A stretch of 64,000 nt of DNA from an uncultured Bacteroidales bacterium. Its GTDB lineage: Bacteria; Bacteroidota; Bacteroidia; Bacteroidales; Bacteroidaceae. Under the pieces are notes generated by a model that saw only the letters and a list, made by a program, of their open reading frames with translations, did not search any database and had not been told where the DNA came from. A program made the position numbers and the translations under genes. Below are positions 1 to 64,000 of the stretch, in pieces. The stretch spans positions 1-64,000 of the forward strand of contig CADCHQ010000008.1 of the NCBI GenBank assembly GCA_902801325.1, written 5' to 3'. Numbering within the stretch: position 1 is the stretch's first letter; each line of letters opens with the position of its first letter.

Positions 1-1
1 C

Positions 2-718
2 AACGTGAACAAGGCGCAGGGCAACGGCATCGCTATCAACCGCGTGCTGAAGGATGCCTATCAGAAGGCGACGGGCACGGACAACATTCCGTTCAAGGCA
101 GCGACGTTCAACCGCGTGTTCTGCAACATCGAACTGTCGAACCTGCACACCGACACCCATGTGGCGAACATCGTGGTGGCTACCAATCAGCAGGGCTTGC
201 AGGTGGCTATCGGTGCGCACTGCCACGCCTGCCGTAATCAGACAATCCTCGGTGCCTCGCACCTCGTGAGCAGTTACGGAGGACGCAAGCAGGTGGACCC
301 GCAGGAGTTCCTGCAAATGGTCTATCAGATGTTGCAGGGCTATCGCTTCGTGGATGACATGGAGGCACTGCGACGAATGCAACAGTATGAGTTGAAGGAC
401 GAGCATGTGCTGATGCTGATGGGCTATCTGCGCTACCTCTATGCGAAGTACAACAGCCGTGACGCTGCTATACGCTCTCAGGTGACGGGCAACTATGCCA
501 TCTACCCGATGGACGCAAGTCAGCTGAACCGCTTCGACCAGACGATTGTGCAAACGGAACGTGCCTTGCAGGGCAGACCGATGACCGTCTATGACATCTA
601 TCAGGGTGCTACGACTATCTACAAGGTGGCTCGGACGGATATGCCGAACATCCTGCCGCAGAACCTGGCGTTTGTGCAGACACTGAATGAGGTGTTCGGG
701 CTTAACATCAATTCATAA
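2..718 (+). CDS. Hypothetical protein, 5' end cut by window edge
   Basis: The reading frame is open to the left edge, so the N-terminus is missing; the GTG at 5 is unlikely to be the true start. The visible 238 residues are soluble, with a motif HCHACRNQTILG near residue 72 and a helical C-terminal half. The general look recalls DUF3871/DUF932-type proteins of Bacteroidales mobile elements, but I cannot confirm that by eye. The stop lies 12 nt before the MutS-domain gene, so the two are probably one operon. Function unknown. Confidence 0.7.
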   Translation, partial: NVNKAQGNGIAINRVLKDAYQKATGTDNIPFKAATFNRVFCNIELSNLHTDTHVANIVVATNQQGLQVAIGAHCHACRNQTILGASHLVSSYGGRKQVDPQEFLQMVYQMLQGYRFVDDMEALRRMQQYELKDEHVLMLMGYLRYLYAKYNSRDAAIRSQVTGNYAIYPMDASQLNRFDQTIVQTERALQGRPMTVYDIYQGATTIYKVARTDMPNILPQNLAFVQTLNEVFGLNINS

Positions 719-730
719 TTCGTAATCACT

Positions 731-1849
731 ATGGCAAAGCAAGAATTAACTCCTATATTGCGTCAGTTCCACGACCTGAAGCAGAAGCACCCCGATGCGG
801 TGCTTCTCTTTCGCTGTGGAGATTTCTACGAGACCTACGAGGACGACGCAAAGACTGTTAGCAAGGAGTTGGGAATCACGCTCACCAAGCGGACGGGCAG
901 CCCTAAAGGTGAGGGCTACATGGCTGGATTCCCTTATCACGCTCTCGACACCTATCTGCCGAAGATTATCCGTGCTGGGCATCGTGTGGCTATCTGCGAC
1001 ATGCTCGAACCACCTAAGAAACTCGTGCGCCGTGGCAGCGACGAGCTGACTACTACCGCCACAAACAACCGAATCAATAACCCTCAAACAACCGAAAACA
1101 ATATGAAACTGAATCTTTCCAACACCAAGTCCGAGAACCAGAACGTGCAGAACGCACGAGTGATGAACCCCACAACGGCTATCGTGCCCGCCACACCCGC
1201 ACAGGACATCGTGGATGCCGACTTCGAGGAAGTGAAGCCCGAACCCGCCGCAGAGGAGAAGCCCAAGAAGAAGGTGACGCTGAAGAAGAAGCAAGCTATC
1301 AGCGAGGCACAGCCGGCACAGGTATCTACTCCCATCCCTACAAGGGAGGGGCAGGGGGAGGGTCTGCTTCCCCAGGTGCAGTTCTCCACCTACACCACGA
1401 AGCGCGGTGACACGGCTCCGCAAATCATCGGTTTCGGCGGTGAGGATGACCCACGCTGGAAGGCGCACAAGGATGCAGGTAACAAGTATGTAAGCGCATC
1501 CTTCCGTAGAGACCTGTCAGGGAATAAGGTGTATGTGCTGTTGTTCGGCACGAAGTATATGAATGTTGCCAAGGCACTGGCTGGAGCCTACAACACCAAC
1601 GATCGCAACGCATGGAAGCGTGCCGAAGATGCCTGCATGGCTATCTATGAGCAGGCACAGCGCGACGGCAAGGCACAGTGGGAGGCTAAGAAGGCCGAGT
1701 GGAAGGCTAAGGCTGACGAGAAGAAGGCCGCCAAGGAACAGGCGAAGAAGTGCTATACGAAGGAGGATGTGGTCGCCATGCTTGCCGATGTGCTGGCAGG
1801 CAAGGATGTGCCCGAGGACATCAAGAAGCTGCTGAACAAGGCTTCGTAA
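731..1849 (+). CDS. MutS domain I (mismatch-recognition) fusion protein
   Basis: Residues 1-105 match the N-terminal mismatch-recognition domain of MutS, including the GDFYETY segment that holds the Phe-x-Glu wedge used to probe mismatched bases, and the downstream [15 protein letters not shown] and [10 protein letters not shown] blocks. The clamp, lever and ATPase domains are absent: at 372 aa this is far shorter than MutS. The middle is low-complexity and Pro/Glu/Lys-rich, and the C-terminal third (about 215-372) is a separate basic alpha-helical region ending in a Lys/Ala/Glu-rich coil. Stand-alone MutS-I fusions occur on Bacteroidota mobile elements; their role is not established. A G/C-rich repeat has inserted in frame in the linker. 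The gene lies about 580 bp upstream of the RT, which makes a nucleic-acid-distortion-binding partner conceivable, but that is inference. Confidence 0.8.
1329..1367. repeat. Bacteroidales-style G/C palindromic short repeat inside a gene
   Basis: Imperfect palindrome built from CTCCC-type and GGGAG-type runs around a central ACAAGG, read in frame as [11 protein letters not shown]. This kind of element is common between Bacteroidales genes. Here it sits in the linker of the MutS-domain protein without breaking the frame, so it looks like a tolerated insertion. Confidence 0.5.
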
Positions 1850-1920
1850 AATTTATAATTTACGATTTAAATTCATAATTTGCAATTAACGCTGCGCTAT
1901 CGGCATGACGGGCTATAAAT

Positions 1921-2412
1921 ATGTCACACAGCAGGATTTTTCAACTGGGTTTAAAGCCTATTAAGAAAGAAGACTATGCAAGCTCGGAGCAATTCTATGA
2001 CAACTCTCATGACTTTGCCGACTATATAGGAGACGAGGTTGAGGGAGCCGAACGCAAGGAGGACATCGGGCGTTTGGCAGACACGTTAAAAGACATTTTC
2101 ACGCTGGATGCGGAAAACGATGCGTTGGTGTATAAGGGGGAAAGCGCTATGTCGGCTTTCAAGGCCGAATGGGCTGCTGGAATAGCCAAGGCTGCATCGG
2201 TCATCAATGGTCGGAACGTGGTTGAATCTCGCCACAGATACGAGGTGGAGAAAGTATGTGACTGTACCCATCTGAACACTGGTTTCCGCTTCAAGATTGA
2301 GGGTTGGAGCGACTATGCCGAAACGGCGGCAGAACTTGTATCATACGTCGCCAGCGAGATGAAGCATGGAGCCAAACTCTATGTTGCAGCCGTCATAGAC
2401 TATCATTGTTGA
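1921..2412 (+). CDS. Hypothetical protein preceding the RT
   Basis: 163 aa, acidic N-terminal half (a run of Asp/Glu near residues 30-50), then a mixed alpha/beta C-terminal half with HLNTGFRFKIEGWSDYAETA near residues 120-139. No membrane segment or signal peptide. I do not recognise a family. It starts 71 nt after the previous gene, behind an AT-rich leader, and ends 19 nt before the RT start on the same strand, so co-transcription with the RT is likely. Its constant place directly upstream makes it a candidate RT accessory protein (inference only). Confidence 0.75.
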   Translation: MSHSRIFQLGLKPIKKEDYASSEQFYDNSHDFADYIGDEVEGAERKEDIGRLADTLKDIFTLDAENDALVYKGESAMSAFKAEWAAGIAKAASVINGRNVVESRHRYEVEKVCDCTHLNTGFRFKIEGWSDYAETAAELVSYVASEMKHGAKLYVAAVIDYHC

Positions 2413-2431
2413 ACAATTAAAACTAAGAACT

Positions 2432-4021
2432 ATGGACAAGATACTATCAATGTTTTTCGAGGCAGGGCGGTGGGAATACGCTATTGCCAAGGGCGTGGGT
2501 AAGGACGTTCCGAAGAACGTGCTATTTCAACTATGCAAGCCGGAGGTACGGCTGAAAATGTACGAGGCCATCCGAACGGGGCAGTACGAGATTGCGCCGC
2601 CACATACGGCGCTTATTCCAAAGGACATGCCAGGCGAGTTCCGCACGGTATATGTGAACGAGGCTGCCGACCGAGTGTTGCTCAGTATTGCCAACGACCT
2701 CCTTTTTGAGTTGATGCCAGACAGGGTGCATCCACGATGTAAGTCATACCTGAAGGGTGTTGGCTGCGGAAGGGTGGTGCAGGAGGTAAGCCTCACTATT
2801 GCTCGGAGCAAAAAGTTAAAAAGTGAAAAACTCGGGTGGAAGAGCGACCTGAGCAAGTATTTTGACTCGGTTCCTATTGAGTTCATCGACCGAGCATTCG
2901 ACATGGTGGAGGAAAGGCATGGACGGAGCGCATTGATTGATGTACTTCGCAAGTATTACCATTCCGACCTCTATTTCACTCCGGAAGGAGACCTGTGCGA
3001 GAAATATCAGTCGCTGAAGCAAGGATGTTCGGTGGCTTCATGGCTGGCCGACGTTATTCTCTATCATATTGACGAACGTCTGGCAAGGTTGGACGGATAT
3101 TATGTCCGTTATTCTGATGATATGCTATTCGTCGGTAATGATGCGGAGGAAGCTATGGTAATCCTTACGGACGAACTTGCTAAAATGAGCATGAAACTCA
3201 ACCCGAAGAAGGTTGAGTGGCTGGATGCAGGCCATTGGTTTAAGTTTCTTGGATTCTCTATTAAGGGGAGAAACATCAGTCTTTCGTCAACTCGAATTAA
3301 GACTTTCCAAAAGGAAATTGAGGCAAGGACCATACGTCAGCGTAGTACGACAGCCCTTAAGGCTATAAATACTGTCAACCGCTATCTCTATCGTGGTGAC
3401 GGTCAGGGACACTCGTGGGCTACTCAGGTGTTGCCTATTGTGAACGTGAGACAGGATATAGACACGCTGAATGCTTTTGTCATGGACTGCCTACGTGCCG
3501 TTCATACGGGTAAGAAGAAACTTGGAGGTCTTGGCTATGACAAGCAAGGCAAGACGGGTTGTATAGTTCGTGGCATGGGCAGGAATGTGACTGCAAACCG
3601 CCGCAAGACGGGTGACGACATCGGAGGCTATGTGTCGCTGGGTTGTATGCAGAACGCCTTGCGGACAAGCAAGGCGGCGTATGACACACTGGTGAGAGGA
3701 CTGAATCGGAGTAACCAGAAGAATACTCAGAATACTCAGAGCGAACAGACCTCTATCGAGGAACTTGAAAGCGCCTATGCCGTATATAAGCATAGCATCC
3801 CGTCGGAAAAGACGATGGGCCGCATTTCTCGCTTCTATGCTCTGCCTGAGTGCGAGTTGAGCAACGACGATATGCTCTATGGCGTTTCGAGAGAGCAAGC
3901 AGAACGAGAACTGGAAAAGGCACTGGCTGCCTTTGCCTACCCCGAAGATGCGGGGTGGTTCTGGCAGAGCGATAGTGACCCCGACCTTGTGGTGCTGCGC
4001 CAGTGGTGTAGTGCTGCATGA
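2432..4021 (+). CDS. Stand-alone reverse transcriptase of unrecognised group
   Basis: 529 aa. All catalytic RT blocks are visible in order: motif 1/2 region TALIPKDMPGEFRTVYVNEA (59-78), motif A SDLSKYFDSV with catalytic Asp139 (138-147), block 4 QGCSVASWLADVIL (197-210), catalytic YSDD (227-230), block 6 MKLNPKKVEWL and FLGF (272-275). So it should be an active RNA-dependent DNA polymerase. Block 4 reads QGCSVASW, not the SQ form of diversity-generating retroelements or the usual SP form of retrons and group II introns. No intron maturase or endonuclease domain is evident. The C-terminal 230 aa contain a Gly/Lys/Arg-rich patch (GKKKLGGLGYDKQGKTG, RGMGRNVTANRRKTG) likely to bind nucleic acid. 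The stop codon abuts the first structured RNA unit, so RT and array are probably one transcript. Confidence 0.92.
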   Translation: MDKILSMFFEAGRWEYAIAKGVGKDVPKNVLFQLCKPEVRLKMYEAIRTGQYEIAPPHTALIPKDMPGEFRTVYVNEAADRVLLSIANDLLFELMPDRVHPRCKSYLKGVGCGRVVQEVSLTIARSKKLKSEKLGWKSDLSKYFDSVPIEFIDRAFDMVEERHGRSALIDVLRKYYHSDLYFTPEGDLCEKYQSLKQGCSVASWLADVILYHIDERLARLDGYYVRYSDDMLFVGNDAEEAMVILTDELAKMSMKLNPKKVEWLDAGHWFKFLGFSIKGRNISLSSTRIKTFQKEIEARTIRQRSTTALKAINTVNRYLYRGDGQGHSWATQVLPIVNVRQDIDTLNAFVMDCLRAVHTGKKKLGGLGYDKQGKTGCIVRGMGRNVTANRRKTGDDIGGYVSLGCMQNALRTSKAAYDTLVRGLNRSNQKNTQNTQSEQTSIEELESAYAVYKHSIPSEKTMGRISRFYALPECELSNDDMLYGVSREQAERELEKALAAFAYPEDAGWFWQSDSDPDLVVLRQWCSAA

Positions 4022-4190
4022 GGACTATTCCCCACCGCACAGCGGGCAGTCTGCTTATGGCAACACCGATTTAATCAGCCGCGTTTTAACCAGAAAGGGC
4101 GCCGTCATTCACTTCCATTGTCAGTTGGAAGTGCAGACGGCGCCGTATCTGGCACACGCTGCTCATATCAAGTCTATAAAGAAGATGTGC
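4022..4190 (+). ncRNA. RT-linked structured RNA, unit 1
   Basis: Begins at the RT stop codon. 5' hairpin CCGC/GCGG (4035-4045); bases GCACA (4037-4041) are complementary to TGTGC (4186-4190), though here that strand overlaps the 5' hairpin so the fold is less clear than in other units. Variable hairpin 4090-4152: CCAGA/TCTGG, then GGCGCCGTC/GACGGCGCC (9 bp), then CACTTCCA/TGGAAGTG (8 bp). Fixed 3' block: ATCAA 4167-4171, five bases, TAAAG 4177-4181. TTTA 4070-4073 can close against TAAA. Strand is assigned from the direction of the flanking genes and shared unit order. Confidence 0.75.
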
Positions 4191-4376
4191 AAGGTTGCAA
4201 GGAGCAGACAAACAAGCCTCGCACAAGGCTATCCCTGCGTGGGGCGGTGTATCTTTAGGTTCCTGCGTTTCAAACGCGGGTTTTCACTGAGCCCTTCTGT
4301 GCTATTTCACAGCCTGGCTCGGTTACAACCCGCACGACGCAGGCACTTATCATCAACCGTATAAAGGCTATGTGCC
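4191..4376 (+). ncRNA. RT-linked structured RNA, unit 2
   Basis: 5' hairpin AGCCT/AGGCT (4215-4230) with loop CGCACA; loop GCACA (4221-4225) pairs with TGTGC (4371-4375). Closing stem CTTTA 4253-4257 with TAAAG 4362-4366. Variable hairpin 4262-4343 has regular internal loops: CCTGCGT/ACGCAGG, CGGGTT/AACCCG, GAGCC/GGCTC, GTG/CAC. Fixed block ATCAA 4352-4356, five bases, TAAAG. The 71 nt from here to the next start codon are A/T-rich leader. Confidence 0.8.
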
Positions 4377-4447
4377 ATGCCGTAAGGCGCAGGGAATAAA
4401 AATAATAAAATAAACAACAAATTTCAAAACTTAAAATCATTACAACT

Positions 4448-5533
4448 ATGACTACCAACAAAAACAACGTGAACAACAACATGAGTAACAACGAGACTAA
4501 GGTAATGTGCCCCGTATGCGGCACGGAGTTCGCTATCGGCGAGCACGAACACAGAGTGAAGAACGCTATCAGCATCGGTAAGGACAGCGGGCTTGGCGAG
4601 GTGTATCTGCCCGTAAGCAAGCGCGGTCAGGCATTGGAATCTGCAGGTATTGACACCACGAAGTACTTTTCCATCAACCTTCCCACGGGTGGCAGTCAGC
4701 TGATGAAGTTGACAGACGAGGGTGTGCCCGTCGCAGTGACGGCTGACGACCCTATCATGCAGCAGATTGTGCAGGGCGGCACTGTGCCTAACCGCAACCT
4801 GTTCCGCCGCTGGGTTATGTCGCAGGTGTTCCACGGGCTGCAGGATCGCGGAGGTTTCTCGGATTGGCTGAAGTGGCACGGCTATAAGTATCAGTGGGAG
4901 ATGCTGGTAGAGGAACTGCGAGTGCAGGCTAAACTCTACGGCAAGGACATGGAGAACTACGAGGCCCGCAACCGCTGGTTCAATCGTGAGTTGTGCGTGA
5001 CAATGGCAAAGGACTATGTGAAGCAGTTGCGCAAGGATGCTTCCGAGCGTCCCACACACAAGTGCAAGGGTGTGCCCTATATCATATTCGGTAACAAAAA
5101 CTACTTCGTCTCGGACATCGAGAAGAAGTTGGTATACCCCGTGGAGTTGCGCATCTCTGCCATCGAGTCATCGAAGAATCCGCAGCAGTTGTACAATGCA
5201 GTCCTTCACTTCTGGCAGAATACGCCCTGTAGCAGTAACTATTACGACCAGTGCGCCGCATGGAAGGATGCCTACAAGGGAATGGGGGCCTATGCCACGA
5301 TGCAGAACCTGCTTCGCTTCCACGGATGCAAGTTCCCCAAGGATAACGACTTCTATACCAGAAATCTGACTGGTCTGCAAATGCTGGAGAACGCCGCTAT
5401 TTCCTATTCCGACGGCGATGGCTGGCGTTTGTTCGGCCTTATGAAGCAGATGCTGGACGAGAACGGAATCAACATCGACGCTAAGATGCGCGAGTGGGCT
5501 AAGGAAAAGAAAGCCAAGAATCTGAAGCGATAA
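4448..5533 (+). CDS. Hypothetical protein with N-terminal CxxC motif, inside the RNA array
   Basis: 361 aa. After an Asn-rich start it has MCPVCGTEF (about residues 20-28), half of a zinc-ribbon-like site. The rest is soluble, mixed alpha/beta, Trp/Tyr-rich in the middle (FSDWLKWHGYKYQWEMLVEEL) and basic at the C-terminus (EWAKEKKAKNLKR). No family recognised and no catalytic signature identified. It splits the RNA array: unit 2 ends 71 nt upstream and unit 3 begins at its stop codon, just as unit 1 begins at the RT stop. That arrangement suggests gene plus RNA are a functional or mobile block, and makes this protein a candidate partner of the RNAs (inference). Confidence 0.85.
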   Translation: MTTNKNNVNNNMSNNETKVMCPVCGTEFAIGEHEHRVKNAISIGKDSGLGEVYLPVSKRGQALESAGIDTTKYFSINLPTGGSQLMKLTDEGVPVAVTADDPIMQQIVQGGTVPNRNLFRRWVMSQVFHGLQDRGGFSDWLKWHGYKYQWEMLVEELRVQAKLYGKDMENYEARNRWFNRELCVTMAKDYVKQLRKDASERPTHKCKGVPYIIFGNKNYFVSDIEKKLVYPVELRISAIESSKNPQQLYNAVLHFWQNTPCSSNYYDQCAAWKDAYKGMGAYATMQNLLRFHGCKFPKDNDFYTRNLTGLQMLENAAISYSDGDGWRLFGLMKQMLDENGINIDAKMREWAKEKKAKNLKR

Positions 5534-5717
5534 GCGTCGCAGACACGAATGGTCGTGCGGCCTATTCGCTGTGAGACGTGCAGACATTTTAGTTGATCAG
5601 GATTTCAACCTGTGAGTTCATCTCGATCGGTCCGACATCCCTATGGTATGTGGACCAGCTCGAGATGACCTGACAGGCCATCCTGATCATCTCATCAACA
5701 CGATACAGACACGCACC
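5534..5717 (+). ncRNA. RT-linked structured RNA, unit 3
   Basis: Starts at the stop of the 361-aa gene. 5' hairpin GGTC/GGCC (5551-5562, one G.U); loop GTGCG (5555-5559) pairs with CGCAC (5712-5716), a compensatory change relative to units 1 and 2. Variable hairpin 5595-5688: GATCAGGAT/ATCCTGATC (9 bp), CCTGT/ACAGG, TCATCTCGA/TCGAGATGA (9 bp), GGTCC/GGACC, ACAT/ATGT. Fixed block ATCAA 5694-5698, five bases, TACAG 5704-5708 in place of TAAAG; the closing stem is not obvious in this unit. Confidence 0.8.
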
Positions 5718-5903
5718 ATGCACGGAGCACAGCGTTGAGAAGAAAGACTGAGCATACAGTTTATTGTACCTGCAAGACGGGCATACTTTAGTGAACAGTT
5801 GATAAGGGAAGGCGGGGCCAGCCGTCGTATCCCTATTGTTATACGACGGCTGGAACCGCCTTCGTATCTAACTGTTGACATCAAGCGAATATAGTCATGT
5901 GCC
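5718..5903 (+). ncRNA. RT-linked structured RNA, unit 4
   Basis: 5' hairpin ACTG/CAGT (5747-5760) with loop AGCATA; GCATA (5752-5756) pairs with TGTGC (5898-5902) including one G.U. CTTTA 5786-5790 faces TATAG 5890-5894 with one mismatch. Variable hairpin 5794-5876: AACAGTT/AACTGTT, AAGGCGG/CCGCCTT, CCAGCCGTCGTAT/ATACGACGGCTGG (13 bp perfect), loop of 10. Fixed block ATCAA 5880-5884 then five bases. Confidence 0.82.
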
Positions 5904-6069
5904 AAGTCCGTGAGCAGGGTAGGGGGAGCGCACCCTATTTAACTATCCGCAAGGCATCCACGCTTTTCAAAGTGCCGGTTCACAATTTTACCTGGATTCT
6001 ACTGGGATATTCCCAGTTTCTCCAGGTAAGTTATACCGGCATCTTATCAACGCAGTAAAGTCATGCGCC
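5904..6069 (+). ncRNA. RT-linked structured RNA, unit 5
   Basis: 5' hairpin AGGG/CCCT (5921-5936); loop GCGCA (5928-5932) pairs with TGCGC (6064-6068). Closing stem CTTT 5963-5966 with AAAG 6057-6060. Variable hairpin 5973-6041: TGCCGGT/ACCGGCA, TTACCTGGA/TCCAGGTAA (9 bp), ACTGGGA/TCCCAGT (7 bp) with a 3-nt loop. Fixed block ATCAA 6046-6050, five bases, TAAAG 6056-6060. Confidence 0.82.
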
Positions 6070-6253
6070 ACGGATGATGAGCGATAGAGAGGATGGCTGC
6101 GCATACAGCCTATTTAGTTTTGCAGAGCGGTATCTTTAAGTGCCATCGCTGGGAATAAGCTCAGTTCAGAAAGGCGGCCATCAATAAGATGGCGGCCTCC
6201 TCTGATTTGAGCTTCTCGTCGATGCCTTTATCAAACAAGTAAAGTATTATGCC
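6070..6253 (+). ncRNA. RT-linked structured RNA, unit 6
   Basis: 5' hairpin GGCTG/CAGCC (6095-6110) with loop CGCATA; GCATA (6101-6105) pairs with TATGC (6248-6252), a compensatory change relative to unit 4. Closing stem CTTTA 6134-6138 with TAAAG 6240-6244. Variable hairpin 6144-6224: CATCG/CGATG, AAGCTCA/TGAGCTT, CAGA/TCTG, then a G/C-rich distal stem (9 of 10 paired) around loop AATAA. Fixed block ATCAA 6230-6234 then five bases. Confidence 0.82.
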
Positions 6254-6288
6254 AGACCGCGAGGCAAACGAAGAAACAAGCCTTTTAT
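6254..6288 (+). other. Truncated seventh array unit (5' part only)
   Basis: Directly after unit 6 the sequence GCGAGGCAAACGAAGAAACA resembles the start of unit 2 (GGAGCAGACAAACAAGCC), but the unit then breaks off into the 109-bp repeat at 6289. It looks like the remnant of a further unit cut by the arrival of that repeat. Confidence 0.4.
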
Positions 6289-6397
6289 CCCGCAGTGGCT
6301 ATGACCTATGCCTTTGATGGCACTGCGGGAACAAATAACGAAGTTTTCATAATTTGAATTTTTGAGTTTCAGGGCCGGCCCGTCGTGATGACGCGCC
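6289..6397. repeat. 109-bp direct repeat, copy 1
   Basis: 105 of 109 positions match the copy at 6893-7001. It opens with a hairpin CCCGCAGTG/CACTGCGGG (6289-6329), continues through an AT-rich tract and ends in a GGGCCGGCCC palindrome and GATGACGCGCC. The two copies flank a single gene (6475-6879). Each copy lies upstream of a gene start, so it may be a regulatory leader, a recombination site or the edge of a gene cassette. Confidence 0.85.
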
Positions 6398-6474
6398 GTT
6401 CCTTTTCCTTATGGAATTTACACAACTATCCCCTATCCAAATGGAAAGTGGGGAAACAATAAAAATTAATTACT

Positions 6475-6879
6475 ATGAAAAAGAAAGAAATTATCCCAGC
6501 ACCGATTGACAATAAGAACCTTATGGAAGATTCCTTTGAAGAAGATATTTTTGAGGATTTTTATGCGGCACCTGACCATTATAGGAATGGCGTGCGACAC
6601 TTGGTGGGGTTTCTTCATCTTCCTGATGATGGGATTGATGGATATGTGAGTGCAAAGTGGAATTTCGGTGATTCCAGTATTACAATTGCACTACTTGCCT
6701 ATCCAAACCAAGAAGATGTAAACCAGATATGCGACGTTATATTCTCCTTTTACATAAAAGTTTTTAAGGAAATGGAATATGCTTGCAATGAAAATTGCTT
6801 TGACGATACGAAATTCTGTGTTGGTTTTGACCATAATGGATATTCCATGAAAGTGAGTTTTTGGTGGGAGGTGAAATAG
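6475..6879 (+). CDS. Hypothetical protein between 109-bp repeats
   Basis: 134 aa, acidic in the first 40 residues, then alternating beta-type and helical segments; no membrane segment. Not recognised. More AT-rich than its neighbours and bracketed by two near-identical 109-bp repeats, which suggests it was gained as a cassette. Start chosen at the ATG after an A-rich leader. Confidence 0.75.
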   Translation: MKKKEIIPAPIDNKNLMEDSFEEDIFEDFYAAPDHYRNGVRHLVGFLHLPDDGIDGYVSAKWNFGDSSITIALLAYPNQEDVNQICDVIFSFYIKVFKEMEYACNENCFDDTKFCVGFDHNGYSMKVSFWWEVK

Positions 6880-6892
6880 TAGTGGACACTCA

Positions 6893-7001
6893 CCCGCAGA
6901 GGCTATGACCCATGCCTTTGATGGCACTGCGGGAACAAATAACGAAGTTTTCATAATTTGAATTTTTGAGTTGCAGGGTCGGCCCGTCGTGATGACGCGC
7001 C
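6893..7001. repeat. 109-bp direct repeat, copy 2
   Basis: Second copy of the repeat at 6289-6397, four substitutions. Its hairpin arm carries one mismatch (CCCGCAGAG against CACTGCGGG), so copy 1 has the intact stem. It begins 14 nt after the flanked gene stops and ends 42 nt before the next start codon. Confidence 0.85.
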
Positions 7002-7043
7002 AGCCCTTTTAAAAGAAAATGATTTACGCTAATATATACGCTT

Positions 7044-7244
7044 ATGACAACAAAAGCTATCAACGAGGCTCTGCAGGCCGGAAAGGTAGTGGTGCTGCGG
7101 AACGCACCACATTTGTGCATTGTTCCGGACTTGTTTGGCGAACTGGTGGTGGTGAGCCGGCTGTTGGAGCCGTTCGACACACGTCTGGCTACCCTTGCCG
7201 ATAAGCGGCAGGCTGTCATCTATGAGAGTAAGAAAAAGCATTAA
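7044..7244 (+). CDS. Small hypothetical protein
   Basis: 66 aa starting MTTKAINEALQAGKVVVLRN. The ATG at 7044 follows repeat copy 2. A helix-strand-helix pattern is likely; no motif recognised. Stop lies 19 nt before the next gene. Confidence 0.6.
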   Translation: MTTKAINEALQAGKVVVLRNAPHLCIVPDLFGELVVVSRLLEPFDTRLATLADKRQAVIYESKKKH

Positions 7245-7263
7245 CACATAAAACTAAAGCCTT

Positions 7264-7800
7264 ATGGAAAAGATTGACAACAAAAAGATTGCCATGTCGC
7301 TATTGCTGCAGTGTGCATGGATGTGGGAACGCTGTACACGTAACCCCAACGAGGGAGAGTTTAGGCTGACGGACGTAGTTCAGGGCCTGACAAGCCGTAA
7401 CCGCACTAATACGAAGCCAGGATATACACTGGTGGATATGGGATTTTGCAAACACTGGGAATACTTCGCCGACGGCATCGACGGGATGAACAACTTCGAC
7501 TATGTGAAGAGAGAAGTGTCGCTGGTGTTCAATGATTTTAACTGTTCCTACAAGTTGACGGATATATTCTCTGTTGCCAAGGCGTTCTGTCAAGCTAATG
7601 CCTGCCAGAGCCTTATGAACAAAACGGTCTTTGGCTATAAGGATGGAGAACGCTATTGCCGATTGCCAGAGGAAATGTCTTCGACGTCCGCAACAAGGAA
7701 AAAGGCGGTTGTGAAGCGGGTTTCACGGCCCAAGGCTATTGTTCCACCGACATTGGCCGACCGACTTCGTGAGGCGCTGCTCCGACAACTGGCAGCATAA
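7264..7800 (+). CDS. Hypothetical protein
   Basis: 178 aa with scattered Cys/Trp in the first 140 residues and a Lys/Arg/Pro-rich tail (about 140-165) followed by a short helix. No family recognised; the basic tail would suit nucleic-acid contact. Part of a run of same-strand small accessory genes with 'ACTATG'-type starts. Confidence 0.75.
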   Translation: MEKIDNKKIAMSLLLQCAWMWERCTRNPNEGEFRLTDVVQGLTSRNRTNTKPGYTLVDMGFCKHWEYFADGIDGMNNFDYVKREVSLVFNDFNCSYKLTDIFSVAKAFCQANACQSLMNKTVFGYKDGERYCRLPEEMSSTSATRKKAVVKRVSRPKAIVPPTLADRLREALLRQLAA

Positions 7801-7845
7801 CATTGATATGACAAAGTTTAACAAAAACCAAGCCCCAAAACGACT

Positions 7846-8391
7846 ATGACACAGACAATGACATTGGCACAGGCCGCACGCCAGATGGAAGAGAGCGGCA
7901 CACAGATTAAGGTCGGGCACTTCGGTGCGTTTGCCGACTTCATGTCTTACTTCGAGGTACACTATAAGCCGCTGCTGGAGGCTATTAGCGGCGGGGCCGC
8001 GCTCGACGATAAGCAACGCCACCTGCTGAACTTCTTCTGCGACGACATGCTGAGCGCGTTCAGCGAGCCGGAGGCGGACGAGCCTGCCGACCCTGCCTAC
8101 ACGATGCCGGCGGACGACCCCGCACAGGATGTCTATGCCGAGTACAGCCCGGATATGCGCAAGGCGGTGGCCTATATCAACGAGCAGTTAGAGCCGGAAG
8201 ACAAGGCTATCATCTGCGCCAAGGTGGATAAGAACTTCAAGCAGCACATGAATCCTGCCTACGGCATCGACGACGGCAAGATTATCGACTTGCTGGAAGA
8301 GTACGGTGAGGACCACGACCTGCCCGAAGGGTGGTGGATGGAAGAGTGCGACATGGACGACATTGTACTACTGATAAACTTCGTGAACTGA
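7846..8391 (+). CDS. Acidic hypothetical protein
   Basis: 181 aa, strongly acidic, with a Glu/Asp/Ala/Pro-rich linker (about 84-105) between two helical parts. The C-terminal part holds EEYGEDHDLPEGWWMEE. Acidity of this kind is seen in phage DNA-mimic and inhibitor proteins, but nothing here proves such a role. Start at the ATG after 'AAAACGACT'. Confidence 0.7.
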   Translation: MTQTMTLAQAARQMEESGTQIKVGHFGAFADFMSYFEVHYKPLLEAISGGAALDDKQRHLLNFFCDDMLSAFSEPEADEPADPAYTMPADDPAQDVYAEYSPDMRKAVAYINEQLEPEDKAIICAKVDKNFKQHMNPAYGIDDGKIIDLLEEYGEDHDLPEGWWMEECDMDDIVLLINFVN

Positions 8392-8422
8392 ACAAGGAAT
8401 GAACTAATAAAACAAATTGACT

Positions 8423-8848
8423 ATGGCAATACGATACAATGGAACAACCATCGGCACACTGACGATATGTCAGGCCAGGAAAGAGAAAAACAGCAACGGC
8501 GAGTACGTCGAAGTGAAGGACGAGAAGGGTCACACGGTATTTAAAAAGTTTCCGATACAGATACGCGATAGCAACTGTATGGCAACTTTCCTGCATGTCT
8601 ACAAGGAAAAAGAGCCGTTAGACCCTAAGAGGCCATGGATACATGTACTGGTTATGTTCTTCATGGATGAGCAGCATCTGAAACGCTGCCTAAAATCGGA
8701 CGGGAAAGAGCAAACTTTTGAATCCATTTTCGGCGGCAAACTGAAGAACATACGGCTGAACGTCTATTATAAGAATATGCTGACGCTGGCCAAGTACATG
8801 GTTCGCGACGGGCTAAAAGTGACCTGCTACTACCAAAAACCAAAATAG
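8423..8848 (+). CDS. Hypothetical protein
   Basis: 141 aa from the ATG at 8423 (MAIRYNGTTIGTLTICQARK); a TTG six bases upstream is in frame but the ATG fits the recurring 'GACTATG' start context. Beta-rich N-terminus, basic overall. Lies 8 nt before the next gene. Not recognised. Confidence 0.72.
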   Translation: MAIRYNGTTIGTLTICQARKEKNSNGEYVEVKDEKGHTVFKKFPIQIRDSNCMATFLHVYKEKEPLDPKRPWIHVLVMFFMDEQHLKRCLKSDGKEQTFESIFGGKLKNIRLNVYYKNMLTLAKYMVRDGLKVTCYYQKPK

Positions 8849-8856
8849 AAGAAACT

Positions 8857-9552
8857 ATGAATGATACAAGAAATATCGTCATTGACGAAAAAAATGAGAA
8901 ACAGCAAGTAATTAACTACCTGACCGACCTGATGGCCACCATACAGAACTACTATTTCAAGTCGCGTATGGAAGGACATCCGCTGTGGGTACATGAACGC
9001 TTTGACAACAGTGCGGCTATCAGTATCGACCTCTACCACTTTGAGGGCGATGGCAAGCCGGTGTGTGATGGGCTTAATCCCTGTACAATTACCTGTGATG
9101 ATGGTTCCCAGATGAAGGGCAATCTTTACTGCATGAGTTATGACCCAGATGATGTTACTCCACTCACGTTTGTTTTTGACGAAGAAACGCTCGGAGATAT
9201 GGACGTTGACCCTGAAGATGTTCCAGAGGATGTGTTAAAGGGTATTACAGAATGGCTGGAGCAGGCTATGCAGCCTACATCGCAGGAGGAACCTGCAACG
9301 CCAAGCGCGAAGGACGTCATCGCTCTATGGAGCGACTGGTGTATGGACTATGCCGACGAAAACCTGTGGCTCGACTACATGGTAAAGCACCCCAAGGGGC
9401 ACTGCAACCGCAAGCACCTGCAAGAGAAGTGGGACAGCTGTTACAACCAGTACGGCAGCGAGGCTGCTATGACGATGTTCTGGCGGCAGCTCGACAACAC
9501 CAACCGCGACATCCTGACGGAGTACGTCACGGAGGTATGGCACAAGGACTGA
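8857..9552 (+). CDS. Hypothetical protein
   Basis: 231 aa, acidic. The C-terminal 80 residues contain a well-ordered helical block with WSDWCMDYADENLWLDYM and WRQLDNTNRDILTEYV. No membrane segment. Not recognised; same operon as the flanking small genes. Confidence 0.72.
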   Translation: MNDTRNIVIDEKNEKQQVINYLTDLMATIQNYYFKSRMEGHPLWVHERFDNSAAISIDLYHFEGDGKPVCDGLNPCTITCDDGSQMKGNLYCMSYDPDDVTPLTFVFDEETLGDMDVDPEDVPEDVLKGITEWLEQAMQPTSQEEPATPSAKDVIALWSDWCMDYADENLWLDYMVKHPKGHCNRKHLQEKWDSCYNQYGSEAAMTMFWRQLDNTNRDILTEYVTEVWHKD

Positions 9553-9587
9553 GAACACGAATTACACGAATTAAACGAATTATCGAG
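9553..9587. repeat. Bacteroidales-type AATTACACGAATTAAACGAATTA tract
   Basis: Short periodic intergenic tract with three related ACGAATTA-type steps, of a kind often seen between Bacteroidales genes. It separates the 231-aa and 69-aa genes. Confidence 0.4.
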
Positions 9588-9593
9588 TGACCT

Positions 9594-9803
9594 ATGACAG
9601 ACAAGAGGTTCTATGTCACCATCGAGGTGACGGCACAACTGAGTGGAGAGCTGGAAAAGAACACCGAGGCGAATAGGCAGGAAATCCAAAACCGACTGCG
9701 CCGATGGTTCTATGACCCCAAGAGTCGTAAGCTGGACTACGACTGCTACATCCACAATGAGAACATCATGAGTATTAACGACGAAAACGGCAAGGAATTA
9801 TGA
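9594..9803 (+). CDS. Small hypothetical protein
   Basis: 69 aa, beginning MTDKRFYVTIEVTAQLSGEL: a likely short beta-hairpin plus helix. Overlaps the next gene by four bases (ATGA), so translation is probably coupled. Not recognised. Confidence 0.65.
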   Translation: MTDKRFYVTIEVTAQLSGELEKNTEANRQEIQNRLRRWFYDPKSRKLDYDCYIHNENIMSINDENGKEL

Positions 9804-10327
9804 AGACGTACAAGGAAATGCAGGAAACGTATCAGACTCTGCGCGACGAGCAGGAACGCCAGTATGAAGCCATGAATGAACTGGCAGAGAAGAGCCGCGA
9901 GGCGGCGCTTCGCTACCAGCGTATCGCTGCCCGCAAGATGGGCGAGGTCCACAAACTGAGACGCAAAGCATGGGGATGCCGCAAGGTAAACTGGACGGAG
10001 GGACTGTTGCTGCCGCTATTGCAGGAGATTGACCGCAGGACGGGGCTGAACTTCAGCGAGAGTCCGCGTCCCACGTTTGGCATCGGTTGCGAGTGCCCTG
10101 TGTTTGCGAAAGACGAGAATGGCAAGGCTATCGCGATGTTGAAGTTCACACCGAGTTTCAGCAGTGACCGCACACTGTACGTCAAGACGGGTGAGCGCGA
10201 CAATCTCTATGCCGAGGGTACGATTGGTGCCATCAACGGGCTTAACGACAAAGAAGTGGAGGTGGAGAGCGTGGAGCAGGTGCTGGATATCCTCTATCGA
10301 AACTACCCAGAACTGAAAATGGCATGA
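9800..10327 (+). CDS. Hypothetical protein with N-terminal coiled coil
   Basis: 175 aa. Residues 1-60 are a charged heptad-like helix; the rest is a compact alpha/beta domain with RPTFGIGCECPVFAKDENGK in the middle. ATGA overlap with the preceding 69-aa gene suggests they act together. Not recognised. Confidence 0.72.
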   Translation: MKTYKEMQETYQTLRDEQERQYEAMNELAEKSREAALRYQRIAARKMGEVHKLRRKAWGCRKVNWTEGLLLPLLQEIDRRTGLNFSESPRPTFGIGCECPVFAKDENGKAIAMLKFTPSFSSDRTLYVKTGERDNLYAEGTIGAINGLNDKEVEVESVEQVLDILYRNYPELKMA

Positions 10328-10393
10328 CCCTGTGAGATTTTGAAAAGATTTTGTATAATTCCTCGCCACAAGGCGACTAAAACAAGAACAACT

Positions 10394-10855
10394 ATGACAA
10401 CAACAATCGACATGAGACCGAAGCCTTTTGTGCTGCCATTCTTCTACACACAACTGGACATTATTGCTAAGAACAGGCTACGCCTATGGCAAGAGCACAG
10501 GCGAACACTTGGTGAGGGAAGTGTGTTCGCATGGCACACCTGGGGCATGGTGCGCAACAGCGATGGTGATATGGAGCCGGACTATGGTTCGGGCCTACAT
10601 ATAACATCCGACATCGCCAAACCCTTGCATGATGCGAAGGACTTTGCAGAGTATCACCAGCGTCATGCAGACGAGCACGGAGGACTGAATGTAGAGGACT
10701 GCTGGGAGTTTGGCAATGCCAAGGACTATGACGGCGGTGATATTCAGCCACGCTCGCTGCTCTATGGTATGCGGCTGAGCTTTAACGACGGAAGCGTCCT
10801 CTTCTTCCGCATGGAATCCAAACTGAAAGAAGAATTAAACGAGAAAGAACTATGA
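10394..10855 (+). CDS. Hypothetical protein
   Basis: 153 aa from the ATG at 10394 (MTTTIDMRPKPFVLPFFYTQ), which follows 'GAACAACT'; an upstream in-frame TTG is a weaker start. Ends with a Glu/Lys-rich tail. Overlaps the next gene by 4 nt (ATGA). Not recognised. Confidence 0.7.
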   Translation: MTTTIDMRPKPFVLPFFYTQLDIIAKNRLRLWQEHRRTLGEGSVFAWHTWGMVRNSDGDMEPDYGSGLHITSDIAKPLHDAKDFAEYHQRHADEHGGLNVEDCWEFGNAKDYDGGDIQPRSLLYGMRLSFNDGSVLFFRMESKLKEELNEKEL

Positions 10856-11073
10856 CACAAGAGCAAGTGACCCGCATCCTCACGGACATCTGCGAGGACA
10901 ACGAGAAGAACGACGGCAGCGTGAAGGTGGAAATCCTGCACGGCGCACAGAGCCACACCGTCATCGACGCACGCAACAACGCCTGGGACATCAACGACGC
11001 TATCCTCATGTGCTGCACCGGCCACGGCACACGATGGGTGGACTGCGAGAGTATTCACTGTATCGGTATCTAA
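10852..11073 (+). CDS. Small hypothetical protein
   Basis: 73 aa, MTQEQVTRILTDICEDNEKN start; helical N-terminus, then beta strands with WDINDAILMCCTGHGTRWVD. ATGA-coupled to the preceding gene. Not recognised. Confidence 0.6.
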   Translation: MTQEQVTRILTDICEDNEKNDGSVKVEILHGAQSHTVIDARNNAWDINDAILMCCTGHGTRWVDCESIHCIGI

Positions 11074-11109
11074 AACTAAGGCCACACAGATTACACAGAT
11101 TTTTAATCA

Positions 11110-11173
11110 GTCCCGCAGGAAGCGCAGATATACGCAGAAATCATTTCTGCTATTTCCGTTATTTCTGCGGGAC
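11110..11173. repeat. Nested inverted repeat between small genes
   Basis: GTCCCGCAG (from 11110) pairs with CTGCGGGAC, and inside it GCAGAAAT pairs with ATTTCTGC. The preceding CACAGATTACACAGATT stretch is another common Bacteroidales intergenic motif. No T-run follows, so a terminator is not indicated. Confidence 0.5.
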
Positions 11174-11190
11174 ATAAAACAAAAACGACT

Positions 11191-11367
11191 ATGAATAAAC
11201 CAACATTTTTCCCTGGTGTCAAAGCAACTTGCGAGGATTGTCAACACTTTGGATGTACTGGCTACCACAGTTACTATTGTTCACATAAAGAGCGTGATGC
11301 GGGACCTTTCGACACCATTTGTGAGTGCTACATCGACCATAGGACAGGAGAGAGAATTAACCAATAA
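11191..11367 (+). CDS. 58-aa Cys-rich micro-protein
   Basis: Begins MNKPTFFPGVKATCEDCQHF, with Cys pairs at CEDC, YYC and CEC: six cysteines in 58 residues, so a small zinc-binding fold is likely. Start context 'AAAACGACTATG' matches its neighbours. Similar 4-Cys micro-proteins recur at 30901, 32558, 34564 and 36425. Confidence 0.6.
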   Translation: MNKPTFFPGVKATCEDCQHFGCTGYHSYYCSHKERDAGPFDTICECYIDHRTGERINQ

Positions 11368-11378
11368 CAAAAACGATT

Positions 11379-11519
11379 ATGGATAACATAAATAGAGAGC
11401 ACCAGGCTGCACAGTATATTATCGAGTATCTGGCAGCACAGGTTGAGAGAGAAAATAGACTATGTTTAACAAAAACCGAAAACCAGCATGAACAAGGAAC
11501 AACGAAAACGCCTGAATGA
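11379..11519 (+). CDS. 46-aa hypothetical micro-protein
   Basis: MDNINREHQAAQYIIEYLAA opening, a single amphipathic helix, hydrophilic tail. It follows 'AAAACGATT' 11 nt after the previous stop and overlaps the next gene by 32 nt. Weak support beyond start context and spacing. Confidence 0.4.
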   Translation: MDNINREHQAAQYIIEYLAAQVERENRLCLTKTENQHEQGTTKTPE

Positions 11520-11721
11520 ACTTATAGAACAAGTTGAAGGCATCGCAACGGAAATACAAGAGATGGCCGAAGAAGAACAGGAGAAGTATGATAACATACC
11601 GGACAATCTGAATGAAAGCGAACGTGCCATGTCTATACAGGAGGCCGCGGATAACCTGCAGGAAGCGTCTGACGACCTTACGAACTGGTGCGACGATACA
11701 CGGTGCAATCTTGAACTGTAA
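11488..11721 (+). CDS. Small coiled-coil protein
   Basis: 77 aa, highly charged: residues 1-60 form a continuous Glu/Lys-rich helix (MNKEQRKRLNELIEQVEGIA onwards), ending in DDLTNWCDDTRCNLEL. Soluble. Role unknown. Confidence 0.65.
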   Translation: MNKEQRKRLNELIEQVEGIATEIQEMAEEEQEKYDNIPDNLNESERAMSIQEAADNLQEASDDLTNWCDDTRCNLEL

Positions 11722-11750
11722 ATGTTTAACTTTTAAAAAGAAGAAGAACT

Positions 11751-11816
11751 ATGGTTGAAAATTGGATTCTTGCAATCATTGTGATCCTTGCCGCAATGAC
11801 AGTCGATGTAAAGTGA
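11751..11816 (+). CDS. 21-aa membrane micro-peptide, copy A
   Basis: Encodes MVENWILAIIVILAAMTVDV plus a final Lys: a single hydrophobic helix. A near-copy lies at 12044-12109, identical in the first ten codons and in ILAA. Start follows 'AAGAAGAACT'. Conservation of peptide and leader between the two copies supports real translation. Confidence 0.6.
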   Translation: MVENWILAIIVILAAMTVDVK

Positions 11817-11822
11817 TGGATT

Positions 11823-11969
11823 ATGGATGGGGTTTACGGACTTACACTTATGTCACCCGATGGTAGGGAGCAACGCACACTCGCATGGCTTCCTACCGAC
11901 GAGGTGCGACAGGACTTCTATGAGAAAGCCCGCAAAAGCGGACTGAAGATTGTTGAAAAACGTAAATAA
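11823..11969 (+). CDS. 48-aa basic hypothetical protein between the micro-peptides
   Basis: Starts MDGVYGLTLMSPDGREQRTL and ends in a Lys/Arg-rich tail. The start is 7 nt after the stop of micro-peptide A. Soluble, basic. Not recognised. Confidence 0.5.
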   Translation: MDGVYGLTLMSPDGREQRTLAWLPTDEVRQDFYEKARKSGLKIVEKRK

Positions 11970-12005
11970 AATCAGAAAAACTGATATTTATTCAATTAAA
12001 ATCTG

Positions 12006-12013
12006 TATATTTG
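12006..12013 (+). promoter_or_regulatory. Bacteroidota -7 box (TATATTTG)
   Basis: Exact TAnnTTTG match 31 nt before micro-peptide B. The expected TTTG at about -33 is not present, only AT-rich sequence, so this is a moderate candidate for a promoter of 12044 and 12164. Confidence 0.4.
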
Positions 12014-12043
12014 CAGCAGCTACAACTTAAAATAATTACAGCT

Positions 12044-12109
12044 ATGGTTGAAAATTGGATTCTTGCAATCATTATGATCCTTGCCGCAATAAAATGCGGA
12101 TGCAAGTAA
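12044..12109 (+). CDS. 21-aa membrane micro-peptide, copy B
   Basis: Encodes MVENWILAIIMILAAIKCGC plus Lys, paralogous to 11751-11816. The hydrophobic helix is kept while the last six residues differ (IKCGCK against MTVDVK). Preceded by its own candidate -7 box. Confidence 0.6.
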   Translation: MVENWILAIIMILAAIKCGCK

Positions 12110-12163
12110 AGGAGTTTTTAATTTTTTAAGACCCCGGACTGATCGGTTAAACAGTTAAACATT

Positions 12164-12919
12164 ATGGCAAACGTATTTTGCATTACTTATGGCGGACGCG
12201 CCAACAACGGGAATACCTACATTCCCTACAAGGCAATAGCACACACAGCAGAAGAGGCTATTGCAGTGATTAATACCTGGAATACTTACGGGAAGCCAGA
12301 CTCTCAGGCCCTGAACCCTGAGTGGCTGCACATTAAGGTAAACGCTATTACAGAGCAGAAAATTCGTGACCTATTTTGCAATGGTTTCGGTACCTATCCC
12401 AGCGGTGAACCACGCACCTACGCAGGGTTCAAAACCACGGGATGCGGTGCATGGGAGATAGGCTTCCATCCTGCTTTGGCTGATACCATTGAGGAGCATG
12501 AGCGCATTTATAAAGAACAGCGAGAACGCGCCAAGGCAGAGCGGATGCGAGTAGCAGAGGAAACTCGTCAGCGCCGTATGGTAGAGTTGATGGCCCAGCG
12601 TAGAGGGTGGTACCATGTGGAGCTGGGACTGGAACTGAGTGTATTTGCCGTTCATGGCAATGATTACATTACCCACAGTACTTTCGAGGGCAATGTTGTT
12701 GCCGACAGCGGCATGGATGCCTATTACAAGGCAGTGAAGCATGTGAAGGAGCATCCCGAAGAACTTATGCACCGGGGCAACATGGCCGTGCTGCAGTTCT
12801 ATGCCCAGCCGGACGGCGGCAACGGACTCTCCTACGACTGCACCTTCCTCGGCGCGAAGACCGACGAGGGCTATAGCGTAGAGAAGTGGGAAGAGTGGAA
12901 ACGGGATGGAAGTATCTGA
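12164..12919 (+). CDS. Hypothetical protein with central charged helix
   Basis: 251 aa: an alpha/beta N-terminal domain (MANVFCITYGGRANNGNTYI), a long Arg/Glu-rich helix (about 108-150), then a second alpha/beta domain. No membrane segment. Not recognised. Confidence 0.75.
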   Translation: MANVFCITYGGRANNGNTYIPYKAIAHTAEEAIAVINTWNTYGKPDSQALNPEWLHIKVNAITEQKIRDLFCNGFGTYPSGEPRTYAGFKTTGCGAWEIGFHPALADTIEEHERIYKEQRERAKAERMRVAEETRQRRMVELMAQRRGWYHVELGLELSVFAVHGNDYITHSTFEGNVVADSGMDAYYKAVKHVKEHPEELMHRGNMAVLQFYAQPDGGNGLSYDCTFLGAKTDEGYSVEKWEEWKRDGSI

Positions 12920-12967
12920 TTGTTTGCCAAGATTACCTAAATAATAACAACCAAAACCAGAACAACA

Positions 12968-13462
12968 ATGAAAAAGCTAATGACAATTGCGCTACTGCTG
13001 TTGGCAGTGATGACAGTTTGCGCACAGGGAACATGGAGCGTGTCACACCGTGAGGCTGACCCGATGAAAGGAGAAGAATCCAAAGATGTGTATATCTACA
13101 AAGACGCAGGAATAGGTTCTGTGGTCGTATGGGACTGGAACAAAGCAGACTTCCGGCTTATCACAGATAAGGGGATGTTTCGGACGCGGGTGTCCTCAGG
13201 TTCTGTTTTTGTTCTCGTTAAGGTTGGTTTTTACGACGAACAAGGAAATATGGAGGAGATGGTGACAGTAAATCTTCTGCCAGAGGACAACCAGATGAAG
13301 AAATATATAGCGACCGCTGACTACTACATGTTTGGACGGAAGGACATCCGTAAAATCATTAAGCATCTAAAGTCGGGCAAAGGTTATGTGCGCTTTTTGG
13401 TGGAACGATTTAATGATACGGAATTTGACTTGAAGGTAACGCCATACAACAATAATATATAA
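12968..13462 (+). CDS. Exported hypothetical protein
   Basis: 164 aa with a clear signal peptide (MKKLMTIALLLLAVMTVCAQ, cleavage likely after Cys-Ala-Gln or at VCA). The remainder is beta-rich with a basic C-terminal helix region. Signal Cys is not in a lipobox position that I can call confidently. Last gene of this operon; a terminator follows. Secreted or periplasmic phage proteins of this size may alter the host envelope, but nothing here is specific. Confidence 0.75.
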   Translation: MKKLMTIALLLLAVMTVCAQGTWSVSHREADPMKGEESKDVYIYKDAGIGSVVVWDWNKADFRLITDKGMFRTRVSSGSVFVLVKVGFYDEQGNMEEMVTVNLLPEDNQMKKYIATADYYMFGRKDIRKIIKHLKSGKGYVRFLVERFNDTEFDLKVTPYNNNI

Positions 13463-13526
13463 CATGCGCGTGCGCATGTATGGATGAACTCTCGTTGTTG
13501 CTAACGATAGTGATTTTGAGTTTTGA

Positions 13527-13564
13527 ATGCCCTGCGTCGGGATGACGCGGGGCATTTTTTTTTT
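13527..13564. terminator. Rho-independent terminator, probably bidirectional
   Basis: ATGCCCTGCGTC / GACGCGGGGCAT stem (12 bp, one G.U) with a 5-nt loop followed by a run of 11 T. It ends the + strand operon and lies just past the stop of the convergent repressor gene. Confidence 0.85.
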
Positions 13565-13574
13565 TAGAATAAGA

Positions 13575-14291
13575 TTATTTAGCAGTTGAAATATTGATAA
13601 AACCGTCGTTGTTGATTTGCTCAATATTAACGCTGTTAATGCGCACTCGTTTTTCGAGTAGTTCGTGCTTTGCAAGCAACGCCTCGTACTTGGTATTAAG
13701 ATTGGCAATGATGTCGTTCAGATTCTCCATCTTTTTATTTAAATTGTCGATGTCTGCGCGGAGATCTGCGTTGTTTGTGGCTATATTCGGAGATTCCGTG
13801 GTTCGCTTGTTTTTCTTTGGATCTGGATTGGGGTCAATTAAAATGGAGAAAGGGTCGATTTCAAACGTCTCGCAAACTGTAAGGAAACGCATGACGGGTG
13901 TACGTGTCGCACCAAGTAGTGAGTTTCGGAGTCGCGAAGGAGTCATACCAGTTTTTTGGGAAGCCAGTTTCCATGTGGCGTCAGTGCGTGTGCTGACGAT
14001 GTTTTGTAGGGTGCCGGCATCATAGCTACAGGGTAGGTAAGGGTCTGAGATATAGTCATCTCTCCGTCCGCAGATATCAGTGTGGCCAAAAGAAAACATA
14101 CGTCGAACGGGAATGTGTAGGCCGTTGGCAATGGCAAGCAACTGCTGAATAGAGATGTCGGCGGGCTTTTGCATGAGGGTGTACCAAGTGGATGTGGCAA
14201 TGTCGGTGGCGGCAATTATGTCGCGTGATGGCATGAAGATAATACTTCCAAGCGTAGTGATAAGTTTGGTGTTGAGTTTTGGGTAATTCAT
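13575..14291 (-). CDS. Repressor-like regulator: two HTH regions plus coiled coil
   Basis: 238 aa. Two XRE-like helix-turn-helix regions appear in tandem (about residues 22-62, SRDIIAATDIATSTWYTLMQ..., and 103-150, TWKLASQKTGMTPSRLRNSL...). A flexible Pro/Lys/Asn linker leads into a coiled coil (about 178-215) for oligomerisation. It is the only - strand gene among the early genes and is divergent from 14409, whose promoter lies 52-82 bp from this start. The arrangement resembles a CI/Cro-type switch. Direct DNA contacts are inferred from the HTH patterns. Confidence 0.7.
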   Translation of the reverse strand: MNYPKLNTKLITTLGSIIFMPSRDIIAATDIATSTWYTLMQKPADISIQQLLAIANGLHIPVRRMFSFGHTDICGRRDDYISDPYLPCSYDAGTLQNIVSTRTDATWKLASQKTGMTPSRLRNSLLGATRTPVMRFLTVCETFEIDPFSILIDPNPDPKKNKRTTESPNIATNNADLRADIDNLNKKMENLNDIIANLNTKYEALLAKHELLEKRVRINSVNIEQINNDGFINISTAK

Positions 14292-14342
14292 AACACTTTT
14301 CGATTTTATTTTACATAATATAGAAAATTAATCTCAAAAATG

Positions 14343-14373
14343 TTTGTTGATTCTCGAAATAGTTGTACCTTTG
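14343..14373 (+). promoter_or_regulatory. Canonical Bacteroidota promoter
   Basis: TTTG (14343-14346), exactly 19 nt, then TACCTTTG (14366-14373). Transcription should start near 14380, so the next gene must begin at the ATG at 14409, not at the in-frame ATG at 14340. Confidence 0.85.
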
Positions 14374-14408
14374 TCACAAAGTTACAACAATTTTTAGAAT
14401 TTACAACT

Positions 14409-14783
14409 ATGGCAGAAAGGAAAATTCAAATAGTGCTGTCTATCAGGTGCTATTTTCGCAACCTCTGGTCCGCATTGTTGGGAAGAAATTTATTCAAGGA
14501 AGAGTTGGAGCGTCTTCGCGTGGAACATAAGAAGAATGTAGAAGACGTTCTTGCGCTCAAGGAACGATACTGCAATTGTGTTGACAAAATGGACGCGGAT
14601 GGGAAACTTATTATAAGCCTACAGACGCTTGTGGAGAATCTGCGTGAGAACCTTACCGATAAGAACAAACTGATTGATCTCGTAAAGAAAGATTATCAGG
14701 AAAGAATATTGAAATACAATGCAGAGATAGACAGACTGCGTACTGAGTTAAGAGATTTAAAGGCATCTGGACAACCCGTTTAA
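14409..14783 (+). CDS. Coiled-coil early protein divergent from the repressor
   Basis: 124 aa from the ATG at 14409, chosen because the promoter at 14343-14373 overlaps the upstream in-frame ATG. The N-terminal 25 residues (MAERKIQIVLSIRCYFRNLW...) are amphipathic and hydrophobic; the rest is a nearly unbroken Glu/Lys/Leu coiled coil. No DNA-binding motif. Its place opposite the repressor suggests early or lysogeny-linked expression. Confidence 0.7.
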   Translation: MAERKIQIVLSIRCYFRNLWSALLGRNLFKEELERLRVEHKKNVEDVLALKERYCNCVDKMDADGKLIISLQTLVENLRENLTDKNKLIDLVKKDYQERILKYNAEIDRLRTELRDLKASGQPV

Positions 14784-14842
14784 TGTCGCTTACTAATGCA
14801 ACGGTGACGACTTGGATTAATATGCGTAGGGTCGTCACTATT

Positions 14843-14959
14843 TGGAGACAGACGTAACGCCGAAGCGTCAGGAAATAAAAGAAGCTGCTTGCGAAAGCTA
14901 TTATTTTGTGTTTGTGTTGGGATATAATTCACAATAAGGGTTCGAGTCCCGTGTCTCCA
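14843..14959 (+). ncRNA. tRNA-like structured RNA or degenerate tRNA
   Basis: TGGAGAC (14843-14849) pairs with GTCTCCA (14953-14959) as a 7-bp acceptor-like stem. A T-arm-like GGG-TTCGAGT-CCC sits directly before the 3' strand and a GACG/CGTC D-stem-like hairpin directly after the 5' strand. The middle does not hold an anticodon arm: it has AAATAA/TTATTT around a GCTT-GCGA-AAGC tetraloop hairpin, then TTGTG/CACAA. At 117 nt it is too long for a normal tRNA and too short for tmRNA. It may be a tRNA-derived attachment remnant or a tRNA mimic. Confidence 0.4.
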
Positions 14960-14988
14960 CGAATAATGTAAAATGTAACCCTTCTTTG

Positions 14989-15018
14989 CTGGCAATTTGC
15001 CGGCAATTTGCCGGCAAA
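14989..15018. promoter_or_regulatory. Tandem GGCAATTTGCC operator-like repeats
   Basis: GGCAATTTGCC occurs twice back to back, followed by GGCAAA, giving repeated TTGCCGGCAA palindromes at an 11-bp step, one helical turn. It lies 55-84 bp upstream of the XRE regulator gene, so autoregulation is plausible. Confidence 0.5.
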
Positions 15019-15072
15019 ATGAGTTGCAAAAAAATAATAATTGATAGATTCTGATTGAAAAAAAATAGGATA

Positions 15073-15366
15073 ATGGACATAGGACAAGCAATTAGAACCA
15101 TGCGCATAAAGCAGGGTATGACGCAGAGCCAGTTAGCCGAATTGTGTGGAATGAGTTTTCAGGCCATTTCAAATTATGAGACCGGAAAAGCATTGCCACC
15201 GAAGAGTATCATAGAACTGATGTGTAAGGTGTTTGGTGTGCCAACATCGTATTTGCTCATGGCTTCTATAGAGGAGGGAGATTTCCCAGAAGAAAAGCGC
15301 GTTTTATACAGGGCGCTTTTAGAGCCGTTGCGGAATGAACTCCTTGAGGTAAAGAACAAAAAATAA
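15073..15366 (+). CDS. XRE-family helix-turn-helix regulator
   Basis: 97 aa. Residues 4-58 are a textbook XRE HTH (IGQAIRTMRIKQGMTQSQLA, recognition helix around SFQAISNYETG), followed by a short Glu/Leu-rich helix. Start taken at the ATG at 15073; an in-frame TTG upstream is weaker. No effector domain. Likely controls the downstream replication operon or itself through the repeats at 14989-15018. Confidence 0.85.
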   Translation: MDIGQAIRTMRIKQGMTQSQLAELCGMSFQAISNYETGKALPPKSIIELMCKVFGVPTSYLLMASIEEGDFPEEKRVLYRALLEPLRNELLEVKNKK

Positions 15367-15468
15367 TTGTCCTTTAAAAACTCGACGGGTAATAAATACT
15401 GATAAACAGCGAAAGCAGGTGGTCAAGTAAGTAAGGTTTGGCGCTACCACTACCCGTTTTTAAAATAT

Positions 15469-18400
15469 ATGAGTGAACAATATATAAATAGACTAAATAA
15501 CATTCCGCTCGTGGATGTGATGCGAGGGTGGGGGTATGTGTCGTATCGCGACGGCGATTCATCGGCTTCATACCTATGCCCATGGCATGACGATCACCAT
15601 CCGTCGCTTGTGGTGGATAAGGTTTTGCGGAATGGTGCTACTGACCTCGGATTCAAATGTTTTGCTTGTGGACAGGAAGGTTATGGGGCGGTACAACTCG
15701 CGGCAAGGCTCATGGGACTTCCCGCAGGACGGATTGCGAAGGAAGATTTGGGCCGTGTACTGAACGAACTGGCTATGCGATGTGATGTGTCACTTCCACA
15801 AGACGACGTTAAAAAAAAATACATAGATACACTTCGCGCGACGTTAGTGGGCTGGGATGAGTTCTGCCTGCAGGAACCACAGTACGCTGATATGAAGAAC
15901 GGCGAGGCGCGGTTTGAGTGTGGCGAGTGGACAGAGGAAGGTCTGAAGGCATTAGGCATGAAGGTGGAACTTGCAACGAGGAAGGCAAAGCGAACGGATT
16001 TAGCAGAGAAATCATGGAACGCAGAGATAAAAATTGGTGATGCAATTACCGAGTTTGATCCTGACAGCGGACTTCCGCTTTACCGTTGCTCGTTGGGAAA
16101 AGATTTTTATCGAGGCCCAGATAAGGCACAGGTGGAAACGCTAAGTGCATGGGGCGCAGAAGTAGAACGCCTGTTTGGAGTGCAGCCTGTCAGTCGTTTT
16201 CTTCAACGCTTTGAACCCAAAAATGGTGGGGCTGCGGTTCGCATTGTCAGGGCGACGAAGAACTACCCAATCTTTATGTTCAAGTATCCATGGGGAATTA
16301 AGAAATACGAGCCAAAGGACATTTATGGTACAAACAAGTGGACGTGGTGGAATGTGAAGGAGGATGCTGACCTGTACCACCAGTGGTATTCTGACAGTGC
16401 GCTGACGGATGCACTAACACCAGGCGTAATCAAACCAGAGCAGGACGATAGACATCCCTATCAACTTGTGACGAAGAAGGATAAGAATGGAAAGGAAATA
16501 GAGGGGGCACAGAAAGAGTTGCGCTTTGAACGTGTGGTGCTTTGCTCCGGTCCGAGGGATGCAATGGCTGTATATTCACATAGCAACGCGCATGTTGTCT
16601 GGCTTCACTCCGAACAGGCTGGCTTTGACAAGAAGAACAAACCAAACCGATGGCTTCGGTCGCTAATCTCGAAACTGCTGAAGGTGACAATGGAGGGTGG
16701 ATTGTATGTGTGTTATGATGAAGATGCTGCTGGCTTGGCAGCAAGTCAGGCAATAGCGCTGAATAATCCACAAGTAAGGTGGCTTCGTTTGCCGAAGGAA
16801 CTTGGACAGATATCCTGCGAAAAAACTCACGCAAAGCCATTGAAAGATGTGACCGACTTTGTGACGCGCTTTGCTGATGTGGAGCGACTGATGCCAGAGG
16901 AGGTACAACACGACGATCCAGCTGAATGGTTTGACAATGCTCTATACGACACACCTTCATGTAAGTTTTGGCAATGGGAGAGTGGTCGTAAGGACAAGGA
17001 CGGAACAGAACGTGCGCGTTATAAGTTCGATCTTCGTAACACACCAGTATTTCTTCGTGCTCGTGGGATGGTTCGTCATTTTGTTCAGCAGGGAAAGGAT
17101 TCTTTCTCACGTTATTTCCTCATTGGTAATGATAACACATACATTGAATTGTTTGCTGGAGAGCGTGGGAGCAATAAACTGGTAGCACAGGCTCGTGACC
17201 TTATGGCAGAATGGCTTCGGGCTCACAAAGAAGCCAATGATGAGAAGGGTGCTTTGAGCCGTGCCATTTATTCTGCCAAATTAGAGCAGTCCATTATGGA
17301 AACCATAGAAGAAATGGACCTTAACGAAAAGAGTTACGGTGAGGATTTCGACCATTTCTTTTTCCAGAACACTGCCGTTTTAGTTACGGCAAATGAAATC
17401 AAGACAGTTCCCTATCAGCAGATGAAATGGCAAACAAATAGTGAAGCAATTCTGGATGGCGACTTTGGCTTACTGCAGCAATTTTGGCATGTAGAGGTCA
17501 GCCCGTTTTATGAGCCAGAACGCATCAAGCATGAGGAGATTCTGCAAGCATCAACGTCTACAGAGGAGCGTGCTCAGGAAAACATGCGATGGGATCAGTG
17601 GCAGTCATTATGGCACTATAGACTCGTGATTGAAAAACCCATCAATGATATGCCAGTACACTTCCGCTTCCTTTGGAACACATCGCGAATATTTTGGGAG
17701 AAGGAGGCGGCAGGACAGGAACTCACCAAGACGGAGAAACAGATGCAGGACATGTATTTTATCGCCATGCTTCATGCTATTGGGTCTGCACTGATACGTC
17801 ACCGCTCGGCTAACAGACAGCAGTTCCTACATATCACCGACAACGGAACACGCCGAGAGGACTTAGCCTCTGGAGGAACGGGTAAGACGGCCATATTGGA
17901 GCTCTTATCGCTTGTACGACGCGTCTTGAAGATTGACGGAAAGGCACTGACCGATGGTAACATAAAGTTGACGCAGGAGACAGAAAAAGTGGTGCCTGGG
18001 CTACATAACATTGTCGCAATTGACGAACTTCCGCAGGGCTTCGCCCCGCAAACATTGTATAACTGTACTCTTTCGCTTACCTCGCGTGGCCTATACCGTG
18101 GTTCCGTGAAGTTAGAAGGTGATGACCTTCCCAAATTCGTGGTGGCCTCTAACGAACAACTCGACCTATCTTCCGATAGCACCAATCGTCGTATCTATCA
18201 ATTGCTCGTAGGGGACTGGTATCATCCCAGACCGATGGATGGCTCCCGTCCTGAACACACCCCTGCAGACGACTTCCGTAAGGAAGGCGTGAAGGAAATA
18301 GCCCGAAACTTGAAGCCAACACTTCTGAATGAGGCGCGTAACCTGTTACTTGGTTGTGTGCAACTTTATTTCCAATATCCTGACGAGACGATTCGACCGC

Positions 18401-18924
18401 CCAGGGACAGTCGCGCCTTGTTGCGTCAGGCCCTTGCGGCATCTAAGGACGAGCAATTTACGCTTTGGATAGCTAATTATCTTGCTGACAAACGGCATAT
18501 TGGCATACCCATTGCCCAGCGTGAGCTGGCAATCTCACTACTCGACCATTGTGGCATCGTCGTTGGCGAGAAGACTATCAAGGCGGCGTATAAGCGCATT
18601 AGGGACAATCTTAATGATTATATAAGGACCAGCATCTATGTTGTCGATCCACCGGTTGTTCTATTAACGCCCAGCGACCGTGAACGTGGATACCGTCAGT
18701 GTGCGACATGGCAATACCCTCGCGGCACAGACGGTTACAGCATACCAGTCGATAGCGAAGGACGGCGATTGCCACGTGAGATTGTTCGTAAGGCACCATA
18801 TCCTCGAGTGTATTACTTCTACATTCGTTCACGAGTTCCGCGCCACTTCTATGATCCAGAGTATGCGGGAGACAAGGATTATGTACAGGCCGCACCGGAT
18901 GTTGACCCAGAAAGTGATTTATAA
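15469..18924 (+). CDS. Primase-helicase fusion (CHC2 zinc finger, TOPRIM, SF3-like ATPase)
   Basis: 1151 aa. Residues 37-67 form a CHC2 zinc site (Cys37, His40, Cys64, Cys67), as in DnaG-type primases. A TOPRIM-like region lies around 355-445 (VVLCSGPRDAMAVYSH..., then GGLYVCYDEDAAGLAA with the acidic DED). The C-terminal part has a P-loop GGTGKT near 803, followed by VAIDELP and KFVVASNEQLDLSSDSTNRR, matching SF3/D5-type replicative helicases. So one protein could make primers and unwind the fork. It opens the replication block; the next gene starts 3 nt downstream. Confidence 0.88.
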   Translation: MSEQYINRLNNIPLVDVMRGWGYVSYRDGDSSASYLCPWHDDHHPSLVVDKVLRNGATDLGFKCFACGQEGYGAVQLAARLMGLPAGRIAKEDLGRVLNELAMRCDVSLPQDDVKKKYIDTLRATLVGWDEFCLQEPQYADMKNGEARFECGEWTEEGLKALGMKVELATRKAKRTDLAEKSWNAEIKIGDAITEFDPDSGLPLYRCSLGKDFYRGPDKAQVETLSAWGAEVERLFGVQPVSRFLQRFEPKNGGAAVRIVRATKNYPIFMFKYPWGIKKYEPKDIYGTNKWTWWNVKEDADLYHQWYSDSALTDALTPGVIKPEQDDRHPYQLVTKKDKNGKEIEGAQKELRFERVVLCSGPRDAMAVYSHSNAHVVWLHSEQAGFDKKNKPNRWLRSLISKLLKVTMEGGLYVCYDEDAAGLAASQAIALNNPQVRWLRLPKELGQISCEKTHAKPLKDVTDFVTRFADVERLMPEEVQHDDPAEWFDNALYDTPSCKFWQWESGRKDKDGTERARYKFDLRNTPVFLRARGMVRHFVQQGKDSFSRYFLIGNDNTYIELFAGERGSNKLVAQARDLMAEWLRAHKEANDEKGALSRAIYSAKLEQSIMETIEEMDLNEKSYGEDFDHFFFQNTAVLVTANEIKTVPYQQMKWQTNSEAILDGDFGLLQQFWHVEVSPFYEPERIKHEEILQASTSTEERAQENMRWDQWQSLWHYRLVIEKPINDMPVHFRFLWNTSRIFWEKEAAGQELTKTEKQMQDMYFIAMLHAIGSALIRHRSANRQQFLHITDNGTRREDLASGGTGKTAILELLSLVRRVLKIDGKALTDGNIKLTQETEKVVPGLHNIVAIDELPQGFAPQTLYNCTLSLTSRGLYRGSVKLEGDDLPKFVVASNEQLDLSSDSTNRRIYQLLVGDWYHPRPMDGSRPEHTPADDFRKEGVKEIARNLKPTLLNEARNLLLGCVQLYFQYPDETIRPPRDSRALLRQALAASKDEQFTLWIANYLADKRHIGIPIAQRELAISLLDHCGIVVGEKTIKAAYKRIRDNLNDYIRTSIYVVDPPVVLLTPSDRERGYRQCATWQYPRGTDGYSIPVDSEGRRLPREIVRKAPYPRVYYFYIRSRVPRHFYDPEYAGDKDYVQAAPDVDPESDL

Positions 18925-18927
18925 ACG

Positions 18928-19290
18928 ATGTTTCTAAATTATCATAATATGAGAAGAGACAGTACGAACAAAACGAAATTTATTTTATACTCCTGTATTA
19001 CAGGCAAAGCGGTATGGATATATCCGAACATGTGTAGAGAGTCTATTCGGAAAGCCTACTATCGTGCCCGTAAGTTTGAGAAGGAACGCTTGTCTGGCTG
19101 GCCTCAAACTATGGCTCGGCGCAAAGGTAATATTCTTCGTTTTCTAAGTGACTTGGGTGTTTCTATTACGGCTAATTTATCTGCCGAGAGAAGAGATGCT
19201 GTACGGAAGATAGCGCAGGTTGCCGAGGAACTTCCAGTGTGTTACCGTGACTTTTACGAACACATTAAGGCCGAAAACAAAAATAGATAG
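18928..19290 (+). CDS. Basic hypothetical protein
   Basis: 120 aa, Arg/Lys-rich with a predominantly helical C-terminal half (SAERRDAVRKIAQVAEELPV). Starts 3 nt after the primase-helicase, so co-translated; an alternative ATG lies at 18949. DNA binding is plausible from charge only. Confidence 0.7.
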   Translation: MFLNYHNMRRDSTNKTKFILYSCITGKAVWIYPNMCRESIRKAYYRARKFEKERLSGWPQTMARRKGNILRFLSDLGVSITANLSAERRDAVRKIAQVAEELPVCYRDFYEHIKAENKNR

Positions 19291-19322
19291 AATTGTTATT
19301 ATGTTTAGTTGGGAGTAAGATT

Positions 19323-19547
19323 ATGAATGTTATAATTGAGATAAATGGCGTCCGGCATCGTATGGTAGAGACGGAACGTGTATGCTTCTGCGATGGTGCG
19401 ATTGGCACAGACAAGTGCTCATTGTTACCCTACTGCATTGGTGCCAAACATAGTTCGTCGGATGTTAGTTTGATGAAGTTCTGCTTGATGTTCCCGCATA
19501 AAGGATACGCGCACTTTGAAGAATGTACAAATAATGAACAACAATAA
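19323..19547 (+). CDS. Small Cys-rich hypothetical protein
   Basis: 74 aa from the ATG at 19323 (MNVIIEINGVRHRMVETERV). Cysteines in CFC, KC, YC, FC and EC positions suggest metal binding. An in-frame upstream start at 19293 would add ten residues with no support. Not recognised. Confidence 0.65.
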   Translation: MNVIIEINGVRHRMVETERVCFCDGAIGTDKCSLLPYCIGAKHSSSDVSLMKFCLMFPHKGYAHFEECTNNEQQ

Positions 19548-19559
19548 ATTAAACTAATT

Positions 19560-19925
19560 ATGCAAGCGTTAAAGATTACACTATTCTTTTTAAGCGGCAT
19601 CGCTTATTCCGCAACAACATTCTTTGCAGTGTATTCATGGTTTTACCTCAGACGTAAAGGAAAGGAGTTGAGCGACATGAAGTACGTTATTCGTCATCTG
19701 GCGGCATTATTGATGGGTCAGAACGTGCAGAATAACTTTGATCAGATCGCCAAGATGCGTAAGGCACTCGTAAAACTTGTGAATGCAGAGAAATACGATG
19801 AAGCGGAGAAAATGAAAGCCTCTATTGAAAGGGCACAGGAATTAGCCTTTCAGGCCCTCAAAGATTACAAGGAAACATTCGGTGATTCTGTCCAAGAGAT
19901 TGTCATATCGAATACAAGTGAGTAA
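19560..19925 (+). CDS. Membrane-anchored protein with UVR-like helical hairpin
   Basis: 121 aa. One N-terminal membrane helix (about 6-28), then a cytoplasmic coil. Residues 76-97 (KALVKLVNAEKYDEAEKMKA) look like the UVR motif of UvrB/UvrC and Clp adaptors, a protein-binding helical hairpin. The link to nucleotide excision repair is not implied by this motif alone. Confidence 0.65.
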   Translation: MQALKITLFFLSGIAYSATTFFAVYSWFYLRRKGKELSDMKYVIRHLAALLMGQNVQNNFDQIAKMRKALVKLVNAEKYDEAEKMKASIERAQELAFQALKDYKETFGDSVQEIVISNTSE

Positions 19926-19939
19926 ACAAACAAAGTACT

Positions 19940-20284
19940 ATGAATGAGCAATTAGTTGTGGAATTGGCCAACAACATCCTATGGCTGACTATCCTATGCC
20001 TGTTGGCTGGCATGTTTGTCGGCTGGTATATCACATTCACTCACTATCGACAAAAGGAGCGAGAGCGTGAGGCAGTAGAGAACTACAAACAAGAAGAAAG
20101 GGTAAAAAACCCGCCAAAGTCAGACTTAGACCGTCTGCATGACGCTATGCGAGTGCTGGATGGGATTACGGACTATTACTTCATTAAGTGGGAAGATACA
20201 GAATGGACGTACAACGACGGATTAAAAATTGTAGAGCGTCATTTCCCATTGCCTAATATTAACAAAGAAGCAAAGGATGACTGA
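19940..20284 (+). CDS. Small single-pass membrane protein
   Basis: 114 aa: membrane helix at about 10-32 (NILWLTILCLLAGMFVGWYI), a Glu/Arg-rich coil, then a compact tail. Follows another single-pass protein 14 nt upstream, so the two may pair at the membrane. Not recognised. Confidence 0.65.
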   Translation: MNEQLVVELANNILWLTILCLLAGMFVGWYITFTHYRQKEREREAVENYKQEERVKNPPKSDLDRLHDAMRVLDGITDYYFIKWEDTEWTYNDGLKIVERHFPLPNINKEAKDD

Positions 20285-20321
20285 CAAAGGAAAATAGTAT
20301 CAGACACAGAATAAAAGCTAC

Positions 20322-21998
20322 ATGAAGAAAATACAACTACTTTACATTGACCTCTTTTGTGGTGCTGGAGGTACCACAAGCGGTGTGGAGTATGCCAGGC
20401 TTAACGGAAGCAAGTGCGCCGAGGTAATAGCCTGTGTAAACCATGACTCGAACGCAATAAAGAGTCACGCAGCCAACCACCCAAGGACGCTGCATTTTAC
20501 CGAGGACATCCGAACGATGGAACTTGGGCCTTTGGTTAAGCACTTAGAGAAGATGAAGAAAAAACATCCTAAAGCCCATGTCGTATTATGGGCATCACTG
20601 GAATGTACGAACTTCTCTAAAGCGAAAGGAGGAATGCCACGCGATGCAGACAGCCGTACACTTGCAGAACACCTGTTTCGATATATTGAGGCACTGCATC
20701 CTGATTATATCCAAATTGAAAATGTGGAAGAATTTATGTGCTGGGGTGACATGGACGAGAATGGACACCCAATTAGTAAAGACAAAGGAACATCGTATGT
20801 TCGGTGGGTGAACAATGTCTGCAAACATGGCTACTACTTTGACTGGCGCATACTGAACGCTGCAGACTATGGCGCATACACAAGTAGGAAGAGATTCTTC
20901 GGGCAGTTCGCAAAAAAAGGCTTGCCGATATCTTTTCCGAAGGCTACACATGCCAAATGTCCTGTCAAGTACGAGCCCAGCCTTTTCCCTGCTGACGACA
21001 TGAAACCATGGAAGCCTGTGCGTGAAGTCCTCGACCTAAACGACGAGGGAGAAAGTATTTTCGGAAGGAAGAAGCCGCTCGTTGAGAAAACACTGGAACG
21101 TATCTATGCTGGGCTGATAAAGTTTGTTGCTGGCGGCAAGGAGGCTTTCATCGTGAAGTGGAACAGCGTTAACGGAAAGACAGGCAAGTATGTTGCACCA
21201 AGCATAGACGAGCCTTGCCCTACTGTTGCCACCCAGAGCCGCCTCGGCGTGGCAAAGGTGCAGTTTCTCAGTAAGCAATTCGGTGGCGACCCAGCAGGAA
21301 AGAACATCAGTGTGGAAGAACCTGCCGGCACAATCACCTGCCGCGACCATCACGCATTTGTGTCAGCTCACTATGGAAATGGCTTCAACACTTCCGTTGA
21401 TGCTCCTGCGCCTACACTTACGTGTAAAGACCGCCTCGGACTGGTGACAAGCAACTTCCTTGAAATGCAATACGGGAACGGCACACCTGCAAGCACTGAC
21501 GAACCTGCTCCAGCCGTTACGACCAATCCAAAGCACAACCTTGTCACGAGTAAGTTTCTTACGGAATACTACGGTGGGAAAGAACATAATCATAGCATAA
21601 ATGTACCATGCTCTACCTTAACAACAAGAGTGAGACACTATCTTGTGAACCCACAGTTTGCCAGTCATGGTGGCAGTATCGACAAGCCTTGCTTCACGCT
21701 CATAGCGAGGATGGATAAAATGCCTCCTTATCTTGTCAGCACCCTTGATGGTCTTGCCATTGAGGTGTACGAGACTGACACACCAACGACCATCAAAATT
21801 AAAGAGTTCATGGCGCTCTACGGCATTGCCGACATCCGTATGCGTATGCTTCGTATTCCCGAGCTGAAGCGTATCATGGGATTCCCTGAAGATTACACAC
21901 TCGTTGGCACACAAGCCGAACAAAAGAAGTTCATAGGCAATGCCGTAGAGGTCAACATGGCCCGAGTCCTTTGTGAAGCTCTTTGCAAAAGACTATAA
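20322..21998 (+). CDS. DNA cytosine-5 methyltransferase with repeated recognition region
   Basis: 558 aa. Motif I DLFCGAGGTTSGVEYA (10-25) binds AdoMet. The catalytic motif reads WASLECTNFSKAKGG: the nucleophile Cys is kept but the usual Pro before it is Glu. ENVEEF is motif VI; the C-terminal RELKRIMGFPEDY...FIGNAVEVNMA is motifs IX-X. Between them, about residues 290-480, lie five to six related blocks of about 30 aa with the pattern (S)xDxPxPTxTxxxRxxLVxxxFL. The protein is long for a phage C5 methyltransferase because of these blocks, which sit where the target-recognition domain belongs. It probably protects phage DNA from host restriction. Confidence 0.88.
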   Translation: MKKIQLLYIDLFCGAGGTTSGVEYARLNGSKCAEVIACVNHDSNAIKSHAANHPRTLHFTEDIRTMELGPLVKHLEKMKKKHPKAHVVLWASLECTNFSKAKGGMPRDADSRTLAEHLFRYIEALHPDYIQIENVEEFMCWGDMDENGHPISKDKGTSYVRWVNNVCKHGYYFDWRILNAADYGAYTSRKRFFGQFAKKGLPISFPKATHAKCPVKYEPSLFPADDMKPWKPVREVLDLNDEGESIFGRKKPLVEKTLERIYAGLIKFVAGGKEAFIVKWNSVNGKTGKYVAPSIDEPCPTVATQSRLGVAKVQFLSKQFGGDPAGKNISVEEPAGTITCRDHHAFVSAHYGNGFNTSVDAPAPTLTCKDRLGLVTSNFLEMQYGNGTPASTDEPAPAVTTNPKHNLVTSKFLTEYYGGKEHNHSINVPCSTLTTRVRHYLVNPQFASHGGSIDKPCFTLIARMDKMPPYLVSTLDGLAIEVYETDTPTTIKIKEFMALYGIADIRMRMLRIPELKRIMGFPEDYTLVGTQAEQKKFIGNAVEVNMARVLCEALCKRL

Positions 21999-22002
21999 GA
22001 AT

Positions 22003-23028
22003 ATGGAAATAGAAATCAACACCACCTATAACATGGATTGCCTAAAAGGGCTTCGGAATATGGCGGACAATTCTGTGGACTGCTGCATCACATCACCGCC
22101 TTATTTCGGACTCCGTGACTACTGTGTCGATGGGCAGATAGGTTTGGAGAAGTCGCCAAATGAGTATGTTTCAAAAATGGTTAAGGTTTTTCGTGAAGTG
22201 TATCGTGTACTGAAACCGACAGGCACATTGTGGCTGAATATCGGCGACAGCTATGCTGGAAGCAACAAAGGCGCGGCCGCTTATCCCGATAACGCCAAGA
22301 AATATAAGCAGGGAACTAACAGGGGAACTGTTGGTAACAGGGCTGCTTACAGGTATCAGACTACCTGTAAGGATAAAGATTTAATCGGTATTCCTTGGAT
22401 GCTCGCTTTCGCTCTGCGTGATAAGGTTGGTTACTATCTACGTCAAGATATAATATGGCACAAGCCAAACCCGATGCCGGAAAGTGTTCTTGACCGTTGC
22501 ACAAAGGCACACGAATACATCTTCCTGTTCTCAAAGTCCAGTCGCTATTACTTCAACCATGAGGAAATGCAGGAGCAAGCGGTATACACTGCTGTTGAAC
22601 GACAAGAGAACCCACCTCGATACGGTGGTAACAAATATACAGCGACACCCGATAAGTTCAACCGCACAAAAAGCGGTAATGCCTACGCCTATACAGGCAA
22701 GCGAAACAAACGTGACGTGTGGACTGTCAGCACTAAGTCCGAAAAGAGTGCGCACTTTGCAGCCTATCCGAAAGAACTGATTGAGCCTTGCGTCCTCGCT
22801 GGCTGTCCAAATGGCGGTGTCGTTCTTGACCCTTTTATGGGAACAGGCACTACGGCCATGGTTGCAAGAATGTACGGACGCAACTTTATCGGCTTTGAAA
22901 TAAATGCCGATTACATGAGTATCATCAACAAGAAAATTCAAGTAACACCAAATATGTTTTATGCAACTAACAATTCTATAGCGAAAACTTTCAAAAAGAA
23001 GAAACAACAAACAAAACAAAGGGCATGA
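22003..23028 (+). CDS. Beta-class DNA (N4-cytosine/N6-adenine) methyltransferase
   Basis: 341 aa from the ATG at 22003, 4 nt after the C5 enzyme; an in-frame ATG at 21973 would overlap it. Catalytic motif IV TSPPYFGLRDY (about 30-40) precedes the AdoMet motif DPFMGTGTT (about 277-285), the beta-class order. The SPPY form favours N4-cytosine or a subset of N6-adenine enzymes. The C-terminal tail is Lys/Gln-rich. Paired with the C5 enzyme as an anti-restriction module. Confidence 0.88.
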   Translation: MEIEINTTYNMDCLKGLRNMADNSVDCCITSPPYFGLRDYCVDGQIGLEKSPNEYVSKMVKVFREVYRVLKPTGTLWLNIGDSYAGSNKGAAAYPDNAKKYKQGTNRGTVGNRAAYRYQTTCKDKDLIGIPWMLAFALRDKVGYYLRQDIIWHKPNPMPESVLDRCTKAHEYIFLFSKSSRYYFNHEEMQEQAVYTAVERQENPPRYGGNKYTATPDKFNRTKSGNAYAYTGKRNKRDVWTVSTKSEKSAHFAAYPKELIEPCVLAGCPNGGVVLDPFMGTGTTAMVARMYGRNFIGFEINADYMSIINKKIQVTPNMFYATNNSIAKTFKKKKQQTKQRA

Positions 23029-23156
23029 ATAGCTATTTTGAATACACACTCGTTGGCACACAAGCCGAACAAAAGAAGTTCATAAGCAATGCCATAGAGG
23101 TTAATATGAGTCGCGTACTCTGCGAAGCGTTGGCGAGGAAGTTGATGGAAAAGTAG
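23025..23156 (+). pseudogene. Duplicated C-terminal fragment of a C5 methyltransferase
   Basis: A 43-codon frame (MNSYFEYTLVGTQAEQKKFI...) matches the last 35 residues of the 20322-21998 enzyme, with a 42-bp stretch of identical DNA (from TACACACTCG, compare 21893-21934), then diverges. It overlaps the previous stop by ATGA. It is most likely the remnant of a second C5 methyltransferase or of unequal recombination that placed the beta-class enzyme here. Whether the fragment is translated is unknown. Confidence 0.75.
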
Positions 23157-23178
23157 CATAAATCCGTTTTGAGAAAAT

Positions 23179-24231
23179 ATGGCACTATCCCCAAATACTA
23201 ACGCCACATCCCATTTTCCACCCCTACCGAAGGCTTGGAGCGATCTTTCCTGGGGGCAACTCACACTTTGTTGGGAGATGAAGATTCTTTATAACGGGAA
23301 TCCGGATATGACCCGTGCTGCCGCCTTTCTTTCCCTGCTCGGTTGTTCTGTATGTCGCGATACCATTGCGCCTCAAAACTACAAAACTGGAGAACGACAG
23401 TACCTTCTTCGTTGCGATGACGGAAACCTCTACATCATCACCCCTCGCATCCTCTCCCAGTATGCCAAGCAGTTTCTCCAGTGGCTTGACTATCCTTACG
23501 GCGACCCCGGCGAACCAGCAGAGAAGGATGAAAAGGGTAAGGTCGTCAGGGAAGCACGAAATCCCGTGCGTGGTTATGTAAATCCGAACTTTCGGGACGC
23601 ACTTGACCTGCCTGAATCCGAACTGACCGTGGACGGCATCAGTTTTGCTCTCCCACAGGTTGCCTGCAACAATCTTACGTGGCAACAATACCGATCCCTG
23701 CAAGCCCTCGTCCCACAGCTCCTTGCCGACGGAATAACTGATGAAACAGCCATTGAAATTCAAGCTCAGTTTCTCGCACATATTCTTGTTCCTGCAAGGC
23801 CAACCGCATCTTCCTCCGACCGATTCAGCCCACAAAACACTTTTCGCTACGATGCAGAGCGTGCCGAGCAGACGGTTCCGTTTTGGGAGGGGAAATTGAA
23901 AAACGATTCAATGCGCAGTCATAACGTCCAATCTCCAATGTTCAATGTTCAATGTCTTTTCCACCTCTGCTTTCAATGTTACCAGACGGCAGTGCAGTAT
24001 TACTCCCAGGTTTATCCTCTTCTTTTTGGGGGAAGCGGAGGCAGTCGAGACCTTGAAGATGCTCTTACTGGAGAGACCGGCACACTGAACTCCATAATGA
24101 AATACCAAGGCTACACTTCTCCACAAGAGGTATATGACACAAATCTCCCCATCATTTTATCCACCCTTAACACCATGACCAAGGAGGCTAAGGAGATCGA
24201 AAGAATGAACGCTAAAATCAAGAAGAAATAA
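23179..24231 (+). CDS. Hypothetical phage protein
   Basis: 350 aa. Trp/Leu-rich helical N-terminus (WSDLSWGQLTLCWEMKILYN), a Pro/Gly/Glu loop near 110-130, a helical C-terminus ending Lys-rich. The segment NVQSPMFNVQCLFH near residue 255 is encoded by a CAATGTTCAATGTTCAATGT-type repeat that seems to have inserted in frame. Not recognised. Confidence 0.75.
   Translation: MALSPNTNATSHFPPLPKAWSDLSWGQLTLCWEMKILYNGNPDMTRAAAFLSLLGCSVCRDTIAPQNYKTGERQYLLRCDDGNLYIITPRILSQYAKQFLQWLDYPYGDPGEPAEKDEKGKVVREARNPVRGYVNPNFRDALDLPESELTVDGISFALPQVACNNLTWQQYRSLQALVPQLLADGITDETAIEIQAQFLAHILVPARPTASSSDRFSPQNTFRYDAERAEQTVPFWEGKLKNDSMRSHNVQSPMFNVQCLFHLCFQCYQTAVQYYSQVYPLLFGGSGGSRDLEDALTGETGTLNSIMKYQGYTSPQEVYDTNLPIILSTLNTMTKEAKEIERMNAKIKKK
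23920..23960. repeat. CAATGTTCAATGT repeat inserted in a gene
   Basis: Tandem 9-bp steps (TTCAATG-type), of a kind common between Bacteroidales genes, here read through in frame inside the 350-aa gene. Confidence 0.45.
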
Positions 24232-24237
24232 CTCTGT

Positions 24238-26844
24238 ATGAGAACGCATCTTTACGCCCATAACAAGATAGCATACCAGAAAGTTTGCGCGGCTCTCGAA
24301 GCCAGTAATCGCACTTGTGTGGTGCATCCTACTGGCACAGGAAAGTCATACTTGATAGCAGCCGTATCGGAAAACTATAAGCGTGTGCTGATACTTGGTC
24401 CGAATACATTCGTGCTTGATCAGGTGCATCAGGTGCTGAGGTGGCGCGACGAGCAGGGAGACATAAAGTATATGACCTATACGATGCTAAACTTTCACGG
24501 TGCAGAGGGCGAATATGACCTTATCTGTCTGGATGAGTTTCATCGCGCCGGAGCTACTGAGTGGGGGGAGGCTGTCATCGAATTACTGGATCAGCAGACT
24601 GGAGCAAAGGTTTTCGGCACCACAGCAACACCGATTCGCCATCTTGACGGTGAGCGCAACATGGCTGAAGAGATTTTCCACAGAAACATAGCCAGCGAGA
24701 TTACGCTGGGCGAGGCCATGAGCCACAATATTCTGCCTATACCAACCTATGTCACGGGACTGTTTGACTTTGGAAGCACCCTTCGTCAAACTGCAGAGAG
24801 AATCAGTGCATCGAAGTATCTCAGCAACGACGAGAAACGTCGCCGTATGGAGAAACTGAACGTGAGTGTCGAGGAATGGAAACTTAGTAACGGAATGCCT
24901 GTCATCCTTCGCAAGCATATCGGCAAGGACTGCAGGCGCGTCATCGTGTTTTGTTCTGACGTGCCAACGCTGAAACAAATGTCGCAGACGGTGAGGGAGT
25001 GGTTTAAGGATGCAGGCATACCAGTTGCCTCTGTCTACACTATACACAACAAAATGAGCGAAGGACGGCAGAAGAAAGTAATGAAGCAATTCGAGGCCGA
25101 TACTGACAAAGGCTGTAAGCTGATGATGTCGGTGAACATTCTGAACGAGGGCATTCACATTCCCCGCGTTGGTGCCGTGCTGATGCTCAGGACTACGCAG
25201 AGCCGTATTGTCTATATGCAGCAGATGGGAAGATGCCTGACCGCCACGAACATTGAACGGCCAGTCATACTCGACATGGTGTGCAATATCAGCAACACTG
25301 CAGCCATACATGAACTAAAGCGCGATTTTGACAATGCAGAAATTATCAAGGCCAAACAGGAGCCTAAAGAGTACTCACCGCGACAATTGTGTATCACGGA
25401 CTATACCCACAGTGTGCGCAGCATTATCAAAGCCTTGCAGCACGGCACTACAAACAACTGGATGACGCTGGAAGAAATCAAGCAAAAGATACGCGACTTC
25501 ACTGTCGAGCGCGACCGATGGCCGTCACATAGTGACAAGGCATCTAAGTACGAACTTGGGCTGGCCAAACGATTCTGTTCACATAAAGAAAAATTGCTGC
25601 AGGATGGGATATTTCGCCAACTCTATGAATACTATCGCGACAGGGACAAACCCGTGTTTGAGGAATACTATGCTATTGTATCTTCCTTCTGCCAAAAGTA
25701 CGGTAAGACGCCGAATATATATTCTACGAAAGGCTTTGTGGCTGAAACTGAGGAAGAAGAGAAACAAGCCTTTGCTTGCTGGAGGTGGCTGAGAAAAAAC
25801 TATTCAGACGATGATCGTATCATACGGCTCCATTGGGAATTTAACAACCGCTGGCTGCACGAATCAGAAATCAAGCGCCGCGTAAAACTGCTCACAGCAT
25901 TTATTACTGAGAATAGGCGCCAGCCAAGTTCTTACTACGGAGGAGACGAAGTGAAGTTGCAAGGGTATATGAACGGCCTTCGTTCGCCATATTACAACGA
26001 GCGTGAGGACGTTCGGCAGCTAATGCGTTTGGCGGACAGTGTAAAGAATGTTGCAGAAGATGCCGACAACCTACTGGAGGAGTATATCCGCTTCTGTGAG
26101 ACTAACAAGAAAATTCCTTCCAGGCACTCTAAAGATACCTTTGAAGTCAATTTGTATAAACGGGTCGATCGTCGTAAGGCTCTAAAGAACAATCCGAGGC
26201 TTTTTGCAGTGCGCGAAAAATACAAGAAACAGCGTATGAGCCGGGATGACGAGCGGTACATTGTTATCAAGCATTGTGAACGGACGGGTCGACGCCCCAG
26301 TAAAAAGAGCAGTACTGAGGATGTGTTTCGTGCATGGCAGAATATTAAGCGAACAGACAAGGACTTTGCCAAGGATATTCAGGACAAGTATCCTATGGTC
26401 AATGTATGGTCTAACGAAGACACTGAACGCTATGCCGAACAAATAATAACCTTTGTAAAGGAGCATAACCGCCGTCCAAACGTAAGGTTTGACAATCATA
26501 GGTTGTGTAACATTCTCGGTACCCTATTGAAGTCCAAGGGCGACCATCCTGCCATTGTCAGGCTAAAAGAAGTGCTCGACAATCTGCCCAAACCTACTCA
26601 TGCACCGAAGTATTACGACAGAAAGCAGGCGAAACAGCGTTCCACTGCAGCCAGAAACGGCTACAAAGTCATCCATGATCGTGGTGCAGACCCTACTACG
26701 CGCTATGTCATCTTCTACACAGCCGAAACCAAGCGAAACGAGCGATACGAGCAGTCATGCCGTGAAGCAGGTTTTGAGATTAAGGAATTTCAAGAAAATA
26801 AACGCAAAACAAAAAGAGAAAAAAATGAAAACCATCCCCTATAA
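24238..26844 (+). CDS. SF2 DEAD/DEAH-like helicase with helicase-associated repeats
   Basis: 868 aa. Motif I HPTGTGKS (about 31-38), motif II DEFH (about 98-101), motif III GTTATP (about 127), motif V NEGIHIPRV and motif VI QQMGRCL (about 328) form a full SF2 ATPase. Residues 400-830 contain about five helicase-associated repeats, each with the sense 'RxPS...': DRWPSHSDKASKYELGLAKR, NRRQPSS, KKIPSRHS, GRRPSKKS, NRRPNVR. This layout is typical of helicases on phages and plasmids. The end overlaps the next gene by 20 nt. Confidence 0.85.
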   Translation: MRTHLYAHNKIAYQKVCAALEASNRTCVVHPTGTGKSYLIAAVSENYKRVLILGPNTFVLDQVHQVLRWRDEQGDIKYMTYTMLNFHGAEGEYDLICLDEFHRAGATEWGEAVIELLDQQTGAKVFGTTATPIRHLDGERNMAEEIFHRNIASEITLGEAMSHNILPIPTYVTGLFDFGSTLRQTAERISASKYLSNDEKRRRMEKLNVSVEEWKLSNGMPVILRKHIGKDCRRVIVFCSDVPTLKQMSQTVREWFKDAGIPVASVYTIHNKMSEGRQKKVMKQFEADTDKGCKLMMSVNILNEGIHIPRVGAVLMLRTTQSRIVYMQQMGRCLTATNIERPVILDMVCNISNTAAIHELKRDFDNAEIIKAKQEPKEYSPRQLCITDYTHSVRSIIKALQHGTTNNWMTLEEIKQKIRDFTVERDRWPSHSDKASKYELGLAKRFCSHKEKLLQDGIFRQLYEYYRDRDKPVFEEYYAIVSSFCQKYGKTPNIYSTKGFVAETEEEEKQAFACWRWLRKNYSDDDRIIRLHWEFNNRWLHESEIKRRVKLLTAFITENRRQPSSYYGGDEVKLQGYMNGLRSPYYNEREDVRQLMRLADSVKNVAEDADNLLEEYIRFCETNKKIPSRHSKDTFEVNLYKRVDRRKALKNNPRLFAVREKYKKQRMSRDDERYIVIKHCERTGRRPSKKSSTEDVFRAWQNIKRTDKDFAKDIQDKYPMVNVWSNEDTERYAEQIITFVKEHNRRPNVRFDNHRLCNILGTLLKSKGDHPAIVRLKEVLDNLPKPTHAPKYYDRKQAKQRSTAARNGYKVIHDRGADPTTRYVIFYTAETKRNERYEQSCREAGFEIKEFQENKRKTKREKNENHPL

Positions 26845-27298
26845 CGCAACCAATAGCGAGACATTTCCCCGTATCTGGCGAACGTCGCAGCACGGCACAT
26901 TCGACGGGCTCACCCCCGATGATCCTTACCTGCAGCAGTGCCGCTGGTGGCTCGAACGGTTTGAGTGCATCGTCATCTTCACTCGCGACGTTGGCTACCA
27001 CACGTCAGGATGGTGGAAGAATCCCGACTACGAGCGGTGCTACCACCTCTCCATATCTTTTCCAGGCGGCATGAAGCGCAACCGGCTGGAGTATGTCTTA
27101 AAGGAACTGTTTGGCGACAACCGCCGCTGGCTTTGGTGCGAAGGCCCATACTCAGAAGCAGGCCGTCAGTGCGGCGTTTTCCACTACCGCTTGTTTTGTG
27201 ACCCTGCCTGGCAGCCGATCAAACCTCGCGGTGAGGTTTACACTCGAGAGTTTACCGAGGTTGGATGGAAAAGTTTTTCGGAATTACATAAACTATAA
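26825..27298 (+). CDS. Hypothetical protein coupled to the helicase
   Basis: 157 aa from the ATG at 26825 (MKTIPYNATNSETFPRIWRT), behind a purine-rich AAAGAGAAAAA leader; the frame continues upstream but only as the shadow of the helicase. Trp/Arg/Tyr-rich and compact, with HTSGWWKNPDYERCYHLSIS in the middle. Not recognised. Confidence 0.75.
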   Translation: MKTIPYNATNSETFPRIWRTSQHGTFDGLTPDDPYLQQCRWWLERFECIVIFTRDVGYHTSGWWKNPDYERCYHLSISFPGGMKRNRLEYVLKELFGDNRRWLWCEGPYSEAGRQCGVFHYRLFCDPAWQPIKPRGEVYTREFTEVGWKSFSELHKL

Positions 27299-27371
27299 TA
27301 GAGTTATGAACGGCCATAAACTTCTAAATATCCTATTGTAAATTATAAATCGACAAATCTAATTTATCATC

Positions 27372-28148
27372 ATGTTAATCCAAATCACCAACCGATGTCA
27401 CATGTTTTGCCCGCATTGTATGCAGAATGCCAACCCGCGTGGCAAGCAGATGACAGAAGAGACATTCGCGCAAGTCTTGGACTTTGTATGTAAGGCAAAA
27501 CCATTGGTTTTGTCAGTTACAGGTGGCGAACCAACTGAAAATCCTTTGTGGATGGCATACATCCGAGCATTGCTCGACTTGCCATCCAAACCCATCGTAA
27601 ACATCCTTACAAACGGCGCATGGATTGAAGACAGCGAGACGCGCATCAGCATGGCACGACTCATCCGCGGTGCGAAAGGTCGCTTGAATGTACAAGTGTA
27701 TTCCAACCCTAAGTATTACCGTGACCATGATTGGACTGTAGAGCACGAGTCGCAGTTCCGAAGCATCGGTTGTATCCCCGACTTTACAGACACCATATTC
27801 ATGCAGGACTTGGGGCGCGCGCGAAAAAATTGCATGGAAGAGACGGAGAAGAGCGATCATGTTCCTTCGTGCATCAATAGCCACCTTATAGCCATGCAAG
27901 CCTCTTCCCTACCCCACTTTCTCTTGATAGCGGCGCAAGTTGGCAAGTTCTGCCGCCCGCTCATTGATACAGAAGGAAGCATACACATGTCTGAGTCGTG
28001 GCTATGTCCGTCCGTTGCCCATGTTAGAGATGGCATCGGTGAAGCCTTTCGTAAGATGCGTTTGTCGCGCCCGTGTAAAGGTTGTCGCCTGTATAAGAAC
28101 TTTGAGCTGCTGCACCCCAAAGAGATGGAGCTACTATTTAAAAGATAA
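27372..28148 (+). CDS. Radical SAM protein with extra C-terminal cysteines
   Basis: 258 aa. Cys9-x3-Cys13-x2-Cys16 (CHMFCPHC) is the canonical site for the 4Fe-4S cluster that cleaves AdoMet, followed by VTGGEPTENP (about 49-58), the usual AdoMet-contact strand. Later cysteines (NC, SC, FC, LC and CKGC near 237-240) could hold an auxiliary cluster, as in SPASM-type enzymes. It lacks a recognisable substrate domain. On a phage it might modify nucleic acid, a peptide or a nucleotide; the small Cys protein just downstream (28160) is a possible partner. Confidence 0.85.
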   Translation: MLIQITNRCHMFCPHCMQNANPRGKQMTEETFAQVLDFVCKAKPLVLSVTGGEPTENPLWMAYIRALLDLPSKPIVNILTNGAWIEDSETRISMARLIRGAKGRLNVQVYSNPKYYRDHDWTVEHESQFRSIGCIPDFTDTIFMQDLGRARKNCMEETEKSDHVPSCINSHLIAMQASSLPHFLLIAAQVGKFCRPLIDTEGSIHMSESWLCPSVAHVRDGIGEAFRKMRLSRPCKGCRLYKNFELLHPKEMELLFKR

Positions 28149-28159
28149 TAACCAAAGGT

Positions 28160-28387
28160 ATGAGCAGCCAAGTGAAAGCCTCCGATTGCAAATGCTGCAA
28201 GTGTGGAAAGCAAGCCGTTGCATTCTGGCCCGTTATAGATCCGGACATCCCCAGCTCTCCCTACTGCAGGAAGTGCTTGGATAAGGAAAAAATGAAAGCC
28301 ATGATTGCCATATTCGGTGAATCGGAAGGAAAATACTACTACGACAGATGGAATAGTGAACATAAAAAGAAAGGAAAGAAGAAATGA
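28160..28387 (+). CDS. Small zinc-finger-like protein
   Basis: 75 aa. CKCCKC and CRKC spaced by about 24 residues make a plausible 4-Cys zinc site; the tail is a run of Lys/Gly. It starts 11 nt after the radical SAM gene and overlaps the next gene by 4 nt (ATGA). Nucleic-acid binding is likely from charge and Cys pattern. Confidence 0.7.
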   Translation: MSSQVKASDCKCCKCGKQAVAFWPVIDPDIPSSPYCRKCLDKEKMKAMIAIFGESEGKYYYDRWNSEHKKKGKKK

Positions 28388-28719
28388 GCAAAACCACATT
28401 TGACCCTATCTGTATGTCAGAGGAGTTCTGGGCCAATAGCCAGTTCTCTGTTGTCCGTTACTATGGTAAAGCCAAGATTGGAGGCCATGAGTACATAATC
28501 GTCAATAAGGAAGGCAAGGACATCTTCGAGTGCTCTGCCGAAGCCGAGAAAGCTGGACGGGAGAAAGCCATCGAGCCAGGAGAACCTGCGGACCTTGTGC
28601 GCACCGATTTCGTGAAGCACTACCGCCGTCTCGGTCGTGACCGCTTTCTCGAATTGCTGAAAGCTAACCAGCAGACGTCTGACAAGGAACTGGAGAAAAT
28701 TTTCAAAGAAACAAAGTAA
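28384..28719 (+). CDS. Hypothetical protein
   Basis: 111 aa, alpha/beta with a helical C-terminus (RLGRDRFLELLKANQQTSDK). ATGA-coupled to the zinc-finger-like protein. Not recognised. Confidence 0.72.
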   Translation: MSKTTFDPICMSEEFWANSQFSVVRYYGKAKIGGHEYIIVNKEGKDIFECSAEAEKAGREKAIEPGEPADLVRTDFVKHYRRLGRDRFLELLKANQQTSDKELEKIFKETK

Positions 28720-28805
28720 CCATATTTATTCATCAACCGCAAAGCAGTGGAGAACGTAAGGAAAAGCATGCGTACACAGCATCCTGCGGTATAAACAAAA
28801 TCAAA

Positions 28806-29255
28806 ATGAAATCAATTTCAGCAATGTGGTTCGTATGCAAGATTCGCCGCGAACAAAGACAAGAGAACGGACAAATTAAGAAAGTAACCGAGCAGTATGT
28901 ACTTGATGCCCACAATTTCACTGTGGCCGAGACACGCATTCTTGAGGAATTGTCCACCTATATCAGCGGAGATTGGGCTGTGCTTGACATTAGCCGCGCA
29001 AACTTCAGAGAGGTGTTCTTCTGCGAAGATGCAGCTGCAGACAAATGGTACAAAGCTAAACTCGCGTTAATTACCATTGATGAAAAAACAGGCAACGAAA
29101 AGCGAACCTGCGCCACCTACCTTGTGCAGGCAGCCAACCTCGAAGGAGCCTATCAAAACATCGACAGGGTAATGGAAAAGACGATGGTCGACTATGTGGT
29201 TGTCGGCGTAAACGAGACCAAAGTCATGGATGTTTTTTATACTTGTGCAAGTTAA
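28806..29255 (+). CDS. DUF4494-like phage protein
   Basis: 149 aa. The segment KKVTEQYVLDAHNFTVAETR (about 25-44) and the C-terminal YVVVGVNETKVMDVFY match what I recall of DUF4494, a small family common in Bacteroidota phages with no known activity. Soluble alpha/beta. The 86-nt gap upstream holds a short CCGCA/TGCGG inverted repeat. Confidence 0.75.
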   Translation: MKSISAMWFVCKIRREQRQENGQIKKVTEQYVLDAHNFTVAETRILEELSTYISGDWAVLDISRANFREVFFCEDAAADKWYKAKLALITIDEKTGNEKRTCATYLVQAANLEGAYQNIDRVMEKTMVDYVVVGVNETKVMDVFYTCAS

Positions 29256-29256
29256 A

Positions 29257-29589
29257 ATGAGGACATTAAAGACTCCTGACTTTCAGACATTTTGGGATGC
29301 CTATGCTCTTAAGCGTGACCGCATTGCTGCAGAGCGGGCGTGGAAACGTCTTTCTGCCAAAGACCAGCAGGCTGCCTTTGCAGGAATTGAAGCATATCGC
29401 GAAGACTGCCGGCGCAGAGGGATAAATCGTATGTATGCGCAAGGATACCTCAATCATCGTCGTTGGGAGGACGAGCTTGAACCGGAATCCGTCAGAGATT
29501 CCTTTCCTTGTAAGAAACTTAGTGGAGGAGACTCCATCGCCATCCTTCCTGATACTTCAGCCCTTGCAGATATGGAGAAATGGAAATAA
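29257..29589 (+). CDS. Replication-associated helical protein
   Basis: 110 aa from the ATG at 29257, 1 nt after the preceding stop. DFQTFWDAYALKRDRIAAER and the later YAQGYLNHRRWEDE match the C-terminal block often found in phage replication-initiator and helicase-loader proteins (FWxxYPxKxxKxxAxKAW...). Here it stands alone with no N-terminal winged helix, so a loader accessory role is only suggested. Confidence 0.7.
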   Translation: MRTLKTPDFQTFWDAYALKRDRIAAERAWKRLSAKDQQAAFAGIEAYREDCRRRGINRMYAQGYLNHRRWEDELEPESVRDSFPCKKLSGGDSIAILPDTSALADMEKWK

Positions 29590-29609
29590 ATTTTAATTGG
29601 TGTAAAAAA

Positions 29610-29765
29610 ATGAAACGGACCATAATTAACACATTGCTACTGATGATTGTTATTGCAACCATCATGATTATAGCCTTTTACCTTCCGTGGTTGGCTATAG
29701 GCATAATACTTTTCCTCCAATTTATTATCATTATCATCTTATCCGCCAAGAACAGCCAGCCATGA
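29610..29765 (+). CDS. Small membrane protein
   Basis: 51 aa from the ATG at 29610 (MKRTIINTLLLMIVIATIMI). Almost wholly hydrophobic, one long or two short membrane helices. Overlaps the next gene by ATGA. Not recognised. Confidence 0.6.
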   Translation: MKRTIINTLLLMIVIATIMIIAFYLPWLAIGIILFLQFIIIIILSAKNSQP

Positions 29766-30196
29766 ATATGAATAATGTCCTACCTTGGATGGAATATTTC
29801 GAGATGCTGAATGAGTATGAAAGAAAGGGCTATCTCGAAGTGATACCCGACAAAAATGAAACTTTCGTCACGCGGGCGGCGCTCTTCTCTCTCTCGCTTT
29901 GCAATGAAAAAGCAGACATGTCTGTTAAGACAATGGAAGAAACAATATGTCGCATTCGCGCACATAGAGTATACAGGAGTCAATTGGAGCGGATTGGAAA
30001 AAGTGACCTCAAAGAAGACATGGGAAGGCGTCCTTTAGAAATTGATCGCCCATTTGCCCTTTATGTTGTGAAGGAGGAAAACCCTCACGACTTGATATGT
30101 ATCATTCTTGTTACTCGAAGACGCAAGTGGTATCGCTTCTGGCAAAAGACGGACTGCATCAGAGTGGTGACATACGGAGATTCCCATTTGCAATAG
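29762..30196 (+). CDS. Hypothetical protein
   Basis: 144 aa from the ATG at 29762 (MNMNNVLPWMEYFEMLNEYE), ATGA-coupled to the membrane protein. Helical N-terminus, then basic beta strands (VTRRRKWYRFWQKTD). Not recognised. Confidence 0.68.
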   Translation: MNMNNVLPWMEYFEMLNEYERKGYLEVIPDKNETFVTRAALFSLSLCNEKADMSVKTMEETICRIRAHRVYRSQLERIGKSDLKEDMGRRPLEIDRPFALYVVKEENPHDLICIILVTRRRKWYRFWQKTDCIRVVTYGDSHLQ

Positions 30197-30217
30197 CGTG
30201 GAATAAAATAGTGAGAG

Positions 30218-30541
30218 ATGGAAACTGAAAGGAAATTCTATCAGGTATCAAAGGACATTCGCAATGCTCCAACTTGCGATCATCTTATGCACGGTTATGA
30301 AACACGTAGTGAGTTTGCCCACGCCTTGCTTCAGATAGTCCACCGTTGGCACGACCGCATTGGAGAGTGTATTGAAGAACGCAATGGATTTTTGCGTCTT
30401 CGTTTTTATGACACACCTGGAGGAATGCCAGATGAAGCATGGCTCCCTCACTTCCTTCTCTGTTCCGTTCCTATGCCCGTATGTTATAAGGATAATGACA
30501 AAATGGAAGAAGAACTAAATCGTGCATTTGAAATAGATTGA
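30218..30541 (+). CDS. Hypothetical protein
   Basis: 107 aa, soluble alpha/beta, MEMETE-like acidic ends and a central aromatic block (FLRLRFYDTPGGMPDEAWLP). Marks the start of the AT-rich mosaic stretch. Not recognised. Confidence 0.65.
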   Translation: METERKFYQVSKDIRNAPTCDHLMHGYETRSEFAHALLQIVHRWHDRIGECIEERNGFLRLRFYDTPGGMPDEAWLPHFLLCSVPMPVCYKDNDKMEEELNRAFEID

Positions 30542-30588
30542 TTGCATAGAATTGATGTTTTTAATAACAAAAAAGAAAGGAGATGATT

Positions 30589-30894
30589 ATGAGCAAGCAG
30601 GTACTACTTATATCGAATGAAATTGAAAGAATCATAGACACTCTTGAAAGAAATAGTGGCTATACTGGAGGAATTGGAGATATTCAAAGAGCAATCTGCG
30701 ATAAGATTCTATCCTTTATCAATTCGCTTCCGGAGGAAGACGAAAGAATTGATTTGGAGAAAGAAATTAATAAATTCTTAGACGATACTGGCGCGCCTTA
30801 TTACTGGGCTAATGGTACTACTCCTCAATTGTATTGGATGAAACAATTTGCCAAGTACTTCTATGAGCTTGGTGCGAAATCACAGAAAGGATAA
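30589..30894 (+). CDS. Mosaic phage protein ending in 'FYELGxxxQKG' module
   Basis: 101 aa from ATG 30589 (an ATG two codons upstream is equally possible) behind AAAGGAGATGATT, a strong Shine-Dalgarno unusual for Bacteroidota. It has a helical IIDTLERNSGYTG part and an end module AKYFYELGAKSQKG shared with the gene at 35307. Such modules are shuffled among gut-phage proteins of unknown function. Confidence 0.68.
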   Translation: MSKQVLLISNEIERIIDTLERNSGYTGGIGDIQRAICDKILSFINSLPEEDERIDLEKEINKFLDDTGAPYYWANGTTPQLYWMKQFAKYFYELGAKSQKG

Positions 30895-30900
30895 CAAACC

Positions 30901-31050
30901 ATGGCACAAAACCTATGTTACGAGTGCAAGTTTTTGGGGTATACTGCTTTGGGCTCTACCATTTGCCACTTATACTCAGGGTCCATTATTAGTGACATTT
31001 CTCCATACACTCCAGCGTGCAAGAATTTTACAAGAACAAATATTAAGTAA
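30901..31050 (+). CDS. 49-aa 4-Cys micro-protein
   Basis: MAQNLCYECKFLGYTALGST with CYEC, ICH and PACKNF: four cysteines in a small zinc-knuckle-like spacing. Begins 6 nt after the previous stop and shares TAATG with the next start. Related in layout to 11191, 32558, 34564 and 36425. Confidence 0.55.
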   Translation: MAQNLCYECKFLGYTALGSTICHLYSGSIISDISPYTPACKNFTRTNIK

Positions 31051-31640
31051 TGTCACAAGAAGAAATCATTGACAGGGTGAATGTATGCCCTTGGAGGGAG
31101 CGCATATTGGGTGGCCCTTATGCCTGTACAAGATATATGGGAATAACCGTTCGTTGTGATGGCAGATGCTCCTGGGTTGGTGATTACCTCAGACGCAAAG
31201 AACTTGATAATAAAATTGACTATAAAATGGATTTTAAAACATATACAGATGTGGAGCAGAGTAAGAAGTTGGCAGAGATATTGCCACTTGATAGTGCGGA
31301 TATGTGGTGGTCGGAAAGATACAGTGGAAGAGTAACATTTGGAGGGTATATTGTGGAGGAAACTCCCTACTACTATCTAAGTCTCACTAAACCTTCTGAA
31401 GGTAACTATTCACAAGATGTTGTTAAGGATATTCCCGCATGGAGCATTAAAGCATTGCTTGATTATATTAAAGGGAAATGTGGCTATTTTGAACTTGTTT
31501 ATCTTAGCAGAACTACTGATGGGCGAGGAAATGTCTGGGAAAACGTAAACAGACTTTCAACCGACATATATGATGTATATGAAAAAGAAATTATTGATGC
31601 CTGCTATGAAATGGTACTGAAACTTAATGAAAAAAAATGA
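31050..31640 (+). CDS. Hypothetical protein with N-terminal Cys motif
   Basis: 196 aa. The first 50 residues carry VCPWRE, YACTR, RCDGRC, again a small Cys-rich module; the rest is alpha/beta. TAATG overlap with the micro-protein upstream, and overlaps the next gene by 14 nt. Not recognised. Confidence 0.68.
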   Translation: MSQEEIIDRVNVCPWRERILGGPYACTRYMGITVRCDGRCSWVGDYLRRKELDNKIDYKMDFKTYTDVEQSKKLAEILPLDSADMWWSERYSGRVTFGGYIVEETPYYYLSLTKPSEGNYSQDVVKDIPAWSIKALLDYIKGKCGYFELVYLSRTTDGRGNVWENVNRLSTDIYDVYEKEIIDACYEMVLKLNEKK

Positions 31641-31959
31641 TATAAAATCCAAAGAAATGACAGAGAAACAAAAAAACGACCTGCTGAAACATATCGTCGG
31701 TGCCATTGGTGTAATCAAGGCACAATATGAGGTGGAGGTCATCAAGGATTACGAGATACCGCCACTTGTGAACACACAAACGATGCAAGATATTGGCTTC
31801 GGAGTTAAGTTGCAACTAAACACCCGTTACGACTACGACGAGGGAATGCTGGCACAATGGAAGCAATGGCTGACGGCTGACGAATGGTATATCTCAGTCA
31901 AACGGAACCAGTTGTTTGTGACATTTAAAGTAAGATTTAAGGAGAAGTCTGTAGTATAA
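31627..31959 (+). CDS. Hypothetical protein
   Basis: 110 aa (or 100 from an ATG at 31657). Charged helical start, then beta strands ending VTFKVRFKEKS. Not recognised. Confidence 0.6.
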   Translation: MKKNDIKSKEMTEKQKNDLLKHIVGAIGVIKAQYEVEVIKDYEIPPLVNTQTMQDIGFGVKLQLNTRYDYDEGMLAQWKQWLTADEWYISVKRNQLFVTFKVRFKEKSVV

Positions 31960-31979
31960 TATTTTGACAACCAATAGCA

Positions 31980-32303
31980 ATGAACGAACAAATTGATATC
32001 TTGAACTTGCTGAAGGATAAATCGGCACTGTTAAAATACATTCTTGGCATGATTGCATCCAGTGACAAGTTTTCTCGCAACATTCCACTCCTCCGTGAGC
32101 GCGGTTGGTCGGAGCAGGGAATGCTCGATAAGGTTCTGGAAGTTACCGCCATCCAATCAGCACAAATCAAACACCTGGCATTGGTGTCACTTCTTTTGGT
32201 TCAGTCTGACGATTTCGACGCGATGGTAGGCAAACTGATGGTTAAAATGGGTCGTGGCGATGAAGCGTTGCGTGCCATGTTTGAATCCAAGTTGGCTAAA
32301 TGA
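31980..32303 (+). CDS. Helical hypothetical protein
   Basis: 107 aa, all-helical look, MNEQIDILNLLKDKSALLKY start. No membrane helix, no motif. Not recognised. Confidence 0.65.
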   Translation: MNEQIDILNLLKDKSALLKYILGMIASSDKFSRNIPLLRERGWSEQGMLDKVLEVTAIQSAQIKHLALVSLLLVQSDDFDAMVGKLMVKMGRGDEALRAMFESKLAK

Positions 32304-32331
32304 AGATAAAAAAACGAAAGGAGAGTAAGAT

Positions 32332-32553
32332 ATGACAAGAGAAGAATATGGGAGAACATTTGCGGCGGAGTGCGAATTTTATGTTTCGCAAACAAGGAAT
32401 GGACTGTGGATTGCACATGTATCAATAGAGGATTATTACTATGAGACTGACCCGTATAAAAACAAGCAAGATGCGTTAGATGAACAACGAGGGTGCTTAC
32501 TTGCCATAAAGGAGAAAATAGATAAATATCTAACAGAATTGAAAGAAGAATAA
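32332..32553 (+). CDS. Small hypothetical protein
   Basis: 73 aa behind GAAAGGAGAGTAAGAT. Acidic, aromatic (DYYYETDPYKNKQDALDEQR), single strand-helix pattern. Not recognised. Confidence 0.62.
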   Translation: MTREEYGRTFAAECEFYVSQTRNGLWIAHVSIEDYYYETDPYKNKQDALDEQRGCLLAIKEKIDKYLTELKEE

Positions 32554-32557
32554 AAAT

Positions 32558-32716
32558 ATGGTATGTAAGATGTATAAACCACGGGCAACCCATTTATCCC
32601 CTGCTGATTGCAGAAATTGTAAGTATGGGATTATGGGTTCAACTTCACCTGTATGGTGCTCAAAACTAAAAGCAAAACCAAGTTTATGGATAACAAATAA
32701 ATTTCAAGGAGAATAA
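32558..32716 (+). CDS. 52-aa 4-Cys micro-protein
   Basis: MVCKMYKPRATHLSPADCRN, then CKYG and VWCSKLKAKPS. Cys spacing resembles the other micro-proteins in this window. Its last codons GGA-GAA-TAA form the Shine-Dalgarno of the next gene. An ATG at 32570 is an alternative start. Confidence 0.5.
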   Translation: MVCKMYKPRATHLSPADCRNCKYGIMGSTSPVWCSKLKAKPSLWITNKFQGE

Positions 32717-32719
32717 AGT

Positions 32720-32902
32720 ATGAAATTAATAATCAAGAACAGTTTTGCCCGCATGGTGATTTTTGTCATTCTATACCCGTTTGTTTTTATATGGATTGGT
32801 TTTTGCTGGTTTATTATGAAATTAGGTCATGGCCTTTATGTGACAGGCGATTGGCTTAGTGGACACAGATTGGACGGGTATAATTGGACAGAAGAATTGT
32901 AA
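32720..32902 (+). CDS. 60-aa membrane protein, paralogue A
   Basis: One strong membrane helix (MKLIIKNSFARMVIFVILYP...) followed by KLGHGLYVTGDWLSGHR. A clear paralogue lies at 35111-35284, differing mainly inside the membrane helix. Start chosen at the ATG after AAGGAGAATAAAGT. Confidence 0.65.
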   Translation: MKLIIKNSFARMVIFVILYPFVFIWIGFCWFIMKLGHGLYVTGDWLSGHRLDGYNWTEEL

Positions 32903-32915
32903 TTCAGATCAAACT

Positions 32916-33497
32916 ATGATACTCGGTTCTCATAACTCATGGTCATTCCTTCCGCCGAGGAAGTGGTGGCAGAAAGCATTGGCTTTCACGGCCAGATGCC
33001 AGCGACTGAACATCCAGGAACAGTATGCTCTTGGTGTCCGGTGCTTCGACCTCAGATTAAAGTTAATAGGCAAGCATTGGCATGTAGTCCATAATTCATT
33101 TGACTACGGCTTACTTGATGATGTCATGTATGACTTAGGATGGCTTCACAGGCTATGCAGAGAAGGAAGCATTTATATCCGAGTATTGCATGATGTTAGA
33201 AGAAGAAAAGACTATACGCTACATGATGTGACATTGTTCATAGAGTTGTGCAGAACACTTACTGCATACTATCCAGATTTCAAGTTCTGGTGTGGGAGAA
33301 ATCTCTACAACTGGCATGAAGACTACACCTTCGACTTCAAGCCACAATGCACCGAAATGTATTCATCGGTTTGTTCCCCTCGCATTATTGACGACTGGTT
33401 CCCTTTAATGTATGCAAAGAGAAATAACGCTTGGATAAGGCGTGAGGAATATAAGCCAGACGAGATACTGCTGATTGACTTTGTGGACATTTCATGA
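32916..33497 (+). CDS. PI-PLC-like phosphodiesterase (X domain)
   Basis: 193 aa from the ATG at 32916 (MILGSHNSWSFLPPRKWWQK). The GSHNSW start, then QYALGVRCFDLRLKL and WHVVHNSFDYG, match the X-box of phosphatidylinositol-specific phospholipase C: the two catalytic His (residue 6 and the one in VVHNS) and the Arg/Asp in CFDLR. It has no signal peptide and is shorter than full bacterial PI-PLC (about 300 aa), so it is a minimal domain. It may act on a cyclic or phosphodiester metabolite, or on host lipid after lysis. Confidence 0.75.
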   Translation: MILGSHNSWSFLPPRKWWQKALAFTARCQRLNIQEQYALGVRCFDLRLKLIGKHWHVVHNSFDYGLLDDVMYDLGWLHRLCREGSIYIRVLHDVRRRKDYTLHDVTLFIELCRTLTAYYPDFKFWCGRNLYNWHEDYTFDFKPQCTEMYSSVCSPRIIDDWFPLMYAKRNNAWIRREEYKPDEILLIDFVDIS

Positions 33498-33521
33498 ATT
33501 AAGAATTAAAAGAACAGAACT

Positions 33522-34016
33522 ATGAAAGCACCAGAGAAAATCTACCTACAAGTATGCGGAGATTGCGAAGAAAACGAATGCCAAAGTTGCAAGTTCGAGG
33601 ATTTAGAAGACAATGTGACTTGGAGCATAGACCCTATCTATTTTAAAGATATTGAGTACACCCGTACCGATGCCCTTATTGAAAAGGCTTGTGAATGGAT
33701 AAAGGAGAACATAACAAACAATCCCAATGCCAATAGCGTATTGGTACGCAATGGTTGTGTTACATTGGGGATGCTTATTGAAGATTTTAAGAAGCACATG
33801 AAAGGAGAATGTAATATGACAGAAATCAAAACAGGTAATTGTTATATGTGCCTAAAAGACAAGAGAGGCTATGACTCTTTTACAAAAGGGAAAATTTATG
33901 TAAGCCTTTATGACAATGCTCTTATCAATGATAACCACATCGAAGTAAAGGTAATGCCAAGCGATTGTTTTCGCATTGCTACTGACGATGAAATCAAAGC
34001 ACAGAAAGGAGAATAA
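33522..34016 (+). CDS. Apparent fusion of two mosaic phage modules
   Basis: 164 aa. Residues 1-98 (MKAPEKIYLQVCGDCEENEC... IEYTRTDALIEKACEWI ... HMKGE) match the gene at 34020. At 33798-33818 the usual junction GAAAGGAGAATAA-ACT-ATG has become GAAAGGAGAATGTAATATG, losing the TAA stop, so the frame runs on into a second module (MTEIKTGNCYMCLKDKRGYD...). It therefore looks like two former genes joined by junction mutation. Translation could also restart at 33816. Confidence 0.7.
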   Translation: MKAPEKIYLQVCGDCEENECQSCKFEDLEDNVTWSIDPIYFKDIEYTRTDALIEKACEWIKENITNNPNANSVLVRNGCVTLGMLIEDFKKHMKGECNMTEIKTGNCYMCLKDKRGYDSFTKGKIYVSLYDNALINDNHIEVKVMPSDCFRIATDDEIKAQKGE

Positions 34017-34019
34017 ACT

Positions 34020-34370
34020 ATGAACAAGCCAGATAAATACCTACAAGAAAAGATTGACTCGTTCACGAAGACTCATAAGGGAGAAGACCCAGAGGAAATT
34101 CTTGCCGATATGCGAGGAAAGAATCTTATAACAGATGCTATGACAGCAAACGAAGCACCAGAGAAAATTTATTTTACTCAAACTGAAAATGGAACACACT
34201 ATTATACAGAAGGCATTCCATTTGAACGAAATTATATTGAGTACACCCGTACTGATGCCCTTATTGAGAAGGCTTGTGGGTTTATTGCAGGAAATATGAA
34301 TCGTGACGGATATACGTTGCAGGCAAAAGCAAAGTTTATTAATGAATTTAAAAATTATATGAAAGGATGA
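34020..34370 (+). CDS. Mosaic phage protein ('EKIY...RTDALIEKAC' module)
   Basis: 116 aa. Charged N-terminus, then APEKIYFTQ and IEYTRTDALIEKACGFI, near-identical at DNA level over about 40 bp (34238-34278) with 33655-33695. Behind a perfect AAAGGAGAATAAACT leader. Function unknown. Confidence 0.68.
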   Translation: MNKPDKYLQEKIDSFTKTHKGEDPEEILADMRGKNLITDAMTANEAPEKIYFTQTENGTHYYTEGIPFERNYIEYTRTDALIEKACGFIAGNMNRDGYTLQAKAKFINEFKNYMKG

Positions 34371-34561
34371 ATGATCTGAAGAAAACAATCCTTGCACTGG
34401 CACCCGTCTGGTTGGTGCTGGTCATCGTATTCTATTTTGCTATTGGATGGAAGGCGCTGTGGGTCGTCTCTGTGCTATTTGTCATCGCCATCTTATTCAT
34501 CATCCTGATGTCTTACTGGTTCAAGCTCATAGAGAATTACTTCAATAAGAAAGGATGGTGA
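34367..34561 (+). CDS. Small two-helix membrane protein
   Basis: 64 aa, two membrane helices (TILALAPVWLVLVIVFYFAI and VVSVLFVIAILFIILMSYWF), ATGA-coupled to the upstream gene. Not recognised. Confidence 0.65.
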   Translation: MNDLKKTILALAPVWLVLVIVFYFAIGWKALWVVSVLFVIAILFIILMSYWFKLIENYFNKKGW

Positions 34562-34563
34562 CT

Positions 34564-34677
34564 ATGGACTGCCTTGATTGTAAACACATTTCGGAATATG
34601 GCTTCTGCATTGTTTGCTCAACCAAGCCATCGCCTACTGGAGACCCGAACACTTGTCCGTATTTTAAGATTAAATAA
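34564..34677 (+). CDS. 37-aa 4-Cys micro-protein
   Basis: MDCLDCKHISEYGFCIVCST then NTCPYFKIK: CxxC, CxxC, and a fifth Cys in 37 residues. Starts 2 nt after the previous stop. Likely a minimal zinc-binding fold. Confidence 0.55.
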   Translation: MDCLDCKHISEYGFCIVCSTKPSPTGDPNTCPYFKIK

Positions 34678-34685
34678 GAATAGCT

Positions 34686-35090
34686 ATGAAACTGATAGAC
34701 AAAGACGCTTTAGTAGCGGAGATAGATAGACAACAGATTGGTTATAATGTAGATGGTAAGCATTCTGTAGAGTACGACACGACAAGAAAGATTCTTAATA
34801 TCATAGACACCCTTGAAGTGAAAGGGGTGGACATGGAGAATAATGGTTGGATAGATTGTACAAAGCAAATGCCACCAGAGAAAAAACAGTATTCTGATAC
34901 ATTGCAAGGACATCGTGAATGGACTGAAAGTGATTTAGTTCTTGCATGGGACTCATTGTATGGATGCAGAGTAGATGCTACCAAAAATGGCAAGTGGATG
35001 TCAGAACAAAGAGGTGGTTATACAGGGCAACTTGTTCATGGAATAATTGCATGGAGACCTATACCTGAGTTTAGTGAAGAACTCCTATAA
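34686..35090 (+). CDS. DUF551-like mosaic phage protein
   Basis: 134 aa. The N-terminal 45 residues hold the NIIDTLEVKGVDM linker shared with 35307. The second half (GWIDCTKQMPPEKKQYSDTL ... DLVLAWDSLYGCRVDATKNG ... WRPIPE) follows the DUF551 pattern (W-I-x-V ... P ... W-x-P-x-P) found in many phages. Function unknown. Confidence 0.7.
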   Translation: MKLIDKDALVAEIDRQQIGYNVDGKHSVEYDTTRKILNIIDTLEVKGVDMENNGWIDCTKQMPPEKKQYSDTLQGHREWTESDLVLAWDSLYGCRVDATKNGKWMSEQRGGYTGQLVHGIIAWRPIPEFSEELL

Positions 35091-35110
35091 CACAGAAAGG
35101 AGAATAAACT

Positions 35111-35284
35111 ATGAAACTGATAATTAAGAATAGGTTTCTTCGCAAAGTAATTCTTTGTATTTTATGCCCGATTGTCTTTATATGGCTTGGCTCTTGCTGG
35201 TTTATTATAAAATTAGGCCATTGCCTTTGTGTAACGGGTAATTGGCTTAGCGGACACAGATTTTACGGGTACGATTGGAAGTAA
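35111..35284 (+). CDS. 57-aa membrane protein, paralogue B
   Basis: MKLIIKNRFLRKVILCILCP, one membrane helix, then KLGHCLCVTGNWLSGHRFYG. Paralogue of 32720-32902: both ends are conserved, the helix is diverged and Cys-enriched. Confidence 0.62.
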   Translation: MKLIIKNRFLRKVILCILCPIVFIWLGSCWFIIKLGHCLCVTGNWLSGHRFYGYDWK

Positions 35285-35306
35285 ATAATGAAAGGAGAAT
35301 AAAGTT

Positions 35307-35744
35307 ATGATACAAAAAGAATTTGCACAGGCATCCATTACTTATAGAAAATTTAGAGAACGATGTGGTATTAAAGACCCTGTAATGCTCGACGAGATTG
35401 AGGAAGCATATTTCAAAGGTGCTGAAGAAACATTTGCTCTTTGTCCTATGGAACTGATAAATAAAATTAGAGCAGAAGTAGAAAAGAAAACTCACGGAGA
35501 ACGAGGTTATAGTTCAGGAGATGCAGAATGTGGGTATCGAGATTGTGCAATAGATATTCTTTCTTTCCTCGATACACTCGAAGTGAAAGCGGTGAATTTG
35601 GATGAAAAAATAAAAGATTATATCTATGCTATACCACACGCAAAAACAGGTATTCCAAACGGTTGGAGATTGTCTTGGAACGAGGAAAATGTAATTGAAA
35701 TTGCCAAGCATTTCTATGAACTCGGATTACAGAAAGGAGACTGA
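35307..35744 (+). CDS. Mosaic phage protein ending in 'FYELGLQKGD' module
   Basis: 145 aa behind AAAGGAGAATAAAGTT. Modules: a helical start, CGYRDCAIDILSFLDTLEVK (shared linker with 34686), and AKHFYELGLQKGD, shared with 30589. The C-terminal AAAGGAGACTGA encodes KGD-stop and the ribosome site of the next gene. Confidence 0.7.
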   Translation: MIQKEFAQASITYRKFRERCGIKDPVMLDEIEEAYFKGAEETFALCPMELINKIRAEVEKKTHGERGYSSGDAECGYRDCAIDILSFLDTLEVKAVNLDEKIKDYIYAIPHAKTGIPNGWRLSWNEENVIEIAKHFYELGLQKGD

Positions 35745-35747
35745 ACT

Positions 35748-36428
35748 ATGAACTACGAACAAAAATATAACAAACTTGTTAATGCAGTAAAAATACTGAA
35801 AGAAACAAACCCTTCGGATGAAGGCATACAAAATTGGGTAAATGAGAATGTTCCCGAACTCCGAGAGGGCAGGGATGAGGAAATAAGGAAAGCTCTAATC
35901 AATGTTTTTGCTACACATAAAGATTATGAGATGTTTTTTGGTGTATCTGTAAAAGATATTCATGCTTGGCTTGAAAGACAAGACAAACAGAGGGCAAATT
36001 TAATAAATATTGATGCAATGGTATTGAAATATTCCAATACAAGAGAAAAAGAAACCAATAGTCTTCCTGTAAATTGTCAAATTAGGTCATATAGACAAGG
36101 CATCAATGATGCGTTGAATTTGTCATTAAATATTGAAAAGCAAGGCGAGCAAAATCCTGCTTGGAGTGAAGAGGATGATAGAACACTGGGCTATCTATTG
36201 GCCGTACTTGAAGACGGCATCCCTACCGACTCCGGTAAGATGGAAAAGATTGTCGATTGGCTTAAATCCCTTAAAAAAAGATACACTTGGAAGCCGAGTG
36301 ACGAGCAGATAAAAGCAATAAGACTTGCAAGGTCTTTTGTTACAGATGATTTTGGTGATAATCCTACATTGTCAGAAATACTTATAGAATTGGAAAAACA
36401 ATTAAATAAAATAAAAGATAAATTATGA
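35748..36428 (+). CDS. Gut-phage mosaic protein ('WSEEDDRTLGYLL...WKPSDEQ' family)
   Basis: 226 aa. N-terminal helical part, EEIRKALINVF module, then NPAWSEEDDRTLGYLLAVLE and KRYTWKPSDEQIKAIRLARS, a module pair I associate with many human-gut Bacteroidota phage proteins of unknown function. ATGA overlap with the next micro-gene. Confidence 0.72.
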   Translation: MNYEQKYNKLVNAVKILKETNPSDEGIQNWVNENVPELREGRDEEIRKALINVFATHKDYEMFFGVSVKDIHAWLERQDKQRANLINIDAMVLKYSNTREKETNSLPVNCQIRSYRQGINDALNLSLNIEKQGEQNPAWSEEDDRTLGYLLAVLEDGIPTDSGKMEKIVDWLKSLKKRYTWKPSDEQIKAIRLARSFVTDDFGDNPTLSEILIELEKQLNKIKDKL

Positions 36429-36559
36429 AACCAAATCAGTTTATTGAAGATGTGCGGACAAACACTATAAGCGAGTGTTTCTACTGCACAAAAGAGAACA
36501 AGGATTGTTATGTTTGTGAATGGCAAGGATTAGTCCAAAGATTAGCCCGTAAGGGATAG
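36425..36559 (+). CDS. 44-aa 4-Cys micro-protein
   Basis: MKPNQFIEDVRTNTISECFY then CTKENKDCYVCEW: CxxC and CxxC separated by 6 residues. ATGA-coupled to the gene upstream, which supports translation. Confidence 0.55.
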   Translation: MKPNQFIEDVRTNTISECFYCTKENKDCYVCEWQGLVQRLARKG

Positions 36560-36583
36560 TATTAACTTATTAATTTTACCGCT

Positions 36584-36688
36584 ATGAAGAAATTCAGTGA
36601 ATGGAACTGGAAGGTGCGCTATCTTACCTATCTGTTGGTGGCCGCCGCAATCGTGTTTGGTCTTGCTGCTCTGAGCACGCTGACATGA
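36584..36688 (+). CDS. 34-aa single-pass membrane micro-protein
   Basis: MKKFSEWNWKVRYLTYLLVA and a further hydrophobic stretch ending STLT: short cytoplasmic basic part, one membrane helix. Start context 'TTACCGCTATG'. Confidence 0.5.
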   Translation: MKKFSEWNWKVRYLTYLLVAAAIVFGLAALSTLT

Positions 36689-36697
36689 TTGCTAACC

Positions 36698-36722
36698 GGG
36701 AGGGGGCGAAATGCCCTCTCCC
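36698..36722 (+). terminator. Strong hairpin without T-run
   Basis: GGGAGGGGGC / GCCCTCTCCC around loop GAAAT, one mismatch/wobble. It lies between a micro-gene and the 158-aa gene. Only TT follows, so it may be an attenuating or mRNA-protecting hairpin and not a classic terminator. Confidence 0.4.
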
Positions 36723-36742
36723 TTAACAATCAAGTTAAGAGA

Positions 36743-37219
36743 ATGGAAAGCTGTAGTTTAAAACCAGAATGGTCGATAAACGACCCCATCTGGCTTGTGC
36801 GCATCAGTATCTCGATGCTGCATTATCCTAACATTCCCGACAAGACGGTTTATTTCCGATGCCGCATGACTTACGATTTCGTTTGCAGGTGGTTATGGTA
36901 TTGGGAATACCTGCAAGCAAGAATAAAGGTTGCCAACCCTCACAGGATTGTAAACCTGACTGTTGGCAGGATGGATTCCAAAATCCTCCTTGGCCAGGAT
37001 TTTATAGATCATCGAAGGGTGAAACTTCTTCAGAGCCGGAACAGGAAGTTGAACGAGTTAATAAATACCCCGTTCGATGATGACCTGTTCGGCTTCAAAA
37101 GCCAAGAGCTGAAAGCGAGAATCAGCAAACTTAAGTCTGAGATCGAGGCATTAGAGCATGGTGAAGTTACTTTCCCAGTCCTTCCCGATTTCGTAAACGA
37201 GGTTAAGGAGTGGATCTGA
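36743..37219 (+). CDS. Hypothetical protein, last rightward gene before the fibre block
   Basis: 158 aa from the ATG at 36743 (MESCSLKPEWSINDPIWLVR), behind AAGTTAAGAGA; the frame upstream contains the hairpin. Trp/Tyr-rich N-terminus, charged coiled coil near 120-145. Not recognised. Convergent with the - strand block that follows. Confidence 0.68.
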   Translation: MESCSLKPEWSINDPIWLVRISISMLHYPNIPDKTVYFRCRMTYDFVCRWLWYWEYLQARIKVANPHRIVNLTVGRMDSKILLGQDFIDHRRVKLLQSRNRKLNELINTPFDDDLFGFKSQELKARISKLKSEIEALEHGEVTFPVLPDFVNEVKEWI

Positions 37220-37239
37220 CAGCCTTCAATATTATTTTT

Positions 37240-37350
37240 TCATTCTTCTTCCTCCTCTCTGTCTTTCTTGTTAAACCTGCGATAGAGTATTTCCATCTTG
37301 ACTAACTCTGCTGCGATAAAAACGCAAATCATAAGTATTGCCACCTTCAT
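37240..37350 (-). CDS. 36-aa membrane micro-protein next to holin
   Basis: MKVAILMICVFIAAELVKME, one membrane helix, then a basic and finally Glu-rich tail. It starts inside the holin stop (ATGA). Its size, topology and place suggest a lysis helper such as a tiny spanin-like or pinholin-modulating peptide, but no signature proves that. Confidence 0.5.
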   Translation of the reverse strand: MKVAILMICVFIAAELVKMEILYRRFNKKDREEEEE

Positions 37351-37856
37351 TGCTGTTCCTTATTGTTATCGTTTGTCACTCCTTCATCAACGGCATCCGT
37401 CGCCTCTTCCTTCTGGTTAATGTACTGGTACAAGTATGGAATCTTCTTCGTAAACTCCAACGACAGCACATGGTATAGGAAACCGAGCAAGGCATCGGCA
37501 GGGCTTCCGTCCTTTGCCATGTCACGCAGGTTGCGAAGGATCCTCACGCCATAGAAATAGCACGCCGCATAGATTATCATCGACACGCACTGCACAGCAC
37601 CTTCGTGGTTGCCTTGCAGCCGACCTATGATATAGATAAACGCCACCACGCCGAAGAGTATGATAGCCTCATAGAAGCACTGCCACATCTTCCTCCAACT
37701 AAACTTTTCGTGGTAAACCCACATCCCACAGAACAGACCAATGATGAAATTCGCACCCAACAGCCATACCAAGGCAAACACGTTGTTCGCTATCGGGTGG
37801 AGATAAGCCGCAACACCTGTCAGTACGGCAACAACGAAACTTCTCAACTCTTGCAT
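37347..37856 (-). CDS. Phage holin family protein
   Basis: 169 aa with about four hydrophobic helices (VAVLTGVAAYL, VFALVWLLGANFIIGLFCGM, EAIILFGVVAFIYIIGRLQ, VSMIIYAACYFYGVRIL) and a charged C-terminus, fitting the Bacteroidota holin families. It would form lesions in the inner membrane to trigger lysis. No endolysin is recognisable beside it. Confidence 0.7.
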   Translation of the reverse strand: MQELRSFVVAVLTGVAAYLHPIANNVFALVWLLGANFIIGLFCGMWVYHEKFSWRKMWQCFYEAIILFGVVAFIYIIGRLQGNHEGAVQCVSMIIYAACYFYGVRILRNLRDMAKDGSPADALLGFLYHVLSLEFTKKIPYLYQYINQKEEATDAVDEGVTNDNNKEQQ

Positions 37857-37875
37857 ATCTATTGTTTTTGTTTGG

Positions 37876-38100
37876 TTAGTATACGATTAAGAAGATTATC
37901 AATGCGTTTACCACTGCCCCAGCACCGCTACAGAGGGAATACCGATAAAGGTCGTCTGCCTCGATAGCAAAACCTCCCTTCTTGCTCTGCCATTGCTCCC
38001 TCAGTGCCATGATGGTCATGCCAAGGCCACTGAACAACACTCCCAACACAAAGGCAAGCACACAACCCACCTTGTTCCTTAAATCACGATTGTACTTCAT
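37876..38100 (-). CDS. Small two-helix membrane protein
   Basis: 74 aa from the ATG at 38100 (MKYNRDLRNKVGCVLAFVLG). Two membrane helices separated by a charged loop. A longer frame to 38265 exists but overlaps the 95-aa gene; the short form overlaps it by 17 nt. Probably part of the lysis group. Confidence 0.65.
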   Translation of the reverse strand: MKYNRDLRNKVGCVLAFVLGVLFSGLGMTIMALREQWQSKKGGFAIEADDLYRYSLCSGAGAVVNALIIFLIVY

Positions 38101-38371
38101 TGTCTTCAATATTTTCAAATTCGACATACTCTTTATTCTCTTCGCTATTTTCCTCTGGGTAGTACTGGTAGTACCCCTCTGGAATGTCAATCTCTTCAAA
38201 GTCCTCTGGAACATCTTTGTGAGGTTCGTCGAGTTTGACACCATCAATGTAGTAGGAGTAGCCAAGTGCTATCTCTTCTCCGAAAAGTTCTTCTGTTCCT
38301 TTTCTCTTAAAAATCTTACCTTCATCAGCCTTGATTAAGGTGTAATCATAAGTTGTTGTGTCTATTGTCAT
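38084..38371 (-). CDS. Acidic small protein after the giant fibre
   Basis: 95 aa, very acidic second half (Glu/Asp/Tyr-rich, for example YYPEENSEENKEYVEFENIE). It follows the fibre gene by 11 nt, a place often held by fibre-assembly or fibre-tip proteins. Not recognised. Confidence 0.65.
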   Translation of the reverse strand: MTIDTTTYDYTLIKADEGKIFKRKGTEELFGEEIALGYSYYIDGVKLDEPHKDVPEDFEEIDIPEGYYQYYPEENSEENKEYVEFENIEDNEVQS

Positions 38372-38382
38372 AATTGTAAGAA

Positions 38383-41300
38383 TTAATAATGTGCTACTAC
38401 TACTCCATCCACAATAAACTCTCCGTTATTATTTACAGTTGCTCCATACATATAACTTGCCCAAGTAGCCCAATTCGTTGCCGCTTTATAAGTAGCGAGG
38501 CTATCAGAAGGAACATATATTTTTAAGTTACTTGTAGAGTTCCAGAAAGCATTTGAACCTAATGTGGGAGGCGTAGTAGGAAGAATATATGCTGTCAATG
38601 CACCTCCTCTATAACTAACAAGATGGTTTCCTATAGATGTTACTCCACTTCCTATGGTTAGTGTACTTATAGTAGAAATTCTTGAAAACGCAGCCTCGCC
38701 AATAGTTGTAACACTATTTGGAACTACCGCAGATGTCAAGTTTGTATAAGAAAAGGCATTCGCTCCAATACTTGTTATATTATTGTGAAATGTTATAGTA
38801 GTAAGGTCTCTAAAATAATGACATGCGTAAGTTCTTATGCTCGTAACAGAATTAGGCACTACAATAGAAGTTGCAAGTTCATTATTTATAGTTACCCTTG
38901 ACGCCCTAATTGCTGGACAAGAATTAGAACCCATTATTTTATTAAATACACTTTCTACATCTGGATAATTAACAACAATAGATGTTGCCATATTTCCAAT
39001 CGCATTCGCAGAAAACGAAACCGTGCCTCTTCCCATATTAAGTAAAGCAAAGTTTGTACTATTGCTAACGGCATAAGAGCCAAAAGTTGTCAAAGTATCT
39101 GGCAAGGTTAAAGATGTAATACCATTATCAGCAAAAGCATAATCACCAATAGTAGTAATACCTTCTGGAATAGTAACAGAAGTTATATTTTTACAATACC
39201 TAAAAGAACTCGGTGCAATCGCACCTGTTGTTCCTTCTGGAATAACAACATTCGTCAATTCGACTCCGTTTAAGAATAAATGTCTCGGTAATGTGTTAGT
39301 TTGGTTGGAAAAAGGATGGTGAGTCGCAGTCACTGATATGTGAATCCACTGTGAGATACTTTTAATGTGTATATTAACCAATGCACTATCTACAGCAAAA
39401 GCATACATACCAATAGCAGCCAACCCAGAACCAATTTTAACTACTCTCAACGAAGTACAATTTTGGAACGCGCCCTGCCCTAAACTTGTAACTGAGTCTG
39501 GAATTTCAATCTCTTCAAGAGAAGAACAATCAAAGAATGTGTATGCAAGAGATGTGATTTTCGATGGGAGTTTAACTGACCTTAAATTTGTCCATCCTCT
39601 AAAGCATCCAGAACCAGAAGTCGAACCTCCCAATGATGTCAAACTATCAAAATATTGCAATTCATCAAACGATGTCCCTTCGGTACTATACTCACTACCA
39701 TACAAATGAGCAAATGAAGTCAGATTTTTGACACTACTATGTAATATATCTTCAAGGAGATATGTTTTTTGCCAAGTGGTTCCATCGTACACATCATAGC
39801 GAGAATATATAACATTGGATGGGATTCCTGCCTCTGCGGTATCTGCATCAGCCTTTGAAGATGTAATAACTTGATTTATGGTTGCGCTTGACTGATATCT
39901 ATCAAGACAAATCTTATGCATCACCGGGTCTTTGAACTTTATATAAGCAGTTTCATAAGTCAAATCACTAAAAACATCCCTATAATTAATATAACCTTTG
40001 TCCATGTGACCAGAAATGACAATATTGCCAGTTCTATTATTATAAGTATCACCAGCATTGTTATATTCGACCCAACCGAAATCATTTGGATTATCAACTA
40101 CAAATTGGGCGAAATTACCAAATGTGCTAAACTGCTGTGGAGTCATATTCTCCGTAAGCAGGTCAAACCAAGAGATGTAATAGGCATCGGTTACAATAGG
40201 ACTCGCCTGTGTTTTATTGTAAAGAACACTTTCAATAAAATCGAAGAACTTTCCTGTCTGGTCAAGGTGCTGTAGGTTGGACATATAGACAGACCTAATG
40301 CCATTCCAACTTTCAAGAGAGAGGGTTGTCAGACGAGGCATATTGTTCAACCAAAGTGATTGCAATGTCGATGGGAGATACAAGGTCACTATTCGTGAAC
40401 CTGTGCCAATGAGTACATTGGGGATTTGCGTTCCATCGAGATACACATCTTTGAGTCTTGGACAAGTCTTTAGGTCAAGGTCTTTCTTGATACTTGCAAC
40501 CCCCCTCGCATTAAGAGTAACGAGTGAATAGCAATTAGACACGCTAAGTTGCTGTGCATTGAAATCTATAGTGTCGCTTTCATCATCATTGTCGAGGTCT
40601 TTCCCAAGTTGTAGTATTTGTAACCTATCCGATGTTATGCTAAATGGAATTGGCGTCTGTTCGCTTGCGCCACGAGTACTTAATGCCATTTTGTGCAAAT
40701 CGCCAAGGTTAGTAAGGTAGTTCAAACCATTCAAATAGTTAGTTGTTGTACCATTGGCTGCAAGAAGAATTTGTATTGTATCTCCAGCGTCTACCTTTGT
40801 CGGAACGGACGGATAATCCGTGCTACCCATAGCGCATACAGGATAGTAATTGATTGCTGGGGTAAAGTTGAATGTAAAATTGCTTGCAAGGGTAAACTCT
40901 GCTCGACCGAATCCCGTTGTAGAACCAGTCATACCATTCAAGCGATACTTTGAGTAAATGTAGGCAAGTCTTCTCTCAACCCACTGACGTTCACACTGAT
41001 ATTGGTCTCCCAATGCCTGCGTCAAGGGTAGTACATTATTGTAGGTTCTATCGAACACCTCTACCCAAGGGATGATATACTTGAAATCTCTATCGAAATT
41101 GTAGCCATTGATTCCAAAGTATTGTGCCGATTGCGCCCAGAAATAATAATCCACGACGTTGTATGTTCGTTGCCAATGGTAGTCACCTCCTACATTGAGC
41201 GTAGTTGCCATACTATCAAAAGCAGAGTCTAATCTTACAAACATCGCTGCAATATCACTCTGGAGATAGTCTCTGACAAGTGTCCAGAACACACTTGAAC

Positions 41301-44300
41301 CGCCTTGGAATACCTCTACACCAAGAACAGTGTCACCATGTTCTACATCATAGGACTTGGTTTGATTACCATTGTTGTCGGTAGCGAAGATGGTATCCAT
41401 ATCATCCTGTCTCCATGCCCATCTTCCTCCGCTTGCCCATGTCTTGTATTTGATAGGGTAAGTGTTCTTCGCAAAGTTATCGGTAAGTGCGAACAACATA
41501 CAGAAACACCAATGGAACACTGCCCAATCCTTGCTAAAGAAATCCCCAATATGCTCAACGAAATACGCACCTCTTGCAGCAATAATGGCTTCTTGTGAAG
41601 GGCTACCAGTCAACCCAAGATATGTGCGAAGATTGTGACTCAACTCTACATATTGACCATTTGCATATCCGTATAGTTTGTATGAATCATTTGGGTTATA
41701 GATTTGTACAAGTTCGTTCTTGATAGTCCTTTGTTCCCCATTGACAATGATTGTTGACGTTAGACCTCTAAATGTTGAAACATTGGAATTGAGTTGTGAA
41801 ATAGTATTATACCCAGTGCTACTTAACGGAATAATGTATGGAGAGCAATAGAACACGAAGTCGTATGCTGGTTTCCACTCGTTCTCAGCAAGAGTAAGAA
41901 TGTCACTGGCTTTATCGGCATCATCCGTGCTATACGGCCCAGCGAAAGCAACGTCCCAGCCTTCCTCCCCATTCCATGTCAAGGTTTCCTGACTTGCATC
42001 ATAAGCCACATTGGTTGACAACCAAGGTGTGAGGAAACGAGTTGCCAAAGGTGCGTGGTTCGGTCCTTCAAGACTAAGCAATGACGGGAATGTTGACTTG
42101 TTGAAATTGAAAGTTCCCTTATCTCCCTTGTCTGGGCCAATAGTGAACAAACCGATGAAACGATATTCGTTATTGGTGCTATTGTACTCAAAACCGAAGA
42201 AAGGATATTGGTAAATGGCAGCGCGAGATGATGAGGGAATTGAGTTCTCACTAAACAACCCAAGCCTTTCGGCAAGGTCGTTGTACAAACCGCAAGCACC
42301 AATCTTGTGACCCTGCATTGAAGAGGCATAGTTTGTTTTTGCAACAATCTTCGATACCTCTGGATGCCTATTCTTTCCATCGAAGAAACCGTTTTGAATG
42401 GAAGTAGAACCATCGGCATAATGCCACAGACTATCTTCCGTACCCTTCTTCGCATCGTACTTTGTTAGTTTCCAACGCAAGTTCCAACGATAGTATTGCT
42501 TTGATGTCGTACCCTGACCATCTATCGGTGCAAGTGTTATAGAGATGTTCCATTCAGGATGCTTGGCATATTCAAACCTCGCATTCGACATACCACCCGA
42601 CTGGTGGTTAAAGTCTGGCAACACTGCTGTTCCAAGCATCTCTACAACCATAGTGTTGAACCCTGCTGCTTTCACGAGGTCATAGGAAATAGAATTGCCG
42701 TCAACGATAGCATTCTTTTGGGCCGCCTCTGTACGGCTAACCTCTGCTCCATCAATCATCGCATTTAGGTAATTGTTTTTAATGGCAATGTGTTCAAGAG
42801 CAGCATTGTAGGCACGAATCATATACACATAGGTGTCGGTGTCTTGCTGACCCAACTCCAATGCTCCATATCCCCAAGTAGCATTACCACTATATTGGAA
42901 GGAGGCATTGTTCACGCCATTGATGTAGATTGTGCAAAGGTTGTGGTTGCCATCGGCATTGCTCGCATAGTTTCTCTGCCATGTTATTGCTACATGGGTA
43001 ACAGAATTTTCCTTGAAGATCACCGATGCGCGTTGGTTGGCAGAGTTCGTCAAAACGAGTTCAGTGGGATATACGAATAGACCCAAGTTGCCATCCTTGA
43101 TAGACATTATTGTGTCCTCATACCCAGACGGATAACCACTCTTGACCATAAATTCAAGGGTATATCCCGTTATTGTTGATATTTCAAGTTGAGGGATTAA
43201 ATGCAATGCCGTGTTATAAGTCGTTACTCCATTCTCCGTGACCTTTTCCCTTACCGAAATCGTAGAACCTGCTGGCACAACGAGTGCGCTATATCCCTTG
43301 TTATCCTTGTACCAACCATCACGGGCATATCCGAAATTATCCCAAATTGCACTATACGAAGTTCCGTCTATCACATTGACAATATCCTCCTTGTTCTCTT
43401 CTGCGTTATCGCGCAATGCTGGCTTAATCTGGAACCAAGCGCCAGGAGTGGCAATGTAGGCATTGGAGTTGTCAATGGGAAGATATAGGGATTGCGTATT
43501 GCCATCTTCAACGGATGCGACTACGGACAGGTTAAGGTTACTCGTCGCCTCGCTGTCATAGTCAAGCTGTATGGTAAACGGATATTCCGTCTGTGTAAAC
43601 TCGACTCCAAGCGAAGAGTTGAAGATTGTAGTGTTACCCTTCCCCTCATTCGAGTCTTCAATTACCACTACAAATGATGCCGAATTGATATTGTATGTGG
43701 CATAGGAGAATAAGGCCGGCGTGGTAAAGTTCACTGCCGCAGGAACGATATTGTTCAGGCAGATAAGTTTTGCCGTAGATGTCTCGCTTGCATCAACACA
43801 CATAATGTTGTACACATATTCTTGCGTGGAAACCTCGTTTGCACCGCTACCACTCGTCATCCAAAGTCTTATGACGTGTATTCCCGACAACTCTTCATCC
43901 AATGGTGCTGGGAAAGCACTCGACGCCAATACAATACTTGTACTTGTGGTTGTGTATGATGTCGATGCCGAATATGTTTCAGTTAGAATCTCCGTTCCGT
44001 CAAGTTCCACATGCAAGGTTTTCTCAACATTTCCAGAAAAACGGATATTGCTAATTGTATAACTCTCGCCTCCAATCCAAGGTGTCCACCAAGAATGAGT
44101 GATGTTGAGCGACATCGAAGTTACCGTTGCTATATATATGGCTGATTTCGTAGTTCCGCTATCTGTGCCAGTGACAGTCACTTTTACTCTATTGTCTCCA
44201 ATAGAAAGCCATTGACGTATATCTATAGTAGCACTACCTCCATCAGGAATAGGCAACATATCACCCCTTTGCATATATCCATTTCCCGAATCAATATAGA

Positions 44301-44718
44301 CATTGCATGAGTATGATTCTGGATGGTCTCTGTATTCATCGCTTCCCAATGTTCCTTGTTTCGTTGTGGCAGAAATAGTAAGGTTCGTTTGGGAGTCGCT
44401 ACTCAATACGGTAAACGTACCACCTATGTCTGCTCCATTTACCTTGCTCGTAATATTGATGATGTATATCGTTGTACTAAGGCCAATGGTAAACAAAGGT
44501 CTTTCATCCCCCTCTTGCGAATAGAAATTAAGTTGGGGGCCGTTCGGGCCTACGGAATAGTCTCCATAACTCGGTTTCTCGGAAATCTCTGCAAGCCTCG
44601 ACTTGATGTACCTTTGTACACTCTCTCCACTACAAGGGAGATTGTTGGTGCTTTCATCACCAGTCGCCCAGTCGGTAGAACTGCTCGTTATATCACCATG
44701 AAAATAATTCTTTGCCAT
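38383..44718 (-). CDS. Giant tail fibre/adhesin with BspA-type leucine-rich repeats
   Basis: 2111 aa from the ATG at 44718 (MAKNYFHGDITSSSTDWATG); an in-frame TTG ten codons upstream is weaker. N-terminal Ig/beta-sandwich-like regions, a LamG-like region around 560-690, a central domain with GGRWAWRQDDMDTIFATDNN near residue 1106 that faintly recalls CotH-type kinases, and a C-terminal BspA/LRR_5 array from about 1680 to 2085 with repeats such as LPDTLTTFGSYAV, IPEGITTIGDYAF and VPNSVTTIGEAAF. BspA repeats bind proteins and glycans, so this is probably the receptor-binding fibre. More AT-rich than the neighbouring fibre genes. Confidence 0.82.
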   Translation of the reverse strand: MAKNYFHGDITSSSTDWATGDESTNNLPCSGESVQRYIKSRLAEISEKPSYGDYSVGPNGPQLNFYSQEGDERPLFTIGLSTTIYIINITSKVNGADIGGTFTVLSSDSQTNLTISATTKQGTLGSDEYRDHPESYSCNVYIDSGNGYMQRGDMLPIPDGGSATIDIRQWLSIGDNRVKVTVTGTDSGTTKSAIYIATVTSMSLNITHSWWTPWIGGESYTISNIRFSGNVEKTLHVELDGTEILTETYSASTSYTTTSTSIVLASSAFPAPLDEELSGIHVIRLWMTSGSGANEVSTQEYVYNIMCVDASETSTAKLICLNNIVPAAVNFTTPALFSYATYNINSASFVVVIEDSNEGKGNTTIFNSSLGVEFTQTEYPFTIQLDYDSEATSNLNLSVVASVEDGNTQSLYLPIDNSNAYIATPGAWFQIKPALRDNAEENKEDIVNVIDGTSYSAIWDNFGYARDGWYKDNKGYSALVVPAGSTISVREKVTENGVTTYNTALHLIPQLEISTITGYTLEFMVKSGYPSGYEDTIMSIKDGNLGLFVYPTELVLTNSANQRASVIFKENSVTHVAITWQRNYASNADGNHNLCTIYINGVNNASFQYSGNATWGYGALELGQQDTDTYVYMIRAYNAALEHIAIKNNYLNAMIDGAEVSRTEAAQKNAIVDGNSISYDLVKAAGFNTMVVEMLGTAVLPDFNHQSGGMSNARFEYAKHPEWNISITLAPIDGQGTTSKQYYRWNLRWKLTKYDAKKGTEDSLWHYADGSTSIQNGFFDGKNRHPEVSKIVAKTNYASSMQGHKIGACGLYNDLAERLGLFSENSIPSSSRAAIYQYPFFGFEYNSTNNEYRFIGLFTIGPDKGDKGTFNFNKSTFPSLLSLEGPNHAPLATRFLTPWLSTNVAYDASQETLTWNGEEGWDVAFAGPYSTDDADKASDILTLAENEWKPAYDFVFYCSPYIIPLSSTGYNTISQLNSNVSTFRGLTSTIIVNGEQRTIKNELVQIYNPNDSYKLYGYANGQYVELSHNLRTYLGLTGSPSQEAIIAARGAYFVEHIGDFFSKDWAVFHWCFCMLFALTDNFAKNTYPIKYKTWASGGRWAWRQDDMDTIFATDNNGNQTKSYDVEHGDTVLGVEVFQGGSSVFWTLVRDYLQSDIAAMFVRLDSAFDSMATTLNVGGDYHWQRTYNVVDYYFWAQSAQYFGINGYNFDRDFKYIIPWVEVFDRTYNNVLPLTQALGDQYQCERQWVERRLAYIYSKYRLNGMTGSTTGFGRAEFTLASNFTFNFTPAINYYPVCAMGSTDYPSVPTKVDAGDTIQILLAANGTTTNYLNGLNYLTNLGDLHKMALSTRGASEQTPIPFSITSDRLQILQLGKDLDNDDESDTIDFNAQQLSVSNCYSLVTLNARGVASIKKDLDLKTCPRLKDVYLDGTQIPNVLIGTGSRIVTLYLPSTLQSLWLNNMPRLTTLSLESWNGIRSVYMSNLQHLDQTGKFFDFIESVLYNKTQASPIVTDAYYISWFDLLTENMTPQQFSTFGNFAQFVVDNPNDFGWVEYNNAGDTYNNRTGNIVISGHMDKGYINYRDVFSDLTYETAYIKFKDPVMHKICLDRYQSSATINQVITSSKADADTAEAGIPSNVIYSRYDVYDGTTWQKTYLLEDILHSSVKNLTSFAHLYGSEYSTEGTSFDELQYFDSLTSLGGSTSGSGCFRGWTNLRSVKLPSKITSLAYTFFDCSSLEEIEIPDSVTSLGQGAFQNCTSLRVVKIGSGLAAIGMYAFAVDSALVNIHIKSISQWIHISVTATHHPFSNQTNTLPRHLFLNGVELTNVVIPEGTTGAIAPSSFRYCKNITSVTIPEGITTIGDYAFADNGITSLTLPDTLTTFGSYAVSNSTNFALLNMGRGTVSFSANAIGNMATSIVVNYPDVESVFNKIMGSNSCPAIRASRVTINNELATSIVVPNSVTSIRTYACHYFRDLTTITFHNNITSIGANAFSYTNLTSAVVPNSVTTIGEAAFSRISTISTLTIGSGVTSIGNHLVSYRGGALTAYILPTTPPTLGSNAFWNSTSNLKIYVPSDSLATYKAATNWATWASYMYGATVNNNGEFIVDGVVVAHY

Positions 44719-44729
44719 ATCATTTAATT

Positions 44730-44903
44730 TTATCCGTTGTTCCAACAATCATCGTTTGTCCAAGGGTAGTCGTTTCTCCAAACTCCAGAAGCATAGCAAC
44801 TTCTAACTTTTGACCATACAAGTTTGCCAAGATGATAGACAAATGCCATCCCTTGTTTAAGATGCTCAATAGCACCTATTGCCTTTTCGCCAATGTATAT
44901 CAT
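44730..44903 (-). CDS. 57-aa protein between fibre genes
   Basis: MIYIGEKAIGAIEHLKQGMA, then Trp/Tyr/Asn-rich FVYHLGKLVWSKVRSCYASG. It overlaps the upstream fibre stop as TAATG and ends 11 nt before the giant fibre start, so it is translationally coupled. The Trp-rich pattern resembles short fibre-surface modules; role unknown. Confidence 0.6.
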   Translation of the reverse strand: MIYIGEKAIGAIEHLKQGMAFVYHLGKLVWSKVRSCYASGVWRNDYPWTNDDCWNNG

Positions 44904-47900
44904 TACTCTTCCTCAATAAAGTACCACGTTCCGTTGTTTTTCTCGCTATCCGAAAGTGCATCGTATTCAGCCTCCGTTATTTGCATAAAGATAGAACCAG
45001 AGAACTCTGCAAGTTTCACCCAAGAAGAACCATTCCACGCCCAATCGGTGTAAGAGTTAGTTCCTGGCACTCGGTATATCCTATTTTGTAGTTGCCCTGT
45101 GGAGGGTAGTTCACCAATTATGACATTGTTATTAATGCCACTTACAAGACCATCGACCTCGCTCTTAGTATATGTATTACTCTTGTCTGATTTTGTACTT
45201 AGTTTTTCCTCAAACCCTTGCCATGATGGAGCAACGTAGGGTCTCTGTGATGTTACTGGTTTTGATGTTGCTACAATAGTTCCCAAACTAATATCATCAA
45301 CAAAGAGGTCGGTTTGGCAAGTGTCATAAGACTCATCCGACTCATCGGTCTTGTGCTTCACCAACTCAACGCTATCAACCTTGCCACCCAACAAGGTTTT
45401 CATCGCACCCCAAGTGGGTGCTACATAACCATTGTCGCTGCCTTGCGGCTCACCATCGGACACTATTTGGTAAGCATTGCCATTGTCCACTTGTATTGTA
45501 GTGCCACCTGTGCCAACTGCTGAGGATTGGGAAACGGTGACACTTTGCACAGCACTATCTGCTTTCCCCAACGATGTCTGTACGGCATTTGCAAGGTCTC
45601 CCTTGGGAATACCGCTCAAAGGTTTTGTGTACACCGTAGGTTTGTTCTTGATGTAGGCAGGGTCATCGGAATCATCCTCGTTCCAGTCCGCCTGAACGCC
45701 ACTCGCTGCGGCTTCCTCTATCTTCTCCGTAAGTTCCTCGATTGTGGAGTAGTAACCTTTCTTGAAGATTGTAACGGAATAGTTCTCCCCACTTGTTGCC
45801 GAACCTATCTTGACCACCACACTCTCGCCTGTGGTGTTAGTCCACTCTACATCTCCACTTGGGTCTTGTACGAGGATTGTGCTATTGCTATTTTGGTAGA
45901 TGTAACCCGTAGATGTTCCTTGTGCATCTATGCTTATGGTATATCCGTTTTGAATAGTGTATGTGGTACTTTCGCTCGTGTACATCGAAATTCCATCAAT
46001 GGTAACTGTAGTTGTACCCATTTGCTTGGTTGTGGTGGTCTTTGTGCCATCGGCATAGTCCACCTTCTCACTCAATGCGGAATTTAACGAGGTTAGAGTT
46101 ACATAGTTATTGCTATCCACACTGCCGTCTGCCTTTAGGAACTGGGAAGATGTGCCACCACGCTTGATGAACTTTGGTGCTTCTACATCGCCCCATAGGT
46201 CTTGCTTCATCCCAAACTTTGTAACCACTGGCATATAGGCAGTAGCACCACGAGAGAACTGATGGTCTATTTGGCAAGGTTTGGCAATAGTGTCAGATTT
46301 GGCAACTATCGTTATCTCCCACTTTTTGCAATTATATGTTCCAGAATTTTGGATTCTATAGCAATATGCACCCGAACTTGCATAGAATGCCGTTGCACTA
46401 CCTAAATCATACCAATTTTCACCTCCTGAACTTCTCGTTCCATACACCCTCATCGAAATAGAGTCGGGCATATTGTTATAATAGAATGAGAAATAAGTAT
46501 ATCCGTAACTATAAGAACCAAATAACGGGGTGCTGCCTGAATCAATAAGGATTACACCTGTTTGCCCTGCTGGGAGTGTCAAACATGTTTCATAGTTTCC
46601 ATCGAATAATTGACCAGCAGAACCTGCGGTAAATCCAGTCAATGTTACCGTCGCTCTTAAATGTGCAGCATAGAAGCCATTGTTGATTAGGTTTATCTGT
46701 ATAGCCTTTGAAGACCCTCCAAACGCATTTGTAGGCATCATCCACATGCCCTCCTTAACATACGCAGAAGAATCCAAAGAGCCATCTCCCTTTACGAACT
46801 GTGATGATGTACCACCGCTTGTAATATGTTTGACAGCCGTAATGTGGTTGCTATCATTAATAGTCACTCCACTATTCTGAATTGCTCCGCCTGTGCCGTC
46901 AAAGCGAACTACGGCATTATCGGTAGAAGTAACTTTGTCAACCTTGTCGCTAATCGCCTCTTTCATAGCACCCCATGATGGAGCAACACTTGCATTGCTA
47001 CTACCCCCAGGCTCATTGTCCTTGACTATTGGGTGAGCAGTTCCACCATCTATCGTAATTGTAGTGCCAGGGTCATTTCCAGAAGCCGTTTGGGAAACTA
47101 CCACGCTTTGAACGGCGTCTCCTATTTTATCATAGACATGCTCAATGGTATCATCATATCCACAATCGACAATAGTATAGGAATAGTTCTCATTGTTCGT
47201 AGCAGAGGCGAATCGTATAATAACCGAAGAGCCAGTGTCGTTGAACCATTCGACATCGCCATTTGCCTTTGAAGCAAGTATCGCTTGATTCGTTCCATCG
47301 CCTGACCCTGATGCCTTGACAATATACCCCATTGTGCTGTCTTGCGAATCAAAGGAAATCTTTTGATTTGGGGCTATGGTATAGGTTATCGGCCCGGTAG
47401 AATAGAAATTTGTTGAGCCTAAAGAATCCGCATAAGAACAAGTTCCGTTCCCGTTACTGCGCTGTGTGCTATCGTGTTCAACAAAATTCCTTTCACTTAT
47501 ATATGTCGCAATAGCGGCACTATCGGGTATCTCTCCATTGCCTCCTGGGTCTAACTCGTCCTTGATGTCGGTAGGTTGAATTGCGGTAGCACCTTTACTT
47601 GCTCCACTACGAATTGTTTCAAGGTCGGAGATTGTGTCTTGCTTACCTCCTATTTGTTCTTGTAATCCTTCTATGGCAGAGTCAAAGCCTACATTGAACA
47701 ACTCAAAGTCAAATGTTGAACTCCTATCATCATCATCAATGGCTACATAGACCGTAACGGATTCTCCAGTGAGGTTTGCCCAAGAAACAGTGCCATTGGT
47801 GGTACTCGTAGCAAGTATCTTTGTCTTGCTGCTATTGATAATATAGAGAGGATATGTATTAGTGCCAGTTGCCTTAATTCCTTGCCTATTAAGTATAGTG

Positions 47901-49774
47901 TATGAAACCTCTGACGGATGGACACCTATTCCTTCTACGGTAGCCTCTCCAATCCAATTACCGCTATGTCCTTCATAGGATTCGTTTGAATGCTTTACAT
48001 AGCCAGAGTCATTGGTTAGGTCACTTGTCTTTGTAGGAATAGCATCTACATCTGCCTTTTCAGCAAGTTTCTGGTTCATTGCTCTCCAAGATGGGGCAAT
48101 ATATTGACGAACAGCAGAAGGAGGTGCTTGGGTTGTAACAATGGTAGAAACATCACCATTTATAACAACATCAGTCTGTCCATAGTCGGCAATTCCTTCA
48201 CTCTCATCTGTCTTGTCGGAATTGTATTTCTTAATCTCGACATCGGCAGCCGCTTGGTTAGTCCATAGTCTTATCTCTCCGCCCTTGAAGTAATAGACGG
48301 GATGCTCCAACCTCAACTCCATTGTTGTTGCGGCATAGGCAATGCCAAGGAAGATGTACACAAACCCGTCCTCGGTAGTAGGCAATTCCTGTACATAGGA
48401 TGCAACCGTGTTACTCCCTGCTATCTTTACAGACCCATCGCTTTGCGGCTCGCATTTTAGGTACACAGGCTTGGGGTATTCCAATACAAGTGCTGCTCCA
48501 GTATGGTTGAACGAATAGCCGAGCGTAAGGGTATATTGTTGCCATATAGCAGTGGCAGTAAGAACGGCATCCTTGTTCGTAGTGCCGTTGGTCGGATAAT
48601 ATATGATAGGCCCGAATGGATTGATTTTCTCACTTGTCGGAGTACGACTCGATGTGGCATTGGTCGAAGTGGAAGCGTTAGCACCAACCCAATGTGTTCC
48701 GTCTGCGCTCGTGAAATACAATCTGTAGCGGTAAGTGGTAAACTTGACTGGCAATGTGGCTGAGTTGGTTCTTACCTGATAACCAATGGTGTTAGTGTTT
48801 GCATCATAACCACGATAGCAGCACCAAGCACCCGTTATTCCACCAACTACGCGAGTTGCATCGTACACCATCAGCATCGTATAGTCCTTCGCAAATATGG
48901 TGGTGTCGCGAGTGGCGGCGGTCATATTGTTAAAGCAAGGATGCGCTCCCAGATTATTGATGTTAAGGGTAAATCCAGATGCACTTGCTACAACTCCATT
49001 CTGCAAGAGTACACACACACCATCCTCCAATGCCGTGATACCCTCTACGCTTGCCGTAAAATTGGTGGAGGTAGATGTGCTGTCAACACGCCCAAAGGGG
49101 ATGGCGGCTGCCTTGTATGCCGTTCCTCCCGATGTCGCAGAGCCTGCGAAGAGCAACCCCGTAAGGTCTACCTTGGCTTGTCCGAGAGGTTCATAGCGAC
49201 TTTCGCTTGCGAGCCATATATACTCATCCGTCGCCATTGCCTTCGTGTAGTAGGTAGTTTCATCTTGGACGGTAGTGTCGGCAGTAAGTACATATTCTCC
49301 GTTTGTGTACACATAGTAGCCTAAGTCGTGGGGATTTCCTGTGGGGTTCTCCACCTCTTCCCAAACCGAGCAAAGGTATATCACACCTGCCTGACCCACT
49401 TGTGGGAGTTTGCCTGCGTTGTTGACTGACTGATACTCAATGGTGGTTATATCGTCGAAAGCATCGCTGATCGCTTCCATTACCATGCTGTCAACGAGGT
49501 TTATCGTAGGTGCTTTGGATGCAAGTTCTTTGTTCGTGGTGGGTTTCTCGCCGACAATCATGTCGGCGTTCATCACGTTTGCCGTTTGCGCTCCCGAAGC
49601 CGTATGTATGGTAATGCTCTTGCCTATTGCAACAGTTCCACTGATGCCTGTGTCCTTGGTCACATCGGACATGGCTTGGGTGTTTCGGTTTGCTGCGAAC
49701 CCAAGCACCCATTGCTTCATCTGTGCAAGAAAAGTACGAAGTCTCCTAACGCTTATATAGTCTGTATCTGCCAT
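44903..49774 (-). CDS. Large tail fibre with repeated modules
   Basis: 1623 aa. N-terminus MADTDYISVRRLRTFLAQMK probably attaches to the tail. A module of about 100 aa is repeated three times (around 620-720, 800-900, 1275-1370), each ending in a 'GDVEW-N-TGESVxVxxxSATxxENYSxTI' strand set and a short 'GYDDTIE' helix. The phrase 'APSWxAMxxxLxxKVD' occurs four times and 'GGTSSQFxKxDGSxDSxxYV' twice, both typical of trimeric fibre stalks. The C-terminus (EAEYDALSDSEKNNGTWYFI) is a short tip domain seen on many phage fibres. Confidence 0.82.
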   Translation of the reverse strand: MADTDYISVRRLRTFLAQMKQWVLGFAANRNTQAMSDVTKDTGISGTVAIGKSITIHTASGAQTANVMNADMIVGEKPTTNKELASKAPTINLVDSMVMEAISDAFDDITTIEYQSVNNAGKLPQVGQAGVIYLCSVWEEVENPTGNPHDLGYYVYTNGEYVLTADTTVQDETTYYTKAMATDEYIWLASESRYEPLGQAKVDLTGLLFAGSATSGGTAYKAAAIPFGRVDSTSTSTNFTASVEGITALEDGVCVLLQNGVVASASGFTLNINNLGAHPCFNNMTAATRDTTIFAKDYTMLMVYDATRVVGGITGAWCCYRGYDANTNTIGYQVRTNSATLPVKFTTYRYRLYFTSADGTHWVGANASTSTNATSSRTPTSEKINPFGPIIYYPTNGTTNKDAVLTATAIWQQYTLTLGYSFNHTGAALVLEYPKPVYLKCEPQSDGSVKIAGSNTVASYVQELPTTEDGFVYIFLGIAYAATTMELRLEHPVYYFKGGEIRLWTNQAAADVEIKKYNSDKTDESEGIADYGQTDVVINGDVSTIVTTQAPPSAVRQYIAPSWRAMNQKLAEKADVDAIPTKTSDLTNDSGYVKHSNESYEGHSGNWIGEATVEGIGVHPSEVSYTILNRQGIKATGTNTYPLYIINSSKTKILATSTTNGTVSWANLTGESVTVYVAIDDDDRSSTFDFELFNVGFDSAIEGLQEQIGGKQDTISDLETIRSGASKGATAIQPTDIKDELDPGGNGEIPDSAAIATYISERNFVEHDSTQRSNGNGTCSYADSLGSTNFYSTGPITYTIAPNQKISFDSQDSTMGYIVKASGSGDGTNQAILASKANGDVEWFNDTGSSVIIRFASATNNENYSYTIVDCGYDDTIEHVYDKIGDAVQSVVVSQTASGNDPGTTITIDGGTAHPIVKDNEPGGSSNASVAPSWGAMKEAISDKVDKVTSTDNAVVRFDGTGGAIQNSGVTINDSNHITAVKHITSGGTSSQFVKGDGSLDSSAYVKEGMWMMPTNAFGGSSKAIQINLINNGFYAAHLRATVTLTGFTAGSAGQLFDGNYETCLTLPAGQTGVILIDSGSTPLFGSYSYGYTYFSFYYNNMPDSISMRVYGTRSSGGENWYDLGSATAFYASSGAYCYRIQNSGTYNCKKWEITIVAKSDTIAKPCQIDHQFSRGATAYMPVVTKFGMKQDLWGDVEAPKFIKRGGTSSQFLKADGSVDSNNYVTLTSLNSALSEKVDYADGTKTTTTKQMGTTTVTIDGISMYTSESTTYTIQNGYTISIDAQGTSTGYIYQNSNSTILVQDPSGDVEWTNTTGESVVVKIGSATSGENYSVTIFKKGYYSTIEELTEKIEEAAASGVQADWNEDDSDDPAYIKNKPTVYTKPLSGIPKGDLANAVQTSLGKADSAVQSVTVSQSSAVGTGGTTIQVDNGNAYQIVSDGEPQGSDNGYVAPTWGAMKTLLGGKVDSVELVKHKTDESDESYDTCQTDLFVDDISLGTIVATSKPVTSQRPYVAPSWQGFEEKLSTKSDKSNTYTKSEVDGLVSGINNNVIIGELPSTGQLQNRIYRVPGTNSYTDWAWNGSSWVKLAEFSGSIFMQITEAEYDALSDSEKNNGTWYFIEEE

Positions 49775-49786
49775 AGCCTTAAATCA

Positions 49787-49981
49787 TTAATTGAACAACG
49801 CAATAATCTCGCTGTCAGTTGCCTCTGTCATGCTTACCACCGTTCCGATGTCCTCTATCGCTTCATCCATCTCGCTTACCTTTGCGCCAAGGGCATTCCA
49901 TTCCTCTGCCGCTATCTGGTAGGTGGTATCGGTAACAGGTCGTCTATTTATCTTGTGGAAGTTAATCTCGTCGTAGTTCAT
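49787..49981 (-). CDS. Small protein between tail genes
   Basis: 64 aa, MNYDEINFHKINRRPVTDTT, acidic helical C-terminus ending ALFN. It lies 4 nt after the 1114-aa gene and 12 nt before the large fibre. Probably a virion or assembly protein by position. Confidence 0.62.
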   Translation of the reverse strand: MNYDEINFHKINRRPVTDTTYQIAAEEWNALGAKVSEMDEAIEDIGTVVSMTEATDSEIIALFN

Positions 49982-49985
49982 AGTG

Positions 49986-52900
49986 TTATGTCGTTATGTC
50001 TGGCAAGCCGATTGTGTATCTATCATAGTAGCCAAGGAATGAAATCGTAGGAATCCAACCTATGAAATAGTAGTCAGGTTCGTCCGTGGCAGATGGATTT
50101 GCGGAAGCATAATGAGCGATTTGCTTGCATTCAAGTACAATACAATTTGCCGAAGAGTAGTGTGAACCAGTATTTCCGTATATTATCTTCTTTATATCCT
50201 CAAATGTGAATACATCGTGTAGAGTCGCCTCGTTTTGTATGTAACTATTAGCCCACTCATTTTCAACAGTCAATGTCTTCTCGAAATATATACCAGAGAA
50301 TGTAAGACCTGAATAGATTTCGCCATACAAACGTATTGTAATCTTATTTCCGACAAGTTGGCGAGCCTTTGCCCCAATCTCTGCCGTGTATTGGAATGGG
50401 TACAAATAAAACTCATCGCTTGTGGCACTGGCACTTGGAACACTCGTTAGTTGCTTTGCGGCGGTAGTAGAAATCTTATTTGAAGAAATGTTTACCTTGA
50501 AATAACGATACAAGCCAAGTCCATCAACTACATTGCCACCAGCAAATCCACCATATCTTGCAAGGTATGTTTCCCTCGTATAAGAGCCTTCGTTGTGGTG
50601 GTCGTATGGAAGTGGAATATGTATGTTTTGGTACTCTATATCTCCATATCCTTGTGGCATTTGGTAGGTTTGAGTGCCAGAATATTTTGCGGTAAAGCGA
50701 CCCGTCTGGAAGAATGATAATGTAGAACCTATCTTGTCCATATCGAAGATATAGCCTACATTCCTATCTTGCGGGTCAGCACCCGTGCCACCATCTTCGG
50801 GGCTAATGCAAGGACACACATTCTCGGACACATAATCATCTACATTCAATGCAGTAACTAAAGTTTCTTTGCTCGTAAGGAAACCACTAAACGAACCACG
50901 CATAGCATCTATCGTACCATCAGCGAACACCTTGAATGTGGCATTATCAGCATTCGCTCCACCAGCCCAGATGTAGTATTGGTTGCCCTGCGAGTCGGTC
51001 ATATTCCCCATGCCTGCAAGCACATGTCCAAGATTGTCTGTGATGACAAAGTTAGAACCCGTGAGCATACGAATGTAGGCATTCTGTGCAATGAGATTAG
51101 TGAAGAACGCACTTGCGGCATTGACATTGACTTCCTCCCAACTCAAACCGCCATTAAGGTTCATCATGAATCCTATTATGTCAATAGCAGTCTTATATGT
51201 TTCCGAAATCTTGAATTTGTCTCCTGCTGGGTGCTGTGCTGTTGTCGGATGTGTATAGCCGTTGTTGTCAACGCATTTGAATACAATATACCCACTTTGA
51301 TAGCCATCGCAAGGAACGGCAATATAGTCTTGGTAGTGGTAATTGGCAACGCTTGTACCAATCACAACGTCGCTTGTCTCGCTGTAGTAGGTAAACCCAT
51401 AAATCAACTCATCTTGGAACACACGGGTCAAAGCACCTGCGTAACCAGCATCGCCAGGGTCTCCCTTGTCTCCCTTTGCCGCCTTGATAAGTGGAATCTC
51501 CTTCTTGATGAGGTAGGTGTCCACCATCTCGTCAGGATTGGAGGCGTTGATGCTTGATGCTGCGAACACCTCCACTACATCCACCGAACTCTCAATCTCC
51601 CTGTAGGGCATGGAGAAGATAGCAAGGTTGGCGCCGTTGAAGAGCAGTGTGCGCGTGTCACCCGTCCGCTTATACACCCGGCAATAGCATGGGAAGGCAT
51701 TGCGTACACCGCCGTTGTCTGTATAGAATCTGATGGAGCCGCCAAACTCTCCCTTGTCAGTCGCCGTATCTATCGCGATGTAGTCCTTCTCCGTCTGGCA
51801 GATGTAGTTCACGCCCGTCTCACCATACACACCGATGACGTGTGGAGCTTCTGTCTCTTCGACTCCATCTGGCAAGATGGCATCCTCGTAATGATCCCCG
51901 ATATCGTCTATCGTCCCGTCGATTAGAATGGGATATTGTAGCGTCTTGCGCCACATGTAAGGGCGGAACTCGTTAAAGAAGTATGCGCTTTCTTCGTTGG
52001 AAAAGAAAGACTGGTCCGGGTTCCAGTACACAAGCTCCGCGCCCATTCCAACACCTCCTTCATTCAGATCCTTTGTTTCGCTTGTCGTATAATAATGTAT
52101 GTCTCGTGTTGCCGGAATGAAATTGACGGTCACAATTGCAAGTTCCACATTTGTATTATTGACAACCAGGTGTACATTAAGACTCTTCCGAGATGTAAAT
52201 GCGGTGATAGGAAGAACTGCTTTTCCGGTGGTTGCGCCGGAGAAAACAAGCGGAGTGTCATCGCTACTATCCTCGCTGTCTACGGGATCATAGAAAAGTG
52301 CAAGGCCGGCCGTCCTGAACCATGCCTCATTAATATAGAATACACTTCCGTCCTGGGCAATAGAGCGGATAAAGATGTTGATATTGTTTTCCGGGATATA
52401 TCTTCCAGAGGTGTCGTCGTAGCTTACGGTTCCCGAGGATAGTTCAATCTCGAATTTCTCCTTTGTCTCGGCAATTATAGTAATGGTGCCTGTGGCAATC
52501 GTGGAAAAACCGGTAATCTCCGACTCGTCGGCAACGCATGCTGATATATAGAATGTTGCAGAAACAGAGGCCGAGAAGTCGTCGGTTCCGGAACTGCCAG
52601 CCTCATGCTTCAGCTCTATGCTATCTGTAAATCCATTAGCCTTACTTGCGTTCCACTGGTTGTCCGTGTTTGTATTTCCGGTATTCCTTGTAATCATCCA
52701 GCGGTCAACACTCGTAGTTGCTGTCTCGTCAAATCCTTTTATTAGAACCGGACTAAGAATGATACTCCCCCCCCATCTCAGGTATGGAACGCCCGCATCC
52801 ATGCCCTCACTTCGTATTTCCACGCGCAGCGGCAGAGAGTCGGGGTCAAGGCTCCATTCCTTGTTGTACTCGTCTGTGCCAAGTATTCCCGTGTCAAGAT

Positions 52901-53330
52901 CCACGGTGCGCAGGTTGTTTTCGGGAAGACTGACCTCCCCTATGCGGACATACCAGTTGTCAGGGTCTATTGTGCCGTAATAATCCCTGCTCTCGCCGTC
53001 GGTGGTTACGCATGGGTATTTGTCCGTCCACTTCGACCCTCTCATCTCCATCGGCGCAAATACCAGGTAGGCATTGCTATTGTCGGACTTTGAGAGGCGG
53101 GCATAGATAGTGTAGGGCTTCCCACTTTCCGCCAATCTTCTGTTGCGTCCTTTCAGTGTCCACTCCTGATATGTGCTATCCACCATCCCAATACCCGCGC
53201 GTCCAGACCACACCTTGATTTTAGCGCCATTTGCTATGTACACAGACAAATCGTTGTAAGAGTTGTTGGCGTTGGGTGTGATACTGATTGCGGATGGGGC
53301 AATATAGTGAACTGGTGATGTGCGTGGCAT
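49986..53330 (-). CDS. Tail tip/fibre protein with collagen-like segment
   Basis: 1114 aa. N-terminus MPRTSPVHYIAPSAISITPN, then several beta-rich Ig-like regions, a short collagen-like KGDKGDPGDAG near residue 623, and a C-terminal region containing GNMTDSQGNQYYIWAGGANA and DGTIDAMRGSFSGFLTSKE, a pattern seen in host-specificity proteins at siphophage tail tips. Probably the connector between the tail and the fibres encoded next. It is the first gene of the leftward late operon, divergent from 53476. Confidence 0.75.
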   Translation of the reverse strand: MPRTSPVHYIAPSAISITPNANNSYNDLSVYIANGAKIKVWSGRAGIGMVDSTYQEWTLKGRNRRLAESGKPYTIYARLSKSDNSNAYLVFAPMEMRGSKWTDKYPCVTTDGESRDYYGTIDPDNWYVRIGEVSLPENNLRTVDLDTGILGTDEYNKEWSLDPDSLPLRVEIRSEGMDAGVPYLRWGGSIILSPVLIKGFDETATTSVDRWMITRNTGNTNTDNQWNASKANGFTDSIELKHEAGSSGTDDFSASVSATFYISACVADESEITGFSTIATGTITIIAETKEKFEIELSSGTVSYDDTSGRYIPENNINIFIRSIAQDGSVFYINEAWFRTAGLALFYDPVDSEDSSDDTPLVFSGATTGKAVLPITAFTSRKSLNVHLVVNNTNVELAIVTVNFIPATRDIHYYTTSETKDLNEGGVGMGAELVYWNPDQSFFSNEESAYFFNEFRPYMWRKTLQYPILIDGTIDDIGDHYEDAILPDGVEETEAPHVIGVYGETGVNYICQTEKDYIAIDTATDKGEFGGSIRFYTDNGGVRNAFPCYCRVYKRTGDTRTLLFNGANLAIFSMPYREIESSVDVVEVFAASSINASNPDEMVDTYLIKKEIPLIKAAKGDKGDPGDAGYAGALTRVFQDELIYGFTYYSETSDVVIGTSVANYHYQDYIAVPCDGYQSGYIVFKCVDNNGYTHPTTAQHPAGDKFKISETYKTAIDIIGFMMNLNGGLSWEEVNVNAASAFFTNLIAQNAYIRMLTGSNFVITDNLGHVLAGMGNMTDSQGNQYYIWAGGANADNATFKVFADGTIDAMRGSFSGFLTSKETLVTALNVDDYVSENVCPCISPEDGGTGADPQDRNVGYIFDMDKIGSTLSFFQTGRFTAKYSGTQTYQMPQGYGDIEYQNIHIPLPYDHHNEGSYTRETYLARYGGFAGGNVVDGLGLYRYFKVNISSNKISTTAAKQLTSVPSASATSDEFYLYPFQYTAEIGAKARQLVGNKITIRLYGEIYSGLTFSGIYFEKTLTVENEWANSYIQNEATLHDVFTFEDIKKIIYGNTGSHYSSANCIVLECKQIAHYASANPSATDEPDYYFIGWIPTISFLGYYDRYTIGLPDITT

Positions 53331-53368
53331 TCTCTTTTTTTAAATGCAAAATAAGGGACGAAGGGGGT

Positions 53369-53402
53369 GCCGGTCAAGGGCAAGCCTCTGCCCTTGACCG
53401 GC
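53369..53402. promoter_or_regulatory. Perfect 14-bp inverted repeat in divergent late promoter region
   Basis: GCCGGTCAAGGGCA / TGCCCTTGACCGGC with loop AGCCTC. Both arms read TTGA outward, at 19 nt from TAAATTTG (53417-53424, + strand) and, on the - strand, at 19 nt from TTATTTTG (one off TAnnTTTG). So the arms can serve as -33 boxes for both late operons and as a dyad operator. Confidence 0.65.
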
Positions 53403-53424
53403 GAACATTGGTGAGATAAATTTG
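53394..53424 (+). promoter_or_regulatory. Rightward late promoter
   Basis: TTGA (53394-53397), 19 nt, TAAATTTG (53417-53424): near-consensus Bacteroidota promoter, 52 nt before the structural gene start. The -33 box lies inside the inverted repeat. Confidence 0.6.
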
Positions 53425-53475
53425 TTCTGTGCCAATAATGTATATCGGCATGAAAAAATAACGACTAATTCATAT

Positions 53476-56400
53476 ATGGAACATCTTTCTCTCGAGATAT
53501 TCGACCGCGAAGGAACGGGAAGTAAGTACGCCTGGCTGCCTGAGGATGCCAGCATCACCATCACCGACACCAGTGAGATATTCGCCAGCGGAGATGTATG
53601 GTCGCATAGCTTTTCTCTGAATATTCCTGCCAATGTCCACATCTTCGGTACCAGCGGTGATCTGCATGGATCCCGTCTGCACGATCAAATCAACAAACGA
53701 AAGGCACGGCTGTGGGTGGAAGGCTTACCGCTTTATATGGGTTATCTCATGCTGGACGATGAAGTCGACGTGGACGAGAACGGTAATGTTGACGTAAGGT
53801 TTGAGAGCGGCAATAAGACTTTCGATGAAATGATTGAGGGTACAAAAGCCAGGGAGGTGAGCGTCGGCGACGTGGTAATTGGCGTGGCACTGAACCGTAA
53901 AAGAGTCGTAGGTATCAAAAGGCCATGCGGAGTATTTAGGCTTGATGGCCTTGCTGCGTATGTGGCAAAAAATTCTCACCTTGAAGGGCTGGACGGATAT
54001 TTTTGTTATTTTAGTGTAGGGGAGTATGACGAATGGGTAAGAACCCCTTACGCTCAACGCTGGCCGAAACTTGTGAAAAGCCATGGAAATATATATGACA
54101 GCAATGGTATCGCTGAAAATAAGGACTATACTAATGTCCAGATGCCCTATGATGCAGGGCATCCGTTCTGCAATATCAACATCTGCTATCCGTTAAAGGC
54201 AACGAAAATTACGGATGGACAGCCGGAGGAAGTTGCCGGTCGTGGCTATACCATTCGTCTTGCACATGGAACCGCAACCACTGATGGCGGAGATCGCCAG
54301 ACACGTTTTAACAACTCGCCCAATTTCTATCTGCTGCATTTTGTCGACAGACTTTTCAAAGACCTTGGAATACACGTCACAGAAAATCAGGCCCTGAACG
54401 TGGAAGACCTGCGACGTGTATTTATGCTTAACTACGGTTGCCACTACGAAGAGATTGAGGATGAGTATGAAGATGACGAGATAGACAGCCATGCCACTCC
54501 GAGAAAGAAGGTTGGACGATATGGTCAGTTTTATTTGCCACTTATTAACATCGGGTCAGGCCGTGCCGGTGGTTGGCTGCCTGTAGCTGGATGGGAAAAT
54601 GCAGGGAAACAGGTTCTTGCGGACGAAGAGATAATAGGCAAGGCACTGTTGCGCGATTTGGTTTTAAAAGAGAGGGGCAGTGTCATTCAAAATTTTGGAT
54701 CTGTAGAGTGCCGGATTGCAACAGCACAATCCAATATTCCATTCTTCCCGTTTGAAGGTGGGTTGCAGTTTGAACTTATAAAAGATGAGCATGAGGAGGA
54801 AACAGGCGGATACTCTGCCTACCTCGCTTATGCTACGGGAGAAAACTACCCAAATGTGGAGATAAGCGAGATTGTCAACGCCATGAAGTCAATGTTCGGC
54901 ATACGCCTTATTTTCGATAGTGACTATTCAACAGTTCGCATAGTCCTGCTTCGCAACATACTCCGAAATAGCGATGTACAGCACATTAACTGCGATGTCC
55001 TCCCTGCGATTAAACAAGAGAATAACATACGCGGTTTCCGCATGACATACGGGAAGGGAAGCGACAGCACGAGCTTCTATTATAAGGGGTTTGCCGACTT
55101 GTTCGTCCGAGGCGCAAAGATATGGAAGGACACAACCGACAAGCACGATTACTCGAAATGGAACCTTGATGCAGACTATGATATTATCAATTCGCAGGTT
55201 TCGGCCTTTAACAAGACATGCTATGTCACTCCGGTGAACGGAAATGCCTATGGTGTACAGGTCGATGAGGATGAAGATGTACTTTTCCCATCTCTGTTCG
55301 AGTGGGCAGGGTTTATGGATGCTGAGGACGGCGACTGTTCCGGAACGGATGAAACCGTCGAGGAAATACAGTGTGTGGCTGCACCAGTTATAATGAACGA
55401 AATTAATGGGACATACGCTTCGCTGTTCGGCAGCGATCTGAAAGCGCCGTCAGGCGCTGCGCAAAAGATAGGAACTTTTGCCAGAGTAACCTACCAGCCT
55501 CAGGAACTTACGAACGAAACCGTGTATGCAGGAATGGACACTGCAAGTAACTATACGATATCTGGCAAGCTCGAAATATTCCTTAGCGAAGGATTCCAGA
55601 TCCGTATGCTTGACAACTACGCTATAAGCAACGGCGGCACTCCATTCGACGAAGCGGACCCCGGCCTGTGCTTTGGCATCATGCGCGGAAGCGGAAGCGA
55701 TGCCCATGTGAGATATTATGAAGATCAGGATGACGGCGAAGAGAACGATGCGTGGGAAATCGTTCCCGGGAACGGGGCAATTGTACACCCGGACACCTGT
55801 GACAGCTACGGGAACGAGTGGGACTATGACGGGGCGACTGGCTATAAGCGTGTCTGTACCAGTCCTGCTGACGCGGTGGAGGCAATGTCTGCCATGTTCC
55901 CTGATACACACTTTAGTCTTACCGCCCGCTCATCCAGCACTTATATGACAGGATTTTTCCTTCCGGTCGTTACCGACAATACGGGAAAATCCCACACTTT
56001 GCTCATGGCTGGAGCTACTAAGGACCAATCTCCATTGATGCCAGGCATCATGCGTCAACAATACATCAACGACCTACAGGGAAAGAGCATCGAGCAAATT
56101 CTTGAATGGGACACTAATCATTATAACCTACTCATAGAAACTGACAGTTCCAGAGAGAGGGCGCAGACTCTACTTAATCTGCAGAAACTGGCATACTCCA
56201 ATGGGGGGCCAGTTACCGTGAGTGGTGGAACGGATGTGTCACAGGGACGTTTCTCCCTTAAGCTCCGGGCAGAAAAACTCAACCCAAACTTCGATCCGAA
56301 CAGACCTGAATACAGGACCGTTGAGACCAAGGCCGAAGCGGCAGAGACAATGACTGAAATGTTCGAAGGCTCCAACGCGGATTTACTGAATCGCCCAAAG

Positions 56401-57012
56401 ATATCAGGGACGGTCATGCGTGCAAAAGGCTGGGACGTAAACGAAGATGGTTACTTTACCCTGTATGGCATTATATACTCTCTACGCGACAACAAAGGCA
56501 AAGCCCACGACGTGTTGTTCACTCCAATCAAAAATAACGGGGACGTCTTGACTCCAAGTGAAATGGAAAACTATGCAACATATTTCAATGGTTTTTCCAT
56601 GGGTTTTGCCTCTTCGTATGATCATGAGGCTTACGCCTTGATGATAGATATTGACACATCGGAGAGCAGGTCTTCGCTCCTGCAGGAACTACAGGTAATG
56701 TACTATGCCGATAGCACGGAGAATATACAGCCAATAAGTGTAAAAGACAATCCGCGCTATCTTGACATCACAACGCCGAATCTGCGCGGCCGTGGCTTGT
56801 GTGACAAATTCTACAAGGAATACAGCTATTGGATGAGGAATGCACGCATCGCCAGGAGGAAAGTTCCCATAGGGATGGCGCAGCTGCGCTCCATTGATAA
56901 AACGGTACGTGTCAATGTGGGTGACATTACAGGTTTTATCCTGAAAATGCAATACACCGTAAGCAACAAGACGGGACTGGGAATGGTTGAAATGGATATT
57001 ATGTACATCTAA
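53476..57012 (+). CDS. Large tail protein
   Basis: 1178 aa from the ATG at 53476 (MEHLSLEIFDREGTGSKYAW); the frame upstream overlaps the promoter. The N-terminal 120 residues (TDTSEIFASGDVWSHSFSLN ... GYLMLDDEVDVDENGNVDVR) resemble baseplate/distal-tail-type proteins of Bacteroidota siphophages. Two related segments in the second half (around 790-870 and 965-1050, both with AxxxMxxMF...DNxGKxH) suggest an internal duplication. Probably tail-tip or baseplate hub. Confidence 0.72.
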   Translation: MEHLSLEIFDREGTGSKYAWLPEDASITITDTSEIFASGDVWSHSFSLNIPANVHIFGTSGDLHGSRLHDQINKRKARLWVEGLPLYMGYLMLDDEVDVDENGNVDVRFESGNKTFDEMIEGTKAREVSVGDVVIGVALNRKRVVGIKRPCGVFRLDGLAAYVAKNSHLEGLDGYFCYFSVGEYDEWVRTPYAQRWPKLVKSHGNIYDSNGIAENKDYTNVQMPYDAGHPFCNINICYPLKATKITDGQPEEVAGRGYTIRLAHGTATTDGGDRQTRFNNSPNFYLLHFVDRLFKDLGIHVTENQALNVEDLRRVFMLNYGCHYEEIEDEYEDDEIDSHATPRKKVGRYGQFYLPLINIGSGRAGGWLPVAGWENAGKQVLADEEIIGKALLRDLVLKERGSVIQNFGSVECRIATAQSNIPFFPFEGGLQFELIKDEHEEETGGYSAYLAYATGENYPNVEISEIVNAMKSMFGIRLIFDSDYSTVRIVLLRNILRNSDVQHINCDVLPAIKQENNIRGFRMTYGKGSDSTSFYYKGFADLFVRGAKIWKDTTDKHDYSKWNLDADYDIINSQVSAFNKTCYVTPVNGNAYGVQVDEDEDVLFPSLFEWAGFMDAEDGDCSGTDETVEEIQCVAAPVIMNEINGTYASLFGSDLKAPSGAAQKIGTFARVTYQPQELTNETVYAGMDTASNYTISGKLEIFLSEGFQIRMLDNYAISNGGTPFDEADPGLCFGIMRGSGSDAHVRYYEDQDDGEENDAWEIVPGNGAIVHPDTCDSYGNEWDYDGATGYKRVCTSPADAVEAMSAMFPDTHFSLTARSSSTYMTGFFLPVVTDNTGKSHTLLMAGATKDQSPLMPGIMRQQYINDLQGKSIEQILEWDTNHYNLLIETDSSRERAQTLLNLQKLAYSNGGPVTVSGGTDVSQGRFSLKLRAEKLNPNFDPNRPEYRTVETKAEAAETMTEMFEGSNADLLNRPKISGTVMRAKGWDVNEDGYFTLYGIIYSLRDNKGKAHDVLFTPIKNNGDVLTPSEMENYATYFNGFSMGFASSYDHEAYALMIDIDTSESRSSLLQELQVMYYADSTENIQPISVKDNPRYLDITTPNLRGRGLCDKFYKEYSYWMRNARIARRKVPIGMAQLRSIDKTVRVNVGDITGFILKMQYTVSNKTGLGMVEMDIMYI

Positions 57013-57044
57013 AAAAGCGATTACATCGCAGTATACGACACTGT

Positions 57045-58187
57045 ATGGCACAAAACATAGTAACAATTTCAGGGATGTTCGGCAACGACAAGACATATTT
57101 TGCCGGCTCACCCGTAGTAATAGGCATTCATGGGCTGGAATGGCCTGAAAGCAGTCCGTTCACAATCGTACACATCGAGGTTTTATATGACAACAATATA
57201 GTGGGCAGCTTCCGGGCCGATACTGGAGGACAGACTGAAGTCAGCATCGACATTGGCTCTGCCCTCCGGGCAATATGGAGCGACTATACATTTGCCAAGG
57301 AGGTTGAAGCGGCGAACAATGCTGCAGGATCCGCTGCATCTGGAGTATTCACCCCAAGCGGAGGGAGCGACTTCGATGCAAATGGGATTAGAAAATACCG
57401 CACATATTACCTGCGGATTAGCACTGAGTATTTGTCCAGCGATGACGGCGGCGTGTTTACTGTCACGCAGTGTGTTGACCAGAACGGAAACACGAACATA
57501 CCAGGGGGGAGGTGCATGATTGGGTGGCTCACGGAATGGGAACGCAGCAACATCGTGGACGAAGCGGATGCAGACGCCTCTCATCTGGAAAATACGAACC
57601 AGCGCGACGGAGACGCCAGCACAAAGCCGACAAGCACGCCTGAACGGGTTGGCAGCCAGAGCATCACATCCTGGGTGGATGTGAGCAACAACGGGACGCA
57701 ATGTGTGTTCTATGCTCACGAAAACGGCTCACCCGACAGCCCTGCCTCCCATGCACCGATTGTACTACGCGATAGCATTCCATACACAGACTTTCTGTTT
57801 GTCAACCGTCGCGGTGCTATTGAGACCTGTTCGGCACAGATGCTTAACTCAATGGGAATAGACGTCGACACGGAGAAGTTCGCCCGGATTGAACGCCCTG
57901 CATTCCAGCCATCTCGCTCACTTATGGCCATAAGCAAGGGAGGGCGTAGATCGTGGAGTATGTCAAGCGGATACCAGACACGCGAGTGGGCGGAATGGTG
58001 GACGCTCGAATTTCTGATGGCGCGGCAATGGTGGATGCTATGCGAGTATAAGTCAAACGGGGAGACAATTAAAAAATACATACCAGTTGTCGTCACGCCA
58101 GCCAAAAAGCAAACCGACATCTACGACCAGACAAAACAGCAGATGCCGAGTGTGAGTTTCATCGTGACACAGGCATTGGAGGGATAG
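57045..58187 (+). CDS. Tail-associated structural protein
   Basis: 380 aa. Beta-rich N-terminus (MAQNIVTISGMFGNDKTYFA), an Ala/Gly/Ser-rich loop near 95-110, and an aromatic C-terminus (WAEWWTLEFLMARQWWMLCE). Follows the large tail protein by 32 nt on the same strand. Structural role inferred from position. Confidence 0.68.
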   Translation: MAQNIVTISGMFGNDKTYFAGSPVVIGIHGLEWPESSPFTIVHIEVLYDNNIVGSFRADTGGQTEVSIDIGSALRAIWSDYTFAKEVEAANNAAGSAASGVFTPSGGSDFDANGIRKYRTYYLRISTEYLSSDDGGVFTVTQCVDQNGNTNIPGGRCMIGWLTEWERSNIVDEADADASHLENTNQRDGDASTKPTSTPERVGSQSITSWVDVSNNGTQCVFYAHENGSPDSPASHAPIVLRDSIPYTDFLFVNRRGAIETCSAQMLNSMGIDVDTEKFARIERPAFQPSRSLMAISKGGRRSWSMSSGYQTREWAEWWTLEFLMARQWWMLCEYKSNGETIKKYIPVVVTPAKKQTDIYDQTKQQMPSVSFIVTQALEG

Positions 58188-58383
58188 CCGGCCTTGCTTC
58201 ACGCAGCAAGAGCGAACTGCCCTTGATTTCTCGGCCTTCCATGTCTATATTCATCATGTTCATGAGATACAAGAAAATGTTCAATTCAACAAAAAACTTT
58301 TTACCTCTTTGCCGTAAGAGCAATGTACGGCACTGGCTTGCCAAAGGGGCAAAGCCTCCAAACGATTAGTTCATTATGGGGAT
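58188..58383. other. Intergenic region, no gene supported
   Basis: About 200 bp between the 380-aa gene and the small RNA. The only frame of note (58159-58344, - strand) starts with TTG and overlaps the coding sequence to the left; I do not support it. Short GTACGG/CCGTAC-type inverted repeats (near 58310-58335) are present but weak. Confidence 0.4.
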
Positions 58384-58520
58384 AAAAAAAAGTCCCCGAC
58401 CCTGCACAACAAGACCTCTTACCCTCTTATCGAACACAAATCCACCATCGGCGGAAGGCCGGGGACTATAAATCCTCACTTTTCTCCGATGGTGGATTGT
58501 TTTGTGTATGAAGGTAAGAG
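58384..58520 (-). ncRNA. Small RNA with pseudoknot or switching stems
   Basis: Read on the - strand from about 58520: CTCTTACC, then AATCCACCATCGG, then AGTCCCCGGCC, then CCGATGGTGGATT, then GGTAAGAG, then GGTCGGGGACT and eight T. The 13-bp stem (58439-58451 with 58486-58498) nests inside an 8-bp stem (58416-58423 with 58513-58520). The third pair (58457-58467 with 58391-58401, one G.U) links the hairpin loop to the terminator side: either a pseudoknot or an alternative fold. The final arm plus T-run looks like an intrinsic terminator. Confidence 0.65.
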
Positions 58521-58524
58521 TATT

Positions 58525-58533
58525 GCAAAGGTA
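58525..58533 (-). promoter_or_regulatory. -7 box of the small RNA (TACCTTTGC)
   Basis: Exact TAnnTTTG on the - strand placed to start transcription at about 58518-58520. Upstream TTTC occurs at a 17-nt spacing, short of the ideal 19. Confidence 0.5.
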
Positions 58534-58557
58534 GTAATAATAATTTAATTGAAAGCT

Positions 58558-58785
58558 ATGATTCGTGCAGAATTGGTAGAATTTAACAAAGAATTGTTTC
58601 AAAAGTTGAAACAGGCGGGTGTAAAACTGGACGATTACAAGTATTGTGACTTGTACCGTGACTATGTGGAGTTGTCACGCACAGAGCGCAATCGCAAGGT
58701 TGTGTTCCTTACGCTTGCGCAGCGTTACAATATATCCGACAGACAGGTGTATAACATCGTCAACCATCTGAAAGCATCTGTATAG
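58558..58785 (+). CDS. Small helix-turn-helix protein
   Basis: 75 aa from the ATG at 58558. Residues about 45-72 (VVFLTLAQRYNISDRQVYNI) form a Mor/sigma-like HTH. Possible late-gene activator: it sits at the head of the virion genes. Its start lies over the promoter region of the oppositely directed small RNA. Confidence 0.72.
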   Translation: MIRAELVEFNKELFQKLKQAGVKLDDYKYCDLYRDYVELSRTERNRKVVFLTLAQRYNISDRQVYNIVNHLKASV

Positions 58786-58882
58786 CAATGACTTGAAGGG
58801 CTTGTTTCACGGATGCAATGCCTCCTTCGGGTGATACACTCATGTTCTCTTTTAGGTGCCTGGCAGAAAGCGTAATTTTGCC

Positions 58883-58907
58883 CGTGGGTTCGGGTTCCCG
58901 ACCCACG
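58883..58907 (+). promoter_or_regulatory. Hairpin in the leader of the Gly-rich virion gene
   Basis: CGTGGGT-CGGG / CCCG-ACCCACG, 11 bp with one bulged T and a TT loop, 44 nt before the start codon. No T-run. It may stabilise the mRNA of a highly expressed structural gene. Confidence 0.5.
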
Positions 58908-58950
58908 AGACAATTAACCTTTTTATCCACAACACAAACAAATTACTAAA

Positions 58951-60039
58951 ATGAGTGACATGAAAGTTTTTTCCATTCCTGACGGTAATGGAGGCAATTC
59001 GCTCGGTAACGGCATCGTGCCCTTTATGCTTGGCGCTGGCATGAGCGGCGGCCTCGGCGGTTTCGGCGGCTGGGGCGGTGGCATGGGCGGTTGGAACGCC
59101 ATGAACATGAACAACATCACTGAGTTGTTCGCAATGGGCATCCTCGCCAGAATGTTCGGCTGGTACGGCAACGGCGGTCTGGGCGGCGACGGAGCAGGCG
59201 GAGCAGCCTTCCTCTCAAGCCAGATCAACGGAAACAACGGGCGCGACCTGATCATGCAGGCTGTAACGTCGCAGGGCGAACAAAGCCGTGCTGCGACGCA
59301 GACGCTTAGCACGATGCTCGGTCAGGACTTCAACCTCGTGAACAGCGGAATCCAGCTCATCCAGAGCTCGCTGTCTCAGATTGCCGCGCAGCAGGGCATG
59401 ACTCCGTTGCAAATCATCAACAGTATTCAGGCTGGGAATGCCGACCTTCGCTTGCAGCTCTGCCAATGCTGCAGCGACAACAAGTATGCCATCGCAGAGC
59501 AGACCAACGCCATCCAGCAGGGCATGAACGCTGGCTTTACTGGTACACAGATGTCCCTTGCCCAGGGCTTCAACGGTGTGCAGCAAGGCATTAACGGGGT
59601 TCAGACCCAGATGGCTATCAACCAGGGACGCGACGACCTGAACATTTGCCAGCAGACCAACACTCTTGTAAACGGCGCAAACGCCAACACACAAGCCATT
59701 CTCAATAAGTTGGCTGAGATGCAAACGCAAGGTCTGCAGGACAAACTCGACGCTGCCCGCGAAAAGAACACGCAGCTGGCCGGCGAGATATCACAGCTCA
59801 ACCAGAACCAGTACATTGCTGGTGTGGTAGGTCAGAGCATGGCACCCCTCAACGCCCAGATGGCCGCTTTGAACAAGGAGGTCGACGACATCAAGTGCAA
59901 GCTGCCAAACACGGTTAGCGTACAGTATCCGAACCTCGTGGCCGTCAACGCCACTCCATACGTCAGCGGAGGCATCTATCCCAACGGAGTTTTCGGTGGC
60001 AACTACGGTTACGGTGCATACGGCAACTTTGGCTTCTAA
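58951..60039 (+). CDS. Gly-rich, Gln/Asn-rich virion protein
   Basis: 362 aa. Residues 28-75 are Gly/Trp/Met-rich (GAGMSGGLGGFGGWGGGMGG), 90-290 are helical and Gln/Asn/Ala-rich with NGVQQGINGVQTQMAINQGR repeats, 265-315 form a coiled coil, and the C-terminus is Tyr/Gly-rich (FGGNYGYGAYGNFGF). The low-complexity ends and coil suggest a fibrous or capsid-surface protein. Family not recognised. Confidence 0.72.
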   Translation: MSDMKVFSIPDGNGGNSLGNGIVPFMLGAGMSGGLGGFGGWGGGMGGWNAMNMNNITELFAMGILARMFGWYGNGGLGGDGAGGAAFLSSQINGNNGRDLIMQAVTSQGEQSRAATQTLSTMLGQDFNLVNSGIQLIQSSLSQIAAQQGMTPLQIINSIQAGNADLRLQLCQCCSDNKYAIAEQTNAIQQGMNAGFTGTQMSLAQGFNGVQQGINGVQTQMAINQGRDDLNICQQTNTLVNGANANTQAILNKLAEMQTQGLQDKLDAAREKNTQLAGEISQLNQNQYIAGVVGQSMAPLNAQMAALNKEVDDIKCKLPNTVSVQYPNLVAVNATPYVSGGIYPNGVFGGNYGYGAYGNFGF

Positions 60040-60055
60040 CGAAAGGAGGTGAGCT

Positions 60056-60400
60056 ATGGGATGCTATGCAAATCTACCAACCAACATCAACGGGATCCCG
60101 TATCTGCGAACGACAAACACGACCGTAGGCACAGCGACTGTCGACCTTGCCCTCGGTTCCTACCGCCGTCCGCTGCCTCCCGTCGGCTATTTCACGGTGC
60201 GTATCGCTGATGCCATCCCGACGGGCACGACCACCACGCTGCCTGTCACGCTGACGCGAAACGGTACGACCCGTGCCCTCACCCTCTTCGATGGAACACA
60301 AGTCACGGTTGCAGACCTCATTGGCGGTACAGGTGTGTTCCTCGTCTTCAACGATGCAGAGAACGGTATCCTTCAGCTGATATCGCGTACTATCGTTTAG
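60056..60400 (+). CDS. Small beta-rich virion protein
   Basis: 114 aa, Thr-rich beta strands (GTTTTLPVTLTRNGTTRALT). Preceded by AAAGGAGGTGAGCT, a complete Shine-Dalgarno, rare in Bacteroidota and fitting very high expression. Position and composition suggest a capsid decoration or head protein. Confidence 0.7.
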   Translation: MGCYANLPTNINGIPYLRTTNTTVGTATVDLALGSYRRPLPPVGYFTVRIADAIPTGTTTTLPVTLTRNGTTRALTLFDGTQVTVADLIGGTGVFLVFNDAENGILQLISRTIV

Positions 60401-60459
60401 TATGTTTCGATGTCATCGCATCAGACGCAAATCATTAACAACCAAAAAAAGTAACAACA

Positions 60460-61014
60460 ATGGATTTTCAAAGTCTAAAACAGGGCTCGCCAATCTATAT
60501 CCTTCAGGAAGGAGGCTCCGAACCCCAGCTCACCATCGCAACGGTGGTGAACAAGCCTGAACCAAAACCTCGATACATGACGCAAACACCTGGCGCCACT
60601 CCAGGCATCTACGCCGGAACTAACATGATGCAGCCAGTAGTGGAGATAGTAGCTCGCATAGGCAACGAGGACGTTCCGTTCTCAAACTTGACGCCGAGCG
60701 CTTCATCAGCCACCTACAATAACGGCCAGACTACCATCAGTTGTACCACCGAGGGTATGCTGCCTGCCGTCGATGCCATGATGCAGAAGAGTCGTAAGCA
60801 CATCGAGGAAAACCCCTACCACGAGGCGGCGCTGGTGAAGGGCAAGGAGTTTCTGATGTCGCTAAACCCCCGCTACAAAGAGGAGGAAGAGCAGAAACAG
60901 GACATCGCCAACCTGAAGGGGCAGATGGGCGACGTGGTGAACACCATGAACACCATGATGAACATGATGCAGGAACTGAACAAGAAAATTTCTGGCACTG
61001 CAAAAGGCAAATAG
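60460..61014 (+). CDS. Hypothetical virion-module protein
   Basis: 184 aa. Beta-type N-terminal half, then a helical coil with a Met/Asn-rich segment (VNTMNTMMNMMQELNKKISG). Likely an assembly or scaffold partner of the preceding proteins; not recognised. Confidence 0.68.
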   Translation: MDFQSLKQGSPIYILQEGGSEPQLTIATVVNKPEPKPRYMTQTPGATPGIYAGTNMMQPVVEIVARIGNEDVPFSNLTPSASSATYNNGQTTISCTTEGMLPAVDAMMQKSRKHIEENPYHEAALVKGKEFLMSLNPRYKEEEEQKQDIANLKGQMGDVVNTMNTMMNMMQELNKKISGTAKGK

Positions 61015-61038
61015 AAATCCACAAAAACAATTACGACT

Positions 61039-61392
61039 ATGTTATTTGGAATAGAGTTTCGTGACGAGCACGACAAGCAGGAACTCGTCGAGAAGGCACA
61101 GGCCGCCAAGGAAGCTGTCTGTGATCTCTGGGAAAAGATGGCCGAGCACATGCCCGAACTCCAGCAAATCCAGGAACGCGGCGGTCGCTATCGCGGCAGC
61201 TACGGGATGAATGGATGGAACGGGAACGTAGGCTACCGCAACTACGGTGGCGGCACCAACTACCGCGAAGGCGGCTACGGTGGCAACTATCGTGGGGGTT
61301 ACGACATGTATGTAGGTCCGCAAATGGGCGGCTACGGACAGTACCGCGAGAACCCCAGCTACACCGGCGGAAACGACCGCAGGGGCTACTAA
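61039..61392 (+). CDS. Tyr/Gly/Arg-rich protein
   Basis: 117 aa: a charged helix (about 5-45) followed by a Tyr/Gly/Arg/Asn-rich disordered tail (GGRYRGSYGMNGWNGNVGYR). Low-complexity tails of this type can drive self-association or bind nucleic acid. Start follows 'ATTACGACT'. Confidence 0.68.
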   Translation: MLFGIEFRDEHDKQELVEKAQAAKEAVCDLWEKMAEHMPELQQIQERGGRYRGSYGMNGWNGNVGYRNYGGGTNYREGGYGGNYRGGYDMYVGPQMGGYGQYRENPSYTGGNDRRGY

Positions 61393-61465
61393 TCCCAGTT
61401 TCAGAGTGGGCGGCGGTTTTGTCGCTGTCCACTCTCCTTTTTATTTTCAATTTACAATTATTGAA

Positions 61466-61876
61466 ATGAACCAGTACGACATTATACCGGAGGATTTAAG
61501 GAAATACTTGGCGAATTTCGGTCCTCACTTTAACAAAAAACTCTGCGAATACGCCGTTTCACTCATGAAGAAGGCTGGTCCCGACGGCAAACCGCAACGC
61601 ATAACGCCAATGACCCGTGAAGAGGTGGAAGCCCTTCTCAAAACTCACGGCGTAGAAATGAAGAACAATGTGCTCTATGACCATGTGTTTGTAGCAAACA
61701 TGGTGAAGTCCGACCAACTCGGTTCTTCCGTTCCGGACGCCAAGCACCATGCCCTCGCCGTCAAGGACTACATAGACGACGTGGATAAGGCCGAAGGCTA
61801 CCTTTTCAACCGCTGGATGGCCGACCTCTGCGGACTCGGCCCCAAATATCTCCCATACTGGGAGGACATGATTTAA
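61466..61876 (+). CDS. Hypothetical protein
   Basis: 136 aa from the ATG at 61466 (MNQYDIIPEDLRKYLANFGP); earlier codons in frame overlap the AT-rich leader. Helical, with NRWMADLCGLGPKYLPYWED at the C-terminus. By pattern a virion-module protein; not recognised. Confidence 0.7.
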   Translation: MNQYDIIPEDLRKYLANFGPHFNKKLCEYAVSLMKKAGPDGKPQRITPMTREEVEALLKTHGVEMKNNVLYDHVFVANMVKSDQLGSSVPDAKHHALAVKDYIDDVDKAEGYLFNRWMADLCGLGPKYLPYWEDMI

Positions 61877-61910
61877 CCGTTCAACATGCTGCGCTTCCAT
61901 CGCAGCCCTT

Positions 61911-62312
61911 ATGACCATGATTCGTGATTACCTCGACATCGACAAGCATTGGGGCATCCTTTCCTACTATGATGCAACCCCCGATGATTTCTCGCAGCTC
62001 GGCCCGATACTACGCGAGTTCGGATGCCCGGAGTGGGAAATAGAACGCGCCTATGATACTATTCACAAGGCTAACAAAGCCTTCGTGTTCAACGCGCCGT
62101 GGGCACGTATGTCCGTCATGGTAGTGGGGCGTGTCACACAACCCTCGCAGTTCCTCAATTCCCTCCTCCATGAGTTTGACCACCTGCAGGACACCATCCT
62201 CGGGTACTACCATGTTGGGCACGGAACGGAAGATGCTGCATACCTGCAAGGCTACCTCGGGCAGGTAGCCTACAATGGCATAATGCCACTTCTCTGTCCT
62301 GCCTGCCCTTGA
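61911..62312 (+). CDS. HExxH-containing small protein (putative metallopeptidase)
   Basis: 133 aa. SLLHEFDHLQDTILGYYHVG (about 85-104) contains HEFDH, a zinc-peptidase HExxH site, with a possible third ligand in GHGTED. No signal peptide. Could process a virion protein or a cell-wall component; the motif alone is modest evidence. Confidence 0.65.
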   Translation: MTMIRDYLDIDKHWGILSYYDATPDDFSQLGPILREFGCPEWEIERAYDTIHKANKAFVFNAPWARMSVMVVGRVTQPSQFLNSLLHEFDHLQDTILGYYHVGHGTEDAAYLQGYLGQVAYNGIMPLLCPACP

Positions 62313-62364
62313 TTATAGCCTCGTTATATCTTAATTTCGCAATAATGATATAACGAATAACGAC

Positions 62365-62847
62365 ATGACCTCTTGCTCTGAATACGTCCTCGACGACATA
62401 ATGGCCATCATTGCCGTCCCGCTCGAGGACTTTGCTATCGGAACATCAGCGTGGCAGCTCACGCCGACAATTCCGCACGACATGTTTAGTCCCAACATTT
62501 ACAATGCCGTCACCATTGGCGTTCAACCAGCTACCGTTGGAGGCACGCTCATTCCCATACGTTTCAGGACGGGCAAGGCCAAGGACGAAGAATCATATAA
62601 TGTAGCCGGACGCCTGCACACCGTCAATGTGTCATGCGAAGTGGATGACAGGGATGGCGACGTGTGGGACAATCTCATTATCCTGGAGAGAACACCATCC
62701 CACCTTCTCCTTACATTCCGTAACGGACAGCGCGCCTTTGTATCAGCTACGAAGGACACTTACCTCTGTAGCGTGGAACGCGACGGAGGCAAGACCTCGG
62801 TCGCGTTCAGACTCTATAATCTAATGGGCATACAGCTTCTGGTGTAG
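62365..62847 (+). CDS. Virion-module protein
   Basis: 160 aa, beta-rich with an acidic centre (CEVDDRDGDVWDNL) and LLLTFRNGQRAFVS near the end. The size and all-beta look suit a neck or tail-completion protein, by position only. Confidence 0.65.
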   Translation: MTSCSEYVLDDIMAIIAVPLEDFAIGTSAWQLTPTIPHDMFSPNIYNAVTIGVQPATVGGTLIPIRFRTGKAKDEESYNVAGRLHTVNVSCEVDDRDGDVWDNLIILERTPSHLLLTFRNGQRAFVSATKDTYLCSVERDGGKTSVAFRLYNLMGIQLLV

Positions 62848-62877
62848 CCATTGCCACTCTCCGGGCATATATATATA

Positions 62878-63387
62878 TTAAAGCCTCTCAAAGTTTTTCC
62901 TCATCTCTGCCATAAGTCCTGCGTTTTTCGTAGCCACGGCCGTGAAATGTCCGCCATAAGTCAAGTTGATATTCCCAAAAAAAACAATATCAGGCAGCAG
63001 TATTGCCGTGTCGCCCTGCTGGACATTTTTAAGTGACAGCCGTTCGCCGAAAGGATTTTCCTTCAACCATCCTGATGCCACGGGTGACTTCCTTTTGTGC
63101 ATGTCGGCAATAATTGTAAGATGTCTGATGTTGTTTATCTTCTCCCTTCCGGTTGCGGACATCCACTGCCTCTCCATCATTTTACGGATGACTTCGGCCG
63201 CAGCGTCGGGCAATGCCGGAGCCACGATAATCATTTCCACTTCGCTATAGCGTGTCAGCATTGGTGGCAGCAGTTCCGACAGTGAAAGGTCGCCATAGCC
63301 GTGCCAGAACGCTGTGCCGTTCTCTCCGAGCTTGCTCCGTAGTGCCAGCAAATGTCTTGGGGCACAACAAGGTTCTATCAAGTGCAT
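62878..63387 (-). CDS. Hypothetical protein
   Basis: 169 aa from the ATG at 63387 (MHLIEPCCAPRHLLALRSKL), chosen because the longer frame would run back through the terminator at 63433. Contains EMIIVAPALPDAAAEVIRKM and HLTIIADMHKRKSPVASGWL; the alpha/beta alternation hints at a Rossmann- or phospholipase D-like fold. Not recognised. Confidence 0.65.
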   Translation of the reverse strand: MHLIEPCCAPRHLLALRSKLGENGTAFWHGYGDLSLSELLPPMLTRYSEVEMIIVAPALPDAAAEVIRKMMERQWMSATGREKINNIRHLTIIADMHKRKSPVASGWLKENPFGERLSLKNVQQGDTAILLPDIVFFGNINLTYGGHFTAVATKNAGLMAEMRKNFERL

Positions 63388-63431
63388 AATCTTGGGTATT
63401 TTATTTGCTGTGGTGTTTCGCTTGTAATTAT

Positions 63432-63462
63432 TATGATAAAGCCCAGACTTTTGTAGCCTGGG
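63432..63462 (-). terminator. Terminator-like hairpin
   Basis: AAAGCCCAG / CTGGGCTTT, 9 bp, loop of about 13 nt. It lies just past the stop of the leftward gene at 63490 and would end its transcript. Confidence 0.6.
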
Positions 63463-63489
63463 CTTTGCTGCATTGCTGATGTGCAATGC

Positions 63490-64000
63490 TTAGTCGGTGA
63501 TGGTCACGTTGTCGTTTGTCTCGTCGGTAAATGTACCGTCAGTCTCCTGTTCGATGGTACCGAACCACTTCATTACAGGATATACCTGATATGCGCAGGT
63601 TACGGTAAAGGTCTGACCGTGATCGTCGCCACGAGCTGCACCGGTGTCGCCGGTCACTGTCCATTCAGCTTCGCCGAACTGGTTTCCGATGACCTTGTAC
63701 TCAACACCCTCTTCCGTTACATTCCCCGTCGGGAAGAAGAAGAGGTTCTTGTCAGTGTTGTGCAGGGTTCGGCTAACGAGTGCCATATCGTCCTCGTTCA
63801 GCTCCACGCGGCCAGTGCCAGTGTGAGTCCATCCCTTGCCCTGTCCGTTGTCTTCAGAAGTCACCTGGCCCGTCTGGCTCTTGAAGTCAATACGGAAACC
63901 TTTCAGGGCCGTCGCCGGAGTCTGAGCAGACCCGCCGGCGGGAGTTATGACATACTGGTTCTTCGCGTCGTTCACGCCAATAGTAGTGATGTGGTCTGCG
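63490..64000 (-). CDS. Putative major tail or structural protein, 5' end cut by window edge
   Basis: At least 170 aa; the frame stays open to the right edge (ADHITTIGVNDAKNQYVITP is the first visible part). Beta-rich with Thr/Gly/Asp turns (TSEDNGQGKGWTHTGTGRVE) and an acidic C-terminus. This composition and size fit a tail-tube subunit, but the call rests on pattern and neighbourhood. Followed by a terminator-like hairpin. Confidence 0.6.
   Translation of the reverse strand, partial: ADHITTIGVNDAKNQYVITPAGGSAQTPATALKGFRIDFKSQTGQVTSEDNGQGKGWTHTGTGRVELNEDDMALVSRTLHNTDKNLFFFPTGNVTEEGVEYKVIGNQFGEAEWTVTGDTGAARGDDHGQTFTVTCAYQVYPVMKWFGTIEQETDGTFTDETNDNVTITD

What the first reader, a model, noticed from the sequence alone, without database searches (positions are those of the whole stretch)
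2432..6253. Stand-alone RT linked to a tandem array of six structured RNAs
Seen: an intact RT (YSDD, catalytic Asp in SDLSKYFD) is followed at its stop codon by units of 169 and 186 nt, then a 361-aa gene, then four more units (184, 186, 166, 184 nt) beginning at that gene's stop codon. Each unit has the same order of elements although primary sequence is weakly conserved. Known: retrons, DGRs and group II introns pair an RT with one RNA or template, not an array of six. Inference: a new RT-RNA system in which the RNAs are templates, cofactors or effectors.
Basis: partly seen in the sequence, partly recalled or inferred. Interest (0 to 1): 0.95.

Follow-up and report, generated by a model that had tools for sequence, protein, structure and literature searches.

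The report
Reverse transcriptase with many-RNA array
A reverse transcriptase gene that also occurs on many viral contigs sits beside a row of six different hairpin units, each predicted to be a separate RNA that the enzyme would likely bind and copy into DNA, whereas the related bacterial systems in the papers read here use one RNA.

Summary
The RT (2432-4021) is a UG27 reverse transcriptase (PADLOC, E 7e-213) with an RTas346 domain; the 361-aa gene is its catalogued partner RTas337. A covariance model finds exactly the six units in 64 kb. Of 79 UG27 loci with at least 1.5 kb after the RT, 75 have two or more units and 66 four or more, against 2 and 0 on the other strand. The RNA motif alone, scanned over viral contigs, returned 19: 15 carry the RT, 4 match only a fragment. 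In most units a 5' hairpin loop pairs with a fixed site in the tail, a covarying pseudoknot that frames a long hairpin, H2. H2 differs between all units of an array and, where relatives are close enough to compare, is conserved. 'Stand-alone' is wrong; among named DRT profiles the nearest characterised are DRT10 and DRT9, which copy one ncRNA, though group II intron RTs score about as well in sequence and fold. An array of different ncRNAs is the new part. Transcription, RT binding and cDNA are untested. One divergent UG27-like RT (G061) shows no array.

The parts
2432..4021 (+). UG27 reverse transcriptase (529 aa); catalytic D139 and YSDD (227-230)
   Evidence: PADLOC RT_UG27 E 7e-213; Pfam RVT_1; conserved motifs
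3713..4012 (+). RTas346 domain fused to the RT C-terminus (a separate small ORF in most of the other loci)
   Evidence: PADLOC RTas346 E 6e-21, residues 428-527; separate ORF in BS-TP1 E 2e-57; within 200 bp in line after the RT core in 12 of 79 loci
4030..4195 (+). RNA unit 1 (pseudoknot not detected)
   Evidence: model R1 E 3.6e-7
4214..4380 (+). RNA unit 2
   Evidence: model R1 E 8.6e-6; 5' loop CGCACA with tail TGTGC
4448..5533 (+). RTas337 (361 aa), CPxCG near the N-terminus, mostly helical model, no known fold found
   Evidence: PADLOC RTas337 E 4e-109; a relative in 79 of 79 loci; model pLDDT 74
5550..5721 (+). RNA unit 3
   Evidence: model R1 E 9.2e-6; pseudoknot
5745..5907 (+). RNA unit 4; its hairpin type recurs in 12 loci
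   Evidence: model R1 E 2e-10 (this unit is in the model's alignment); cluster 0; pseudoknot
5921..6073 (+). RNA unit 5; its hairpin type recurs in 7 loci
   Evidence: model R1 E 1.9e-5; cluster 2; pseudoknot
6094..6257 (+). RNA unit 6
   Evidence: model R1 E 1.1e-11 (this unit is in the model's alignment); pseudoknot
6095..6110 (+). 5' hairpin H1 of unit 6 (stem GGCTG/CAGCC, loop CGCATA)
   Evidence: sequence
6230..6254 (+). 3' motif of unit 6 (ATCRA-N5-TANAG-N3-N5-CA); 6248-6252 pairs with loop 6101-6105
   Evidence: sequence; covariation

Best explanation
Six units of one predicted structured-RNA family, each with its own long hairpin and most with a covarying pseudoknot frame, lie beside a UG27 reverse transcriptase, and each is likely transcribed, bound by that enzyme through the shared frame and copied into its own hairpin-forming cDNA. 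In detail: the common frame (5' hairpin H1 whose loop pairs with the 3' tail; a linker ending in TTTAA or the like; ATCRA and TANAG after the long hairpin H2) is shown by sequence and covariation, and is inferred to be the RT-binding scaffold, as the ncRNA is in DRT9 and DRT10. H2 differs in every unit of an array and is conserved where close relatives exist; it is inferred to be the variable, functional part, most likely the template. One RT would then make a fixed set of about six different DNA products instead of one. RTas346 and RTas337, nearly always alongside, would be cofactor or effector. As the loci found lie mostly on viral contigs (which is also where most searching was done), the set likely serves a phage against competing phages or host defences; this last step is the least certain.
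For: RT-array linkage: 75 of 79 loci with two or more units, 66 with four or more, against 2 and 0 on the reverse strand; RNA-first scan, 15 of 19 contigs with the RT and the other 4 only fragments; of 295 genomes of the same order only 2 hold the RNA at E 0.001 (strict filters), both just downstream of a strong UG27 RT; 78 model hits in 24 loci that gave no sequence to the model, all on the + strand, in 18 of the 24; two of these (L061, L068) are near-copies of loci that did. Structure: H1 chosen blind to the tail pairs 5 of 5 with it in 77 of 145 units, shuffled mean 22.3, maximum 36 in 1000 shuffles, 27 different 5-mers. H2: no two units of one locus have similar H2; 62 of 219 H2 clusters hold two or more units, some better conserved than the RT gene (rows sorted for this). 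RT: best named DRT profiles after UG27 are UG26, UG17 (= DRT10), Drt9, UG4; top fold match the DRT9 RT-ncRNA complex, tied with a group II intron RT. Passages and one section of PMC12632851 and passages of PMC13174585: the Class 2 UG RTs studied use a cis-encoded ncRNA as template.
Against: No transcription, binding or cDNA data. The repeat pattern that marks the template in DRT10 (A-B-A') is not enriched in the 3' segment or the H1-H2 linker. Rarity of G-U pairs in H2 would fit a DNA hairpin, but H1 shows the same pattern of single-base changes, so this does not tell RNA from cDNA. By sequence, group II intron RTs are the best match in NCBIfam (78 bits, below cut-off) and in the PDB, so the Class 2 analogy is not unique. 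157 of 219 H2 clusters are single units, so conservation is shown for only part of them; between distant arrays identity falls to about 40-56%. RTas337 has no recognised fold or activity. A divergent UG27-like RT (G061, E 4.6e-125) has no detectable array in 12 kb, and L040, L093, L100 and L114 show fewer than two units.
Confidence: 0.5

Rival explanations
1. The units are RNA cofactors or RNA effectors, not templates: the RT binds them, but H2 acts as RNA (for example as a decoy or antisense hairpin) and the RT copies something else or makes untemplated DNA.
For: The apical part of the commonest H2 type is conserved as sequence; no template signature was found; Class 1 UG RTs make untemplated DNA (passages of PMC13174585).
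Against: Nearest characterised DRT profiles are Class 2. G-U pairs are rare in H2 (3.7% of internal pairs against 15.7% in folded shuffles), though this did not discriminate against H1. For the arrays tried as queries (window, L059, L063) no H2 match was found in other phages except other UG27 phages and one E 0.3 hit, and for window units 3-6 none in the own genome beyond short chance matches.
Confidence: 0.25
2. H2 inverted repeats work as DNA sites of the element itself (replication, packaging, recombination or transcription control), and the RT linkage is only genomic context.
For: H2 arms are nearly strictly Watson-Crick complementary.
Against: One-strand orientation in nearly all hits (454 to 15; 78 to 0), the pseudoknot over roughly 100-150 nt, and the link to this RT are not expected of DNA sites.
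Confidence: 0.12
3. A telomerase-like system as in DRT10, with the template in the single strand after H2 (ATCRA-N5-TANAG) and H2 as the template boundary.
For: [quoted passage not shown] here the conserved single strand lies just after H2.
Against: A-B-A' repeats of 3 or 4 letters not enriched (k=3: 29 of 178, permuted mean 26.3; k=2 exceeded one of two controls, 160 against 148.3); the segment is conserved, unlike the free template of DRT10.
Confidence: 0.1
4. Retro-proliferation: the RT copies units back into the array, as mobile cassettes.
For: Tandem layout and an RT.
Against: No two units of one locus are similar in H2 at 55 nt or more and E 1e-4; in the closest pair compared (L054/L059) all eight units are orthologous.
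Confidence: 0.03

Closest known systems
UG27 RT group with RTas346 and RTas337 (PADLOC-DB 2.0)
   Same: RT, RTas346 and RTas337 all match their profiles strongly
   Different: PADLOC holds protein models; the RNA array matches no Rfam family
DRT9 and DRT10 (UG17), Class 2 UG reverse transcriptases
   Same: RT relatedness by profile and fold; cis-encoded structured ncRNA of similar size (188 nt in DRT9, passage of PMC12489045; 137 nt in DRT10, passage of PMC12632851)
   Different: One ncRNA per system in the passages read, a median of six different ones here; no conserved U run above three, no A-B-A' signal; RTas346/RTas337 instead of the SLATT protein of DRT10
Retrons
   Same: An RT beside an RNA with a long variable hairpin (retron anatomy recalled, from no call)
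   Different: RT is a UG27 RT (best retron profile 36 bits against 705); array of units; pseudoknot frame

Membership tests
UG27 (PADLOC) | RT_UG27 profile | tested here: met
   E 7e-213, profile positions 2-419 of 420
UG27 (PADLOC) | associated RTas337 and RTas346 | tested here: met
   E 4e-109 and 6e-21; relatives in 79 and 77 of 79 loci
Class 2 UG/DRT reverse transcriptases | RT belongs to the Class 2 branch | tested here: inconclusive
   After UG27: UG26, UG17/DRT10, Drt9, UG4, then Drt3a and Drt2 among named DRT profiles (class of UG26 and UG4 not checked); but group II intron RTs score about as well; no tree was built
Class 2 UG/DRT reverse transcriptases | conserved ncRNA encoded in cis | tested here: met
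   conserved covarying structure beside the RT; transcription not shown
Class 2 UG/DRT reverse transcriptases | ncRNA-templated cDNA | not testable with these tools
   needs cDNA sequencing
Class 2 UG/DRT reverse transcriptases | antiphage activity | not testable with these tools
   needs infection assays
DRT10 | A-B-A' repeat in the template loop | tested here: not met
   3' segment and linker; other parts of the unit not tested
DRT9 | conserved poly-U template | tested here: not met
   no conserved U run above three in 36 aligned units (read from the consensus)
Retron | retron RT | tested here: not met
   best retron profile RT_Ec107-like 36 bits against 705 bits for UG27
Retron | msr-msd RNA with branching G, msDNA | not testable with these tools
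   feature recalled; needs msDNA analysis
Diversity-generating retroelement | template/variable repeat pair with A-directed differences | tested here: inconclusive
   two direct-repeat families of 40 nt or more in window 1-14000, neither examined for A-directed differences; rest of the contig not searched
Group II intron | intron RNA (domains V/VI) | tested here: not met
   no Rfam family at gathering score in the window

The most novel reading that the evidence does not exclude
A multiplexed reverse transcriptase: one phage-borne enzyme programmed by a heritable library of about six to ten structured RNA templates in a shared pseudoknot frame, each written out as a different hairpin DNA aimed at a different target, so that the phage carries a panel of DNA effectors.
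Probability: 0.35. Interest if true: 0.95.

Novelty: new variant of a known kind. Interest (0 to 1): 0.82.

Why it matters
The UG reverse transcriptase systems in the passages I read have at most one ncRNA each. A conserved array of different ncRNAs per RT, present on many viral contigs, would mean that one RT can be programmed many times over. It offers a compact, testable question: which DNA, if any, does each unit specify? Bacteroides phage BS-TP1, deposited with a named host strain, carries eight units, so the test looks practical. The pseudoknot frame also gives a ready model for finding more such arrays.

Tried and rejected

Selection to keep in mind. The 36 units of alignment A7 were taken from 98 that already showed the pseudoknot, so one search is biased upward; one search is the unbiased test, on the 145 of 219 cluster representatives that had an intact TANAG and a suitable hairpin. 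The 79 loci include near-duplicates (for example L060/L061, L067/L068), and 77 of them come from viral contigs or the phage collection, so a phage bias is built in. 92 viral loci were found and the best 80 kept; five truncated loci were dropped before the 79-count. The RT profile also matched 42 of 200 relatives' genomes at E 0.001, but only G000, G145 and G061 better than 1e-100; the rest (best 8e-36) I took for other RTs. Over 52 RT-RTas346 gaps the longest ORF was 94 aa in the median against 73 in shuffles, and one gap holds a 383-aa ORF, so not every gap is purely noncoding.
Full report
What is there. Window 2432-4021 encodes a 529-aa reverse transcriptase that matches PADLOC's RT_UG27 (E 7e-213) and, at residues 428-527, RTas346 (E 6e-21); the 361-aa gene at 4448-5533 is RTas337 (E 4e-109). 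Pfam sees only RVT_1 in the RT and nothing in RTas337. So the proteins belong to a catalogued group, and 'stand-alone' is not right. Between and after them lie two and four units. Rfam knows none of this.

The units are real and widespread. Reading the six units by eye gave a 3' motif, ATCRA-N5/6-TANAG-N3-N5-CA. Related units were then seen in Bacteroides phage BS-TP1, in a 1.35-kb stretch without annotated genes right after its UG27 RT, and in many IMG/VR contigs. A scan with a motif matrix plus hairpin energy over 84 loci gave 454 forward and 15 reverse hits; at a stricter score 366 and 6, and with the pseudoknot required 243 and 1. Of 79 loci with at least 1.5 kb after the RT, 78 have one or more, 75 two or more, 66 four or more and 44 six or more units; the reverse strand gives 13, 2, 0 and 0; the median is six and the maximum ten. 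Relatives of RTas337 are in 79 and of RTas346 in 77 of 79. Of the 366 strict hits 345 lie between the RT and RTas337 (255) or within 1.6 kb after RTas337 (90), 12 upstream of the RT and 9 elsewhere. Median pitch is 171 nt.

The link is tight in both directions. Searching the viral contigs with the RNA motif alone returned 19 stretches. Fifteen are contigs already listed for UG27 RT. The other four match the covariance model only over 33-47 nt, that is, only the motif itself, and no RT was found in the fetched stretches. In 295 genomes of the same order (unnamed; scored with strict filters) the model found two, this genome and G145, and in both the units lie just downstream of a strong UG27 RT. 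On 24 loci that gave no sequence to the model it made 78 matches, all on the + strand, in 18 loci; L061 and L068 are near-copies of loci in the model, and L095, L097, L101, L106, L112 and L113 gave none. Exceptions: G061 holds a UG27-like RT (E 4.6e-125) with weak RTas337 matches (E 3e-11 and 3e-9) and no unit in 12 kb; L040 shows no unit and L093, L100 and L114 one each.

The fold is supported by covariation. In most units a 5' hairpin, H1, has a 6-nt loop whose last five bases pair with five bases at a fixed place in the tail: 214 of 347 units by a permissive search, with the one-plus-five layout in 198 of those. Testing 117 units gave 83 with such pairing, shuffled tails 39.6 on average and 53 at most. 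With H1 picked without looking at the tail, 77 of 145 pair fully, against 22.3 on average and 36 at most in 1000 shuffles, with 27 different 5-mers. On an alignment of 36 units, chosen for the pseudoknot and therefore biased, 93% of cells pair, 107 cells change on both sides (shuffled mean 33), and sliding the partners drops pairing to 18-45%. In the window five of six units show it. Between H1 and H2 runs a linker, in window-type loci resembling GCAAGGCGG-N5-TTTAA. H2 measured 60-109 nt in 106 of 117 units, within a 110-nt limit of the search.

What H2 tells. 347 distinct units fall into 219 clusters by H2: 62 with two or more units, 157 single. No two units of one locus have similar H2 (55 nt or more, E 1e-4). 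In the BS-TP1 group (L041, L054, L059, L062, L109) arrays are 74-89% identical where the RT genes are 76-92%; among more distant pairs array identity is about 40-56% in most, near what alignment of unrelated sequence gives. In the closest pair compared, L054/L059, all eight units match one to one; in L080/L058 hardly any do. Some inner H2 parts are better conserved than the RT: window unit 4 against L038, H2 0.95 with RT 0.72 (from a list sorted for this). In the commonest type (12 loci) the apical GTATCCCTANNGTNATAC is largely kept while the stem around it changes in a paired way. Searched on its own, that type was found exactly only in this system. So a unit looks like a fixed, inherited specificity and not like a newly acquired or freshly duplicated one. 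H2 has few G-U pairs (3.7% of internal pairs, against 15.7% in folded shuffles), as would suit a hairpin that must also work as DNA; but in the orthologue comparison H1 behaves like H2 (GU 23 and AC 39 against GU 75 and AC 97), so this is not evidence for cDNA.

How it most likely works. Among named DRT profiles the nearest after UG27 are UG26, UG17 (now DRT10), Drt9 and UG4. The top Foldseek match of the RT model is the DRT9 RT-ncRNA complex (E 3.1e-13), in effect tied with a group II intron RT (3.8e-13), and by sequence group II intron RTs lead in NCBIfam and the PDB. From passages and one section of PMC12632851 and passages of PMC13174585 and PMC12489045: the Class 2 UG RTs studied bind a cis-encoded ncRNA that serves as template, 188 nt in DRT9 and 137 nt in DRT10. 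By this analogy the common frame is the RT-binding scaffold and H2 the variable template; both steps are inferred. The DRT10-type repeat signature was sought in two places and not found. RTas337 has a CPxCG near its N-terminus, a mostly helical model and no recognised fold; I cannot say what it does.

Verdict. The new element is an array of several different ncRNAs, some individually conserved, served by one RT. I file it as a new variant of the UG RT plus ncRNA kind; whether it is a multiplexed template system is the open and directly testable question.

Noticed in passing
window 6289-6406 and 6893-7010: A 118-nt direct repeat (94% identical) flanks the 134-aa gene just after the array; it contains an inverted repeat (CCCGCAGTG...CACTGCGGG) and may be another structured or regulatory element.
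   Followed up: no
window 731-1849: A 372-aa protein starts with MutS domain I only (Pfam PF01624, E 1.5e-30; phrog_8439); the rest had no match.
   Followed up: no
window 20322-26844: Cytosine-5 DNA methylase, N6/N4 methylase, an unmatched protein and a large ResIII/helicase-type protein in a row; no terminase of phrog_2 was found on this contig, so its phage nature is not shown.
   Followed up: partly
L112 and L113: Divergent UG27 loci with a shorter unit pitch of about 125-130 nt, mostly after RTas337; the covariance model did not reach them.
   Followed up: partly
L041 7995-9257: The BS-TP1 record names the UG27 RT 'tail protein', with the reverse transcriptase match only in a note.
   Followed up: no
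window 11736-11820 and 12029-12113: An 85-nt direct repeat (80%) that seems to encode a short hydrophobic peptide twice.
   Followed up: no
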